Below are positions 1-64,000 of a stretch of DNA of 64,000 bases, one piece after another (position 1 is the first letter of the stretch; the number at the start of each line of letters is the position of its first letter). Made by a program: the position numbers and the translations under genes. Location: positions 32,532,109 through 32,596,108 of the forward strand of contig NC_135356.1 in assembly GCF_051622035.1 (NCBI RefSeq), written 5' to 3'. The DNA is from Arctopsyche grandis. Its lineage: Eukaryota > Arthropoda > Insecta > Trichoptera > Hydropsychidae. The notes beneath the pieces were generated by a model. That model made no database searches and was not told the DNA's origin. It saw only the letters and a program-made list of their open reading frames with translations.

Positions 1-388
1 CAGCAGCTCCCTTGATTTGCTCGCTAGCAGTAAATTCTCAGTTTTTAAATGTTCGAACCGTCGGAATTGATTTCTTTTTAAGTGAATGCAAATTGAATAT
101 TCGGTTTCAAACTTGATGTTCATTTGGTTGGGCTTTCAAAATGTTCCCACATGAGCTTCTCGTTTGGTATTTGCATTGGAATTTCCAGATAACATTGCCG
201 ACGGCTTGTCTTTTGTAGCGAATACAGTAGGCGGATTAGGTTTGGAGTTCATCGAACTCACACTTATGTGTGTAAAAATTTACAAATATATACGAAGAGT
301 ACACATGTATGTAGGTACATATTTATGTATGTATATGTAGGCTCAATTACCAACTTGGACTATCGTCATCCCCAGCATCGGTAATACC

Positions 389-671
389 GGCTCCGGCTTT
401 TATCTGGTTGTATAATCGATGTTGCTCCTCATCCAAAAACGGAGGATAGCCGACAATTATAAAATATACAAAATTACTCCGCAAGCCCAAATATCTTCTG
501 GCTTTCCGTACAGTTCATTCTTAAGAACCTCTCGCGATAGATAGTCAGGAGTTCTAGCAGAGCCAAACAAGGCTTGCTGATCACCCTGATTTTCAATTGC
601 CAAACCGAAATCCGCTAATTTTACAGCAGCTCCCTTGATTTGCTCGCTAGCAGTAAATTCTCAGTTTTTAA
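389..671 (-). pseudogene. CaMKII kinase-domain fragment (first of about 38 copies in the array)
   Basis: Read on the minus strand, this part of every monomer matches the calcium/calmodulin-dependent protein kinase II catalytic domain. It runs from the end of the catalytic loop ([11 protein letters not shown], family [11 protein letters not shown]), through [15 protein letters not shown] (DFG at 604-612) and an altered activation segment (TPDYLSRE instead of TPGYLSPE), to [27 protein letters not shown] and NQIKAGA. The HRD of the catalytic loop is not recognisable. One base is missing between ASKS and GAAV. Two extra bases plus a TAA follow ILYIL, so the frame is broken twice. Both lesions recur in all copies inspected, so they predate amplification. 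No intron is visible within the 283 bp. Known of the family: CaMKII is a Ser/Thr kinase regulated by calmodulin. This piece lacks the N-lobe, regulatory segment and hub, so it cannot encode a kinase. The 68-residue open frames in L copies are out-of-frame reads of it. Confidence 0.93.
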
Positions 672-2512
672 ATGTTCGAACCGTCGGAATTGATTTCTTT
701 TTAAGTGAATGCAAATTGAATATTCGGTTTCAAACTTGATGTTCATTTGGTTGGGCTTTCAAAATGTTCCCACATGAGCTTCTCGTTTGGTATTTGCATT
801 GGAATTTCCAGATAACATTGCCGACGGTTTGTCTTTTGTAGCGAATACAGTAGGCGGATTAGGTTTGGAGTTCATCGAACTTACACTTATGTGTGTAAAA
901 ATTTACAAATATATACGAAGAGTACACATGTATGTAGGTACATATTTAGGTATGTATATGTAGGCTCAATTACCAACTTGGACTATCGTCATCCCCAGCA
1001 TCGGTAATACCGGCTCCGGCTTTTATCTGGTTGTATAATCGATGTTGCTCCTCATCCAAAAACGAAGGATAGCCGACAATTGTAAAATATACAAAATATC
1101 AAGCAAAATATACGCAAGCCCAAATATCTTCTGGCTTTCCGTACAGTTCATTCTTAAGAACCTCTCGCGATAGATAGTCAGGAGTTCTAGCAGAGCCAAA
1201 CAAGGCTTGCTGATCACCCTGAACTTCAACTGCCAAACCGAAATCCGCTAATTTTACAGCAGCTCCCTTGATTTGCTCGCTAGCAGTAAATTCTCAGTTT
1301 TTAAATGTTCGAACCGTCGGAATTGATTTCTTTTTAAGTGAATGCAAATTAAATATTCGGTTTCAAACTTGATGTTCATTTGGTTGGGCTTTCAAAATGT
1401 TCCCACATGAGCTTCTCGTTTGGTATTTGCATTGGAATCTCCAGATAACATTGCCGACGGTTTGTCTTGTGTAGCGAATACAGTAGGCGGATTAGGTTTG
1501 GAGTTCATCGAACTCACACTTATGTGTGTAAAAATTTACAAATATATACGAAGAGTACACATGTATGTAGGTACATATTTAGGTATGTATATGTAGGCTC
1601 AATTACCAACTTGGACTATCGTCATCCCCAGCATCGGTAATACCGGCTCCGGCTTTTATCTGGTTGTATAATCGATGTTGCTCCTCATCCAAAAACGGAG
1701 GATAGCCGACAATTATAAAATATACAAAATTACTCCGCAAGCCCAAATATCTTCTGGCTTTCCGTACAGTTCATTCTTAAGAACCTCTCGCGATAGATAG
1801 TCAGGAGTTCTAGCAGAGCCAAACAAGGCTTGCTGATCACCCTGAACTTCAATTGCCAAACCGAAATCCGCTAATTTTACAGCAGCTCCCTTGATTTGCT
1901 CGCTAGCAGTAAATTCTCAGTTTTTAAATGTTCGAACCGTCGGAATTGATTTCTTTTTAAGTGAATGCAAATTGAATATTCGGTTTCAAACTTGATGTTC
2001 ATTTGGTTGGGCTTTCAAAATGTTCCCACATGAGCTTCTCGTTTGGTATTTGCATTGGAATTTCCAGATAACATTGCCGACGGTTTGTCTTTTGTAGCGA
2101 ATACAGTAGGCGGATTAGGTTTGGAGTTCATCGAACTTACACTTATGTGTGTAAAAATTTACAAATATATACGAAGAGTACACATGTATGTAGGTACATA
2201 TTTATGTATGTATATGTAGGCTCAATTACCAACTTGGACTATCGTCATCCCCAGCATCGGTAATACCGGCTCCGGCTTTTATCTGGTTGTATAATCGATG
2301 TTGCTCCTCATCCAAAAACGGAGGATAGCCGACAATTGTAAAATATACAAAATATCAAGCAAAATATACGCAAGCCCAAATATCTTCTGGCTTTCCGTAC
2401 AGTTCATTCTTAAGAACCTCTCGCGATAGATAGTCAGGAGTTCTAGCAGAGCCAAACAAGGCTTGCTGATCACCCTGAACTTCAATTGCCAAACCGAAAT
2501 CCGCTAATTTTA

Positions 2513-5500
2513 CAGCAGCTCCCTTGATTTGCTCGCTAGCAGTAAATTCTCAGTTTTTAAATGTTCGAACCGTCGGAATTGATTTCTTTTTAAGTGAATG
2601 CAAATTAAATATTCGGTTTCAAACTTGATGTTCATTTGGTTGGGCTTTCAAAATGTTCCCACATGAGCTTCTCGTTTGGTATTTGCATTGGAATCTCCAG
2701 ATAACATTGCCGACGGTTTGTCTTTTGTAGCGAATACAGTAGGCGGATTAGGTTTGGAGTTCATCGAACTCACACTTATGTGTGTAAAAATTTACAAATA
2801 TAAACGAAGAGTACACATGTATGTAGGTACATATTTATGTATGTATATGTAGGCTCAATTACCAACATGGACTATCGTCATCCCCAGCATCGGTAATACC
2901 GGCTCCGGCTTTTATCTGGTTGTATAATCGATGTTGCTCCTCATCCAAAAACGGAGGATAGCCGACAATTATAAAATATACAAAATTACTCCGCAAGCCC
3001 AAATATCTTCTGGCTTTCCGTACAGTTCATTCTTAAGAACCTCTCGCGATAGATAGTCAGGAGTTCTAGCAGAGCCAAACAAGGCTTGCTGATCACCCTG
3101 AACTTCAATTGCCAAACCGAAATCCGCTAATTTTACAGCAGCTCCCTTGATTTGCTCGCTAGCAGTAAATTCTCAGTTTTTAAATGTTCGAACCGTCGGA
3201 ATTGATTTCTTTTTAAGTGAATGCAAATTGAATATTCGGTTTCAAACTTGATGTTCATTTGGTTGGGCTTTCAAAATGTTCCCACATGAGCTTCTCGTTT
3301 GGTATTTGCATTGGAATTTCCAGATAACATTGCCGACGGTTTGTCTTTTGTAGCGAATACAGTAGGCGGATTAGGTTTGGAGTTCATCGAACTTACACTT
3401 ATGTGTGTAAAAATTTACAAATATATACGAAGAGTACACATGTATGTAGGTACATATTTATGTATGTATATGTAGGCTCAATTACCAACTTGGACTATCG
3501 TCATCCCCAGCATCGGTAATACCGGCTCCGGCTTTTATCTGGTTGTATAATCGATGTTGCTCCTCATCCAAAAACGGAGGATAGCCGACAATTATAAAAT
3601 ATACAAAATTACTCCGCAAGCCCAAATATCTTCTGGCTTTCCGTACAGTTCATTCTTAAGAACCTCTCGCGATAGATAGTCAGGAGTTCTAGCAGAGCCA
3701 AACAAGGCTTGCTGATCACCCTGATTTTCAATTGCTAAACCGAAATCCGCTAATTTTACAGCAGCTCCCTTGATTTGCTCGCTAGCAGTAAATTCTCAGT
3801 TTTTAAATGTTCGAACCGTCGGAATTGATTTCTTTTTAAGTGAATGCAAATTGAATATTCGGTTTCAAACTTGATGTTCATTTGGTTGGGCTTTCAAAAT
3901 GTTCCCACATGAGCTTCTCGTTTGGTATTTGCATTGGAATTTCCAGATAACATTGCCGACGGTTTGTCTTTTGTAGCGAATACAGTAGGCGGATTAGGTT
4001 TGGAGTTCATCGAACTTACACTTATGTGTGTAAAAATTTACAAATATATACGAAGAGTACACATGTATGTAGGTACATATTTATGTATGTATATGTAGGC
4101 TCAATTACCAACTTGGACTATCGTCATCCCCAGCATCGGTAATACCGGCTCCGGCTTTTATCTGGTTGTATAATCGATGTTGCTCCTCATCCAAAAACGG
4201 AGGATAGCCGACAATTATAAAATATACAAAATTACTCCGCAAGCCCAAATATCTTCTGGCTTTCCGTACAGTTCATTCTAAAGATCCTCTCGCGATAGAT
4301 AGTCAGGAGTTCTAGCAGAGCCAAACAAGGCTTGCTGATCACCCTGAACTTCAATTGCCAAACCGAAATCCGCTAATTTTACAGCAGCTCCCTTGATTTG
4401 CTCGCTAGCAGTAAATTCTCAGTTTTTAAATGTTCGAACCGTCGGAATTGATTTCTTTTTAAGTGAATGCAAATTGAATATTCGGTTTCAAACTTGATGT
4501 TCATTTGGTTGGGCTTTCAAAATGTTCCCACATGAGCTTCTCGTTTGGTATTTGCATTGGAATTTCCAGATAACATTGCCGACGGTTTGTCTTTTGTAGC
4601 GAATACAGTAGGCGGATTAGGTTTGGAGTTCATCGAACTTACACTTATGTGTGTAAAAATTTACGAATATATACGAAGAGTACACATGTTTGTAGGTACA
4701 TATTTAGGTTTGTATATGTAGGCTCAATTACCAACTTGGACTATCGTCATCCCCAGCATCGGTAATACCGGCTCCGGCTTTTATCTGGTTGTATAATCGA
4801 TGTTGCTCCTCATCCAAAAACGAAGGATAGCCGACAATTGTAAAATATACAAAATATCAAGCAAAATATACGCAAGCCCAAATATCTTCTGGCTTTCCGT
4901 ACAGTTCATTCTTAAGAACCTCTCGCGATAGATAGTCAGGAGTTCTAGCAGAGCCAAACAAGGCTTGCTGATCACCCTGAACTTCAATTGCCAAACCGAA
5001 ATCCGCTAATTTTACAGCAGCTCCCTTGATTTGCTCGCTAGCAGTAAATTCTCAGTTTTTAAATGTTCGAACCGTCGGAATTGATTTCTTTTTAAGTGAA
5101 TGCAAATTAAATATTCGGTTTCAAACTTGATGTTCATTTGGTTGGGCTTTCAAAATGTTCCCACATGAGCTTCTCGTTTGGTATTTGCATTGGAATCTCC
5201 AGATAACATTGCCGACGGTTTGTCTTTTGTAGCGAATACAGTAGGCGGATTAGGTTTGGAGTTCATCGAACTCACACTTATGTGTGTAAAAATTTACAAA
5301 TATATACGAAGAGTACACATGTATGTAGGTACATATTTAGGTATGTATATGTAGGCTCAATTACCAACTTGGACTATCGTCATCCCCAGCATCGGTAATA
5401 CCGGCTCCGGCTTTTATCTGGTTGTATAATCGATGTTGCTCCTCATCCAAAAACGGAGGATAGCCGACAATTATAAAATATACAAAATTACTCCGCAAGC

Positions 5501-7516
5501 CCAAATATCTTCTGGCTTTCCGTACAGTTCATTCTTAAGAACCTCTCGCGATAGATAGTCAGGAGTTCTAGCAGAGCCAAACAAGGCTTGCTGATCACCC
5601 TGAACTTCAATTGCCAAACCGAAATCCGCTAATTTTACAGCAGCTCCCTTGATTTGCTCGCTAGCAGTAAATTCTCAGTTTTTAAATGTTCGAACCGTCG
5701 GAATTGATTTCTTTTTAAGTGAATGCAAATGGAATATTCGCTTTCAAACTTGATGTTCATTTGGTTGGGCTTTCAAAATGTTCCCACATGAGCTTCTCGT
5801 TTGGTATTTGCATTGGAATTTCCAGATAACATTGCCGACGGTTTGTCTTTTGTAGCGAATACAGTAGGCGGATTAGGTTTGGAGTTCATCGAACTTACAC
5901 TTATGTGTGTAAAAATTTACAAATATATACGAAGAGTACACATGTATGTAGGTACATATTTATGTATGTATATGTAGGCTCAATTACCAACTTGGACTAT
6001 CGTCATCCCCAGCATCGGTAATACCGGCTCCGGCTTTTATCTGGTTGTATAATCGATGTTGCTCCTCATCCAAAAACGGAGGATAGCCGACAATTATAAA
6101 ATATACAAAATTACTCCGCAAGCCCAAATATCTTCTGGCTTTCCGTACAGTTCATTCTTAAGAACCTCTCGCGATAGATAGTCAGGAGTTCTAGCAGAGC
6201 CAAACAAGGCTTGCTGATCACCCTGATTTTCAATTGCTAAACCGAAATCCGCTAATTTTACAGCAGCTCCCTTGATTTGCTCGCTAGCAGTAAATTCTCA
6301 GTTTTTAAATGTTCGAACCGTCGGAATTGATTTCTTTTTAAGTGAATGCAAATTGAATATTCGGTTTCAAACTTGATGTTCATTTGGTTGGGCTTTCAAA
6401 ATGTTCCCACATGAGCTTCTCGTTTGGTATTTGCATTGGAATTTCCAGATAACATTGCCGACGGTTTGTCTTTTGTAGCGAATACAGTAGGCGGATTAGG
6501 TTTGGAGTTCATCGAACTTACACTTATGTGTGTAAAAATTTACAAATATATACGAAGAGTACACATGTATGTAGGTACATATTTATGTATGTATATGTAG
6601 GCTCAATTACCAACTTGGACTATCGTCATCCCCAGCATCGGTAATACCGGCTCCGGCTTTTATCTGGTTGTATAATCGATGTTGCTCCTCATCCAAAAAC
6701 GGAGGATAGCCGACAATTATAAAATATACAAAATTACTCCGCAAGCCCAAATATCTTCTGGCTTTCCGTACAGTTCATTCTTAAGAACCTCTCGCGATAG
6801 ATAGTCAGGAGTTCTAGCAGAGCCAAACAAGGCTTGCTGATCACCCTGAACTTCAATTGCCAAACCGAAATCCGCTAATTTTACAGCAGCTCCCTTGATT
6901 TGCTCGCTAGCAGTAAATTCTCAGTTTTTAAATGTTCGAACCGTCGGAATTGATTTCTTTTTAAGTGAATGCAAATTGAATATTCGGTTTCAAACTTGAT
7001 GTTCATTTGGTTGGGCTTTCAAAATGTTCCCACATGAGCTTCTCGTTTGGTATTTGCATTGGAATTTCCAGATAACATTGCCGACGGTTTGTCTTTTGTA
7101 GCGAATACAGTAGGCGGATTAGGTTTGGAGTTCATCGAACTTACACTTATGTGTGTAAAAATTTACGAATATATACGAAGAGTACACATGTTTGTAGGTA
7201 CATATTTATGTTTGTATATGTAGGCTCAATTACCAACTTGGACTATCGTCATCCCCAGCATCGGTAATACCGGCTCCGGCTTTTATCTGGTTGTATAATC
7301 GATGTTGCTCCTCATCCAAAAACGAAGGATAGCCGACAATTGTAAAATATACAAAATATCAAGCAAAATATACGCAAGCCCAAATATCTTCTGGCTTTCC
7401 GTACAGTTCATTCTTAAGAACCTCTCGCGATAGATAGTCAGGAGTTCTAGCAGAGCCAAACAAGGCTTGCTGATCACCCTGAACTTCAATTGCCAAACCG
7501 AAATCCGCTAATTTTA
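2513..7516. repeat. Two consecutive 2502-bp higher-order units (S-S-S-L)
   Basis: Monomers 2513-5014 and 5015-7516 have the same S-S-S-L order. They share a private marker in the second monomer: GATTTTCAATTGCTAAAC near 3721 and near 6224, 2502 bp apart. Other copies have GCCAAAC there. This shows block duplication of four monomers rather than only single-unit slippage. Confidence 0.8.
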
Positions 7517-10500
7517 CAGCAGCTCCCTTGATTTGCTCGCTAGCAGTAAATTCTCAGTTTTTAAATGTTCGAACCGTCGGAATTGATTTCTTTTTAAGTG
7601 AATGCAAATTAAATATTCGGTTTCAAACTTGATGTTCATTTGGTTGGGCTTTCAAAATGTTCCCACATGAGCTTCTCGTTTGGTATTTGCATTGGAATCT
7701 CCAGATAACATTGCCGACGGTTTGTCTTTTGTAGCGAATACAGTAGGCGGATTAGGTTTGGAGTTCATCGAACTCACACTTATGTGTGTAAAAATTTACA
7801 AATATATACGAAGAGTACACATGTATGTAGGTACATATTTAGGTATGTATATGTAGGCTCAATTACCAACTTGGACTATCGTCATCCCCAGCATCGGTAA
7901 TACCGGCTCCGGCTTTTATCTGGTTGTATAATCGATGTTGCTCCTCATCCAAAAACGGAGGATAGCCGACAATTATAAAATATACAAAATTACTCCGCAA
8001 GCCCAAATATCTTCTGGCTTTCCGTACAGTTCATTCTTAAGAACCTCTCGCGATAGATAGTCAGGAGTTCTAGCAGAGCCAAACAAGGCTTGCTGATCAC
8101 CCTGAACTTCAATTGCCAAACCGAAATCCGCTAATTTTACAGCAGCTCCCTTGATTTGCTCGCTAGCAGTAAATTCTCAGTTTTTAAATGTTCGAACCGT
8201 CGGAATTGATTTCTTTTTAAGTGAATGCAAATGGAATATTCGCTTTCAAACTTGATGTTCATTTGGTTGGGCTTTCAAAATGTTCCCACATGAGCTTCTC
8301 GTTTGGTATTTGCATTGGAATTTCCAGATAACATTGCCGACGGTTTGTCTTTTGTAGCGAATACAGTAGGCGGATTAGGTTTGGAGTTCATCGAACTTAC
8401 ACTTATGTGTGTAAAAATTTACGAATATATACGAAGAGTACACATGTTTGTAGGTACATATTTATGTTTGTATATGTAGGCTCAATTACCAACTTGGACT
8501 ATCGTCATCCCCAGCATCGGTAATACCGGCTCCGGCTTTTATCTGGTTGTATAATCGATGTTGCTCCTCATCCAAAAACGAAGGATAGCCGACAATTGTA
8601 AAATATACAAAATATCAAGCAAAATATACGCAAGCCCAAATATCTTCTGGCTTTCCGTACAGTTCATTCTTAAGAACCTCTCGCGATAGATAGTCAGGAG
8701 TTCTAGCAGAGCCAAACAAGGCTTGCTGATCACCCTGAACTTCAATTGCCAAACCGAAATCCGCTAATTTTACAGCAGCTCCCTTGATTTGCTCGCTAGC
8801 AGTAAATTCTCAGTTTTTAAATGTTCGAACCGTCGGAATTGATTTCTTTTTAAGTGAATGCAAATGGAATATTCGGTTTCAAACTTGATGTTCATTTGGT
8901 TGGGCTTTCAAAATGTTCCCACATGAGCTTCTCGTTTGGTATTTGCATTGGAATTTCCAGATAACATTGCCGACGGTTTGTCTTTTGTAGCGAATACAGT
9001 AGGCGGATTAGGTTTGGAGTTCATCGAACTTACACTTATGTGTGTAAAAATTTACAAATATATACGAAGAGTACACATGTATGTAGGTACATATTTATGT
9101 ATGTATATGTAGGCTCAATTACCAACTTGGACTATCGTCATCCCCAGCATCGGTAATACCGGCTCCGGCTTTTATCTGGTTGTATAATCGATGTTGCTCC
9201 TCATCCAAAAACGGAGGATAGCCGACAATTATAAAATATACAAAATTACTCCGCAAGCCCAAATATCTTCTGGCTTTCCGTACAGTTCATTCTTAAGAAC
9301 CTCTCGCGATAGATAGTCAGGAGTTCTAGCAGAGCCAAACAAGGCTTGCTGATCACCCTGAACTTCAATTGCCAAACCGAAATCCGCTAATTTTACAGCA
9401 GCTCCCTTGATTTGCTCGCTAGCAGTAAATTCTCAGTTTTTAAATGTTCGAACCGTCGGAATTGATTTCTTTTTAAGTGAATGCAAATTGAATATTCGGT
9501 TTCAAACTTGATGTTCATTTGGTTGGGCTTTCAAAATGTTCCCACATGAGCTTCTCGTTTGGTATTTGCATTGGAATTTCCAGATAACATTGCCGACGGT
9601 TTGTCTTTTGTAGCGAATACAGTAGGCGGATTAGGTTTGGAGTTCATCGAACTTACACTTATGTGTGTAAAAATTTACGAATATATACGAAGAGTACACA
9701 TGTTTGTAGGTACATATTTATGTTTGTATATGTAGGCTCAATTACCAACTTGGACTATCGTCATCCCCAGCATCGGTAATACCGGCTCCGGCTTTTATCT
9801 GGTTGTATAATCGATGTTGCTCCTCATCCAAAAACGAAGGATAGCCGACAATTGTAAAATATACAAAATATCAAGCAAAATATACGCAAGCCCAAATATC
9901 TTCTGGCTTTCCGTACAGTTCATTCTTAAGAACCTCTCGCGATAGATAGTCAGGAGTTCTAGCAGAGCCAAACAAGGCTTGCTGATCACCCTGAACTTCA
10001 ATTGCCAAACCGAAATCCGCTAATTTTACAGCAGCTCCCTTGATTTGCTCGCTAGCAGTAAATTCTCAGTTTTTAAATGTTCGAACCGTCGGAATTGATT
10101 TCTTTTTAAGTGAATGCAAATTAAATATTCGGTTTCAAACTTGATGTTCATTTGGTTGGGCTTTCAAAATGTTCCCACATGAGCTTCTCGTTTGGTATTT
10201 GCATTGGAATCTCCAGATAACATTGCCGACGGTTTGTCTTTTGTAGCGAATACAGTAGGCGGATTAGGTTTGGAGTTCATCGAACTCACACTTATGTGTG
10301 TAAAAATTTACAAATATATACGAAGAGTACACATGTATGTAGGTACATATTTAGGTATGTATATGTAGGCTCAATTACCAACTTGGACTATCGTCATCCC
10401 CAGCATCGGTAATACCGGCTCCGGCTTTTATCTGGTTGTATAATCGATGTTGCTCCTCATCCAAAAACGGAGGATAGCCGACAATTATAAAATATACAAA

Positions 10501-13500
10501 ATTACTCCGCAAGCCCAAATATCTTTTGGCTTTCCGTACAGTTCATTCTTAAGAACCTCTCGCGATAGATAGTCAGGAGTTCTAGCAGAGCCAAACAAGG
10601 CTTGCTGATCACCCTGAACTTCAATTGCCAAACCGAAATCCGCTAATTTTACAGCAGCTCCCTTGATTTGCTCGCTAACAGTAAATTCTCAGTTTTTAAA
10701 TGTTCGAACCGTCGGAATTGATTTCTTTTTAAGTGAATGCAAATGGAATATTCGCTTTCAAACTTGATGTTCATTTGGTTGGGCTTTCAAAATGTTCCCA
10801 CATGAGCTTCTCGTTTGGTATTTGCATTGGAATTCCCAGATAACATTGCCGACGGTTTGTCTTTTGTAGCGAATACAGTAGGCGGATTAGGTTTGGAGTT
10901 CATCGAACTCACACTTATGTGTGTAAAAATTTACAAATATATACGAAGAGTACACATGTATGTAGGTACATATTTATGTATGTATATGTAGGCTCAATTA
11001 CCAACATGGACTATCGTCATCCCCAGCATCGGTAATACCGGCTCCGGCTTTTATCTGGTTGTATAATCGATGTTGCTCCTCATCCAAAAACGGAGGATAG
11101 CCGACAATTATAAAATATACAAAATTACTCCGCAAGCCCAAATATCTTCTGGCTTTCCGTACAGTTCATTCTTAAGAACCTCTCGCGATAGATAGTCAGG
11201 AGTTCTAGCAGAGCCAAACAAGGCTTGCTGATCACCCTGAACCTCAATTGCCAAACCGAAATCCGCTAATTTTACAGCAGCTCCCTTGATTTGCTCGCTA
11301 GCAGTAAATTCTCAGTTTTTAAATGTTCGAACCGTCGGAATTGATTTCTTTTTAAGTGAATGCAAATGGAATATTCGCTTTCAAACTTGATGTTCATTTG
11401 GTTGGGCTTTCAAAATGTTCCCACATGAGCTTCTCGTTTGGTATTTGCATTGGAATTTCCAGATAACATTGCCGACGGTTTGTCTTTTGTAGCGAATACA
11501 GTAGGCGGATTAGGTTTGGAGTTCATCGAACTTACACTTATGTGTGTAAAAATTTACGAATATATACGAAGAGTACACATGTTTGTAGGTACATATTTAT
11601 GTTTGTATATGTAGGCTCAATTACCAACTTGGACTATCGTCATCCCCAGCATCGGTAATACCGGCTCCGGCTTTTATCTGGTTGTATAATCGATGTTGCT
11701 CCTCATCCAAAAACGGAGGATAGCCGACAATTGTAAAATATACAAAATATCAAGCAAAATATACGCAAGCCCAAATATCTTCTGGCTTTCCGTACAGTTC
11801 ATTCTTAAGAACCTCTCGCGATAGATAGTCAGGAGTTCTAGCAGAGCCAAACAAGGCTTGCTGATCACCCTGAACTTCAATTGCCAAACCGAAATCCGCT
11901 AATTTTACAGCAGCTCCCTTGATTTGCTCGCTAGCAGTAAATTCTCAGTTTTTAAATGTTCGAACCGTCGGAATTGATTTCTTTTTAAGTGAATGCAAAT
12001 TGAATATTCGGTTTCAAACTTGATGTTCATTTGGTTGGGCTTTCAAAATGTTCCCACATGAGCTTCTCGTTTGGTATTTGCATTGGAATTTCCAGATAAC
12101 ATTGCCGACGGTTTGTCTTTTGTAGCGAATACAGTAGGCGGATTAGGTTTGGAGTTCATCGAACTCACACTTATGTGTGTAAAAATTTACAAATATATAC
12201 GAAGAGTACACATGTATGTAGGTACATATTTAGGTATGTATATGTAGGCTCAATTACCAACTTGGACTATCGTCATCCCCAGCATCGGTAATACCGGCTC
12301 CGGCTTTTATCTGGTTGTATAATCGATGTTGCTCCTCATCCAAAAACGGAGGATAGCCGACAATTATAAAATATACAAAATTACTCCGCAAGCCCAAATA
12401 TCTTCTGGCTTTCCGTACAGTTCATTCTTAAGAACCTCTCGCGATAGATAGTCAGGAGTTCTAGCAGAGCCAAACAAGGCTTGCTGATCACCCTGAACTT
12501 CAATTGCCAAACCGAAATCCGCTAATTTTACAGCAGCTCCCTTGATTTGCTCGCTAGCAGTAAATTCTCAGTTTTTAAATGTTCGAACCGTCGGAATTGA
12601 TTTCTTTTTAAGTGAATGCAAATGGAATATTCGCTTTCAAACTTGATGTTCATTTGGTTGGGCTTTCAAAATGTTCCCACATGAGCTTCTCGTTTGGTAT
12701 TTGCATTGGAATTTCCAGATAACATTGCCGACGGTTTGTCTTTTGTAGCGAATACAGTAGGCGGATTAGGTTTGGAGTTCATCGAACTTACACTTATGTG
12801 TGTAAAAATTTACGAATATATACGAAGAGTACACAAATTTGTAGGTACATATTTATGTTTGTATATGTAGGCTCAATTACCAACTTGGACTATCGTCATC
12901 CCCAGCATCGGTAATACCGGCTCCGGCTTTTATCTGGTTGTATAATCGATGTTGCTCCTCATCCAAAAACGAAGGATAGCCGACAATTGTAAAATATACA
13001 AAATATCAAGCAAAATATACGCAAGCCCAAATATCTTCTGGCTTTCCGTACAGTTCATTCTTAAGAACCTCTCGCGATAGATAGTCAGGAGTTCTAGCAG
13101 AGCCAAACAAGGCTTGCTGATCACCCTGAACTTCAATTGCCAAACCGAAATCCGCTAATTTTACAGCAGCTCCCTTGATTTGCTCGCTAGCAGTAAATTC
13201 TCAGTTTTTAAATGTTCGAACCGTCGGAATTGATTTCTTTTTAAGTGAATGCAAATGGAATATTCGGTTTCAAACTTGATGTTCATTTGGTTGGGCTTTC
13301 AAAATGTTCCCACATGAGCTTCTCGTTTGGTATTTGCATTGGAATTTCCAGATAACATTGCCGACGGTTTGTCTTTTGTAGCGAATACAGTAGGCGGATT
13401 AGGTTTGGAGTTCATCGAACTTACACTTATGTGTGTAAAAATTTACAAATATATACGAAGAGTACACATGTATGTAGGTACATATTTATGTATGTATATG

Positions 13501-16500
13501 TAGGCTCAATTACCAACTTGGACTATCGTCATCCCCAGCATCGGTAATACCGGCTCCGGCTTTTATCTGGTTGTATAATCGATGTTGCTCCTCATCCAAA
13601 AACGGAGGATAGCCGACAATTATAAAATATACAAAATTACTCCGCAAGCCCAAATATCTTCTGGCTTTCCGTACAGTTCATTCTTAAGAACCTCTCGCGA
13701 TAGATAGTCAGGAGTTCTAGCAGAGCCAAACAAGGCTTGCTGATCACCCTGATTTTCAATTGCCAAACCGAAATCCGCTAATTTTACAGCAGCTCCCTTG
13801 ATTTGCTCGCTAGCAGTAAATTCTCAGTTTTTAAATGTTCGAACCGTCGGAATTGATTTCTTTTTAAGTGAATGCAAATTGAATATTCGGTTTCAAACTT
13901 GATGTTCATTTGGTTGGGCTTTCAAAATGTTCCCACATGAGCTTCTCGTTTGGTATTTGCATTGGAATTTCCAGATAACATTGCCGACGGTTTGTCTTTT
14001 GTAGCGAATACAGTAGGCGGATTAGGTTTGGAGTTCATCGAACTTACACTTATGTGTGTAAAAATTTACAAATATATACGAAGAGTACACATGTATGTAG
14101 GTACATATTTATGTATGTATATGTAGGCTCAATTACCAACTTGGACTATCGTCATCCCCAGCATCGGTAATACCGGCTCCGGCTTTTATCTGGTTGTATA
14201 ATCGATGTTGCTCCTCATCCAAAAACGGAGGATAGCCGACAATTATAAAATATACAAAATTACTCCGCAAGCCCAAATATCTTCTGGCTTTCCGTACAGT
14301 TCATTCTTAAGAACCTCTCGCGATAGATAGTCAGGAGTTCTAGCAGAGCCAAACAAGGCTTGCTGATCACCCTGAACTTCAATTGCCAAACCGAAATCCG
14401 CTAATTTTACAGCAGCTCCCTTGATTTGCTCGCTAGCAGTAAATTCTCAGTTTTTAAATGTTCGAACCGTCGGAATTGATTTCTTTTTAAGTGAATGCAA
14501 ATTGAATATTCGGTTTCAAACTTGATGTTCATTTGGTTGGGCTTTCAAAATGTTCCCACATGAGCTTCTCGTTTGGTATTTGCATTGGAATTTCCAGATA
14601 ACATTGCCGACGGTTTGTCTTTTGTAGCGAATACAGTAGGCGGATTAGGTTTGGAGTTCATCGAACTTACACTTATGTGTGTAAAAATTTACGAATATAT
14701 ACGAAGAGTACACATGTTTGTAGGTACATATTTATGTTTGTATATGTAGGCTCAATTACCAACTTGGACTATCGTCATCCCCAGCATCGGTAATACCGGC
14801 TCCGGCTTTTATCTGGTTGTATAATCGATGTTGCTCCTCATCCAAAAACGAAGGATAGCCGACAATTGTAAAATATACAAAATATCAAGCAAAATATACG
14901 CAAGCCCAAATATCTTCTGGCTTTCCGTACAGTTCATTCTTAAGAACCTCTCGCGATAGATAGTCAGGAGTTCTAGCAGAGCCAAACAAGGCTTGCTGAT
15001 CACCCTGAACTTCAATTGCCAAACCGAAATCCGCTAATTTTACAGCAGCTCCCTTGATTTGCTCGCTAGCAGTAAATTCTCAGTTTTTAAATGTTCGAAC
15101 CGTCGGAATTGATTTCTTTTTAAGTGAATGCAAATTAAATATTCGGTTTCAAACTTGATGTTCATTTGGTTGGGCTTTCAAAATGTTCCCACATGAGCTT
15201 CTCGTTTGGTATTTGCATTGGAATTTCCAGATAACATTGCCGACGGTTTGTCTTTTGTAGCGAATACAGTAGGCGGATTAGGTTTGGAGTTCATCGAACT
15301 TACACTTATGTGTGTAAAAATTTACAAATATATACGAAGAGTACACATGTATGTAGGTACATATTTATGTATGTATATGTAGGCTCAATTACCAACTTGG
15401 ACTATCGTCATCCCCAGCATCGGTAATACCGGCTCCGGCTTTTATCTGGTTGTATAATCGATGTTGCTCCTCATCCAAAAACGGAGGATAGCCGACAATT
15501 ATAAAATATACAAAATTACTCCGCAAGCCCAAATATCTTCTGGCTTTCCGTACAGTTCATTCTTAAGAACCTCTCGCGATAGATAGTCAGGAGTTCTAGC
15601 AGAGCCAAACAAGGCTTGCTGATCACCCTGAACTTCAATTGCCAAACCGAAATCCGCTAATTTTACAGCAGCTCCCTTGATTTGCTCGCTAGCAGTAAAT
15701 TCTCAGTTTTTAAATGTTCGAACCGTCGGAATTGATTTCTTTTTAAGTGAATGCAAATTGAATATTCGGTTTCAAACTTGATGTTCATTTGGTTGGGCTT
15801 TCAAAATGTTCCCACATGAGCTTCTCGTTTGGTATTTGCATTGGAATTTCCAGATAACATTGCCGACGGTTTGTCTTTTGTAGCGAATACAGTAGGCGGA
15901 TTAGGTTTGGAGTTCATCGAACTTACACTTATGTGTGTAAAAATTTACAAATATATACGAAGAGTACACATGTATGTAGGTACATATTTATGTATGTATA
16001 TGTAGGCTCAATTACCAACTTGGACCATCGTCATCCCCAGCATCGGTAATACCGGCTCCGGCTTTTATCTGGTTGTATAATCGATGTTGCTCCTCATCCA
16101 AAAACGGAGGATAGCCGACAATTATAAAATATACAAAATTACTCCGCAAGCCCAAATATCTTCTGGCTTTCCGTACAGTTCATTCTTAAGAACCTCTCGC
16201 GATAGATAGTCAGGAGTTCTAGCAGAGCCAAACAAGGCTTGCTGATCACCCTGATTTTCAATTGCCAAACCGAAATCCGCTAATTTTACAGCAGCTCCCT
16301 TGATTTGCTCGCTAGCAGTAAATTCTCAGTTTTTAAATGTTCGAACCGTCGGAATTGATTTCTTTTTAAGTGAATGCAAATTGAATATTCGGTTTCAAAC
16401 TTGATGTTCATTTGGTTGGGCTTTCAAAATGTTCCCACATGAGCTTCTTGTTTGGTATTTGCATTGGAATTTCCAGATAACATTGCCGACGGTTTGTCTT

Positions 16501-19423
16501 TTGTAGCGAATACAGTAGGCGGATTAGGTTTGGAGTTCATCGAACTTACACTTATGTGTGTAAAAATTTACAAATATATACGAAGAGTACACATGTATGT
16601 AGGTACATATTTAGGTATGTATATGTAGGCTCAATTACCAACTTGGACTATCGTCATCCCCAGCATCGGTAATACCGGCTCCGGCTTTTATCTGGTTGTA
16701 TAATCGATGTTGCTCCTCATCCAAAAACGGAGGATAGCCGACAATTATAAAATATACAAAATATCAAGCAAAATATACGCAAGCCCAAATATCTTCTGGC
16801 TTTCCGTACAGTTCATTCTTATGAACCTCTCGCGATAGATAGTCAGGAGTTCTAGCAGAGCCAAACAAGGCTTGCTGATCACCCTGAACTTCAATTGCCA
16901 AACCGAAATCCGCTAATTTTACAGCAGCTCCCTTGATTTGCTCGCTAGCAGTAAATTCTCAGTTTTTAAATGTTCGAACCGTCGGAATTGATTTCTTTTT
17001 AAGTGAATGCAAATGGAATATTCGGTTTCAAACTTGATGTTCATTTGGTTGGGCTTTCAAAATGTTCCCACATGAGCTTCTCGTTTGGTATTTGCATTGG
17101 AATTTCCAGATAACATTGCCGACGGTTTGTCTTTTGTAGCGAATACAGTAGGCGGATTAGGTTTGGAGTTCATCGAACTTACACTTATGTGTGTAAAAAT
17201 TTACAAATATATACGAAGAGTACACATGTATGTAGGTACATATTTATGTATGTATATGTAGGCTCTATTACCAACTTGGACTTTCGTCATCCCCAGCATC
17301 GGTAATACCGGCTCCGGCTTTTATCTGGTTGTATAATCGATGTTGCTCCTCATCCAAAAACGGAGGATAGCCGACAATTATAAAATATACAAAATTACTC
17401 CGCAAGCCCAAATATCTTCTGGCTTTCCGTACAGTTCATTCTTAAGAACCTCTCGCGATAGATAGTCAGGAGTTCTAGCAGAGCCAAACAAGGCTTGCTG
17501 ATCACCCTGATTTTCAATTGCCAAACCGAAATCCGCTAATTTTACAGCAGCTCCCTTGATTTGCTCGCTAGCAGTAAATTCTCAGTTTTTAAATGTTCGA
17601 ACCGTCGGAATTGATTTCTTTTTAAGTGAATGCAAATGGAATATTCGCTTTCAAACTTGATGTTCATTTGGTTGGGCTTTCAAAATGTTCCCACATGAGC
17701 TTCTCGTTTGGTATTTGCATTGGAATTTCCAGATAACATTGCCGACGGTTTGTCTTTTGTAGCGAATACAGTAGGCGGATTAGGTTTGGAGTTCATCGAA
17801 CTCACACTTATGTGTGTAAAAATTTACAAATATATACGAAGAGTACACATGTATGTAGGTACATATTTAGGTATGTATATGTAGGCTCAATTACCAACTT
17901 GGACTATCGTCATCCCCAGCATCGGTAATACCGGCTCCGGCTTTTATCTGGTTGTATAATCGATGTTGCTCCTCATCCAAAAACGGAGGATAGCCGACAA
18001 TTATAAAATATACAAAATTACTCCGCAAGCCCAAATATCTTTTGGCTTTCCGTACAGTTCATTCTTAAGAACCTCTCGCGATAGATAGTCAGGAGTTCTA
18101 GCAGAGCCAAACAAGGCTTGCTGATCACCCTGAACTTCAATTGCCAAACGGAAATCCGCTAATTTTACAGCAGCTCCCTTGATTTGCTCGCTAACAGTAA
18201 ATTCTCAGTTTTTAAATGTTCGAACCGTCGGAATTGATTTCTTTTTAAGTGAATGCAAATGGAATATTCGCTTTCAAACTTGATGTTCATTTGGTTGGGC
18301 TTTCAAAATGTTCCCACATGAGCTTCTCGTTTGGTATTTGCATTGGAATTTCCAGATAACATTGCCGACGGTTTGTCTTTTGTAGCGAATACAGTAGGCG
18401 GATTAGGTTTGGAGTTCATCGAACTTACACTTATGTGTGTAAAAATTTACAAATATATACGAAGAGTACACATGTATGTAGGTACATATTTATGTATGTA
18501 TATGTAGGCTCAATTACCAACTTGGACTATCGTCATCCCCAGCATCGGTAATACCGGCTCCGGCTTTTATCTGGTTGTATAATCGATGTTGCTCCTCATC
18601 CAAAAACGGAGGATAGCCGACAATTATAAAATATACAAAATTACTCCGCAAGCCCAAATATCTTCTGGCTTTCCGTACAGTTCATTCTTAAGAACCTCTC
18701 GCGATAGATAGTCAGGAGATCTAGCAGAGCCAAACAAGGCTTGCTGATCACCCTGATTTTCAATTGCCAAACCGAAATCCGCTAATTTTACAGCAGCTCC
18801 CTTGATTTGCTCGCTAGCAGTAAATTCTCAGTTTTTAAATGTTCGAACCGTCGGAATTGATTTCTTTTTAAGTGAATGCAAATTGAATATTCGGTTTCAA
18901 ACTTGATGTTTATTTGGTTGGGCTTTCAAAATGTTCCCACATGAGCTTCTCGTTTGGTATTTGCATTGGAATTTCCAGATAACATTGCCGACGGTTTGTC
19001 TTTTGTAGCGAATACAGTAGGTGGATTTGGTTTGGAGTTCATCGAACTTACACTTATGTGTGTAAAAATTTACAAATATATACGAAGAGTACACTTGTAT
19101 GTAGGTACATATTTATGTTTGTATATGTAGGCTCAATTACCAACTTGGACTATCGTCATCCCCAGCATCGGTAATACCGGCTCCGGCTTTTATCTGGTTG
19201 TATAATCGATGTTGCTCCTCATCCAAAAACGGAGGATAGCCGACAATTGTAAAATATACAAAATATCAAGCAAAATATACGCAAGCCCAAATATCTTCTG
19301 GCTTTCCGTACAGTTCATTCTTAAGAACCTCTCGCGATAGATAGTCAGGAGTTCTAGCAGAGCCAAACAAGGCTTGCTGATCACCCTGAACTTCAATTGC
19401 CAAACCGAAATCCGCTAATTTTA

Positions 19424-21302
19424 CAGCAGCTCCCTTGATTTGCTCGCTAGCAGTAAATTCTCAGTTTTTAAATGTTCGAACCGTCGGAATTGATTTCTTT
19501 TTAAGTGAATGCAAATTGAATATTCGGTTTCAAACTTGATGTTCATTTGGTTGGGCTTTCAAAATGTTCCCACATGAGCTTCTCGTTTGGTATTTGCATT
19601 GGAATTTCCAGATAACAATGCCGACGGTTTGTCTTTTGTAGCGAATACAGTAGGCGGATTAGGTTTGGAGTTCATCGAACTTACACTTATGTGTGTAAAA
19701 ATTTACAAATATATACGAAGAGTACACATGTATGTAGGTACATTTTTATGTATGTATATGTAGGCTCAATTACCAACTTGGACTATCGTCATCCCCAGCA
19801 TCGGTAATACCGGCTCCGGCTTTTATCTGGTTGTATAATCGATGTTGCTCCTCATCCAAAAACGGAGGATAGCCGACAATTATAAAATATACAAAATTAC
19901 TCCGCAAGCCCAAATATCTTCTGGCTTTCCGTACAGTTCATTCTTAAGAACCTCTCGCGATAGATAGTCAGGAGTTCTAGCAGAGCCAAACAAGGCTTGC
20001 TGATCACCCTGAACTTCAATTGCCAAACCGAAATCCGCTAATTTTACAGCAGCTCCCTTGATTTGCTCGCTAGCAGTAAATTCTCAGTTTTTAAATGTTC
20101 GAACCGTCGGAATTGATTTCTTTTTAAGTGAATGCAAATGGAATATTCGCTTTCAAACTTGATGTTCATTTGGTTGGGCTTTCAAAATGTTCCCACATGA
20201 GCTTCTCGTTTGGTATTTGCATTGGAATTTCCAGATAACATTGCCGACGGTTTGTCTTTTGTAGCGAATACAGTAGGCGGATTAGGTTTGGCGTTCATCG
20301 AACTTACACTTATGTGTGTAAAAATTTACGAATATATACGAAGAGTACACATGTTTGTAGGTACATATTTATGTTTGTATATGTAGGCTCAATTACCAAC
20401 TTGGACTATCGTCATCCCCAGCATCGGTAATACCGGCTCCGGCTTTTATCTGGTTGTATAATCGATGTTGCTCCTCATCCAAAAACGGAGGATAGCCGAC
20501 AATTGTAAAATATACAAAATATCAAGCAAAATATACGCAAGCCCAAATATCTTCTGGCTTTCCGTACAGTTCATTCTTAAGAACCTCTCGCGATAGATAG
20601 TCAGGAGTTCTAGCAGAGCCAAACAAGGCTTGCTGATCACCCTGAACTTCAATTGCCAAACCGAAATCCGCTAATTTTACAGCAGCTCCCTTGATTTGCT
20701 CGCTAGCAGTAAATTCTCAGTTTTTAAATGTTCGAACCGTCGGAATTGATTTCTTTTTAAGTGAATGCAAATTGAATATTCGGTTTCAAACTTGATGTTC
20801 ATTTGGTTGGGCTTTCAAAATGTTCCCACATGAGCTTCTCGTTTGGTATTTGCATTGGAATTTCCAGATAACAATGCCGACGGTTTGTCTTTTGTAGCGA
20901 ATACAGTAGGCGGATTAGGTTTGGAGTTCATCGAACTTACACTTATGTGTGTAAAAATTTACAAATATATACGAAGAGTACACATGTATGTAGGTACATT
21001 TTTATGTATGTATATGTAGGCTCAATTACCAACTTGGACTATCGTCATCCCCAGCATCGGTAATACCGGCTCCGGCTTTTATCTGGTTGTATAATCGATG
21101 TTGCTCCTCATCCAAAAACGGAGGATAGCCGACAATTATAAAATATACAAAATTACTCCGCAAGCCCAAATATCTTCTGGCTTTCCGTACAGTTCATTCT
21201 TAAGAACCTCTCGCGATAGATAGTCAGGAGTTCTAGCAGAGCCAAACAAGGCTTGCTGATCACCCTGAACTTCAATTGCCAAACCGAAATCCGCTAATTT
21301 TA
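19424..21302. repeat. Duplicated S+L dimer (1256 bp) within the satellite
   Basis: The S monomers at 19424 and 20680 share two variants not seen elsewhere: ATAACAATGCCGAC (19613 and 20869) and GTACATTTTTATG (19737 and 20993). Both pairs are 1256 bp apart. The simplest reading is a recent unequal exchange or conversion that copied one S+L dimer. Confidence 0.8.
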
Positions 21303-21925
21303 CAGCAGCTCCCTTGATTTGCTCGCTAGCAGTAAATTCTCAGTTTTTAAATGTTCGAACCGTCGGAATTGATTTCTTTTTAAGTGAATGCAAATGGAAT
21401 ATTCGCTTTCAAACTTGATGTTCATTTGGTTGGGCTTTCAAAATGTTCCCACATGAGCTTCTCGTTTGGTATTTGCATTGGAATTTCCAGATAACATTGC
21501 CGACGGTTTGTCTTTTGTAGCGAATACAGTAGGCGGATTAGGTTTGGAGTTCATCGAACTCACACTTATGTGTGTAAAAATTTACAAATATATACGAAGA
21601 TTACACATGTATGTAGGTACATATTTGGGTATGTATATGTAGGCTCAATTACCAACTTGGACTATCGTCATCCCCAGCATCGGTAATACCGGCTCCGGCT
21701 TTTATCTGGTTGTATAATCGATGTTGCTCCTCATCCAAAAACGGAGGATAGCCGACAATTATAAAATATACAAAATTACTCCGCAAGCCCAAATATCTTC
21801 TGGCTTTCCGTACAGTTCATTCTTAAGAACCTCTCGCGATAGATAGTCAGGAGTTCTAGCAGAGCCAAACAAGGCTTGCTGATCACCCTGAACTTCAATT
21901 GCCAAACCGAAATCCGCTAATTTTA

Positions 21926-23191
21926 CAGCAGCTCCCTTGATTTGCTCGCTAGCAGTAAATTCTCAGTTTTTAAATGTTCGAACCGTCGGAATTGATTTCT
22001 TTTTAAGTGAATGCAAATGGAATATTCGCTTTCAAACTTGATGTTCATTTGGTTGGGCTTTCAAAATGTTCCCACATGAGCTTCTCGTTTGGTATTTGCA
22101 TTGGAATTTCCAGATAACATTGCCGACGGTTTGTCTTTTGTAGCGAATACAGTAGGCGGATTAGGTTTGGAGTTCATCGAACTTACACTTATGTGTGTAA
22201 AAATTTACGAATATATACGAAGAGTACACATGTTTGTAGGTACATATTTATGTTTGTATATGTAGGCTCAATTACCAACTTGGACTATCGTCATCCCCAG
22301 CATCGGTAATACCGGCTCCGGCTTTTATCTGGTTGTATAATCGATGTTGCTCCTCATCCAAAAACGGAGGATAGCCGACAATTGTAAAATATACAAAATA
22401 TCAAGCAAAATATACGCAAGCCCAAATATCTTCTGGCTTTCCGTACAGTTCATTCTTAAGAACCTCTCGCGATAGATAGTCAGGAGTTCTAGCAGAGCCA
22501 AACAAGGCTTGCTGATCACCCTGAACTTCAATTGCCAAACCGAAATCCGCTAATTTTACAGCAGCTCCCTTGATTTGCTCGCTAGCAGTAAATTCTCAGT
22601 TTTTAAATGTTCGAACCGTCGGAATTGATTTCTTTTTAAGTGAATGCAAATGGAATATTCGCTTTCAAACTTGATGTTCATTTGGTTGGGCTTTCAAAAT
22701 GTTCCCACATGAGCTTCTCGTTTGGTATTTGCATTGGAATTTCCAGATAACATTGCCGACGGTTTGTCTTTTGTAGCGAATACAGTAGGCGGATTAGGTT
22801 TGGAGTTCATCGAACTTACACTTATGTGTGTAAAAATTTACGAATATATACGAAGAGTACACATGTTTGTAGGTACATATTTATGTTTGTATATGTAGGC
22901 TCAATTACCAACTTGGACTATCGTCATCCCCAGCATCGGTAATACCGGCTCCGGCTTTTATCTGGTTGTATAATCGATGTTGCTCCTCATCCAAAAACGG
23001 AGGATAGCCGACAATTGTAAAATATACAAAATATCAAGCAAAATATACGCAAGCCCAAATATCTTCTGGCTTTCCGTACAGTTCATTCTTAAGAACCTCT
23101 CGCGATAGATAGTCAGGAGTTCTAGCAGAGCCAAACAAGGCTTGCTGATCACCCTGAACTTCAATTGCCAAACCGAAATCCGCTAATTTTA
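21926..23191. repeat. Only pair of adjacent long (633-bp) monomers
   Basis: Two L monomers (21926 and 22559) lie directly side by side and both carry the ACGAATATATACGAAG / ATGTTTGTAGG variant. Everywhere else in the window L copies are separated by at least one S copy. This pair sits next to the array's right edge. Confidence 0.85.
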
Positions 23192-23793
23192 CAGCAGCTC
23201 CCTTGATTTGCTCGCTAGCAGTAAATTCTCAGTTTTTAAATGTTCGAACCGTCGGAATTGATTTATTTTTAAGTGAATGCAAATGGAATATTCGCTTTCA
23301 AACTTGATGTTCATTTGGTTGGGCTTTCAAAATGTTCCCACATGAGCTTCTCGTTTGGTATTTGCATTGGAATTTCCAGATAACATTGCCGACGGTTTGT
23401 CTTTTGTAGCGAATACAGTAGGCGGATTAGGTTTGGAGTTCATCGAACTTACACTTATGTGTGTAAAAATTTACGAATATATACGAAGAGTACACATGTT
23501 TGTAGGTACATATTTATGTTTGTATATGTAGGCTCAATTACCAAATTGGACTATCGTCATCCCCAGCATCGGTAATACCGGCTCCGGCTTTTATCTGGTT
23601 GTATAATCGATGTTGCTCCTCATCCAAAAACGGAGGATAGCCGACAATTATAAAATATACAAAATTACTCCGCAAGCCCAAATATCTTCTGGCTTTCCGT
23701 ACAGTTCATTCTTAAGAACTTCTCGCGATAGATAGTCAGGAGTTCTAGCAGAGCCAAACCAGGCTTGCTGATCGACCTGAACTTCAATTGCCA

Positions 23794-24284
23794 GTCGAAA
23801 ATAGTCTTTCACACGCTGTTGATGCCTTTATTATTAATAGGGCACGGTATAGGATATCCAGGCTGTTTGTTTTTATTTCAAATTTTTCGAATTTTTTGAA
23901 ATCTTTTTACTGTGTATGGATATTTTTTTTTTTGGAACTCGGTTTTTCTGTAATTTTTCAAATGGTTTTCATCAATTCTTGTTCCATAATTGTTTCTAAA
24001 TTGTTAGGATTAATTTCTTCTATGGCAGAGTCAGTAGAGTCTGTAGGGTTACTAGAGTTGGTGCTTTCTGAAACTAGTATTTTTTCCATGAGTTCAATTC
24101 CAAATGATATAGTTCCAGATTTTGAAGCATATTTAAAAATTTAGTCTGATTTTGGAATAATTCCTCTATTTAGGTAAATTAGTAATGTTATAACCGTCTT
24201 ATTACGTCTTTCATTCATTCTTTTTTCTCAAATTTGTGAAAACTTTTTGCTTGTTTTGACACCCTGTCTCTTTTAACTTCTTAA
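23794..24284. other. Right flank of the satellite; no assigned gene
   Basis: Monomer similarity stops abruptly at 23793 in the middle of a unit. On the minus strand about 24136-23959 stays open for roughly 56 codons with a Ser/Thr/Asn-rich stretch, followed by more plausible peptide after stops. It may be a decayed transposon or gag-like scrap but was not recognised. The plus-strand open frame starting at 23788 begins inside the satellite and is probably fortuitous. Confidence 0.4.
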
Positions 24285-24951
24285 CCCTTTGGCTGCTACG
24301 AGGTTTTTCAATGTCCAAGCGAAAAATGCTAACATTTGTAATTATTTTGAAAAAAAAAAATATAATATTTTTTTTTACATACTTACTTCGCCGAACATTC
24401 GTAATTTTTATAATACTTTATATACATTTTTAAGAAGCAGTTGTGGACTCGTGCTCTCTCTTTCTGTCTTGCTTTTACATGCGTGCGTGCGAAAGAGATA
24501 CCTACATATATACACTAAATAAGTTTTGACGATTGTTTTCCGAGGCTTTATTCTTTTCAATAATCTATTTTTAGATATCGATGTATCCTTACAACATGCG
24601 ATATATTCGAAACAGGTAGCGGTCTCTCTCTCTTTTTTTCTTGGTTTTAATTGTGTACGTGTGAGCGAGACACACAAGGATGCGAAGTTTCTAATAATCA
24701 AATAATTTTTCAACATGTATCATAAACTTTTTGTATGCATTTCAGTTGCATTTGATTGATTGCATGAATTCGTGACGTCTCGTGACCTATATAATTGAAA
24801 GCGGATTTCTATTGTTTTTTGCCATTTATTTTAACTCTGCAAAATGATATCGGACAGTGAAAGTGATGAAACCGAAATAATAGCTCCTCGCCGAGGAAAC
24901 CGACAAATCAGCAGCTCTACTGATTCTGAAAGTGAATTACATCTATATTGA
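24285..24951 (+). mobile_element. piggyBac-type transposon, left-end remnant
   Basis: A TTAA tetranucleotide (24281-24284) is followed by CCCTTTGGCTGC, the characteristic start of piggyBac-family terminal repeats. Downstream there is a TATATAA promoter-like motif (24789-24795) and then a short acidic/serine-rich open frame at 24844 that looks like a piggyBac transposase N-terminus. The rest of the transposase and the right end (expected to finish ...AAAGGG-TTAA) were not found. This is a deletion remnant or the edge of a rearranged copy. Confidence 0.6.
24844..24951 (+). pseudogene. piggyBac transposase N-terminal fragment (35 aa)
   Basis: The 35-codon frame begins MISDSESDETEII, has a PRRGNRQ basic patch and ends SSSTDSESELHLY before TGA. 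Acidic/serine-rich disordered N-termini with SDSE repeats are typical of piggyBac-type transposases. The DDD catalytic core is absent. The stop coincides with a local tandem duplication of TACATCTATATTGAA (about 24938-24967), so the coding sequence was cut at a rearrangement. Start choice: first ATG after an AT-rich leader. A short unrelated ORF is possible. Confidence 0.5.
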
Positions 24952-26414
24952 ATACATCTATATTGAATTCAATTAATTTCTGTTCCACTAACATTTTGAT
25001 GTTTTCTGCGTTTGCTTTGCCTTTAATATTCACCAATCCCAAATACATAATTTTCAAAATTATCATTATCGTCTCCAATAACATGAACTGTCACGTTTTA
25101 TTATCTACTTAATGTGCAATCTGTCCATTCATCTACCGTAATAGAAAATAAACGATTATTTAATGTTATGGAACTGTTGCCAAACAGTTTTCACTTAATT
25201 TTAAATTACATTACATTCATAGATTTAATGTTGAATAATATGTTTTTGAAGAAAAAAAGAGTATATCAGTTAAACATTGCCATTGTGAATAAGATCAGTG
25301 ATGGAGTTGCGGTCGCCATGCCTCTTATATTATCATGTATGTAATATTTGTATGTAGTTTTTGTCACACTGGGTCATAGTGACACAACAGTTGTACCAAA
25401 ACCTTATATTTATTTCCCAACTACTCACCAAACAAATTCTTTATAATATACATATTATATATTATATTTGTATGAAGATTTTGTGGTTAATAGATGTGAA
25501 CAAATATACCTACGTATATAAAAAGTTGTATTCGTCTGCAAATGGAACTTTAAAGACCTGTACATTTTCCACTAATTAAATTTACACGTAGGTGTGTACG
25601 ATTTCTGTTGGTGTATTTATGTATGAATATATACGTATGTGTATCTCTTATTTATGTGTTTGAGGTAGAGTTCATTCCATTTGCAAAACAGCATGTATAA
25701 TTTTATTCAAAATATAAAACAAATTTATTTGGTATGGGTTTGATGGCAATCTACATATATGGTAATTGTAAAAATGTATAATAATCATGTTTTTATTTAT
25801 AATTTTTGTACATATCTTGATCTATGTAGTCCACCAGTTACTTTGGAGTAATCTGGAAGAAGATTGTGCATGATTAATTTAAATAAATAAATAAAAATAA
25901 AATTTGCAAAAGAGCGTAACCTATTTAATTTCAAGTAAAAATAGCGTTTGCAATTTACATTTTATTTGTAATGGGTTTTGAATTTATATTTTGTAAATGT
26001 GGTGTGAGTTTGATCGCAGTTGTCCCCGTGTGTCCAATTTTACTTGATGTTTTACATTTATATTTGTTAATAAAATTGAATTTGTCAAAAAAAAAGTACA
26101 AGTCGTATTATTTGTAGTCTGATGTTTTTCATTATATTTTCACCGTTAATTGTTCAGAAATGATGTTTTGCTTTTATAAATGTAAATAAAATTGAATTTA
26201 CAAAAAAAGAACACTATCGTATTTTTTTCACCCTGATTCTTTTAATTATATCTCTTACAATGTGTACCCAAAAGTAGAAGAATAAATGATTAAATTGCAG
26301 AATATCCACAGTAGAGTAAGTATAAAATTCTTACTATGCTTCTAAGGAAGCCAAAATCTCAATTTATGATTATGAATAAGGATTCATTTATTTCACCATA
26401 ATTGACAGCACGCC
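24952..26414. other. AT-rich intergenic DNA without supported genes
   Basis: Starts with a 15-bp tandem duplication. Contains CATATGTA/TACATACGTA-rich stretches. Near 26050-26090 and 26170-26215 there are two diverged copies of a segment containing AATAAAATTGAATTT followed by an A-run and a CGTATT motif. Open frames here are short and lack coding character. Confidence 0.5.
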
Positions 26415-26611
26415 TAGAGGTTGTGATCGAGAAATCTCGTGAAATTTTGATGTGAAATTTCGAGATTCTCATTTCTCGAGAATATTTTATTATGAAAATT
26501 CGAGATTCTTGTTTCTCGAGAAAACGTTAATTACAATATCGAGAATATTTTAAATTTGTCACTACACGTTTTTTTCAATAAACTAACTGATTTATATTCT
26601 TATTAACGAGT
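26415..26611 (+). repeat. Dispersed repeat A, copy 1 (CTCGAGA-rich short element)
   Basis: Begins TAGAGGTTGTGATCGAGAAA and contains several CGAGATT / TCTCGAGAATATTTTA blocks, then ...AAATTTGTCACTACACG and CTAACTGATTT. The same order appears on the opposite strand at 43699-43901. Subrepeats of about 45 bp built on TCTCGAGAATATTTTATTATGAAA are visible. Possibly a short non-autonomous DNA element; terminal repeats at the other end were not resolved. Confidence 0.65.
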
Positions 26612-26965
26612 AAATAATTTTGTTTAAGTATTTTAATATGTATAGATGGTCATCGGTAGAGACCCGTATTTTGGGCATCTATTTTTGTCAATTTTAACAT
26701 TTTCATTTTGCATTTTAGCGTTTTTGGGCATTAAAATTGTTCAATTTAGCATCTATTTTTATGAAGAGTTTAATTTTAAATAATAAAAAATTTCGATGAA
26801 TTTTAACAAAATTTATGTACATATACAATTTAAAGACAACACAACCATTAAAAGATATTAGAAAAATTCAAAAATATTTTGAAATTAAAATTACAATAAA
26901 AAAAACATGAATATAAAAATACAAAGAAAAAATATGAATATAAAAATATAATACCAATTAAAATT
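26612..26965. other. AT-rich segment with repeated GCATCTATTTTT motifs
   Basis: TAGAGACCCGTATTTTGGGCATCTATTTTT (split over 26658-26690) and further GCATCTATTTTT / TTTTAGC motifs occur here. The same TTTTAGCATCT motif recurs at 27627-27670 beyond the hAT coding remnant. These may be the subterminal ends of that hAT element. Confidence 0.4.
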
Positions 26966-27650
26966 GATTAAAACTTAAAATGGAGCATATTTCTACAGAT
27001 TATTTTTTCAGATTCGTGCAACGAACGGTAACAATTATATTGTATTTACTAAAATACCATTCAGCATCCACACTATTAACGGGACTCCAAATAGATTTTA
27101 GAACGACACAACCAAACTCTTCATATTTAATTTTTGTTGTCATCAATAATAGCGATATATCCGGCGTGGATCAACTTTTTTATATTCTCTATTAATTGTC
27201 TAAAAAGTGCTGATATCCTTCCAAACATTCAGCCTCTGTTACATTACATTAAACAATGGCAGGTTTCTAAAAAACAAAACTGTTTCTTTAACATTAATAT
27301 TAGATTTTGAACCTGCCACAGATGGATTGAACAGTTTACTCAATGTTCGGAGGAATAGATTTCTCATTTAGTCTTGAGTGCAAGTCTAGTTTTAAAACGC
27401 TTTTTTGAGCAGCCTTTTGGATACACAGCTCCAATTGTCTTCTTTTGTTTGCAGTAGTAGACAAAAGCAGTCGCTTGGTTTCGACAGGAAAAACACCGTC
27501 TGTAGTAAACTGCAAGCTCTGTTTTATCCTTTCAATTTCTTCACATAATAAATGGGCAAAGGGATAGGAAGACCCTTCTACATTGTCTATTAATTTTTTA
27601 AATTTTATGCAAATTTCACTTTTGTTTATTATTTTAGCATCTATTCGCAT
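26966..27650 (-). pseudogene. hAT-family transposase, C-terminal remnant
   Basis: The upstream part (27650-27336) is open for 104 codons, with FAHLLCEEIERIKQSL and TANKRRQLELCIQKAA segments. After frame changes, the 27125-26966 part reads WSPVNSVDAEWYFSKYNIIV followed by a degraded (R)RTNLK and VEICSILSFN. This matches the hAT C-terminal dimerisation region, where (D/E)R.FS....I...RR..L is conserved; here the key R is W. Several stops and frameshifts make it inactive. Known of the family: hAT transposases are DDE nucleases that cut and paste DNA. The 3' half is recognised with better confidence than the 5' half. Confidence 0.62.
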
Positions 27651-27669
27651 ATTTTACGATTTTAGCATC

Positions 27670-28571
27670 TTTTTTTTTTTTCGCTGCGCTGGAGGTGGGG
27701 AATCTTCGAAAGACAGCCTACAGTCCGAATTGCAGGGTAGTGCCGGATTTTACCGGCTAAACCCCACCCCCGACCTCCACTCTCTGGGACCTCTGTGTAT
27801 TACTTCAAGGAGTGGTGGTCCATTCATTCATCTTCGTTCATTCTTTGTTTCTAGTCGTTCTTTCTTTCTTTATTCCATTCATCTCGCGTGCATTCTTCTC
27901 TCTCGTTCATGCGCCTCTTTCTTGCGCATCACCGTTGACGCGAACGTGTCGATGACTACCCAAGCTTCCATCTTCTCTATTAGCGTCTTGCCCAGGTTTT
28001 CAAGTGAGGTCACTCCGATTTCCTTCATTCTTTTTCTTTCTTCCGCCCAAGCTGGGCACTCAAAAAGGGTATGCTCTGCGTCGTTCACTTCGGCTTCGCA
28101 GTGGTAGCATTTTGTTTCGGCCTCCTTTTGTATCCTGTGGATGTGCTTGCCAAAGCAGCCGTGGTCCGTCAGCAGCTGTGTCAAGTGGAAACTGGTGTCG
28201 CCGTGTTTCCTCTCGACCCAGTCGCCCACGGATGGGATGATCCTGTAGGTAAAGCGTCCTTTACATTCTTCGTCCCACCGCCTCTGCCAGCACCTCATCA
28301 GCTTTAGCCGTATTTCCTTCCGCCTGCGTGTCGCTGCTTCTCGGGATTCCGATGCATTGCCTCTCGAGCCGTCGAAGAGTTGCTTCCTCTCCTTTGCGAG
28401 CAGATCGATCGGGTTGATTCCTGCAACTACCAGAACAGCGTTCTCGGAGACAGTCGAGTACGCCGTGGCTACTCTGAGTGCGCTCCTCCGCTGTACTGAG
28501 GCATACTTTTTCCTCGTCCTTTCTATTTCCATGGAATCCGCCCAGATCGGTGCTGCGTAGAGAAGCGTCAA
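27670..28571 (-). mobile_element. R1-clade non-LTR retrotransposon, 5'-truncated
   Basis: A minus-strand insertion whose 3' end is a run of about 12 A (plus-strand T at 27670-27681), preceded by a GC-richer 3' UTR and the C-terminal part of an R1-type ORF2. Similarity ends near 28571, so the copy is 5'-truncated, as is common for target-primed insertions. It abuts TTTTAGCATCT sequence of the neighbouring hAT remnant, which suggests insertion into that older element. Confidence 0.8.
27879..28571 (-). pseudogene. R1-type ORF2 C-terminus with CCHC zinc knuckle
   Basis: 230 open codons. The start LLYAAPIWAD is the thumb/post-RT region typical of R1-clade proteins, followed by RVATAYSTVSENAVLVVAGI and PIDLLAKERK, a basic WQRRWDEE segment, HLTQLLTDHGCFGKHIHRI, then a C-x2-C-x8-H-x4-C knuckle (CYHC...EHTLFEC). 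It ends in a basic tail. The reverse transcriptase core and endonuclease are missing because of 5' truncation, so no active product is possible. The first ATG is internal to the original protein. The frame itself is unbroken, suggesting a fairly young fragment. Confidence 0.85.
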
Positions 28572-28600
28572 TTAAGCATTAATAGCAATGTTTCGATAGC

Positions 28601-28956
28601 TGCGGGGGCTGAGTGTGTGTGGGTAGATGACCAGCGACTGTGTATGTGGTCGTCGTCGTCTCGATCAGCTCGCTCTGGAACGGTGCGGCGTGGGGGAATT
28701 AGAAAGTCAGTTTAGCTTAACCTGTTTATTGACAGTTGAATGGCCGAGCCGAGGAGTTTTGCTCGGCGCCTCTGCCCCTTTATGGCGGGGCTGTGGATGA
28801 GTACGCTGGCCGGTCAGGAAGGGTAGACCAGCCACACCAAGACCTTCTCGGTTGGCGTCTCGCGAGCGTCTGGTTTGACAGCTGGCGCGCATCGGCAGAC
28901 GAGCGCGCAGTCCGTAAGAGCCCAAAACACGGCCATGTGGGCTTTTGGCTCGAACA
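28601..28956 (-). repeat. Candidate 3' LTR of the BEL/Pao element
   Basis: On the minus strand a polypurine-like CCCGGGGAGAT lies directly before TGTTCGAGCC. The segment is GC-rich relative to its surroundings, holds an AATAAACAGG polyadenylation-like signal and can be closed at ...CCCCCGCA, giving TG...CA ends and 356 bp. It lies downstream, in the same orientation, of the Pao gag/protease remnant. No second LTR is in the window, so the boundaries are inferred. Confidence 0.45.
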
Positions 28957-29559
28957 ATCTCCCCGGGTTGGAATATTAACAAAGATTTCAACATACAATT
29001 CATTTGATTCAGATAGTGGACTTTGCTTAAATTTAATGACGGACATCGTCAAATTATTACACTATATCTATTTAAAATATTCGAAATAAATTCAACATTA
29101 CAGCGTGCGAACATTTTATTCATATACTTAAAACCAAACACATGTTACAATTAAATATCTTATTTAATATCAATATGTATTATATATCGATAAAGAATTA
29201 TTTGCAAAGCTAATATGTGAATCGAAAAAATATGCGTACATTCCGCATCCGTGATAGATTATCCTGAACACGTATACAAAAGATTTCCATGGTAATTAAT
29301 TACACTCATTCTCCTCCGAACGAGTAGTCAATATTTAGGTCCACGTTGAGGTCCGAACAATGATAACAAACATCAACATTCTATACAAGAATACACAACA
29401 AATACAAAATGTGAATTTTTCACTAAAAGAAATGTTCTTATCTTCATCCTGGGAGGTATATAAATTGTTAACAAATAAGTTCCACACTTGAAACTACATT
29501 CAATTTGAACGGATATTATTTAAGCCTATTTAAATGATAAATGAATACATTGCAGTACA
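28957..29559. other. AT-rich DNA between Pao coding remnant and candidate LTR
   Basis: In an intact BEL/Pao element reverse transcriptase, RNase H and integrase would lie here. No such motifs are readable. The interval is AT-rich and non-coding, so most of pol has been deleted and replaced. Confidence 0.5.
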
Positions 29560-30435
29560 TGCGTATAAGCAGTATGTACATAAGACATAAGCATTGGATA
29601 TGGACGTACTATTTCTAACGTGATTTTCAAACATTTTCTTAGGAACTAAATACAGCCACCACACTACAGTACACTTCGGCAAACGAACTCTTCGGTCCGC
29701 CGACGGATCACGAGAAGCTGTCTGATGGCAGTTCCCGGAGCGGTTGGTGGTTGGGACTGAGCCCAGTTCCCCACTAACAACCCAGCCGAACGAAGTGTTC
29801 AACAGGTGAATGGTAGAGCCCCGTTCGCTGGCGAGTGATGGAGGAATTGAAATGTTCCTCCTACCGTTTTTGAGGGACTGATGGAATGCCAAGCATCTGA
29901 GGACCATGTCGATTGCACCCGGGGAATCAAATGTGGGGTCAGCAAGGTAAATGCGCTGTGGCAACCCCAACCGTAATTCCGACACGTCTCTGGATGGAAC
30001 TTTGTTCATGATCTTGGGGATTACTAAGAATTCCATCTCCTTTATTTTGGCATGGCTCCTCGACCCCCGAGGAGCAACGTGCAGGACTACGCCCTTGGAG
30101 ATTGGCGTTTCCTGACAGCCTACCCCGACCATGCTTGCATTTAATGCATGTGGTTGGACATTAGAGATGATGTTGAGTTCCGACCCACTGTCGAGCAGTG
30201 CTCGACACTTATTCCAACGCCCATCGCTCCCACGGGCAGACAGCACCACTGTGGATAACAGAACGGTGCGAGGGGCTGTTGCTGCCCTGGTGGTTGAATG
30301 CAGGGAATGAAGGCTAGACGCGTGTGGCGCTTCATTAGCGAAACTTGCTTCCTTTGGGATATGAGCGGCGTCTAGGTACCTGGAAGTGCTATGGGACTCA
30401 GCGTGCAGCAGTGTGTGGTGTGCTTTGCGACAGTG
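29560..30435 (-). pseudogene. BEL/Pao pol N-terminus: aspartic protease
   Basis: The frame first ends the gag CCHC tail (CSHCRKAHHTLLH, near 30430-30390). It then gives VVLSARGSDGRW, the retropepsin active site LLDSGSELNIIS (D-S-G; peptidase A17-like) and the BEL/Pao-specific ADPTFDSPGAIDMVL and FGWVVSGELG blocks. Reading degenerates after about 29640, before any reverse transcriptase. The first ATG of the unbroken part is at 30249. Known of the family: this protease matures the Gag-Pol polyprotein in virus-like particles. The element is dead through loss of RT, RNase H and integrase plus a frameshift near 30430. Confidence 0.85.
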
Positions 30436-31163
30436 GGAGCAACGCGTTTGTGTGCTTTGTGGCCAGGACGCAGACAGTTAATGCAGAGATTTAGCTTCTT
30501 CGCGTAGCTGGTTCGCTCTGGTAAGGCCAGTTTCCGGAACGATGAGCATGAGTGGAGCAAGTGGTCACCCCGACCCTTAGGGCAGGAAGCTACCTCGACT
30601 CTCGAGTGGTAAACGGAAGCCTTGGTAGTTACATTCGTGCAGGGGCGCGGCGCGTGCATCCTCTGGATGGGCTCACCGTTCATTTGCACCTGGCACTGAA
30701 ACTTAAGGAAACTTAAAAATTTGTCGAAGGTCCAGTCCTCGTGCTTCACCGACTGCATGTCCCATTGCCGGGCCGTGTACCGGTCCAGCTTGGAAGACAG
30801 GGAATCACGATGCCCATGGAACCGAGGGTGCGGACATGCATGGTGATGTCATCAACCAGCCGCCGCAACCCTTGACCGACGTCACGGCCCACAGGCTCAG
30901 CGTTGAGCAGTGCCTGCACGTGTCTCTGGACCAACAACCTTTTATTATTGTACCGGTCCTCGAAAATGGACCAAGCGGTGGTGAAGGCTCAGTTGGTCGG
31001 TGGCGAGTTGGTCAACCGTGAGACGGACGATTTGATCGACCGGCACTAACTGATTTGGAGGGGGGGGGGGGGTTCCTCTCGACGAGAGGACGGCTGGAGG
31101 TATAGCTCCATACAACCGCACGGGTCCCCTGGTTGCGGATAGGGGAACGACTCCCGTAGTCAA
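30372..31163 (-). pseudogene. BEL/Pao gag remnant (DUF1759-like and zinc knuckle)
   Basis: Three overlapping minus-strand frames together read as Pao-type Gag. 31163-30945 is a Pro-rich leader and the start of the DUF1759-like region. 30937-30746 continues with NNKRLLVQRHVQALLNAE. 30758-30372 has WTFDKFLSFLKF, then C-x6-H-x3-C-x2-F and LCINCLRPGHKAHK, the Pao zinc-knuckle region. At least two frameshifts separate the pieces. The N-terminal end and 5' LTR are not visible; the neighbouring RTE element begins near 31224. Confidence 0.8.
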
Positions 31164-31223
31164 CTACCATGGCGACATGGTGGTCCTGGACAAGGAGCGC
31201 CGAGACGAGAGTGGTGGCGGTTA

Positions 31224-32347
31224 AATCTGTGGCGAGATTTTATCTATTTAAAAGTTACACAAGAAAAAATAAAGCGTCTGGTATCGAAATGGAAAAATTG
31301 CATGACGAAAGAATCAGAAGTTTGATACAGTATGAACTAATCGATAAATTGAGCAATGTTTCTACATCAAGAAGTATGGATATTGAATCTACGTGGATTG
31401 CCGTTAAAGATATAATCAACACAACTACACAGCAGAGGCTAACAGCTTCAGAAAAAACCAAGAGTAAGCCGTAGATGGCAGAAGAAATACTACAACTAAT
31501 GGATCTTCGGCGCAGATATAAAAGAATATACAAAAATAAATATATTAGTTCACTTACAGATCAAACCGGCAAACCACTAAATATTGAAGAAAGGCTTGCA
31601 GAATGGAAATCATACATGGAAACCTTATTCAATGATAATAGAGAATCAGCTCTGATCATCCAAGTTGATGGTGGGCTGGACATTACAAAAAGCGAAATCT
31701 TGTATACAATTAAACAGGCAAAGAACGGAAAAGCTGCTGGACCGGATGGAGTAATACAACGACTTACAGGCAACAATGGACGCAGTTGTTGTGCATCGCT
31801 GTAGGGCGGGGTTGAAGCTCAATACAAAAAATACCAAATGGATGATATTCAGCAAGTCCTAACCACACGTGATCTCAGTATAGCACTCCGACTGAGACTT
31901 CTACGATGCTACGTTTTCAGCATCCTTCTGTACGGAACAGAAGCATGGACCCCGACGGATGCCACATGCAAGAAACTAGAGGCATTTGAGATGTGGACAT
32001 ACAGAAGGATGCTGAGAATCTCATGGATGGCGCGTCGTACTAATGCTGAGGTGTTTGCCCTGATGGGAAAACATGTCGAAGTGCTCAAAAGTGTGAAAAG
32101 GCGTAAATTGAAGTACTTCAGACATGTGATGCGGAACGAAAAATACGATCTCCTGCGCCTAATAATCTAGGGAAAAATCGTAGGCCAACGCAGTCGGGGC
32201 AGGCGGAAAACATCATGGCTAAAAAATCTTCGGCAATGGTACGGCCTCAGCACCCGAGCATTATTCCGAGCAGCAATGGACAAAATAAGAATGGGACATC
32301 TAGTTGCCGATGTTCTAGGAGGACATGGCACATGAAGAAGAAGAATA
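31224..32347 (+). mobile_element. RTE-type non-LTR element with the RT core deleted
   Basis: The left piece (31224-31804) shows the linker before the RT domain: RRYKRIYKNKY, EERLAEWKSYMETLF and the RT start AKNGKAAGPDGV. It then jumps to a post-YADD segment (AGLKLNTKNTKW, 31810-31840), followed by 31838-32330: LLYGTEAWTPT, YRRMLRISWMARRTN, KRRKLKYFRHVMRNEKYDLL and GRRKTSWLKNLRQWYG, the typical RTE C-terminal tail. The palm with the catalytic aspartates is absent, so an internal deletion of several hundred bp occurred. Stops at 31472-31474 and 32168-32170 also break it. It ends with CATGAAGAAGAAGAATAA, a simple-repeat 3' tail usual for RTE. Confidence 0.8.
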
Positions 32348-34093
<1,746 letters not shown>

Positions 34094-34743
34094 CCCACGC
34101 ATCTATCACTACAATACCTAACCATCTACTCACTTATTTTACTAATTGCATCCTAGTATAATTTAAGTGTAAAAATAAACAGATGATCGGCCGTTAACAG
34201 CGTTTCTTAATATCAGTGATTTCGTAAAATTTTGTGTTAATTTTGTGTCAGTTACAAAAGCGTATACGAACGAGATACATCTCCCTACCTGAATACAAAA
34301 AAAAAATAAGGGTCCTTGTTCGTCAGTCAAAATTCGGTCCCACAGAAGCAATAAATCTTCCACATAATTGCTTTCAGACAAAAATTTTTAACGAACTTTA
34401 CTTAATAGAATAATAGCAAATAGAAACGGTGTTTCCCAATTGTCTAATAGTTCGTTTTCATATTTAATTTATATTAAAGTAATTCGTGTAATTTTATATT
34501 CTTTACTAAATTTATTATTAAAATATTAAATTGCAAACCGCACTCACACATATATAAATCCGTTGTCTCCAAAGAGGCGTCTCACGATAAAGATCTGTAA
34601 AAAAGTAGTATAACAATTGCTAATCTATTATTATCATAACTAACTACTTTCACTTACAAAATAACCCTGTTATACGGCATGTAATAACTCATAAGTGATC
34701 CAAGTGATACCTAGGATGACTATCAGACAAAGCTGACCACAGA
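34094..34743. other. Spacer before the RTE element; no gene seen
   Basis: AT-rich, with no recognisable peptide on either strand. The last part (about 34650-34743) may be the 5' UTR of the RTE element, whose exact 5' end could not be fixed because no target duplication was found. Confidence 0.4.
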
Positions 34744-34752
34744 GAAGAGTCT

Positions 34753-35700
34753 ATGGCGGTAAGAACTCACTCCTTGAATGGAAATCTCTCTCAAGTACCG
34801 CCTTTTTCTCAACACATCTTGGATAAATGCGAGAAAAATAATATCCAAACCTCCAACAAGGTAAGAGTGACGATGGATGATAGCTTAGCTAATAGAAACC
34901 TGTATTTAGCCACGTACAATGTAAGAACGTTATCGAGTGAAGGAAGTGTGCTTGCATTAGAGAATGAATTAGAAAGTATCAAATGGGATTTAGTAGGACT
35001 TAGCGAAGTAAGACGAAAACAGGAAAACCAAATAATCCTAAAAAGTGGTAACTGTCTCTACTGGAGAGGGCTACCAAATGGTAGAATAGGAGGAGTAGGG
35101 TTTCTTATCAATAAGAGAATAGAAAGAAATATTATAGAAATAAGCGACATATCGGAACGTATATGCTATGTAGTATTAAGAATCTCGAGCAGGTACACTT
35201 GTCAAATCTTCCAAGTGTACGCCCCCACATCTAGCCACCCAGACGAGGAAATAGAAGACTTCTACGAAAAACTACAGGGCGCATACGATAATAGCCGCCA
35301 CCACTTTAAAATAATCATGGGCGACTTTAACGCAAAAATAGGACAAAAGGCAAACACGGAAAGAGCAGTAGGCAATTTTGGTACCGGCCAAAGAAACGAA
35401 AGAGGCGATCGCCTCATAGAATTCGCAGAACACAACAGGCTCTTTATCACTAATTCATTTTTCAGGAAAAACGCAAACAATAAGTGGACTTGGGAGAGTC
35501 CTAAAGGAGACAGAAACGAAATAGATTTCATCCTAACAAATACCCTGCACTCCGTTAAAGACGTTAGTGTTTTAAGTAAAGTAGATATAGGTAGCGATCA
35601 CAGATTAGTCCGGGCCAAGATGGCCATTAATATAAATTTCGAACGTAGGAAATTAATAAAAGGATGCAGTAGCTCTCCAGACCGCTCAACTAAGGTCTAG
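34753..35700 (+). CDS. RTE ORF2 N-terminal part: APE-like endonuclease
   Basis: 315 codons from the ATG at 34753. After about 50 leader residues the apurinic endonuclease fold is clear: LATYNVRTL (about residue 53), LVGLSEVRR (catalytic E), QVYAPTSSH, IMGDFNAKIG (about 188), WTWESPKGDRNEIDFIL and IGSDHRLVRAKM. All usual catalytic motifs (N, E, GDFN, SDH) are present. In active elements this domain nicks target DNA for target-primed reverse transcription. The frame terminates at TAG (35698-35700) because a one-base shift puts the downstream protein in another register. In the alternate frame the sequence continues as LRSRKKEFELELGNRY into the RT part. Confidence 0.88.
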   Translation: MAVRTHSLNGNLSQVPPFSQHILDKCEKNNIQTSNKVRVTMDDSLANRNLYLATYNVRTLSSEGSVLALENELESIKWDLVGLSEVRRKQENQIILKSGNCLYWRGLPNGRIGGVGFLINKRIERNIIEISDISERICYVVLRISSRYTCQIFQVYAPTSSHPDEEIEDFYEKLQGAYDNSRHHFKIIMGDFNAKIGQKANTERAVGNFGTGQRNERGDRLIEFAEHNRLFITNSFFRKNANNKWTWESPKGDRNEIDFILTNTLHSVKDVSVLSKVDIGSDHRLVRAKMAININFERRKLIKGCSSSPDRSTKV

Positions 35701-35770
35701 GAAAAAGGAATTCGAACTCGAACTTGGAAATAGATACGAGAAATTAAACCCAGAAGCAGACATCGAGGAA

Positions 35771-37708
35771 TTGAACACTGTAATTAGTTCGGTTCTAACC
35801 TCAACAGGTAAGAAATTAGGTGGATTCAGGAAACAGATTAAATTAAGCAAAATTTCAGCGGAAACAAAAAACCTAATTAAGCATAAAAGGAATTTAGATA
35901 GGGATAATAATAAGCAAGAATACAATCTAGTAAATAAGGAAATTAAAAAGAGAATAGTCAGGGATGTCAGGGATTTTAACAGCAAGTTAATAGAAAGTAC
36001 CATTAAGAATAACCGTAGCCTGAAAAAGTACAAACAGGATCTTTTCTTAGGCAAAAACCAAATGATCGCAATCAGATCAGAGAGCGGAGTAATAATTAGG
36101 AATAGAGAAGAAATCATAGACAGAGTTTACACGTTCTATGCAAAACTATACGAGAACGACAACGGCCAATTCCCCGCTCTGGAACCGACACACGGCCAAA
36201 GGGTTCCTGCAGTATTGCCTAGCGAAGTAGAGGCCGCGCTAAAAACTGCAAAGAACGGTAAAACCCCAGGGGAAGATTATATTCCCATTGACTTACTAAA
36301 ATGTGGCGGCTCCCCCCTCAATAATATCTTAGCTAGGCTTTTCAGCAAATGCATCCAGAACCAAGCTATACCAGAAGGATGGAATAACGCAACTATCATC
36401 TTAATACACAAAAAAGGTGATAAAAGCGATATCAAGAACTACCGACCCATTAGTTTACTTTCAGCGGTCTACAAGCTCTTCACGAAGGTTATTACAGAAA
36501 GGCTGAAGAATATCCTCGACGAGAACCAACCTATAGAACAGGCAGGATTTAGGGCAAATTTCAGTACAATGGACCACCTCCAAGTAGTTGGCGAACTAAT
36601 CGAACGCGCCAACGAATATCAACGGCCATTGTGCCTAGGTTTCGTCGATTATGAGAAAGCCTTCGATACAGTGAGCCACAATGCAGTACTTAACGCTCTA
36701 CAAACACAGGGAGTACCGGAACCCTATGTGGGGCTGTTAGCTGCAATATATAAGAATGCCACAGCTTCGGTTAAAATTTTTTCAGGTACAGATAGATTTA
36801 GCATAAGAAAAGGAGTAAGACATGGAGATACAATCTCGCCCAAGTTATTCAATGCGGTGCTTGAGGGAGTTTTCAGGAACTTGGAATGGGACAAAGCCGG
36901 AGTAAGCATCAACGGTCGCTTCTTGAGTCACCTTCGGTTCGCAGACGATATAGTTTTAATAGCTCGTGATTCAGCTGACCTACTTAACAGACTAACACAG
37001 CTGGACAGGGAAAGTAGAAAAGTAGGATTAAAAATTAACGTAGATAAGACCAAACTAATGTTCAATAGGTATTGCATGCCTGATAGCATCCCATTAGATG
37101 ATAAACCAGTAGAAGTAGTAAATAATTATTTATATTTAGGTCAAATAATTGACATGTCTGGTAATAAAGATGAAGAGATAAAGAGACGTATGAAATTAGG
37201 ATGGAGTGCATTTGGACGGATGAATGCTGTTTTTAAATCAAAAATGCCACTCTGCCTGAAGAAAAAGATCTTTGATCAATGCGTTTTGCCAGTGATGACG
37301 TATGGATGTGAAACTTGGACACTGAACACCAAGATGCTACATAAAATCCAATGCACTCAAAGAAGTATGGAGCGCTGTATGCTTGGCATAACGAGAAAAG
37401 ACAGAAAGCGGAACACGTGGGTGAGAAGTATGACAAGAGTAGTGGACATAGTGGATAGAGTGAAGAGATTGAAATGGCAATGGGCGGGTCACGTAGCTAG
37501 GAGGATGGACGAAAGGTGGACAAAAGAATTGCTTGAATGGTACCCGAGAGAATGCAAAAGGGTAAAAGGAAGACCGCAAGGAAGATGGGTGAACGAAATT
37601 AGGAAAATGTGCGGGGTGAGATGGATGAGTGTTGCGCAAAACAGAGACGGGTGGAAGCGTGTTGGAGAGGCCTTCATCCAGCAGTGGATGGCGAGTGGCT
37701 GTAAATGA
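35771..37708 (+). CDS. RTE reverse transcriptase part of ORF2
   Basis: 645 codons from the first in-frame ATG; the true domain continues upstream without a stop to about 35670. Motifs in order: [50 protein letters not shown] (first catalytic D), [24 protein letters not shown] (catalytic DD) and [12 protein letters not shown]. These are followed by the RTE thumb/C-terminal region with [15 protein letters not shown]-like [17 protein letters not shown] and KGRPQGRW. All three catalytic aspartates are kept. No RNase H and no CCHC knuckle, as expected for RTE. The protein would lack its endonuclease because of the upstream frameshift. Confidence 0.9.
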
Positions 37709-37723
37709 TGATGATGATGATGA

Positions 37724-37893
<170 letters not shown>

Positions 37894-38130
37894 ACCTTTT
37901 TTTTCTATTATTTTTCTGAGACTACTTAATGGATTCTATTAATTTATATTATCAAAATGTACGTGGTCTCCGTACAAAAACTGATATTTTTTTACGAAAT
38001 ATAAACATGTCCAATTATGATATTATTTTGCTTACTGAAACTTGGTTGATTGCCACTATAAGTGATGAGGAACTCTTTGATGAAATATATATAGTATGGC
38101 GAAGAGATCGTAATTATGTTAGACTAGTGT

Positions 38131-38791
38131 TGGACCCGTTGATTTCAACGGGTGGTTTCGAAAAGGAATTGAAACTCGAATAAAGTTAAAGATATTGAAT
38201 CGACTGGTTTCGGAAAGAAATTGATGCACGAATTACGAATGACAAATTACGAAGTGATTACGAATTACGAATTACGTTTTGTGCATCGCCGACGCCTCCG
38301 GCACCCCGGGGCCTTCGCCCCCGGCGCTTCCGTCGCTCCGGGGCCTTCGGCCCCAGCGCCGCCGATGCCTCCGGCGCCCGCAGCGCACCCAGCGCCCCCG
38401 ATGCCTTCGGCACCCCGGGGGCTTTGCCCCCAGCGCCGCCAATGCCTTCAGCACTCCGGGGGCTTCGCCCCCAGCGCCCCCGATGCCTTTGGCATTTCGG
38501 GGGCTTCGCCTCCAGCGCCGCCGACGCCTCCGGCGCCCCCAGCGCCCCCAGCGCCCCCGATGCCTTCGGCACCCCGGGGGCTTCGCCTCTAGCGCCACCG
38601 ACACCTCCGGCGCCCCCAGCGCCCCCAATGCCTTCGGCTTCGCCCCCAGCGCCCCCGATGCCTCCGGCACCCCGGGGCCTGAAAAAACTGGGAAACTGAA
38701 AAACTGAAAAAATGATAAAAATGAAAAAAATGAAAAAACTGAAAAATGAAAAAAATGAAAAAACTGAAAAACTTAAAAAAATGAAAAAACT
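38131..38791 (+). mobile_element. Retroposon-like GC-rich cassette nested in the endonuclease
   Basis: The host reading TTAGAC-TAGTGT (38125-38130) is interrupted, and TAGTGT recurs at 38792-38797, giving a 6-bp candidate target duplication. The 5' part starts TGGACCCGTTGATTTCAACG, containing a perfect 8-bp-stem hairpin (ACCCGTTG/CAACGGGT), and continues into GAATTACGAATTACG-rich sequence. The body (about 38285-38684) is a GC-rich minisatellite. The 3' part (38685-38791) is an A-rich tail of GAAAAAACTGAAAAAATG-type repeats. Order of parts (target duplication, structured head, A-rich tail) resembles a SINE or other retroposon. No tRNA or 5S head was recognised with certainty. Confidence 0.55.
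38285..38684. repeat. GC-rich minisatellite of CTTCG-looped palindromes
   Basis: About nine degenerate units of roughly 40-45 bp built from GATGCCTTCGGCACCCCGGG, GGGCTTCGCCCC and CAGCGCCCCC blocks. Many units form short GC stems closed by CTTCG or CCTTCGG (for example GGGGCCTTCGGCCCC near 38340), i.e. UUCG-tetraloop-like hairpins if transcribed. In protein frames it gives Pro/Ala/Arg-rich peptides on both strands that are artefacts. Base composition is strikingly different from the AT-rich surroundings. Confidence 0.85.
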
Positions 38792-39489
38792 TAGTGTGCA
38801 CTTGGAGTTGTTTCACGTCCAGAATGGCACTCTTCTGTGGAAGATATGTGGATATCTCTCACTTTACGCAACATCACTAATCATCGCAACCTTCTCAAAT
38901 TTCATGTATATGTATTGTATTTATGTTCTGAGATCATAGGTAATTCTTTTAATACTCAACTTACTAATTTTCTAGAAAACATGTCTACTATTTCAACAAA
39001 CTACCCGGATGATAGATTTTTAATCGTGGGAGATTTCAATCTAAGTAATATCCAATGGTCCCAGGATATCTCCAGAGGACTTATGCCTATCAATTCATTA
39101 AGAAGCACCGAAATGACTCTTATTGATGCATTACATTTTTGTAACTTTAAACAATATAATGGAGTACTTAACTTATTCGGCCGTATTCTTGATCTAGTTT
39201 TATCAAATGAACATTTGGTAGTAGATGCCTGTTTAGATCCTCTCGTTCCTGAGGATCCTTATCATAAATCTCTTTTAATTACTGCTGATCTAACTATTTA
39301 TCGATCACTTAGATCTAAACCTTATACTAGATTCCTTTTTGATCTTGGTAACTATAACGAGATTCAAAATGAATTAAACTCTGTTTCTTGGTCTTATTTA
39401 CATACTGTTTCTTTTGATGATGCTGTAAATTCATTTTATAAACTTATATATAATTTAATATATCCCACAGAAACATGTTCAAAGTAGAA

Positions 39490-41445
39490 AATTTCCCGCT
39501 TGGTATACTGCACCCCTAAAAAAAATCCTGAAGGAAAAGTACAAATTTTTTAAGAAATTCAAAAATTATAACAACTTGGCTGACCATCATACCTTTGTAC
39601 TATTACGCAATCGGGCAAAAACTTTAGAGAAAGAATGTTTCAAAAATTATATGACTAAAGTAGAAAACGACATTTCCTTGAATCCCAAAGCATTCTGGTC
39701 CTACATTAAATCAAGGAACAAAAACAACATCCTACCTCATATTCTGTATCATGGTGACATTACCGCTGGTACGGGGGTGGACATTTGTAATTTGTTTTCT
39801 TCCTTCTTTTACTCGACGTTCCTTAAACCTGTCTCTAATCAATCGACTTCCACTTATCCCTTACCAACCAACGTCTGTTCTGTCACAACTTCCTCTGAAA
39901 TTGGATCAATTGAAATTCGAAGTGAAAAAGTATTAAATATTTTGAAATCAACTGATATTCATAAATCAGCAGGCCCAGATTTAATTTCTCCAATTTTTAT
40001 CTCAAAATGTGCTAAAAGCCTAACTTTGCCACTAACCATTATCTATAAAAGATCTATTAGTGAGGGCCTTGTACCTTGTATCTGGAAATCAGCATTCATA
40101 TCTCCTGTACATAAGAAAGGAAAAAAAACGAAATTTCCAATTACAGGCCTATACCAATGCTATTTATATTTGCTAAGATACTAGAAAAATTAGTGTACGA
40201 CCAACTTTTTCCAGCTATCTCGCAATCTCTTAGTATGCAACAACATGGTTTTCAGAATGGACGCTCAGTTACAACAAATTTACTACTATTTAATGATTTC
40301 GCTACTAATACCATGAACGATCGGTCTCAGGTTGATACTATATATATACAGATTATAGTAAGGCATTTGACAGGATTGATCACGATATTCTCCTTGAAAA
40401 ACTTTTACAGATCGGTATTCATGGTGATCTCTATAGATGGTTCACCTCATACATTACACGTCGATCACAGGCTGTCTTATTAAATGGATTTATATCGAGA
40501 TGGATGAATATTCCTTCTGGTGGTCCGAAAGGCTCCCTCTTGGGACCTCTATTATTCAATATCTTCATCTTCGATATTGAAAAATGTTTTCAGAATTCAA
40601 GTGTACTATTATTTGCTGATGGTATGAAGATTTTCAAGAGAATAGACAACCGAAATGATGCTTTGGCCCTACAAGATGATTTGTTCAGGCTAGAGGCTTA
40701 TTGCAGCATAAATAAGTTGGAAATTAATGTAGCAAAATGCTCCTGCATAACCTTCACCAGAAAACTATGTCCAGTTGACTTTCCTCATTCAATCAACGGA
40801 CATAGACTCACAAGTGTATCGGAAATTAGGGATTTGGGAGTCTTTTTAAACTCTGATCTATCCTTTGGTAAACATATTGACAATGTTGTAGCTCGAGCGT
40901 CGAAGGCCCTCGGGTTCGTCATCCGGTCCTCCAAATGCTTTACTTCTATTAAATCATACAAAATACTATATTGTGCATACGTAAGAAGTATTGTTGAGTT
41001 TGCATCCCAAGTTTGGAACCCAGAGTACTCTGGTGCAAGAGACAGATTGGAGCGCATTCAGAAGAGATTCTTGAGGTACATCAGTAGCCGTTTTGGATTA
41101 TCCTATACTTCCTATGAAGATGCTTGTAGGTGTCAGCATCTACTTCCACTTGTCAAAAGAAGGGAGATAGCTGACATCTCAACAATTTTGAACATCCTTA
41201 ACGGCTCGATCGACTGTCCTCAATTATTGAGCAGACTATCATTGCGTGTGCCAAATAGAATGACTAGATGTAATGAGCTCCTTTACATACCTAATACTTT
41301 TTCTAATTATGGAAGAAGCTCATTCATCTGGCATGCAAGCTCCACCATCAACACACTAATTTTAACAATTTCTATGTTTGACTTATTTAATATTAATGCT
41401 TTACAAGCTAGAGTGATTATTGCAAATTTGTTTTTCGATGATTAA
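39490..41445 (+). pseudogene. Reverse transcriptase domain of the decayed jockey/CR1-type element
   Basis: 39490-40184 covers the linker (RNRAKTLEKECFKNY, NPKAFWSYIKSR), HKSAGPDLISPIFI and SAFISPVHKKGKK. 40157-40483 reads ILEKLVYDQLFP and QQHGFQNGRSVTTNLL in a different frame, with the first catalytic-D region already garbled. 40504-41445 is a 313-codon frame: PSGGPKGSLLGPLLFNIFI, LLFADGMKIF (FADD is now FADG, losing a catalytic aspartate), NKLEINVAKCSCITFT and IRDLGVFLNSDLSF, then the C-terminal region RIQKRFLRYISSRFG and FNINALQARV. At least three frameshifts. Not functional. Confidence 0.85.
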
Positions 41446-41783
41446 TTTTATTGAAAATTTACGATTGTGATTATGAATTTTTATTTTGTCTTTTTGTTTT
41501 TTGTTATATATTATATTATTTTTATTATTTCATAATTTTTATCATATTATTATTCTTATTATTTTGATATTTTTATTATACTGCTATTTCTATTTTTTTC
41601 TTTTTGTTTTCTCTAACTATCTTACTCTATTATCATTTTTGTTTCTTATTTTAAATGTTTGAGCTTTTCTTTTTTTTACCTATATGTGAAAATTATTAAT
41701 GGTTTACTTAACATAATTATGTTTTTTTACTATCAATCTATGTAACTTAATAAACTGTAAATTTTCCAAATAAATAAATAAAT

Positions 41784-42115
41784 ATTTTACTTTTTATTCT
41801 TAATAAATTTCTTAACCTACAAAGTACACCAACTTTTTTTGCCATTTTTTTAATAATATTATCTGCGTGCACCTTAAAACTTAATTTACAATCCAAATAA
41901 ATGTCCATATACTTAATATTATCTACTACTTCTACCACTCTCCCATCCATAATCACATCACTCACAACTTTTTTATTATTCATCCACATCATCTTAGTCT
42001 TACTTAAGTTCACTTTCAGTTTATTCTCACATAACCAATCACTTAAATACCGTAATTCCCTAAACATCATCACCTACAATATAAACTAACGTATCATCCG
42101 CAAACATATGAAGGT
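41784..42115 (-). pseudogene. Fragment of another non-LTR reverse transcriptase
   Basis: On the minus strand the fragment begins HMFADDTLVYIVGDD (42115-42070, catalytic FADD box). After a stop it continues in frame at 42073 with LRYLSDWLCENKLKVNLSKT, IKYMDIYLDCKLSFKVHADN and MAKKVGVLCRLRNLLRIKSK, the palm end and thumb of a jockey/CR1-like RT. It stops where the tail of the plus-strand element begins, so that element probably landed in this older copy. The other end abuts dispersed repeat B. Confidence 0.75.
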
Positions 42116-42200
42116 TTAAGGTTTGCCGAACCTTTTCTACAAAGCATTTACAACAATTGAACAATGAGCGGCACCTTGGCTATCCGTACTCTGATAATAA
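42114..42200 (+). repeat. Dispersed repeat B, copy 1
   Basis: AAGGTTTGCCGAACCTTTTC followed by TACAAAGCATTTACAA and GAACAATG closely matches 54458-54530. The core AAGGTT-TGCCG-AACCTT is a small palindrome. Nature unknown; perhaps the end of a DNA transposon. Confidence 0.6.
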
Positions 42201-43546
42201 TTTTTGAACTGGGATAACCAATCTTTTTTTATTCAAAGAAAATTTTAATTAGCGGAAAATATCTAAAAAATTACCATCGTCTTTATGTTATAAATGATTG
42301 CAAAATTTACAACATAATAATTTTTGGACAGGAGTAGCCAGCATTTTCATACACTAAATTTCCAAAATGAGAATAAAATCTCAAAAAATTTTTAGCCTCT
42401 TTATGCTATACATACATCAATGATTGTAAAATAACAGTACAGTAATTTTTCAGACAAGACAACTTTTTTTTATACAACAAAATTTTTAAAGTGACTCCGA
42501 CACATCAAGATTCCTAAAATATGACAAACATCGCTCTCCATTTACGATAAACTGTATGAGGTTGTGGGTGAAGATGCGAAATACTTCCAAAGAGCTATCG
42601 GATTTGCTGATGTAATTCACAAAATCAGACAACACGGGTTGGAAATTTTCAAAACAGCAATCATTCCCTTCTATGGACATTGCATCATCGAGTAAGTATA
42701 ACCATATGCGTCGGTCTTCTGGTATACTTGCAAATTCAACATTAAATATACGAAGGCTAACTTTTAAATTTAATAATTTCCTCAAATTTTCATGAGTAAC
42801 GTTGCGTTTACTCAAAACGTTTTTAGACGTTAAAAATTTAAAAGTGTATTCATAAGTGTATTCATAGTATGAACCTTTACTGAAAAACGTAATCAATTGA
42901 AAGAGGAAGCGACACTGTCTTTCCATGGACAAATCTAAGGAACAAGGGGATTCCCAGTTTATAGTAGAATTTGTTTGTATGATATTCAAAGTATCTTCAA
43001 CAGATGTTTTTGTAATACTGCTTATGGTTTCGATAAGCTCGGTGAAGCTTTTAAAAATGTAATAAGTAACTAAATTGAACATTGGTGCCATTTTTCTATA
43101 AGAAACGTATTTCGTAGCGGCTTCAACTTTTTCGATGAAAAGGGCTTGAAACAGGTTTAAAATTTTAGAAAAACATTTATTGTCAGAGACAGATGCAAGA
43201 TCTGACATCATTTTCATGTCATTTTTTGTTATAAATAGAAGCTGCTCTGCTGATAGATCGTTGAAGTTGTAATTGTCGAAAAAAATAAAACAATTGTCAT
43301 GTAAAGTTCTTTTATGGTGTTCTAGTCCTTCACCGATGATTTTTGTCACTTCTTCGGTAAGATTGAAATCCTCAATTTCTATATTTGGTAGTGTGTCATT
43401 TCTTTTTTCAATAGACTGTAATATATTCAAGAATGTTCTTGCAATGTCTTTGATTTCCTCTGAAACATATTTATTTTCGACGAGTTTATTCATAATCAAA
43501 TCATTCTTAAGTAGCACATCTTCTTTATTTATGTTTCCAATTTCAA

Positions 43547-43667
43547 TATATATTTGTAGAATATCATCATTGACAGCGATATCATCACCAATCTTATGGC
43601 AAATGTCACTGATAAGTGAGATAAAATCTTTGTAGCAATGTTTCTTTTTATTCATTAAACCATCTTT
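43547..43667. repeat. 121-bp direct repeat, left copy
   Basis: Identical by eye to 43972-44092. It lies inside coding sequence of the unrecognised gene and duplicates about 40 codons. The intervening 304 bp contain dispersed repeat A and three short tandem copies of TATATATTTGTAGAATATC-type sequence taken from the repeat's edge. Confidence 0.95.
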
Positions 43668-43698
43668 TATATCTACCATCTACAATACACAATTATAC

Positions 43699-43901
43699 GA
43701 GTTAACAAGTATACAAATCAGTCAGTTTAGTGAAAAAAACATGTAGTGATAAATTTAAAATATTCTCGATATTTTCGAGATTCATAAAAAATATTCTCGA
43801 GATATCAGAATCTCGAAATTTCACAATAAAATATTCTCGAAAAACGAGGATCAAAATTTCTCGAGAAATCTCGAGACGAGATTTCTCGATCACAACCTCT
43901 A
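43699..43901 (-). repeat. Dispersed repeat A, copy 2
   Basis: The reverse complement begins TAGAGGTTGTGATCGAGAAA and follows the same order of CGAGATT / TCTCGAGAATATTTT blocks as 26415-26611, ending ...CACTACATG, CTGACTGATTTGTATACTTG. It lies between the two 121-bp repeats and interrupts the unrecognised gene. Confidence 0.75.
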
Positions 43902-43911
43902 CATGTAATTT

Positions 43912-43971
43912 GTATATATATTTGTAGAATATCATCTATATATTTGTAGAATATCATCTATATATTTGTAG
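43912..43971. repeat. Short tandem repeat of about 20 bp at the insertion junction
   Basis: Three copies of TATATTTGTAGAATATCATC-like units that match the start of the 121-bp repeat. They look like filler made by template slippage during the rearrangement. Confidence 0.8.
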
Positions 43972-44092
43972 TATATATTTGTAGAATATCATCATTGACA
44001 GCGATATCATCACCAATCTTATGGCAAATGTCACTGATAAGTGAGATAAAATCTTTGTAGCAATGTTTCTTTTTATTCATTAAACCATCTTT
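43972..44092. repeat. 121-bp direct repeat, right copy
   Basis: Perfect partner of 43547-43667. It keeps the reading frame of the upstream half of the gene, after which translation runs into TTNI and a stop at 43958. Confidence 0.95.
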
Positions 44093-44485
44093 AAAAATTT
44101 CCGTTATTTTAATTTTGTTAAATAAAAGCTCACATATGATACGGTTATCCAAAAAGCTATTTTTCACATATAAACCAATTGTATCTGAAATTTTTGCACG
44201 AGCAATAAACTGTTCATGATCTATTATAAACAAATATCCTGGAGTTTGGTTTCTGATGTAAAACGTCTTTTCATCGGTGAACCTAGTATTAAATTGACAG
44301 GATAATACTTTTGTTAAATTGTTTCCCTGCCACTCTCCCTCGATGTATTGTTTTCCATCTTCGCTGAACACCGTTTTTCTCGTCACCTCGATTCGACTAT
44401 CATTCTGGAATCCTTCCCGTCCATCTTCATTATGAATTTCAAAAACTCCCATCTTTTTTTTGGATCGCTGAAATTTAAAAATAAT

Positions 44486-44806
44486 AAATAAAAATTAAAA
44501 ATACCATAATTAAAAATATTTGAATCTAAAAATATTATAATTTAAAATTTCAAAATCAAAAATATTATATTTAAAACATTATAATAAACAATACTATAAT
44601 AAAAAATATTAAAATAAAAAATACTATGATTAATGTACCATAATAAAAAAATACTGTAATTAATTATACTATAATTAATTCAAAAAAATAATACCACCCT
44701 CTCACCCATACAAGATTATTATGAAAAAGAGAACTTCAATATGTCGAAAATTTGGTTTTTCTTAATTATTTCAATATTAACATGTCGATATTATGAATAT
44801 AATTGT
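44486..44806. other. AT-rich intron-like sequence of the unrecognised gene
   Basis: Minus-strand interval between the candidate exon's donor and the acceptor of the main exon. It consists mostly of AAAATACTATAATTAA-type low-complexity repeats, which also recur at 45110-45230. Confidence 0.5.
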
Positions 44807-44811
44807 CTTAC

Positions 44812-44885
44812 CTGAATTTTGATCCCAATCCAGATTTTGTGATTTTTTTCTGATGCTACGAGCTTATCGTAAAATAACCGTCTAT
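44812..44885 (-). other. Candidate upstream exon (74 bp) of the unrecognised gene
   Basis: On the minus strand ATTTTCAG precedes ATAGACGG, and the segment ends ATTCAG followed by GTAAGACA, a strong donor. The 74 bp read RRLFYDKLVASEKNHKIWIG, then IKIQ with a two-base start phase. They join exactly in frame to RSKKKMGVF at 44467 across a 344-bp AT-rich intron. Exon length, splice sites and phase all agree. The first coding exon further upstream was not found. Confidence 0.6.
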
Positions 44886-45335
44886 CTGAAAATTCATATT
44901 AAAGTAAAAATATTAATCATCCTAGTTGATTGTGTGTAAAACACGTGAAAACTTCAATTAAAATTAAAAATACTGTATATGTATACTAGATAAGTAATAT
45001 ACCTACTATAATTAAAAATATTTAAAAATTTAAAATACTACATCTTAAAGTAATATAATTTGAAATATTATACTTAAAAATTTCAATATTAAAACAAGTG
45101 AAACTACGAAAAACCTTGAAAATACTATGATTAATAATACTATAATAAAAAATACTGTAATTAATAATACTATAATAAAAAATACTGTAATTAATAATAC
45201 TATAATAATTTGAAAAAATATTATCTTTAATAATACCAAGATTTTTATGAAATGGAGAAATTCATTATGACGAAATGCTTTTTTGTTAAATATTTGAATA
45301 TTAACATGTCGTTATTATGAACATAATTGTCTTAC

Positions 45336-45386
45336 CTCAATTTTGATCCCAATCTGGATATTTTGACTTGTTTTCTGATGATCTAT
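45336..45386 (-). pseudogene. Diverged tandem copy of the candidate exon (51 bp)
   Basis: TTTTCAG-ATAGA at its start and a GAG-GTAAG donor at its end mirror 44812-44885, with matching GATCCCAATC(C/T) and splice sites. The copy is 23 bp shorter and its frame would end in a stop if used in the same phase. It is part of a diverged segmental duplication (about 44690-44930 and 45230-45440). Confidence 0.5.
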
Positions 45387-45481
45387 CTGAAAATTTATAT
45401 AATAAATTAAAGTATTAATATTCTTAGTTTATTGTATTTAAAAGACATGTTTATTTTTGGAAAAAAATATACTCTCGATAG

Positions 45482-45532
45482 TTTATACCGGGGCAGCCAA
45501 ACCTTTTTGTAATTCGGCTGCCCTGGTATAAA
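45482..45532. repeat. Isolated hairpin with 17-bp arms
   Basis: TTTATACCGGGGCAGCC (45482-45498) pairs with GGCTGCCCTGGTATAAA (45516-45532) with one mismatch over a 17-nt loop. The GC-rich stem stands out from AT-rich flanks. It could be the relic of a miniature element or a small structured RNA. No terminator context applies in an animal genome. Confidence 0.6.
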
Positions 45533-46846
45533 GCTAATATTTTCGTCCAACTATTCTCTATGAAAATATATCGCAATCTACCAACATACATATGTATATA
45601 GAGGGGGGGGGGGGATATGTTTTATATAACGTTAACAAATACATAATGCTTATGAAAAAATAACAATTTTAAAAATAAGCATGGTTTATGCTACAACAGA
45701 TCGTTGACACTCCTCGGATTTGGAAATATTTTTGGGATTTACAATGAAAGATAAATTCACTACAGGTCAAGATTTTTATCGTTCAAAGAATTTCGTGTAT
45801 CCGATTTTATAATATTCATATTTAATAATCTATTGTTCTATTAGAAAAACAGATTCGGCCAAATATGTACGTAGACTCGTAGAGCCCTAACAACAGATCG
45901 ATTTTTGTGTCGCATTCGTTAAGATTGGATATTAATCTACATATATGTATATATGCACATATGCACATCGATATGATACATCATTCATTTATCTGAAACA
46001 TATGCACAACGAATATGTCGGTTGTGTTTCAGATATTTTCGGGTAACATTTATCAACATACGTACATTTTAAGAATGGAGAAAAGATCGACTTAAAATCA
46101 AGCCGGGGACGACTGGGTGGGCAGCCCTAGTCGATTTATGCACCGCACCGAATGCGTATGAAGTGACGTCACAAGCGATGGTGTTACCCTGTGTAGCAAG
46201 TCGGGGAGTCACCCTTTCCCAACCCAACGTTTCTCGTTTCCCGACTAAAAAAACTAATATTAAACAAACTAAATCTTAATAAATTCCTCCATAAGAAAAT
46301 ACATATCAAATTATATTCTTCATTTGGTGTCACCCCCCTCCCCCCAGGATGGTGACACCCTGGTGCGGTCTGCAACTTCCCCCATGCGATGTCACTGCTC
46401 CATATTGGAATATACACTGGAACTGGAATATATTGGAATACACCATATTTATATCAGGAATATCAGCAGCCTTGAGCTCCATGTGCAAATAATGTTTTCT
46501 TAAAATATCGTAGAAGGCTTTCGCCTTCATTCGGTATCCGACAGAAAGTATGCGAATGATGGTTGAAAATAGTTGAATCAAATCAGTCTGAATTGAATAT
46601 TCAAGCTTACACCATCTCGTGGTCTTCATAGAAGAGATTTGTTACAAATTAGACGATTTTCAATTTTTCATTAATTGTTCTAAAGAGCTGTATCATGTTT
46701 TATGGAGCTGAGGAGAAAGAGAAGCTTCTTCATGTTTATACAGGGTGCTTTTAGAGGTCATTACACTTACCATAATACATAATTGGTAATGAACCAATTG
46801 TCGCGTGTACATTTTGGCAGTGGACCAATTTTCACGTCACCCCATA
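45533..46846. other. Intergenic DNA, partly transposon-end-like
   Basis: AT-rich up to about 46080. Near 46330-46400 the stretch GGTGTCACCCCCCTCCCCCC followed by AGGATGGTGACACCCTGGTG resembles degenerate DNA-transposon ends common in animal genomes. No coding region was supported. Open frames of 77 and 99 codons here have no recognisable content. Confidence 0.4.
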
Positions 46847-46850
46847 ATAC

Positions 46851-47012
46851 TGTGGCGGCTCGCTTATACGACATGGTCGAGTTTGGTTGCCTTCCTGCGA
46901 GTGGGGACCAACCCGGCTGGGTTCGGAGTGCTGCTACTAACTCTGTCTTCAGCTGTCATATAATAAACACGTGCATTAACATGCCAGTCGTCTCATTCGT
47001 TCATCCTCCATA
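46851..47012 (+). repeat. 5' LTR of the miniature element
   Basis: 162 bp, starts TGTGGCGG and ends CATCCTCCATA. Contains ATAATAAACACG, a likely polyadenylation signal, and no coding sequence. Confidence 0.9.
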
Positions 47013-47058
47013 CTGGTGACCCCCGACATCGAGCCACGCAGCCTCGATCAATTTCAAC

Positions 47059-47662
47059 ATGCCGCTCATCCCTGCCTCGCCGAGCCAGGCGGGAGAAGCT
47101 ACCCGCCGCGCCCCCATCGCCATCAACACGCGTCGCGGCCCGCGGGTGACAATAAACGAGCAGACACGGCTACCTACCTACCTACCGACGTCCAGCCACA
47201 ACGTCGATGACAGGTGCTTACAAAAATGGGGGAGCGAATGAGACGACGATCTTGACAGCTGGATGTGGAGTCATGCGCGATCCACTACACATAGAACGGT
47301 CATCCAGCACCACAAGACATACACCACCTCAGCACCATCATCATCATCATCATCATCATCAAGGCCCCGTCCGTCCCCACGAGCGTCGTCACGCCGAGAC
47401 GGGCGGTAGCGCTACAACACCTCCACGAGCCACAACGACTCACAGTCCAGCTCGGAGTATCATCAACCACATCGATGCCCCTGCCGCCCCCGCCGCCCCA
47501 CCAACCGACATTAGCCTCGGAAGAGCGGCGCCGCCGCAGCATCGCATCGCGCGACCATCGGACCAGCCACCGTCCTGCTCGCGACGTCACCGCCCTCGAA
47601 TCTACCGACCATTCAGGGCGGTACACCTATGTACACAGCGGATGACCCACGTCAACAATTTT
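47059..47662 (+). pseudogene. Residual gag/pol coding sequence of the miniature LTR element
   Basis: The first frame from ATG 47059 (MPLIPASPSQAGEATRRAPI) looks like the start of a Gag polyprotein. It runs to about 47241 and is overtaken by a Pro/Thr/His-rich frame with a nine-histidine run (ATC repeats near 47335-47360). The end, with ALESTDHSGRYTYVHSG before TGA, could be the extreme C-terminus of pol. No enzymatic motif remains. This assignment is inferred mainly from position between the LTRs. Confidence 0.4.
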
Positions 47663-47768
47663 TTCTCCCCACGTAATAATTTTTTCTCTTTGTGTAACAA
47701 TAATTTTTTTCTTTTGTAAAATTTGTTTCTTTGTAATTTTGGTATCGCTGATGCTGGGGGGGGAGTGA

Positions 47769-47930
47769 TGTGGCGGCTCGCTTATACGACATGGTCGAGT
47801 TTGGTTGCCTTCCTGCGAGTGGGGACCAACCCGGCTGGGTTCGGAGTGCTGCTACTAACTCTGTCTTCAGCTGTCATATAATAAACACGTGCATTAACAT
47901 GCCAGTCGTCTCATTCGTTCATCCTCCATA
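47769..47930 (+). repeat. 3' LTR of the miniature element
   Basis: Identical by eye to the 5' LTR; preceded by the polypurine tract and followed by the ATAC target duplication. Confidence 0.9.
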
Positions 47931-48147
47931 ATACAAAGCCTTACAGTTTTCAAGATAACCTGCATTTTTTACTTTTGTAAAATGATTTTAAAATCTCATA
48001 ACTATACCCTCGTAAGCGTAACGCAATTATTAACGTTACTCACCTCATTTTTTTGTTTTCTCTTATTCTAGTATGTATTTATCTGAGGTACCCATCAGTA
48101 TGGCTCAGTGATTGCGTTTATGTTTAGCACCAAGAGAATATTGGGTT

Positions 48148-48990
48148 CAGTGGCGTAACTACCGCGCCCGCAGACCCCGCAATGCGGGCGGGGGGGGGGG
48201 GGGGTGCCGAGACCTGGGGGGCGCCACGAAGCGCGCCTTTTTCACGGATTTTTTCATTTGTTCCGTAATTTTTTTAAAAACTTCTCTTATTTTTCAACCT
48301 ATTTGTACTATATGTGTATGTACATACATTAACATATTTTGAATTTATCCTCATTGTGTAATTGATCTATGCCAATAGGGCTAGAAGACTACCGTCTTTT
48401 TTCCATCTTTTGAACGTCAGTGCCACTTCAACCTATTAGCTGAGAATTCTCTTATTCTTGTTTATATTTTTTGGGTCTGATCTTAAGTCGAAAGATAAAA
48501 AAAAGGGTGCATGGTAAACGGTACATACTCACTTAATTTGCGCGAGCAGGGTACAACAGGAACAAGAGGAACAGGATTTTCCTCCCGTATTCTGCGCGCG
48601 CACATCAATACGGGAGGAAAAGCCCGTTTCTCTTGTTCCTGTTGTATCCTGCTCGCGCAAATTAAGTGAGTATGTACCGTTTACCATGCACCCTTTTTTT
48701 TTGATCTTTCGATTTTCGATCTTTGCCTTCCGATGTTTGCGTTTTCGGACGTTTCACATTCGGGCCCGTGACGGAGACTTTAAACAGATTGTGCACTGCT
48801 TGTTGGTCGTCCAGATTAAACTTTAATGCACTTTGATATATAGGTACACATATCGATACGTAAAAAAGTATAAATACTAATTTGGAAAGTTATTTTTCTA
48901 ATATTAATATATGGGGGAGGGGGTGGGGGGGAGGTGTGGCGCCGTAAAATATATTGCGGGGGGGCACCGGGAATTCACGCTACGCCACTG
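48148..48990. mobile_element. hAT-type non-autonomous element (MITE), 843 bp
   Basis: Ends are CAGTGGCGTA (48148-48157) and its complement TACGCCACTG (48981-48990), followed inside by matching C/G-rich sequence with G-runs. It is flanked on both sides by ATTGGGTT (48140-48147 and 48991-48998), the 8-bp target duplication diagnostic of hAT. No transposase sequence is present. The centre holds a near-perfect 93-bp-arm palindrome. Only the perfect target duplication suggests relative youth. Confidence 0.92.
48499..48699. repeat. Long hairpin inside the hAT MITE
   Basis: Arms 48499-48591 and 48607-48699 (93 bp each, 4 mismatches by eye) surround a 15-bp loop CTGCGCGCGCACATC. Pairing extends weakly to about 48488 and 48711. 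A transcript would form a long double-stranded RNA; such hairpins can feed siRNA pathways, which is inference here. Confidence 0.92.
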
Positions 48991-49469
48991 ATTGGGTTCG
49001 ATCCTGTGCTAATCTTTAATATATTAGCCCAGGATCGAATTTGGATATTTGTGACTCCAAGTCGATTGTTTCTTGTCAGAATTTGCCAATTTTATCTAAT
49101 CATTGTTTATTTATTTATTTATTTATTTTAAACAGACCATTGTGGCATAACAGGAATTCCTAAAGCGCCACAATGGTCAAAAAATATAACACAAAAAAGA
49201 AAAAAAACAAAATAACAATTAAACATAACATAAATACATCCATACATACATAAAAAATAGCATTTAATAATAACAGATAAAGTAAAAATATCAAAAAAAA
49301 TATAGCATAAGGAATGCCTTGCACCTACAGCCAGTTTCAATAAATATGTAAGAAACAACTACAAATACAAAACATCCCTGTAAGGCCCAAATGGAAGAGA
49401 GTTAATCAAAATTTCACTCATAAATCAATCATGAAAACAATGATGAGCGCAGACTACCAGATAAATGGG

Positions 49470-51254
49470 TTAGAGTAATTTCCGACAATTTACGCTCACT
49501 AAGGTGGAAATATCACATTCAGTCTCGGCAGCAACGATTTCATTAAGAAGTCGGATAGCTCTTGGAATAGGAGCCATTCGAAAAAGGACTGTGCGGGCAG
49601 GAGGTACAGCCAGCAAATGATGATGTCTACCACGCACATAGTGAATAGGGACATAAAGCCCCAACTGCTCCAGCAACAACGGGCATGACGTATTACCACG
49701 TAAGAGCAGGAGAACGAAACGAATTAATGAGAAGTTTCTCCGAAGTTCAAGGGAATTATACCCAAGCATGCCCAAAAGGAAAGGAGTGGGGTAGAGATAT
49801 GGGTAATACCCATATTCTTTCCTATATAGGAAACGAAGAAATGCTTTTTGCACTTTCTCAATCATCAGAGAGTAATTTGCTTCATGCGGATTCCACACAA
49901 TCGCATTATACTCTAGCTTACTTCTCACAAGCGAATTGAAAAGCAAGCGAGAAGACAAAGGATTGGAGAATAATCTTGCATATCTCAAAACAAATCCAAG
50001 TCGACGAAAGAAAACGTCAGCGACTTTTTTGATATGGTTGTGAAAGGTGAGCTGAGGATCAAAAGTGATACCCAAATCGACAATAGATTCCACACGCTTC
50101 AACAAGACGGATCTAATGGAATATCCGTGACAATAGAGTGAATGTGCACGTCCATAGCTCATAATTGCACATTTGTTTAAATTAAGTTCAAGGCCTAAAC
50201 TAGAACTGAACTCCAAGACAGCGTTAATATCAGCTTGAAGGAGAGAGGCTTGCCTCTCATCCTTGACAGCAAAAAATAATTTAACGTCGTCAGCAAACAA
50301 GAGACATGATGCATTACATAAAACTCTAGGGAGGTTATTAATAAGAATTGTAAATAGTAATGGGCCTAAAGTGGACCCCTGAGTAACACCAGATCGAGTA
50401 AAAAATGAAGGAGATTCATAAAGACCATATCTAACAAATTGCTTCCTATCACTAAGATAAGAAGCAAAGAGTTTAAGAAGACGCGTTGAAAAACCCACTT
50501 CAGCTAACCTGATCAAAAGAGCGTCATTATTGACTTGATCAAAGGCTTTACGAAAGTCAAAGTAGGCTACATCAACTTGCTGACCAACGTCAACTTTAGA
50601 CATGATCAAATGTGTGAAGCAGGCGAGATTAGTGGTAGTGGAACGACAGGGTGTAAAACCATGTTGCTCATCACACAATAATCTTTTAAACTGCGCAAGA
50701 ATCAAACGGTGAAGGATGATGTCAAAAATTTTGGGAATAGCCGAGATAATAGCAATAGGTCTATAATTTTCAACCTCATTTTTAGAGCCACTCTTATGAA
50801 TAGGAATGACTCTAGATAATTTCCATTTTTCAGGATAATTACCAGAAGCAAGAATAAGGTTAAAAATAAACTGAAGAGGCTCTAAAAGCGAATTACAGCA
50901 TACCTTTAATACGTCAGGGGGCACACCGTCAGGCCCAACAGACCCCTTCAGCTTCATAATAGCCATCCTAACATCTCCCAGCGATACCCGCGGAATGTCT
51001 ATACCGACACCCTCAGTACCAATTTGTGAAGCCAAACTAGCATTAAGGGATGGTTTTCTCTGGTCAAAGACAGAGCTAAAAAAATGAAGCAAAAGCATTG
51101 GCGATCTCAGGACCGTCAAAACTTTTATTACCAAATGAGAATGAATGCTCAAGACCATGTGAAATATGCTTACTCTTAATAAATCTGAAAAAGTGGTTAG
51201 GATTAACCGCAATAGCACTCTCCATCTCATTAAGATAGACAGTATATCGCTCAC
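49470..51254 (-). CDS. ORF2 part 2: reverse transcriptase
   Basis: 594 codons in this frame, of which those upstream of about 51085 are an out-of-frame read of the linker. Real homology starts at SSVFDQRKPSLN. Motifs: LKGSVGPDGVPPDVLKVC, VIPIHKSGSKNEVENYRPIA, DEQHGFTPCRSTTTNL, VAYFDFRKAFDQVN (first D), GVTQGSTLGPLLFTILINNL, LLFADDVKLFF (DD) and LGLELNLNKCAIMSY. Then the C-terminal region with KAFLRFLYRKEYGYYPYLYP and MLGYNSLELRRNFSLIRFVL. Catalytic residues are intact. No RNase H is seen. Confidence 0.9.
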   Translation of the reverse strand: MSDILSILMRWRVLLRLILTTFSDLLRVSIFHMVLSIHSHLVIKVLTVLRSPMLLLHFFSSVFDQRKPSLNASLASQIGTEGVGIDIPRVSLGDVRMAIMKLKGSVGPDGVPPDVLKVCCNSLLEPLQFIFNLILASGNYPEKWKLSRVIPIHKSGSKNEVENYRPIAIISAIPKIFDIILHRLILAQFKRLLCDEQHGFTPCRSTTTNLACFTHLIMSKVDVGQQVDVAYFDFRKAFDQVNNDALLIRLAEVGFSTRLLKLFASYLSDRKQFVRYGLYESPSFFTRSGVTQGSTLGPLLFTILINNLPRVLCNASCLLFADDVKLFFAVKDERQASLLQADINAVLEFSSSLGLELNLNKCAIMSYGRAHSLYCHGYSIRSVLLKRVESIVDLGITFDPQLTFHNHIKKVADVFFRRLGFVLRYARLFSNPLSSRLLFNSLVRSKLEYNAIVWNPHEANYSLMIEKVQKAFLRFLYRKEYGYYPYLYPTPFLLGMLGYNSLELRRNFSLIRFVLLLLRGNTSCPLLLEQLGLYVPIHYVRGRHHHLLAVPPARTVLFRMAPIPRAIRLLNEIVAAETECDISTLVSVNCRKLL

Positions 51255-52326
51255 TCACACCACGTTTCACGACCTTCCTAAGAGTCCGGAATTTCTCATA
51301 GTCACAAAATGATTGGCTACGTTTCCATCTTCTATGAGACAACCATTTTGCACGAACATCAGCTATAAGTTTGCACCCAAACCACGGCGGAAATACCCGC
51401 CGATGTTGTTCCGAATTAGGATAACTGATGAACCGAGGAACATGACTGTCAAAAATATTATAAAGTGTATAATACAAATATTCAACAGCATCACCAGTAT
51501 TCATGAGGTACATTTGGCGCCAGTCAATTGAACGAACCTCATTATAAACCAATTCAGAATCAACACGAGCAAAATTCCATCGCAGTGAGGAAACCCCAAC
51601 CGATGAACAAGCTGAAGCAGCTCTCACAGAAGAAATAAACAAAAGCTCAATATGTAATGCATCATGATATAGGTCCTCAGGGATGATCGCAGTTCCTTTT
51701 GGGCATTGGATCATCGTTGCTGACACATTACATTCATTCACTAACATAATATCAAGCATACTTGGATTAATGGGTGAACCAATCTGTATTATGTCGCAAT
51801 AGGAAATCACAAAATTAAATTTATTGCGGACATGAATATTACCACTAGGTAGATTAAAATCACCCATTATTAACAATATATCACGTTCATTCATAAAAGC
51901 ACGCACATTCATCATATTCACAAACAATAACTCGTATACGTCCTCTTTCGCAGCAGGCGGAATGTAAACCACACATATAAACATTCTCAAAAATATAAAA
52001 TCAACTCTCACCCATAAGTCCTCACCAGATAGAGTTTCAAAATTTGTCATCCGGACTGACCGAAACCAATCACGACAAGCAAATAATACACCACCACCAC
52101 GTCGATCAACTCTATCGCGACGATGCACCCTCCAGGAAGAATCAAAAAGTTCAGCATCAAAAAATGATGAAGTCAAACATGTTTCCGTTAGTGCTACCAT
52201 ATCATCACAAATAGTAGAAACGGCTGAATTAAACGCAGCCAGCTTTGTCCTGAGACCTCGTACATTTTGGTAATAAATTACCAATTTTCGGTTTCCCAGT
52301 TTGGCGCGTGACTTTCTTTGAGACAA
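51076..52326 (-). CDS. ORF2 part 1: APE-like endonuclease and linker
   Basis: 416 codons from ATG 52326. LVIYYQNVRGLRTKL (about residue 17), ALTETCL (catalytic E), RRDRVDRRGGGVLFACR, FICVVYIPP, LLIMGDFNLPSG (about 143) and a PEDLYHDALHIELL box, then the linker with WFGCKLIADVRAKW and NPNHFFRFIKSK. It ends NAFASFF at 51076 in a run of seven T. Shortening that run by one would run on into the RT frame, so a single-base slip (biological or assembly) splits ORF2. Confidence 0.88.
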   Translation of the reverse strand: MSQRKSRAKLGNRKLVIYYQNVRGLRTKLAAFNSAVSTICDDMVALTETCLTSSFFDAELFDSSWRVHRRDRVDRRGGGVLFACRDWFRSVRMTNFETLSGEDLWVRVDFIFLRMFICVVYIPPAAKEDVYELLFVNMMNVRAFMNERDILLIMGDFNLPSGNIHVRNKFNFVISYCDIIQIGSPINPSMLDIMLVNECNVSATMIQCPKGTAIIPEDLYHDALHIELLFISSVRAASACSSVGVSSLRWNFARVDSELVYNEVRSIDWRQMYLMNTGDAVEYLYYTLYNIFDSHVPRFISYPNSEQHRRVFPPWFGCKLIADVRAKWLSHRRWKRSQSFCDYEKFRTLRKVVKRGVSERYTVYLNEMESAIAVNPNHFFRFIKSKHISHGLEHSFSFGNKSFDGPEIANAFASFF

Positions 52327-52921
52327 GAAATGGCAGTTTTGATTGAGCCAACGGAGACGAAACGGAAGAGGAAGCAGAAGAAGAAGCCAACACAGTCACA
52401 ACAGCATCACGACTATCAGGACCATTTGAGCAGGCAGATGTAGGAGAAGAGGCAAATGTAGGAGAAGAGGCATACATAGACGTCACTGCGACCGTTTCCA
52501 TAGAAGATTCACCAATACTTGCAGACGTAGTTTTAATATCAGGCTTCAAACATTTAGCAGCTCCCGAACAAACATCAGCAAATGAAACACTTGGGCGCAG
52601 CTCTAATGATGAAACAACGTCAGTGGCAGACATAGAAGTAGTATTAGTATTCGATTTTATATTCTTAATGCTCATTCCCCAATCTTTAAATCTACCAAAA
52701 TGAACACCAGCAGGCCAAGAACCAGCAGAAAATAACAGGCCAGCGACAGAAGCAGGAACAGATACCTTAAAGTATGTATAACATCCTCGTGCATTAAGAG
52801 GGGAAACCACAATGCCATCCTTTAATCCACAGATGGCACTAACGTTAAAACGGTTCCTCAAAATTGGCAAAAAAAAATCATCTTCTGTATATTTAATATA
52901 TGTACATAGATGTCTATCCAT
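52229..52921 (-). CDS. ORF1 protein of the jockey/CR1-type element
   Basis: 230 codons from ATG 52921. The N-terminal ~80 residues look folded (YIKYTEDDFFLPILRNRFNV, GCYTYFKVSVPASVAGLLF). The middle is Ser/Thr-rich and low complexity, with a local duplication of SPTFASSPTSA, and the end is basic (SKKVTRQTGKPKIGN). No CCHC zinc knuckle is visible, unlike classical jockey ORF1. It overlaps the ORF2 start by 98 bp in another frame, suggesting reinitiation or frameshift translation of ORF2. The role is inferred from position: ORF1 proteins bind element RNA. Confidence 0.65.
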   Translation of the reverse strand: MDRHLCTYIKYTEDDFFLPILRNRFNVSAICGLKDGIVVSPLNARGCYTYFKVSVPASVAGLLFSAGSWPAGVHFGRFKDWGMSIKNIKSNTNTTSMSATDVVSSLELRPSVSFADVCSGAAKCLKPDIKTTSASIGESSMETVAVTSMYASSPTFASSPTSACSNGPDSRDAVVTVLASSSASSSVSSPLAQSKLPFLVSKKVTRQTGKPKIGNLLPKCTRSQDKAGCV

Positions 52922-53023
52922 AAATGGATTAATTTATTAATAAATTAATTAATTGTTAATTTCGTGTTCTTCAGCTTCTCGAAATACAGTGATTTGTGTA
53001 ATAAAAATACTGCATTGTTTATT

Positions 53024-53436
53024 ATTAATTGTCTAGGAAGGCACATTGGGGTCTTCCTGTCAAGCCTTCCTGGTATATATCTACATATGTAAAATAAATA
53101 AGGATCTCAGAAATTTGTAACGCCGTGCCTGAGGGGCTCTAGCAAAATAAATATGCCATTGATAGGGAATCAAATTAGAAACCGAAGAAATAAATGGTAC
53201 ATTCACTGTGATTAGGACATACTTAGCAATATCTTTGTTTCATAACATAAAAAAGGGGGTGCAAATATTTTATTCCGACTTAGTACATTAGCTTATTGCC
53301 AAAAGACGCTACACATTCGCTGACCGTTGTCTTACAATTTTAAGTGAAAGTGAAACATTTGAAAATCTAATTATGGATTGCGAGTGATTTTAGTTCCATT
53401 AACAAACTAATGTAAAAATGGGTTCGGTGATTATCA
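53024..53436. other. Spacer with no supported feature
   Basis: AT-rich. Begins with GTCTAGGAAGGCACATTGGG and an AGGAAGGC...GCCTTCCT inverted pair (53036-53070) that can form a small stem. Otherwise nothing recognised. Confidence 0.4.
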
Positions 53437-53874
53437 GGCACCCAAAAATTCTATCCATCGCACTAAAGAGAGTTCGAGTGCCAGATATTCCGTATTCACA
53501 ATTTTCGTGACAACGATTGTCGTGTGCGCGATAGCAATGTGCGAAATAATCTATTTACCGTAATAATGAGTAATATGATTGGGTTTTGTATAATTCATCG
53601 CGAGTTTGTGGTAAAGGAAACTCTAGTTATTGTCGTTATCCACTACATTAACGCCAATCGGCAACATATGAATACCGGTTCTGTGATTATTAATTATTAA
53701 AATCTCGATTACGGAACATCTGGCACCCAAAAACTCCATCAATCGAAAGAACTCCACGCCAAATATTGTAATAACGAGAACTCGAGTGCCAGATATTCCG
53801 TATTCGCGATTTTTGTGGCAACGATTGTTGTGCGCGCGGTCGCAATTTGCGCAATAATCCGTTCACCATGAGTA
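53437..53874. repeat. Diverged direct duplication around GTGCCAGATATTCCGTATTC
   Basis: 53437-53572 and 53722-53874 share GGCACCCAAAAA, then GAGTGCCAGATATTCCGTATT, ACAACGATTGTCGTG or its variant, GCGCGATAGCAATGTGCG-like sequence and ATGAGTA in the same order, 285-302 bp apart. Both have a preceding TTCGGTGATTA or TTCTGTGATTA. It resembles an old tandem copy of a short transposon end. Confidence 0.75.
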
Positions 53875-54457
53875 CCATCATTGAGGGAATAGTCATTTTT
53901 CAAGATTTTTATTTTTTAATTAACTTATGCTTATCTTGGTTTAGAACAAGTGGTCAACGGCTAGTAGAAATACTACATTTTTTGGTCATTTGAATGTAAA
54001 TACTTCATTAACCGGTTGACTGGCCAGACTTTCAGGAATTAATTTAAGGGTTAAAGAGGTAATCATATAATTTTAAAATTATTTTTTCCATTACAGGTTC
54101 AAAATTTATTACTTTTTACATACCAAAATTCATTAACCTCCCGGAAAAGTCATTCAAGTGGGTTACAGGTGTTATCATCCATTCGGTGGCTTGCAATATC
54201 ATTGCATAAACTAAAAAATAAAATTTATTGGTTTTTAGCTTATGCATTCATATATAATTTTATATTTATATTTTTTCAAAAAATGTATACATATGTACAT
54301 ACCCTACAAAGCAAGAGGGCAAAAAGATGGTTGACAATAGTGAACCATTTTTTGTGCACAACGCTATAGTGTTTCGTCTAACAAAAATGGTTCGGTGATT
54401 ACTAGTCACCGGACCCAAAAGGTGCCGCGTATTGTTCAAAGATTGTAAATGCATTGT
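53875..54457. other. AT-rich spacer; GTGATTACTAGTCACC palindrome near its end
   Basis: No coding region supported. GGTGATTACTAGTCACC at about 54392-54408 is a near-palindrome, and GTGATTACTAGTCA is repeated at 54536-54549 next to the large palindrome, so it probably belongs to the same element. Confidence 0.45.
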
Positions 54458-54530
54458 TAAAGGTTTGCCGAACCTTTTTTACAAAGGATTTACAAAAATG
54501 GAACAATGGATAGCACTGTGACTATCCTAC
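54458..54530 (+). repeat. Dispersed repeat B, copy 2
   Basis: AAAGGTTTGCCGAACCTTTT, then TACAAAGGATTTACAA and GAACAATGGA match 42114-42200. Here it directly precedes the 104-bp-arm palindrome, so repeat B may be the flank of that element family. Confidence 0.6.
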
Positions 54531-54540
54531 CTCTAGTGAT

Positions 54541-54795
54541 TACTAGTCAAATGTGAACCGGTCGCTCTAGATCGGTCACACGTGATCACCCGTCACACTA
54601 AAACTGGTCACGAGAAAACTAGTCACACCCGAAAATTGGTCACACCCAAAAATTCGACCATTTTTTTATTTGTGTGTGTGACCAGTTTTTTTGTGACCAA
54701 TTTTCGGGTGTGACCTGTTTTCTCGTGACCAGTTTTAGGGTGACGGGTGATCACGTGTGACCGATCTAGAGCGACCGGTTCACATTTGACTAGTA
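54541..54795. repeat. Large palindrome: 104-bp arms, 47-bp loop
   Basis: Arms 54541-54644 and 54692-54795 are complementary with about 3 mismatches. Within each arm a 15-18 bp motif built on (A/T)CTGGTCAC followed by A-runs repeats several times. TACTAGTCAAATG and CATTTGACTAGTA form the outer ends. No protein is coded. It resembles a foldback element or hairpin MITE. Confidence 0.93.
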
Positions 54796-54952
54796 GTCCG
54801 TTTACCAACAAAAATAGCCACATAATATTTCGAAGGGCATGAATTGAAATTGACTGAAAATCGCACTAGCGAGTGACAGCTGTCAGCTGGTAAGGTCGAG
54901 ACAGCTGTCATTGTTCTAGTCATCTTTTGTAGTGGTTTTACTCGCGTTCGAA

Positions 54953-55094
54953 ATGGAGTCTGCGCCCTCCGACATCGAAGAGGAGGGACGCATCCCCGGA
55001 CCCCCATTTCGAGGAGAAAATGCGACGCAAACTTCGTTTCTTCTCCATGAACCCCATCGAAAAGTGGCACGCGAGGCGAAAATTCCCATACGAG
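54953..55094 (+). pseudogene. Mucolipin (TRPML channel) N-terminal exon-like fragment
   Basis: ATG 54953 gives MESAPSDIEEEGRIPGP. After one extra C in a C-run (54998-55002) the other frame reads EEKMRRKLRFFSMNPIEKWH and ARRKFPYE. This block corresponds to the conserved cytosolic N-terminus just before the first membrane helix of insect TRPML lysosomal cation channels, where RRKL.FFFMNP.EKW is characteristic. Homology stops at ACGA|GTACAT (about 55092), which could be an exon end. No later mucolipin exon was seen in the following 9 kb. Either a captured/duplicated first exon or, less likely, a genuine first exon with a sequencing error. A shorter start at ATG 55020 is possible. Confidence 0.6.
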
Positions 55095-55572
55095 TACATA
55101 AAAAACACATATATCTCCGAATCTCGAACCAATCAACACTTTTTATTACCAGATTCGTGTTCACTGGGCAAAATCTCGTCTCTGAACCAAAAAAAAATCA
55201 TCATTTGTCGAACAGTGTAATTAGAAAACCTCTTTTTCAAACTTTGTAGTCTCTTTTGTGGATACTTTTCTCATGCTGGTGTTATTAAAAGTAAATTTAA
55301 AACGTCTTCATTCCATTTCTCATGTGACACTTTATTAAAAATTTTCTATATCTTTTGAATTCTTTTTTTCTCACTTCTTGTGCCTCTTCACTCAGCTGGC
55401 TTATGGGCACTAGAGCATGTTCAATGATTTCCAAGCCATGAATTAAGAATCTGTGAACAGTTGGAGGCAAAGGGTACCACTTTTTTTTCCGTGAGAGGGG
55501 AAAACCTTGCATCGGCCCCCCCGGCCCGAATGCCAGGGGGAGTGTGAGATTCTTACTCACTAAAAACCCCTC

Positions 55573-55612
55573 TCTCTTTCAGTTGCTGCCGGACAGCAGC
55601 AACTGAAAGAGA
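55573..55612. repeat. Perfect 17-bp-arm inverted repeat at the R1 deletion junction
   Basis: TCTCTTTCAGTTGCTGC (55573-55589) and GCAGCAACTGAAAGAGA (55596-55612) are separated by 6 bp (CGGACA). The junction between R1 RT sequence and its 3' UTR falls here, so the hairpin probably arose from the internal deletion by a foldback template switch. Confidence 0.85.
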
Positions 55613-56187
55613 AAATTACCAGGCAGCAGCTGGGCTTGCGCAATGCGCTCACACTGGAGACAGAACACTGCCTCCGTCTTCTGGTCTACTAGTTCCAGCC
55701 CAGCGCGATTTAGCCATGGCCTCACCCGATAGAGCGCGTCATTGCCGCAGATCTCCACGCTTCTGAGGGATTTCGCAACCACCATGATTGCGACATCGTC
55801 CGCAAAAGCAACGGCGCTGGCACCCTCCGGGAGCTCCACCCTCAGTAGCCCATCATACATAGCGTTCCACAGGACAGTTCCGAGGACAGATCCCTGCGGG
55901 ACCGAGGACAGATCACCGGTAGTGCCGCACCGATATTCCAGTAGTTGGTTTTCAAAGTAGCTCTCCAGCAGTCTCGTCAGGTAGCGGGGCACCCGATGGT
56001 CCTCCCCCACGGCTCTTAGGATATTTTCCCATCGAGCCGAGTTGAAAGCATTTCGGATGTCCAGCGCCACCAAAGAAAGCGACATGCTTGCTCCGCTTCA
56101 CAGATCCTTCCCATGCCGATCGTACTGTTCCGACGACACGGTTGACAGCGTCAATCGTTGATCGGCCCCACCTGAATGCGTATTGAA
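55579..56187 (-). pseudogene. R1-type reverse transcriptase palm fragment
   Basis: The upstream piece (56187-56105) reads QYAFRWGRSTIDAVNRVVGT. After a frameshift near 56090, ATG 56085 starts LVALDIRNAFNSARW (first catalytic D), YRCGTTGDLSSVPQGSVLGT, LWNAMYDGLLRVELPEG, AVAFADDVAIMVV (catalytic DD), WLNRAGLELVDQKTEAVF. It then ends in unrelated sequence at the hairpin near 55600. No endonuclease, thumb or CCHC is present. Inactive. Confidence 0.85.
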
Positions 56188-56261
56188 GCAAAGGGTACCA
56201 CTGGGGTAATAAGAAATAGGGTATTAGGTCTCTGTGTGCATCGGTGCATTCTTGAAGAGTT

Positions 56262-56735
56262 TAAAGAAACCTCTGTGAAAGGTATTTAATAAGCTGGTGC
56301 AGATTTTGTTGTTTGTTGTTGGTACTTTTTCGATGAGGGATGCGAAGAAGCTACAGTAACTTCCGATTGGTACAAATCTATAGATGCCATGGAACTTTCC
56401 GGGACTGAAAATCTCTTAAATTTATAATTCAGATACGTACGTGGTTTGGATAGAAAGGATCCACTATTTAAACGATGAGGAGATTATTAAAATTTTCTTC
56501 ACAATACGATCTCGTTACATCCGGTGACCTGTACTTGCTCTATAATTTCTTCCTTTGGGGATATTTGAGAGTTGAAGTCTACAAACATCCAGAAAACTGC
56601 AATATTTAAAATAAAAAAATTATATGCACTTTAAGATAACGTAATAAAATTATTTAGAATATGAATATTGCGATTTTTACCACCATAAATACTATTTATC
56701 GAGCACAGTTTAATATCCAGTGGAGGAGATGCTCA
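56262..56735. other. Spacer before the hAT element; nothing recognised
   Basis: May include further decayed upstream sequence of the insect repeat protein on the minus strand (about 56360-56262), but no continuous frame supports it. Confidence 0.35.
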
Positions 56736-56823
56736 CCCTAACACAGTGGTTCTTAACGGGGGCGCCAGCGCCCCCTTGTGGGCGTTTTAAAGGTCTGGGG
56801 GGGCGTTTTTTAATTTTTAACAT

Positions 56824-57633
56824 TTGGGGGGCGCTGCAGTATTTTCTAATGAGGCAATGAAGCCATCGCGGTTAAATGAACACTTTTTAAAGAAACATCC
56901 CGTCAAGAATAATAAAGACATATTGTACTTTCAAGAACTTAAGAAAACATTTGAAAGCCGTAATACTCTCAGTTATGTTTTTAAGAAGATTTCAAGTCGG
57001 AACGAAAAAGGACTAATGGTATCTTATGAAATAGCACAAATTATTGCAAAATGTGGTGCACCACATACATATGGAGAAAAATTAATGCTACCAGCTATAT
57101 GTGTATTCATTAATAATATGATCGGACAAAACCAGCAAGAGATTCTTTCTTCAGTCCCATTGAGGAATGACACGGTTTCAAAAAGAATTGATGAGATGGC
57201 AAATTATATCGAAATTCAATTATGTGATGAATTGCAGTCTAATGAATTTTCATTACAATTGGATGAGAGTACTCTGCGTGATAATGAATCTCTACTACTT
57301 GCTTATGTACGATTTGTGAAGAATGAAGAAATTATCGAAGAAATGTTATTTTCAAAATTACTTAATACTGACACGAAAGGTTCGTCAGTATTTGAAACGC
57401 TTGAAATTTTTTTCACTGAAAAAATGATTCCCTTTACTAATGCTATTGCCTGTGCTACTGACGGAGCACCAGCTATGGTTGGTCGGCATCGTGGTTTTAT
57501 ATCAAGGTTGAAGAACGTTGCACCAAATGGTCAACTTACAATTCACTGCATTATTCACCGTCAACATTTAGTCGCAAAGAAGCTTAATGGAAGACTTCAC
57601 AAATCGCTGAAAAAGATTTTATGCACTATTTGA
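56824..57633 (+). pseudogene. ZBED5-like hAT transposase, N-terminal half
   Basis: 269 codons. FSNEAMKPSRLNEHFLKKHP is the tail of a BED zinc finger whose Cys pair is missing, so the DNA-binding finger is truncated. Then SYEIAQIIAKCGAPHTYGEK, FSLQLDEST (first catalytic D, about residue 139), SLLLAYVRFV, ACATDGAPAMVGRHRGF (second catalytic D) and TIHCIIHRQHLVAKKL. The frame stops at 57631-57633, just after LHKSLKKIL, at an internal deletion. Confidence 0.88.
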
Positions 57634-58351
57634 TACAATTGTGGAGTTTTTGGATGTAAACAATGAAAACATATGCATTGAATTAAAATTACTACGAAAT
57701 GATGTGGCCTATCTTTCAGATATATTCGGAAAGATAAATGAAAATCTCCTGAAGCTTCAAGGAAGCAATATCAGCCTTATTAAAGCCAAATGCGTTATAC
57801 TGAGCTTTATCAACAAACTCAAATTATTTAAAAATAATCTTCGTCGGCGAGAACTTCATCAGTTTCCTTCTTTACAACAATTAAAAGAAGATATGCTCAA
57901 AGATTCTGATTTGGAAACATACTGTAGCCACATTGACGCCCTTATCGAAGATATGATAATACCATTCAAAGACTTGTATGAACTTTTAATACCAGATTGG
58001 ATAATTAATCCATTTTTATCAGATGTAGAAAGTGTCCGTCAAAATTTTAAAGAGCAGTTTATTGAGCTACAAAATGACTGTGAAGCTAAAATAGTATTCA
58101 ATCAATGTGATTATGATGTTTTTTGGGTCCGTTTTCGCCATCGATACCCTCTTCTGTGGAAAGAGGTAAAATTACCCATCGTAGCATTTCCTTCATCATA
58201 TTTAGTAGAAAAGGGTTTTAGCGCAGTAACACATATATTAAAAAAATCCCGAAATCGATTACAGATAAGCCAAAGAGGAGATTTGAGACTGTATTTAACT
58301 AAACTTGAACCTAATATTACGAAAATAGCGCAGTCACATGAGGCTCAATAA
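57620..58351 (+). pseudogene. ZBED5-like hAT transposase, C-terminal half
   Basis: In a different frame from the first half: LFDTIVEFLDV (from about 57620), ELKLLRNDVAYLSDIFGKIN, SFINKLKLFKNNLRRRELHQ, FPSLQQLKEDML, then VAFPSSYLVEKGFSAVTHIL and KSRNRLQISQRGDLRLYLT. The latter is the hAT dimerisation region with the E-K-G-F-S block. Compared with the family, about 50 residues between HLVAKKL and FDTIVEFL are missing. The first ATG is at 57641. Inactive. Confidence 0.88.
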
Positions 58352-58562
58352 AAAAATCACATTTCCATTGAATTATTTATCATGTTTTTTATTTGTTTTT
58401 CTTATAATTTTTTATTTGTAAAGAAAATCATTGCATGAAATACATACATAGAAAGAAGAGTAATTTTTTGTGGGGGGGGGGGGGGGGAGGGGGGCGCTGG
58501 ATAATTTTACTGTGGTAAAGGGGGCGATTCTTTCAATATGGTTAAGAAACACTGCCCTAACA

Positions 58563-61059
58563 CAACCAATACTCCAAGTAAGTACTGACGGCTGTGTCGA
58601 GCCAAGTATCGGATGCTTCGAGCGAAATTTCCCATTCGTGAAACCATTCCAGCGTCTGATCCATGATTGATCTCGGCACGCCGACATAATTTTCAGCATT
58701 CAACAGGTCATTGTATCTGAAAATTGACATTCACAAAACGATTACTCATTGATGAGACACAATTTCATTGGCAATCTTTAATTTAATTTATAATAAATAA
58801 TAAATTTAATTTATTTTATGTTCAACAGATTTAATCAAATGGTCTGATTTTTTAACTCCTTACAACGCATATATTAATGAATTCAATAGAAATAATATAA
58901 ATCATTTGTGTACATATGTATGTATATGTAACAGCATTATATTGTACTATTTCAGAATATTCGTACGCAGTGGCAGATTTAATTCATTAAGCGTATGAAT
59001 TCTTCATATATGTATGTACATATGAACGGGTTCCCCCGCGGAACATCAATCTAAAACTAATCTCAACTATAGATTTTTTCGAAGCTGGAATGCATTGTTA
59101 ACAAAAATTGTGAGTGATTCGGAATTAGTAGCTATTCTTTCCAATTCCTCATTCGCTATATCCACGGTTGGGAGATTACCAAAATCACAGATCGGAACAT
59201 TCACTATTTCGAACGATCAAAAAAATGGAATGTAGAATTGAGAGAATGTGGGCCACAATTTTATACAAATTATTGCAAGCGGAAAGATCTTTAAAAAATA
59301 TAATCCATTTCTCATACATTTTTTTTTTCGTTTGCTTCAGTAAGAATTTGTTTAATAAACAGATACGTAGGTATGTAGATTCTATACATAGGTATGTATA
59401 GAAGGTCAACATTTCAAATAATATTAAATAATTCTACAATTGAAGAAAATTCGATTTTCATGTTTGGTTTAAGGACAAGACTTTATTACTTTTGAAGCAA
59501 ACCATATTTTCTATTTACGTACATTTTTGAACATATGCAAATTTTGAGAAGTCAGGATTTTCAGAGGCAGTGCGGGACTCGGGATTTGTCTGTTGAACTC
59601 AGGACAGTCCTGCTCAAATGGGGACGTCTGGCAACCCTGGCCATATCACAACACAATAAGCTCATGTTTTCCGATATTTCATTGAATAATTAACTCCCAG
59701 TGGAAACATCGTTCAATCCAGCCATCCCGGAAGTCTCTACATGGTTATTATCATTGACCATTTCGAATATGACATTATTTTCTTCACCGTGACACTTAGC
59801 CATTTGACAATGAAGACTATATTGTAAAGTAAATAAATGCATATCAATATAAATAACAATTTATAATAACCATTCAGCTCCGAGATCTGTAATAGCGTCT
59901 CCAAGTGGCAAGCTGTTTGCTCATCCGTCTATCGGATTGCCGGCCTCCAACGGCAAAGCTTCCTACCCATTTTCATACGCCATCAATTACTACATCATAA
60001 ACTTCACTGAAATATAAAAATACATCTAATTAAAACTAACGTCACATAATCGTCACAATGCTCTAAAATTGTGCCTGAATGGTTATTTTTCTCCTTTACA
60101 AAAAATTATACAAATTCAATTTGAATTTGTATGAAATCTCTGTACTGGAATTCCTGTTGATATTAAAAAAGTTGTATACACGGACATACATAGATAGAAG
60201 TTTGATTGAAAAGTAAGAGATCTAAATAGCATACAAATACTAAAGTATTTTAGAATTGTATCGAAACCTCAATTTTGTATCTTTTCATTGATATCTTTAT
60301 ACCAAAATTTTCGTATATGTACATACGTAAATATAATAGAGATAAAATATACACAAAGATTCAAATATATTGCGAAGTGGTTTTAGATTGTAGCGTGCAA
60401 GAAAATGATATGAACCGAATCAAAACAAGTGCTAATTACCTATTGCCGAATGACATTTTGAGGTTATGTGAACGATGACATCTGTCAAATGACAATTGAA
60501 TTGACGCTAGCACCACAATCGATGAGCATACCTATTAGTGCCTTTCTAAAATTTTATTTCTTCCCCCTCCTGTTCATCAATTTTTTTTTTATTTACGTTT
60601 CAGAATTTTTTGAGAGTGATAATTAATCATACTCGTTTTCAAATTTATCACAAGAAAAATAAATTATTTCACTTTCTTGAAATGTTAAATGCAACTAAAG
60701 TACCGCTAGATGGCATTATTAGAAGTGACAGTCGGTAAAGCTGATTTCTACTTTATCGTACTGCAAACGAATGCCGATGGATGTCAATCTTTTCACATAA
60801 TGCATTAAGTTCAGGGACAACGAACCTAAATTATAAAAAATTAGCTAGCACGCGAAGGATTTAAAATTCATGTTTTTTAATGTACAATTATTAATATTTG
60901 CATGGATTAGTCTGATTTTCCCGTTTCTCATTAATTTCCGATTTTTGATTTTTACTTTATCTATGTATGTATGTATGTAGTAACAATACATAAAGGTTTG
61001 TGATCATGCGAAAATTCGAACTCGAGATTTTGAACTCAGAATCGATTACTGATCACGTT
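58563..61059. other. AT-rich intergenic DNA; no supported gene
   Basis: Mostly low-complexity AT sequence with TATGTATGTA tracts. Near 59575-59640 the stretch ending TGGGGACGTCTGGCAACCCTGG resembles the end of a DNA transposon (CAGGGTTGCCAGACGTCCCC in reverse). Its partner end was not found. A GC-richer patch at 59878-59970 could be an exon-like fragment but was not recognised. Confidence 0.45.
59690..59803 (-). other. Short open frame (37 aa), doubtful
   Basis: The minus-strand ATG at 59803 reads MAKCHGEENNVIFEMVNDNN, then HVETSGMAGLNDVSTGS and TAA. Balanced composition makes it look more protein-like than its AT-rich surroundings, but no family was recognised and it may be chance. Confidence 0.15.
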
Positions 61060-61660
61060 TTCATGATCTAGAAAAAATTTGTGTCTGTGTATTTTGAGGA
61101 TTTTTTCAACACCGTTAGTCCTATCGAACCGAAACTTGGTATCGGTTACTGAAATTCTTATCGACATGACGCAAATTTTTTTCAAATTTTTAAGTTGACC
61201 GGAAATGGTACCTTCCCTTATAGGTGTCCTCTTTTTTTTACGTTTTTGAATTCAATTGTCTCCCAAACCGCTAACTGAATCGGATAATTTTTTTTTTACA
61301 TATAATAGAAATAATAATATCTATAACCTTATATTTTTATCTGAACCGGAAGTAGTAGTTTTACTCTAGATAATCGAGGTTTTTCATGTTTTTCTCAGAA
61401 ACCTTTTAGTTTATTGAACTGAAATTTCACATCCAGAAGTTTAAACGTAATAGCAAGTTATGGATAAAATTTGGTAAGCAAACCTCAACCGGAAGTGGCA
61501 GTTAACTCTTGTACGATTTATCTTCCACTGTTTTTTTCGACCCCTTAAACATGTGTGATCTTCACGAAAAACTTCAAGTATAATTCTTGTATTAATGTGA
61601 TGAAAATAAAAAATAATCACTAAATTTAATAAACCGGAGGTGGGATTTTCTCCTCTTATG
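61060..61660. repeat. Degenerate tandem repeat, about 145-bp period, four units
   Basis: CCGGAA(A/G)TGG-type motifs occur at 61199, 61346, 61489 and 61634, 147, 143 and 145 bp apart. Each is preceded at similar distance by a (T)TAGT..(A/T)TCGAAC(C/T)GAAA(C/T)TT-like block (near 61113, 61263, 61408). Units are strongly diverged. Open frames here are short and unconvincing. Confidence 0.7.
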
Positions 61661-61663
61661 CTG

Positions 61664-61930
61664 CGTACGGACCAAACCAACGACGAATTTGGTCCAACGA
61701 TTTAACCAGCAGGATTAAACCAGTAGCAAAAATTAAATTTAAAAATTGAAATTAAATATCAAAATTAAAAATATTATTATTATATTAAAATTAAATTCAA
61801 ATATCAAAATAAAATTATAATCAATATATTAAAATTAAAATAAAATATTGAAAGTTAAAACAGAACATGCCCAATTTAAATAAATTTTCGAGATTGACCT
61901 AAAATTAGATCATCAACAATCACATACAGA
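61664..61930. repeat. Left arm of a diverged inverted repeat
   Basis: TTTGGTCCAACGATTTAACC, TTAAACCAGTAGC, AAATTAAATATCAAAATTAA and CGAGATTGACCTAAAATTAG appear in this order. Their complements appear in reverse order at 63725-63885. The enclosed sequence contains the deleted non-LTR element. Confidence 0.65.
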
Positions 61931-62125
61931 TAATCCTCGACTTTTGTTTGTCGAAGATGTTTTGACTTACGTAGATACGCCTAAGATCGAAAAAAAAATC
62001 AAAGAATTATTATTTTTACTTCCCCGTAATGCGCAGCTACTGAGCATATATCATGTGTAAGTATGGGTGACCGAGTTGATGGCTTCAACCCGAGACGTTG
62101 TCGGTTTTATCAAAGGAAATTTTTT

Positions 62126-62273
62126 TGTCTTCAATTGTTTCTCTCGTCGAAATAAATCAATTAATTAAATCATTTCAGAGGTAAATTTTATCGGATAATG
62201 TCTTCAATTGTTTCTCTCGTCGAAATAAATCAAATAATTAAATCCATCTCAGAGGTAAAATTTATCGGATAAT
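62126..62273. repeat. Two tandem 73-bp repeats
   Basis: TGTCTTCAATTGTTTCTCTC followed by GTCGAAATAAATCAA and (T)CAGAGGTAAA occurs at 62126 and 62199. The ATTTTATTTCGACGAAAG just after (62286-62303) is a partial inverted copy. Possibly promoter-like 5' UTR repeats of the following non-LTR element. Confidence 0.85.
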
Positions 62274-62373
62274 GTGTGATTATTAATTTTATTTCGACGA
62301 AAGAAAAAAAAACCCTTTGACAAATCACCGACATTTTTTTTGTTAAATATTTCATCGACGGCGAAACACATTG

Positions 62374-62451
62374 GTGTATCGTGACGACTTATAAGAAACA
62401 ATAACAAGGTTTTTTTCGCTCGTAATTATAATATTTCTCTGGTTGTAATGC
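62374..62451. repeat. 78-bp direct repeat, left copy
   Basis: From GTGTATCGTGACGACTTATA to GGTTGTAATGC, identical by eye to 63916-63993. Weaker similarity extends about 30 bp upstream. The non-LTR sequence starts directly after it. Confidence 0.92.
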
Positions 62452-63700
62452 ATAATATAAGCATTTTCTATCAAAATGTACGAGGCCTTAAATCTAAACT
62501 GGATGAATTAGGTTCTAACTCGGCTATTCAATGTGCTGACATCCTGGTACTAACGGAAACCTGGCTTGACGACTCTGTGCATGATTCTTTTTAATTTACA
62601 TTAATGACATCTCAAAAATAATTAAGTATTCAGACTATCTTTTATTCGCCGATGACCTTAAGCTTTTTAAGACAGTTAAGTCTCATAGTGACGCAGCCCT
62701 TCTCCAATTGGACTTAGATGCGCTGTCAAGTTGGTCTGTCGATAATAAATTATTTTTTAGCATTCAAAAATGCTGTGTTCTCAATGTGACAAGATCTTCA
62801 AATCGCTTGATTTATCCATATCGCCTAAGTGGTGTTGAATTAAAGTTTGTAGATGAATATTGTGATTTGGGGGTCTTGTTCTCGAATAATTTTCAATTTA
62901 AACGACACATAGACAATATTTGTTTGCGTGCAACAAAAATGCTGGGATTCTTACTAAGAGTTAGCAAACCTTTCCAGAGTACATTGGTGCTTAAAATTCT
63001 TTATGAATCTTTAGTACGTAGTATTCTAGAATTTTCTTCTATTATATGGAATCCTACCCATATAACTCATTCATTGAAGATTGAGAGAATCCAAAAACGG
63101 TTTCTCAGATATCTTTATTTGAAACAGTGTGGTTATTATCCTTGGCTATATCCTAGTGCATTCCTATTAGGGGCGTTAGGTTACAACTCATTGGAGTCTC
63201 GTCGGAATATGTTACTGGGAAGATACTTTTTTAAGCTGTTGAATGGGATAATACACAATCGTCAGGTTCTAAAGGAATTTAGGTTTAATGCACCTTGTAA
63301 ATTCAGGGACTTGAGAAATCGTGATTTGTTTGTTCCTCCTGTGGCTCGCACAAATATGTTGTCAACGGCTCCTATATCTAGAGCGATATATCTGCTTAAC
63401 AGGATTTCTGGTGAAATTGACCTCTTCAATATAAAATATACTAATCTGGTTGAGTGGTTGTTGAGGAATGCCAGTGGTTGATTTTGCCTATTATAAATAT
63501 TAATGATTGTTATTACTTTATCTATGTTTTTTTCTTTTTTTTATGATTTTATGATTTTAATGATGTTGTGTTAATATTGTTATTATTATAAGTTATTATT
63601 ACTGTTATCATGTTATTATTACTGAATGACCGGCCACAGCGACGCGTTGGAGATCTCTGTAATGTCACTGTGGCTAATATGTTAAATAAATAAATAAAAA
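62452..63700 (+). mobile_element. Jockey/CR1-type non-LTR element with a large internal deletion
   Basis: 62456-62593 encodes the endonuclease start (FYQNVRGLKSKLDEL and ILVLTETWLDDS). At about 62590 the sequence jumps to the RT palm just before FADD. The remainder runs to the stop at 63481, followed by an AT-rich 3' UTR and a (AATAAATA)n/A-rich tail near 63684-63710. Roughly 2 kb of ORF2 is missing compared with the related element at 49112-53012. Confidence 0.85.
62589..63481 (+). pseudogene. Reverse transcriptase C-terminal fragment
   Basis: Open from the deletion junction (INDISKIIKYSDY), through LLFADDLKLFKTV (catalytic DD), LSSWSVDNKLFFSIQKCCVL, CDLGVLFSNNFQFKRHID and ILEFSSIIWNPTH. 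It continues to RIQKRFLRYLYLKQCGYYPW, GALGYNSLESRRNMLLGRYF and APISRAIYLLNRI. First ATG 62708, but that is internal. It shares the QKRFLRYLY..GYYP.LYP and GYNSLE.RRN blocks with the RT at 49470-51254, so both belong to one family. Lacks the first catalytic D and fingers, hence inactive. Confidence 0.85.
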
Positions 63701-63724
63701 ATAAAAAAAATATCGTCGTAATTC

Positions 63725-63885
63725 AAAACATTGTTGTAATTCAAAACATCAACGATGATCTAATTTTAGCTCAATCTCGCTCGTTAGCTTAATTTTGATA
63801 TTTAATTTAAATTTTTTTTATTTCATTTTTATTTCGATATTTTGTACGCTACTGGTTTTAAAAGTTGGCCCAAAATCTTCCTTGG
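63725..63885. repeat. Right arm of the diverged inverted repeat
   Basis: Contains GATGATCTAATTTTAGCTCA, TTAATTTTGATATTTAATTT and GCTACTGGTTTTAAAAGTTG, the complement of the left arm at 61664-61930 with an estimated 70 percent identity. Confidence 0.65.
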
Positions 63886-63915
63886 TTAAATATTTCCGAA
63901 GGGGGAAACACAGTA

Positions 63916-63993
63916 GTGTATCGTGACGACTTATAAGAAACAATAACAAGGTTTTTTTCGCTCGTAATTATAATATTTCTCTGGTTGTAATGC
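63916..63993. repeat. 78-bp direct repeat, right copy
   Basis: Identical by eye to 62374-62451. After it the two sequences differ (GTTTTGT here, ATAATATAAGC there). The window ends seven bases later, so whether another element follows cannot be seen. Confidence 0.92.
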
Positions 63994-64000
63994 GTTTTGT

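Follow-up and report, generated by a model that had tools for sequence, protein, structure and literature searches.

Tandem arrays that carry pieces of protein-coding genes are known from Drosophila and from a moth. The AT-chX repeats of Drosophila melanogaster are tandem repeats that contain a diverged piece of vasa exons 4-5, and in the passages drawn on here their piRNAs leave vasa unsilenced at 76% identity, whereas alleles above 90% from related species are silenced (PMC7874207, PMC11172174). In Plutella xylostella, Pxyfem is a W-linked gene-fragment array of 11 copies directed against Masc, and small RNAs acting against the parent gene have been shown, according to the part of the report used here (PMC9674220). 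A third example, the Stellate repeats, is described in the relevant section of PMC7874207 as possessing a promoter, an exon-intron structure and a translated product.

How does a repeat array of the caddisfly Arctopsyche grandis compare with these systems? The window analysed here, a stretch of 64,000 nucleotides, corresponds to C2:32532109-32596108, contig C2 being 39,475,857 bp long. The species belongs to the family Hydropsychidae of the Trichoptera, of which order the Lepidoptera are the sister order. Positions 1-23793 of the window form a head-to-tail array in which a fuzzy anchor search located 38 monomers, in agreement with an earlier note on this DNA that had counted at least 38. The anchors are spaced 620-633 bp apart, although the 620 bp at the first interval is probably due to the fuzzy anchor. 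Apart from one truncated unit, the full monomers (n=37) fall into a 623 bp class (n=23) and a 633 bp class (n=14); about 280 of the 623 bp are derived from CaMKII, and the 10 extra bp of the longer class lie inside this CaMKII-derived piece. Pairwise identity among the monomers averages 97.9% (range 95.4-100%), giving the long head-to-tail arrangement of near-identical units that characterizes a satellite. Within the window's own array orientation is uniform across the copies, and the anchor never turned up reversed. A strict higher-order repeat was ruled out, as identity plotted against lag has no clean period. No RNA family matched the window at gathering scores. Outside the array, an open reading frame on the minus strand (42489-43679) is 98% identical to Arctopsyche grandis LOC143921147, and two more relatives lie on the same contig.

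Table 1. Satellite features in the 64,000-nucleotide window, with example positions from one monomer
Feature	Position in window	Strand	Basis
Right-hand stretch of the satellite, with 37 complete monomers (623/633 bp) and 1 truncated	1..23793	+	Anchor spacing, unit alignment
Example of the CaMKII-derived piece (~280 nt), LK.ENLLLAS to KAGA, recurring in each monomer	3525..3803	-	blastn to host gene L019, PDB match
Example of shared lesion 1, 1-nt loss between LLLAS and the following 11-residue segment	3761..3778	-	38/38 window copies; host-gene alignment
Shared lesion 2 (example), a gain of 2 nt after LYIL and before VGYPPF	3585..3604	-	38/38 window copies; host-gene alignment
Example of the monomer's other ~340 bp, no protein relative found	3185..3523	.	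Translations tried
Last, truncated monomer, the array's right edge; 7 private substitutions against at most 4 in other units	23189..23793	+	

The CaMKII ancestry of the piece is clear from protein matches. Translated from the minus strand with X at the lesions, it matches CaMKII among PDB sequences at 9.8e-44 and the kinase family PF00069 at 1.4e-19, which bears out the earlier reading of a frameshifted CaMKII piece on one strand. A better match to some other protein had been named as grounds for abandoning that reading, and none was found: CaMKII scores 150 bits and CASK, the best non-CaMKII family, 69 bits. Another kinase as the source was rejected, CASK and CaMKI both scoring under half of CaMKII, and so was chance similarity, the real piece scoring 246 and 300 single-base shuffles at most 44. 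HRD, DFG and APE are the motifs of a kinase domain; an open domain carrying them is absent from the satellite, which holds an inner piece only, with frameshifts and with SPE read as SRE. The 1-nt and 2-nt frame lesions are present in all 38 window copies. Across the 66 units of the whole array, lesion 1 occurs in 61/66 and lesion 2 in 62/66, and the units without them (5 and 4 of 66, respectively) are truncated and stop short of those sites. Every frame carries stops in both monomers that were translated. Because the frames are broken in all covering units, the satellite makes no kinase. For the translations tried, the ~340-bp other half of the monomer gave no Pfam, PDB or protein-database match, and its interpretation as a second gene was ruled out on the same translations. 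One exact 31-mer of the satellite is absent from viral and prokaryotic collections. A protein scan of viral contigs returned a single locus (55% over 29 residues), and a second scan returned none.

Although the array is real where the earlier note placed it, it is not confined to the window and runs leftward to C2:32491042. As a whole it consists of five blocks, with 39,003 bp of satellite spread across 64,860 bp, and is interrupted by four insertions of 6,532, 2,552, 3,686 and 13,087 bp. Target-site duplications border two of these, a repeated ATGTAGGCTCA at the 3,686-bp insertion and a repeated AACATT at the 13,087-bp insertion; none was seen at the 6,532- and 2,552-bp insertions. By eye, the right end of the 3,686-bp insertion resembles the end of the reverse-transcriptase open reading frame at 35771-37708 of the window. 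The leftmost four units of the array lie 3.4-5.1% from the core consensus, as against a mean of 0.8% for the core, and they still hold residues that the core has lost, among them two W, one V and one A. Because these units are both more diverged and richer in such residues, the left edge is old, and homogenization of the core followed later. The same residues show that some amino-acid changes came after tandem duplication, since the oldest units hold what the core is missing. The earlier argument that lesions shared by all copies place amplification after pseudogenization therefore stands for the two frameshifts, which occur in all covering units, but not for every change, as some amino-acid substitutions postdate the first tandem copies.

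Relatives of the piece are concentrated on the same chromosome. A protein search of the genome scored 150 of 1195 candidates, a lower bound, as the genome searches score the best candidates only. On C2, 147 of the 150 scored matches lie at 31.02-34.05 Mb; the remaining three fall on C1 (the intact gene), on C4 (a more distant kinase, 52%) and on the small contig C162. Besides the window's cluster, C2 has about a dozen clusters in both plus and minus orientations, and to reach both orientations inside 3 Mb the satellite must have undergone inversion or been re-inserted. Copies over 200 nt were compared with the host gene at 14 loci, spread over seven C2 clusters and C162; their identity to it is 86.6-91.4%, those of the 633 bp class being least like it, near 87%. 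The host CaMKII itself starts at C1:8897007 and is a single open frame of 513 codons from its ATG, the coding part being free of introns. Searching the genome with its 137-residue C-terminal part gave a single match, and with its N-terminal 135 residues a match at 100% followed by the next at 48%; the satellite apart, no second CaMKII-grade match to either part appeared in the genome searches. One CaMKII was found in these searches, intronless and on a chromosome other than that of the satellite.

The earlier note had proposed alignment to this gene as a check, and by blastn a window monomer matches it at 90.0% over 280 nt, with 25 mismatches, 2 gaps and the frame lesions visible in the alignment. 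As in AT-chX, then, the repeats are tandem and their exon homology is with one gene only. A 623 bp monomer differs from the host gene by 14 nonsynonymous and 11 synonymous changes, and random change is expected to be nonsynonymous in about 68% of cases, synonymous in 27% and a stop in 6%. Set against this expectation, the split suggests that the satellite branch has been unconstrained and that the surplus of synonymous changes would belong to the gene's own branch. The donor of the piece belonged to this lineage, because a 10-residue stretch common to the host gene and the window copy occurs in none of the 72 CaMKII-like proteins covering it among the best 120 of 564.

Which form of the gene supplied the piece? 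Intron places were tallied from the best 120 of 564 proteins found, many of which are open frames from genomic contigs. Among the matches listed, the motif KAG[A/T]YD (allowed to vary) is followed by V in 55/61, the reading expected of a GT splice donor, by continued coding in 5/61 and by something else in 1/61; before PENLLLASK, Q stands in 28/77, as a CAG acceptor would read, and the frame continues upstream as HRDLK in 33/77. The match of the satellite to the host gene starts 3 nt upstream of the 5' intron place and ends 7 nt before the 3' place, and for a random fragment the probability of both ends lying so near these two places is 7.5e-5, before allowing for choice among several introns. 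Similarity stops sharply at the ends, with none upstream (P 0.60) and a weak trace downstream (P 0.086; 1000 single-base shuffles each), an SP.W similarity past KAGA. The overrun at the 5' place amounts to 3 nt, or to two codons (L, K) in translation, and may be chance. Except for those 3 nt and the weak trace past the 3' place, the piece is contained between two intron places, and the host gene has no introns. Because both ends adjoin intron places of many other CaMKII genes, the piece probably came from an older CaMKII that had introns there, and the satellite may be the relic of a CaMKII gene form now lost. An exon of the present host gene was rejected as the source, that gene being intronless, and the idea was kept for an ancestor only; the 'exon' of the earlier note thus survives in a historical sense.

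The copies also record how the array is likely to have grown. There are 30 distinct sequences among the 37 full monomers, and the identical ones form five sets whose members are neighbours only in units 36 and 37. In 55/231 pairs of shared variable sites, all four combinations occur. Because of these four-combination pairs and of identical monomers standing apart, the mixing of variants is best read as the trace that unequal exchange and gene conversion leave, a further mark of a satellite. Variable columns make up 17/277 of the gene-derived part and 29/341 of the rest (P 0.28); in the four left-edge units the corresponding figures are 30/555 and 31/900 (P 0.08), the gene-derived part being slightly more different. 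Of the 13 variants inside the gene-derived part, 9 are nonsynonymous, 3 are synonymous and 1 is a stop. This part looks to be decaying neutrally and is no better conserved than the rest, and neither the variable-column nor the left-edge comparison gave a sign of selection keeping the match to CaMKII.

For these two reasons, neutral decay and the lack of better conservation, we regard the array as probably a non-coding satellite that grew by unequal exchange from a CaMKII piece of a former, probably intron-bearing gene. On C2, a ~280-nt piece of that gene would have been fused, as DNA, with ~340 bp of unrelated sequence, and the joined unit would have lost its reading frame before it was duplicated in tandem. 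Unequal exchange and gene conversion would then have turned it into a non-coding satellite, from which about a dozen more clusters, some plus and some minus, may have been seeded across about 3 Mb of C2. Insertions erode the array's left end, and the satellite would persist as a selfish or neutral repeat. The earlier proposal of a satellite made from a CaMKII fragment and amplified after the frameshifts is supported by the CaMKII matches and by the lesions in all covering units. Several observations run against this account: the only CaMKII found is intronless and an intron-bearing donor was not seen; 33/77 of the listed frames continue upstream as HRDLK, with no intron interrupting them at the 5' place; there are the 3-nt 5' overrun and the weak similarity past the 3' place; and an identity of 90-91% is near the level sufficient for small-RNA targeting in one published case.

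Another candidate source is a retrocopy of the CaMKII mRNA, the origin proposed for Pxyfem, or else a fragment taken at random from the intronless gene, in either case shortened at both ends before amplification. Fragments derived from the mRNA and from the DNA of an intronless gene look alike, and both the 3-nt overrun of the 5' intron place and the SP.W similarity after KAGA (P 0.086) favour such an origin; however, apart from this the piece fits between two intron places, its ends coming as close as 3 and 7 nt to them, and the genome searches gave no further N- or C-terminal CaMKII-grade match, which leaves this origin rather unlikely. Far less credible is an assembly artefact in which a single locus was collapsed or falsely multiplied. 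Repeats are a classic site of misassembly, but the 30 distinct sequences among 37 full monomers, the two length classes, the graded old edge, the two insertions with target-site duplications and the many separate clusters all speak for a real array.

An active role has also to be weighed, in which the arrays are a source of piRNAs or siRNAs that arise from transcripts of both orientations and act on CaMKII mRNA, in the species itself or in hybrids. The clusters do lie in both orientations, and over 280 nt the window monomer shows 90.0% identity with the single CaMKII that the searches found (86.6-91.4% across 14 loci), but the window array's own copies all point one way and 633-class copies are lower, near 87%. 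A 310-nt host stretch yields 285 26-mers; when these were compared with the window array, 139 were matched at up to 2 mismatches and 222 at up to 3, but only 60 at up to 1 and a single one exactly. In the published excerpts, AT-chX spares vasa at 76% and silences alleles above 90% (PMC7874207, PMC11172174), so that the satellite would sit on the border of the AT-chX silencing range, and the Pxyfem arrays sit in TE graveyards in two orientations (PMC9674220). By analogy with these systems, silencing of CaMKII by satellite small RNAs is possible; yet there is no sign of selection keeping the match, and neutral decay gives it no support, so that we hold the small-RNA role to be improbable. The earlier note was right to offer its small-RNA idea as inference. 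About as improbable is a combined scheme in which the C2 arrays would be a small-RNA source that tunes or silences CaMKII in the germ line, or else in hybrids, and would also preserve the remains of an intron-bearing CaMKII since replaced by an intronless copy.

The array is a case in which a piece of a conserved signalling-kinase gene became a satellite concentrated on one chromosome, with the old edge, the living parent gene and the interruptions all visible together, and it may record an exon of a lost intron-bearing CaMKII. Should it give rise to small RNAs, it would join the gene-fragment arrays that act on their parent gene, and would do so in the sister order of the moths in which Pxyfem was discovered. 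Among open-licence papers, no precedent for a CaMKII-derived satellite was found, CaMKII and satellite DNA having been asked for together in one query only. More broadly in caddisflies, TE-associated BUSCO genes illustrate how repeats and conserved genes mingle in Trichoptera; in the portion of that work used here, TE sequence lies in or beside genes, whereas in Arctopsyche a gene piece has turned into a repeat (PMC8881205). The earlier note held Stellate/Su(Ste) to be the closest parallel, and this comparison proved weak. The Stellate/Su(Ste) and pseudo-CK2-beta-tes copies are likewise amplified descendants of a protein-kinase subunit gene, as far as the relevant section tells (PMC7874207), but CK2-beta is a regulatory subunit and the Arctopsyche satellite a frame-broken inner piece of a catalytic domain. 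Where Stellate gives a translated product, the units of the satellite have broken frames, and the lesions in all covering units leave no translatable open reading frame of the Stellate type. AT-chX resembles it more, as tandem repeats that carry a diverged piece of a single gene; in the passages cited, it differs as a known piRNA cluster in the pericentromeric X, where the Arctopsyche satellite forms many clusters on C2, and in its 76% identity to its own gene, against about 90% here (PMC7874207, PMC11172174). Pxyfem shares the tandem gene-fragment copies, the two orientations and the TE graveyards, and differs, on the same partial basis, in being cDNA-derived, joined to LTR-element pieces, W-linked, of 11 copies and with small RNAs against its parent (PMC9674220). 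Judged by these likenesses, AT-chX/vasa and Pxyfem/Masc are closer parallels to the CaMKII satellite than Stellate.

The sole CaMKII recovered in genome searches is a complete, intronless gene of 513 codons on another chromosome, C1 (L019:1114-2655, in the stretch from C1:8897007), and this host gene may be a retrogene that has replaced an intron-bearing one. By eye, its 5' leader also carries a possible splice acceptor.

Within the window, several reverse-transcriptase and endonuclease pieces are scattered over 27500-63500 and look like parts of non-LTR elements. A tandem block of 30-77-bp units at 38338-38668 is G+C-rich, the rest of the window being A+T-rich. The minus-strand copy of an Arctopsyche gene family is broken into two frames that have a repeated stretch in common, and a Pfam search of this copy gave zero matches above the cut-off.

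Coordinates of repeats, reverse-transcriptase matches and the gene-family copy (plain numbers, window; C2, the chromosome holding it)
Feature	Position	Strand	Remark
Reverse transcriptase, PF00078	35774-37705		Pfam
Reverse transcriptase, PF00078	40507-41442		Pfam
Reverse transcriptase, PF00078	49473-51254		Pfam
Gene-family copy	42486-44452	minus	relatives LOC143921147, LOC143920832, LOC143922170
~215-bp tandem array	C2:32488637-32490487		directly before CaMKII satellite
~215-bp tandem array, again	C2:32463630-32464335		adjoins OGT fragment

Outside the window, 26 kb to the left of the CaMKII satellite, locus L013 (C2:32464573-32465284) contains an 82-bp stretch 76% like monomer positions 305-386. 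Adjoining this stretch is a broken O-GlcNAc-transferase (OGT) piece (Pfam PF13844, 3.8e-24), which occurs again 3.4 kb away and is a second fragment of a conserved gene repeated in the satellite zone. The ~215-bp array lies beside both the satellite and the OGT fragment, so local repeats crowd together in this part of C2.
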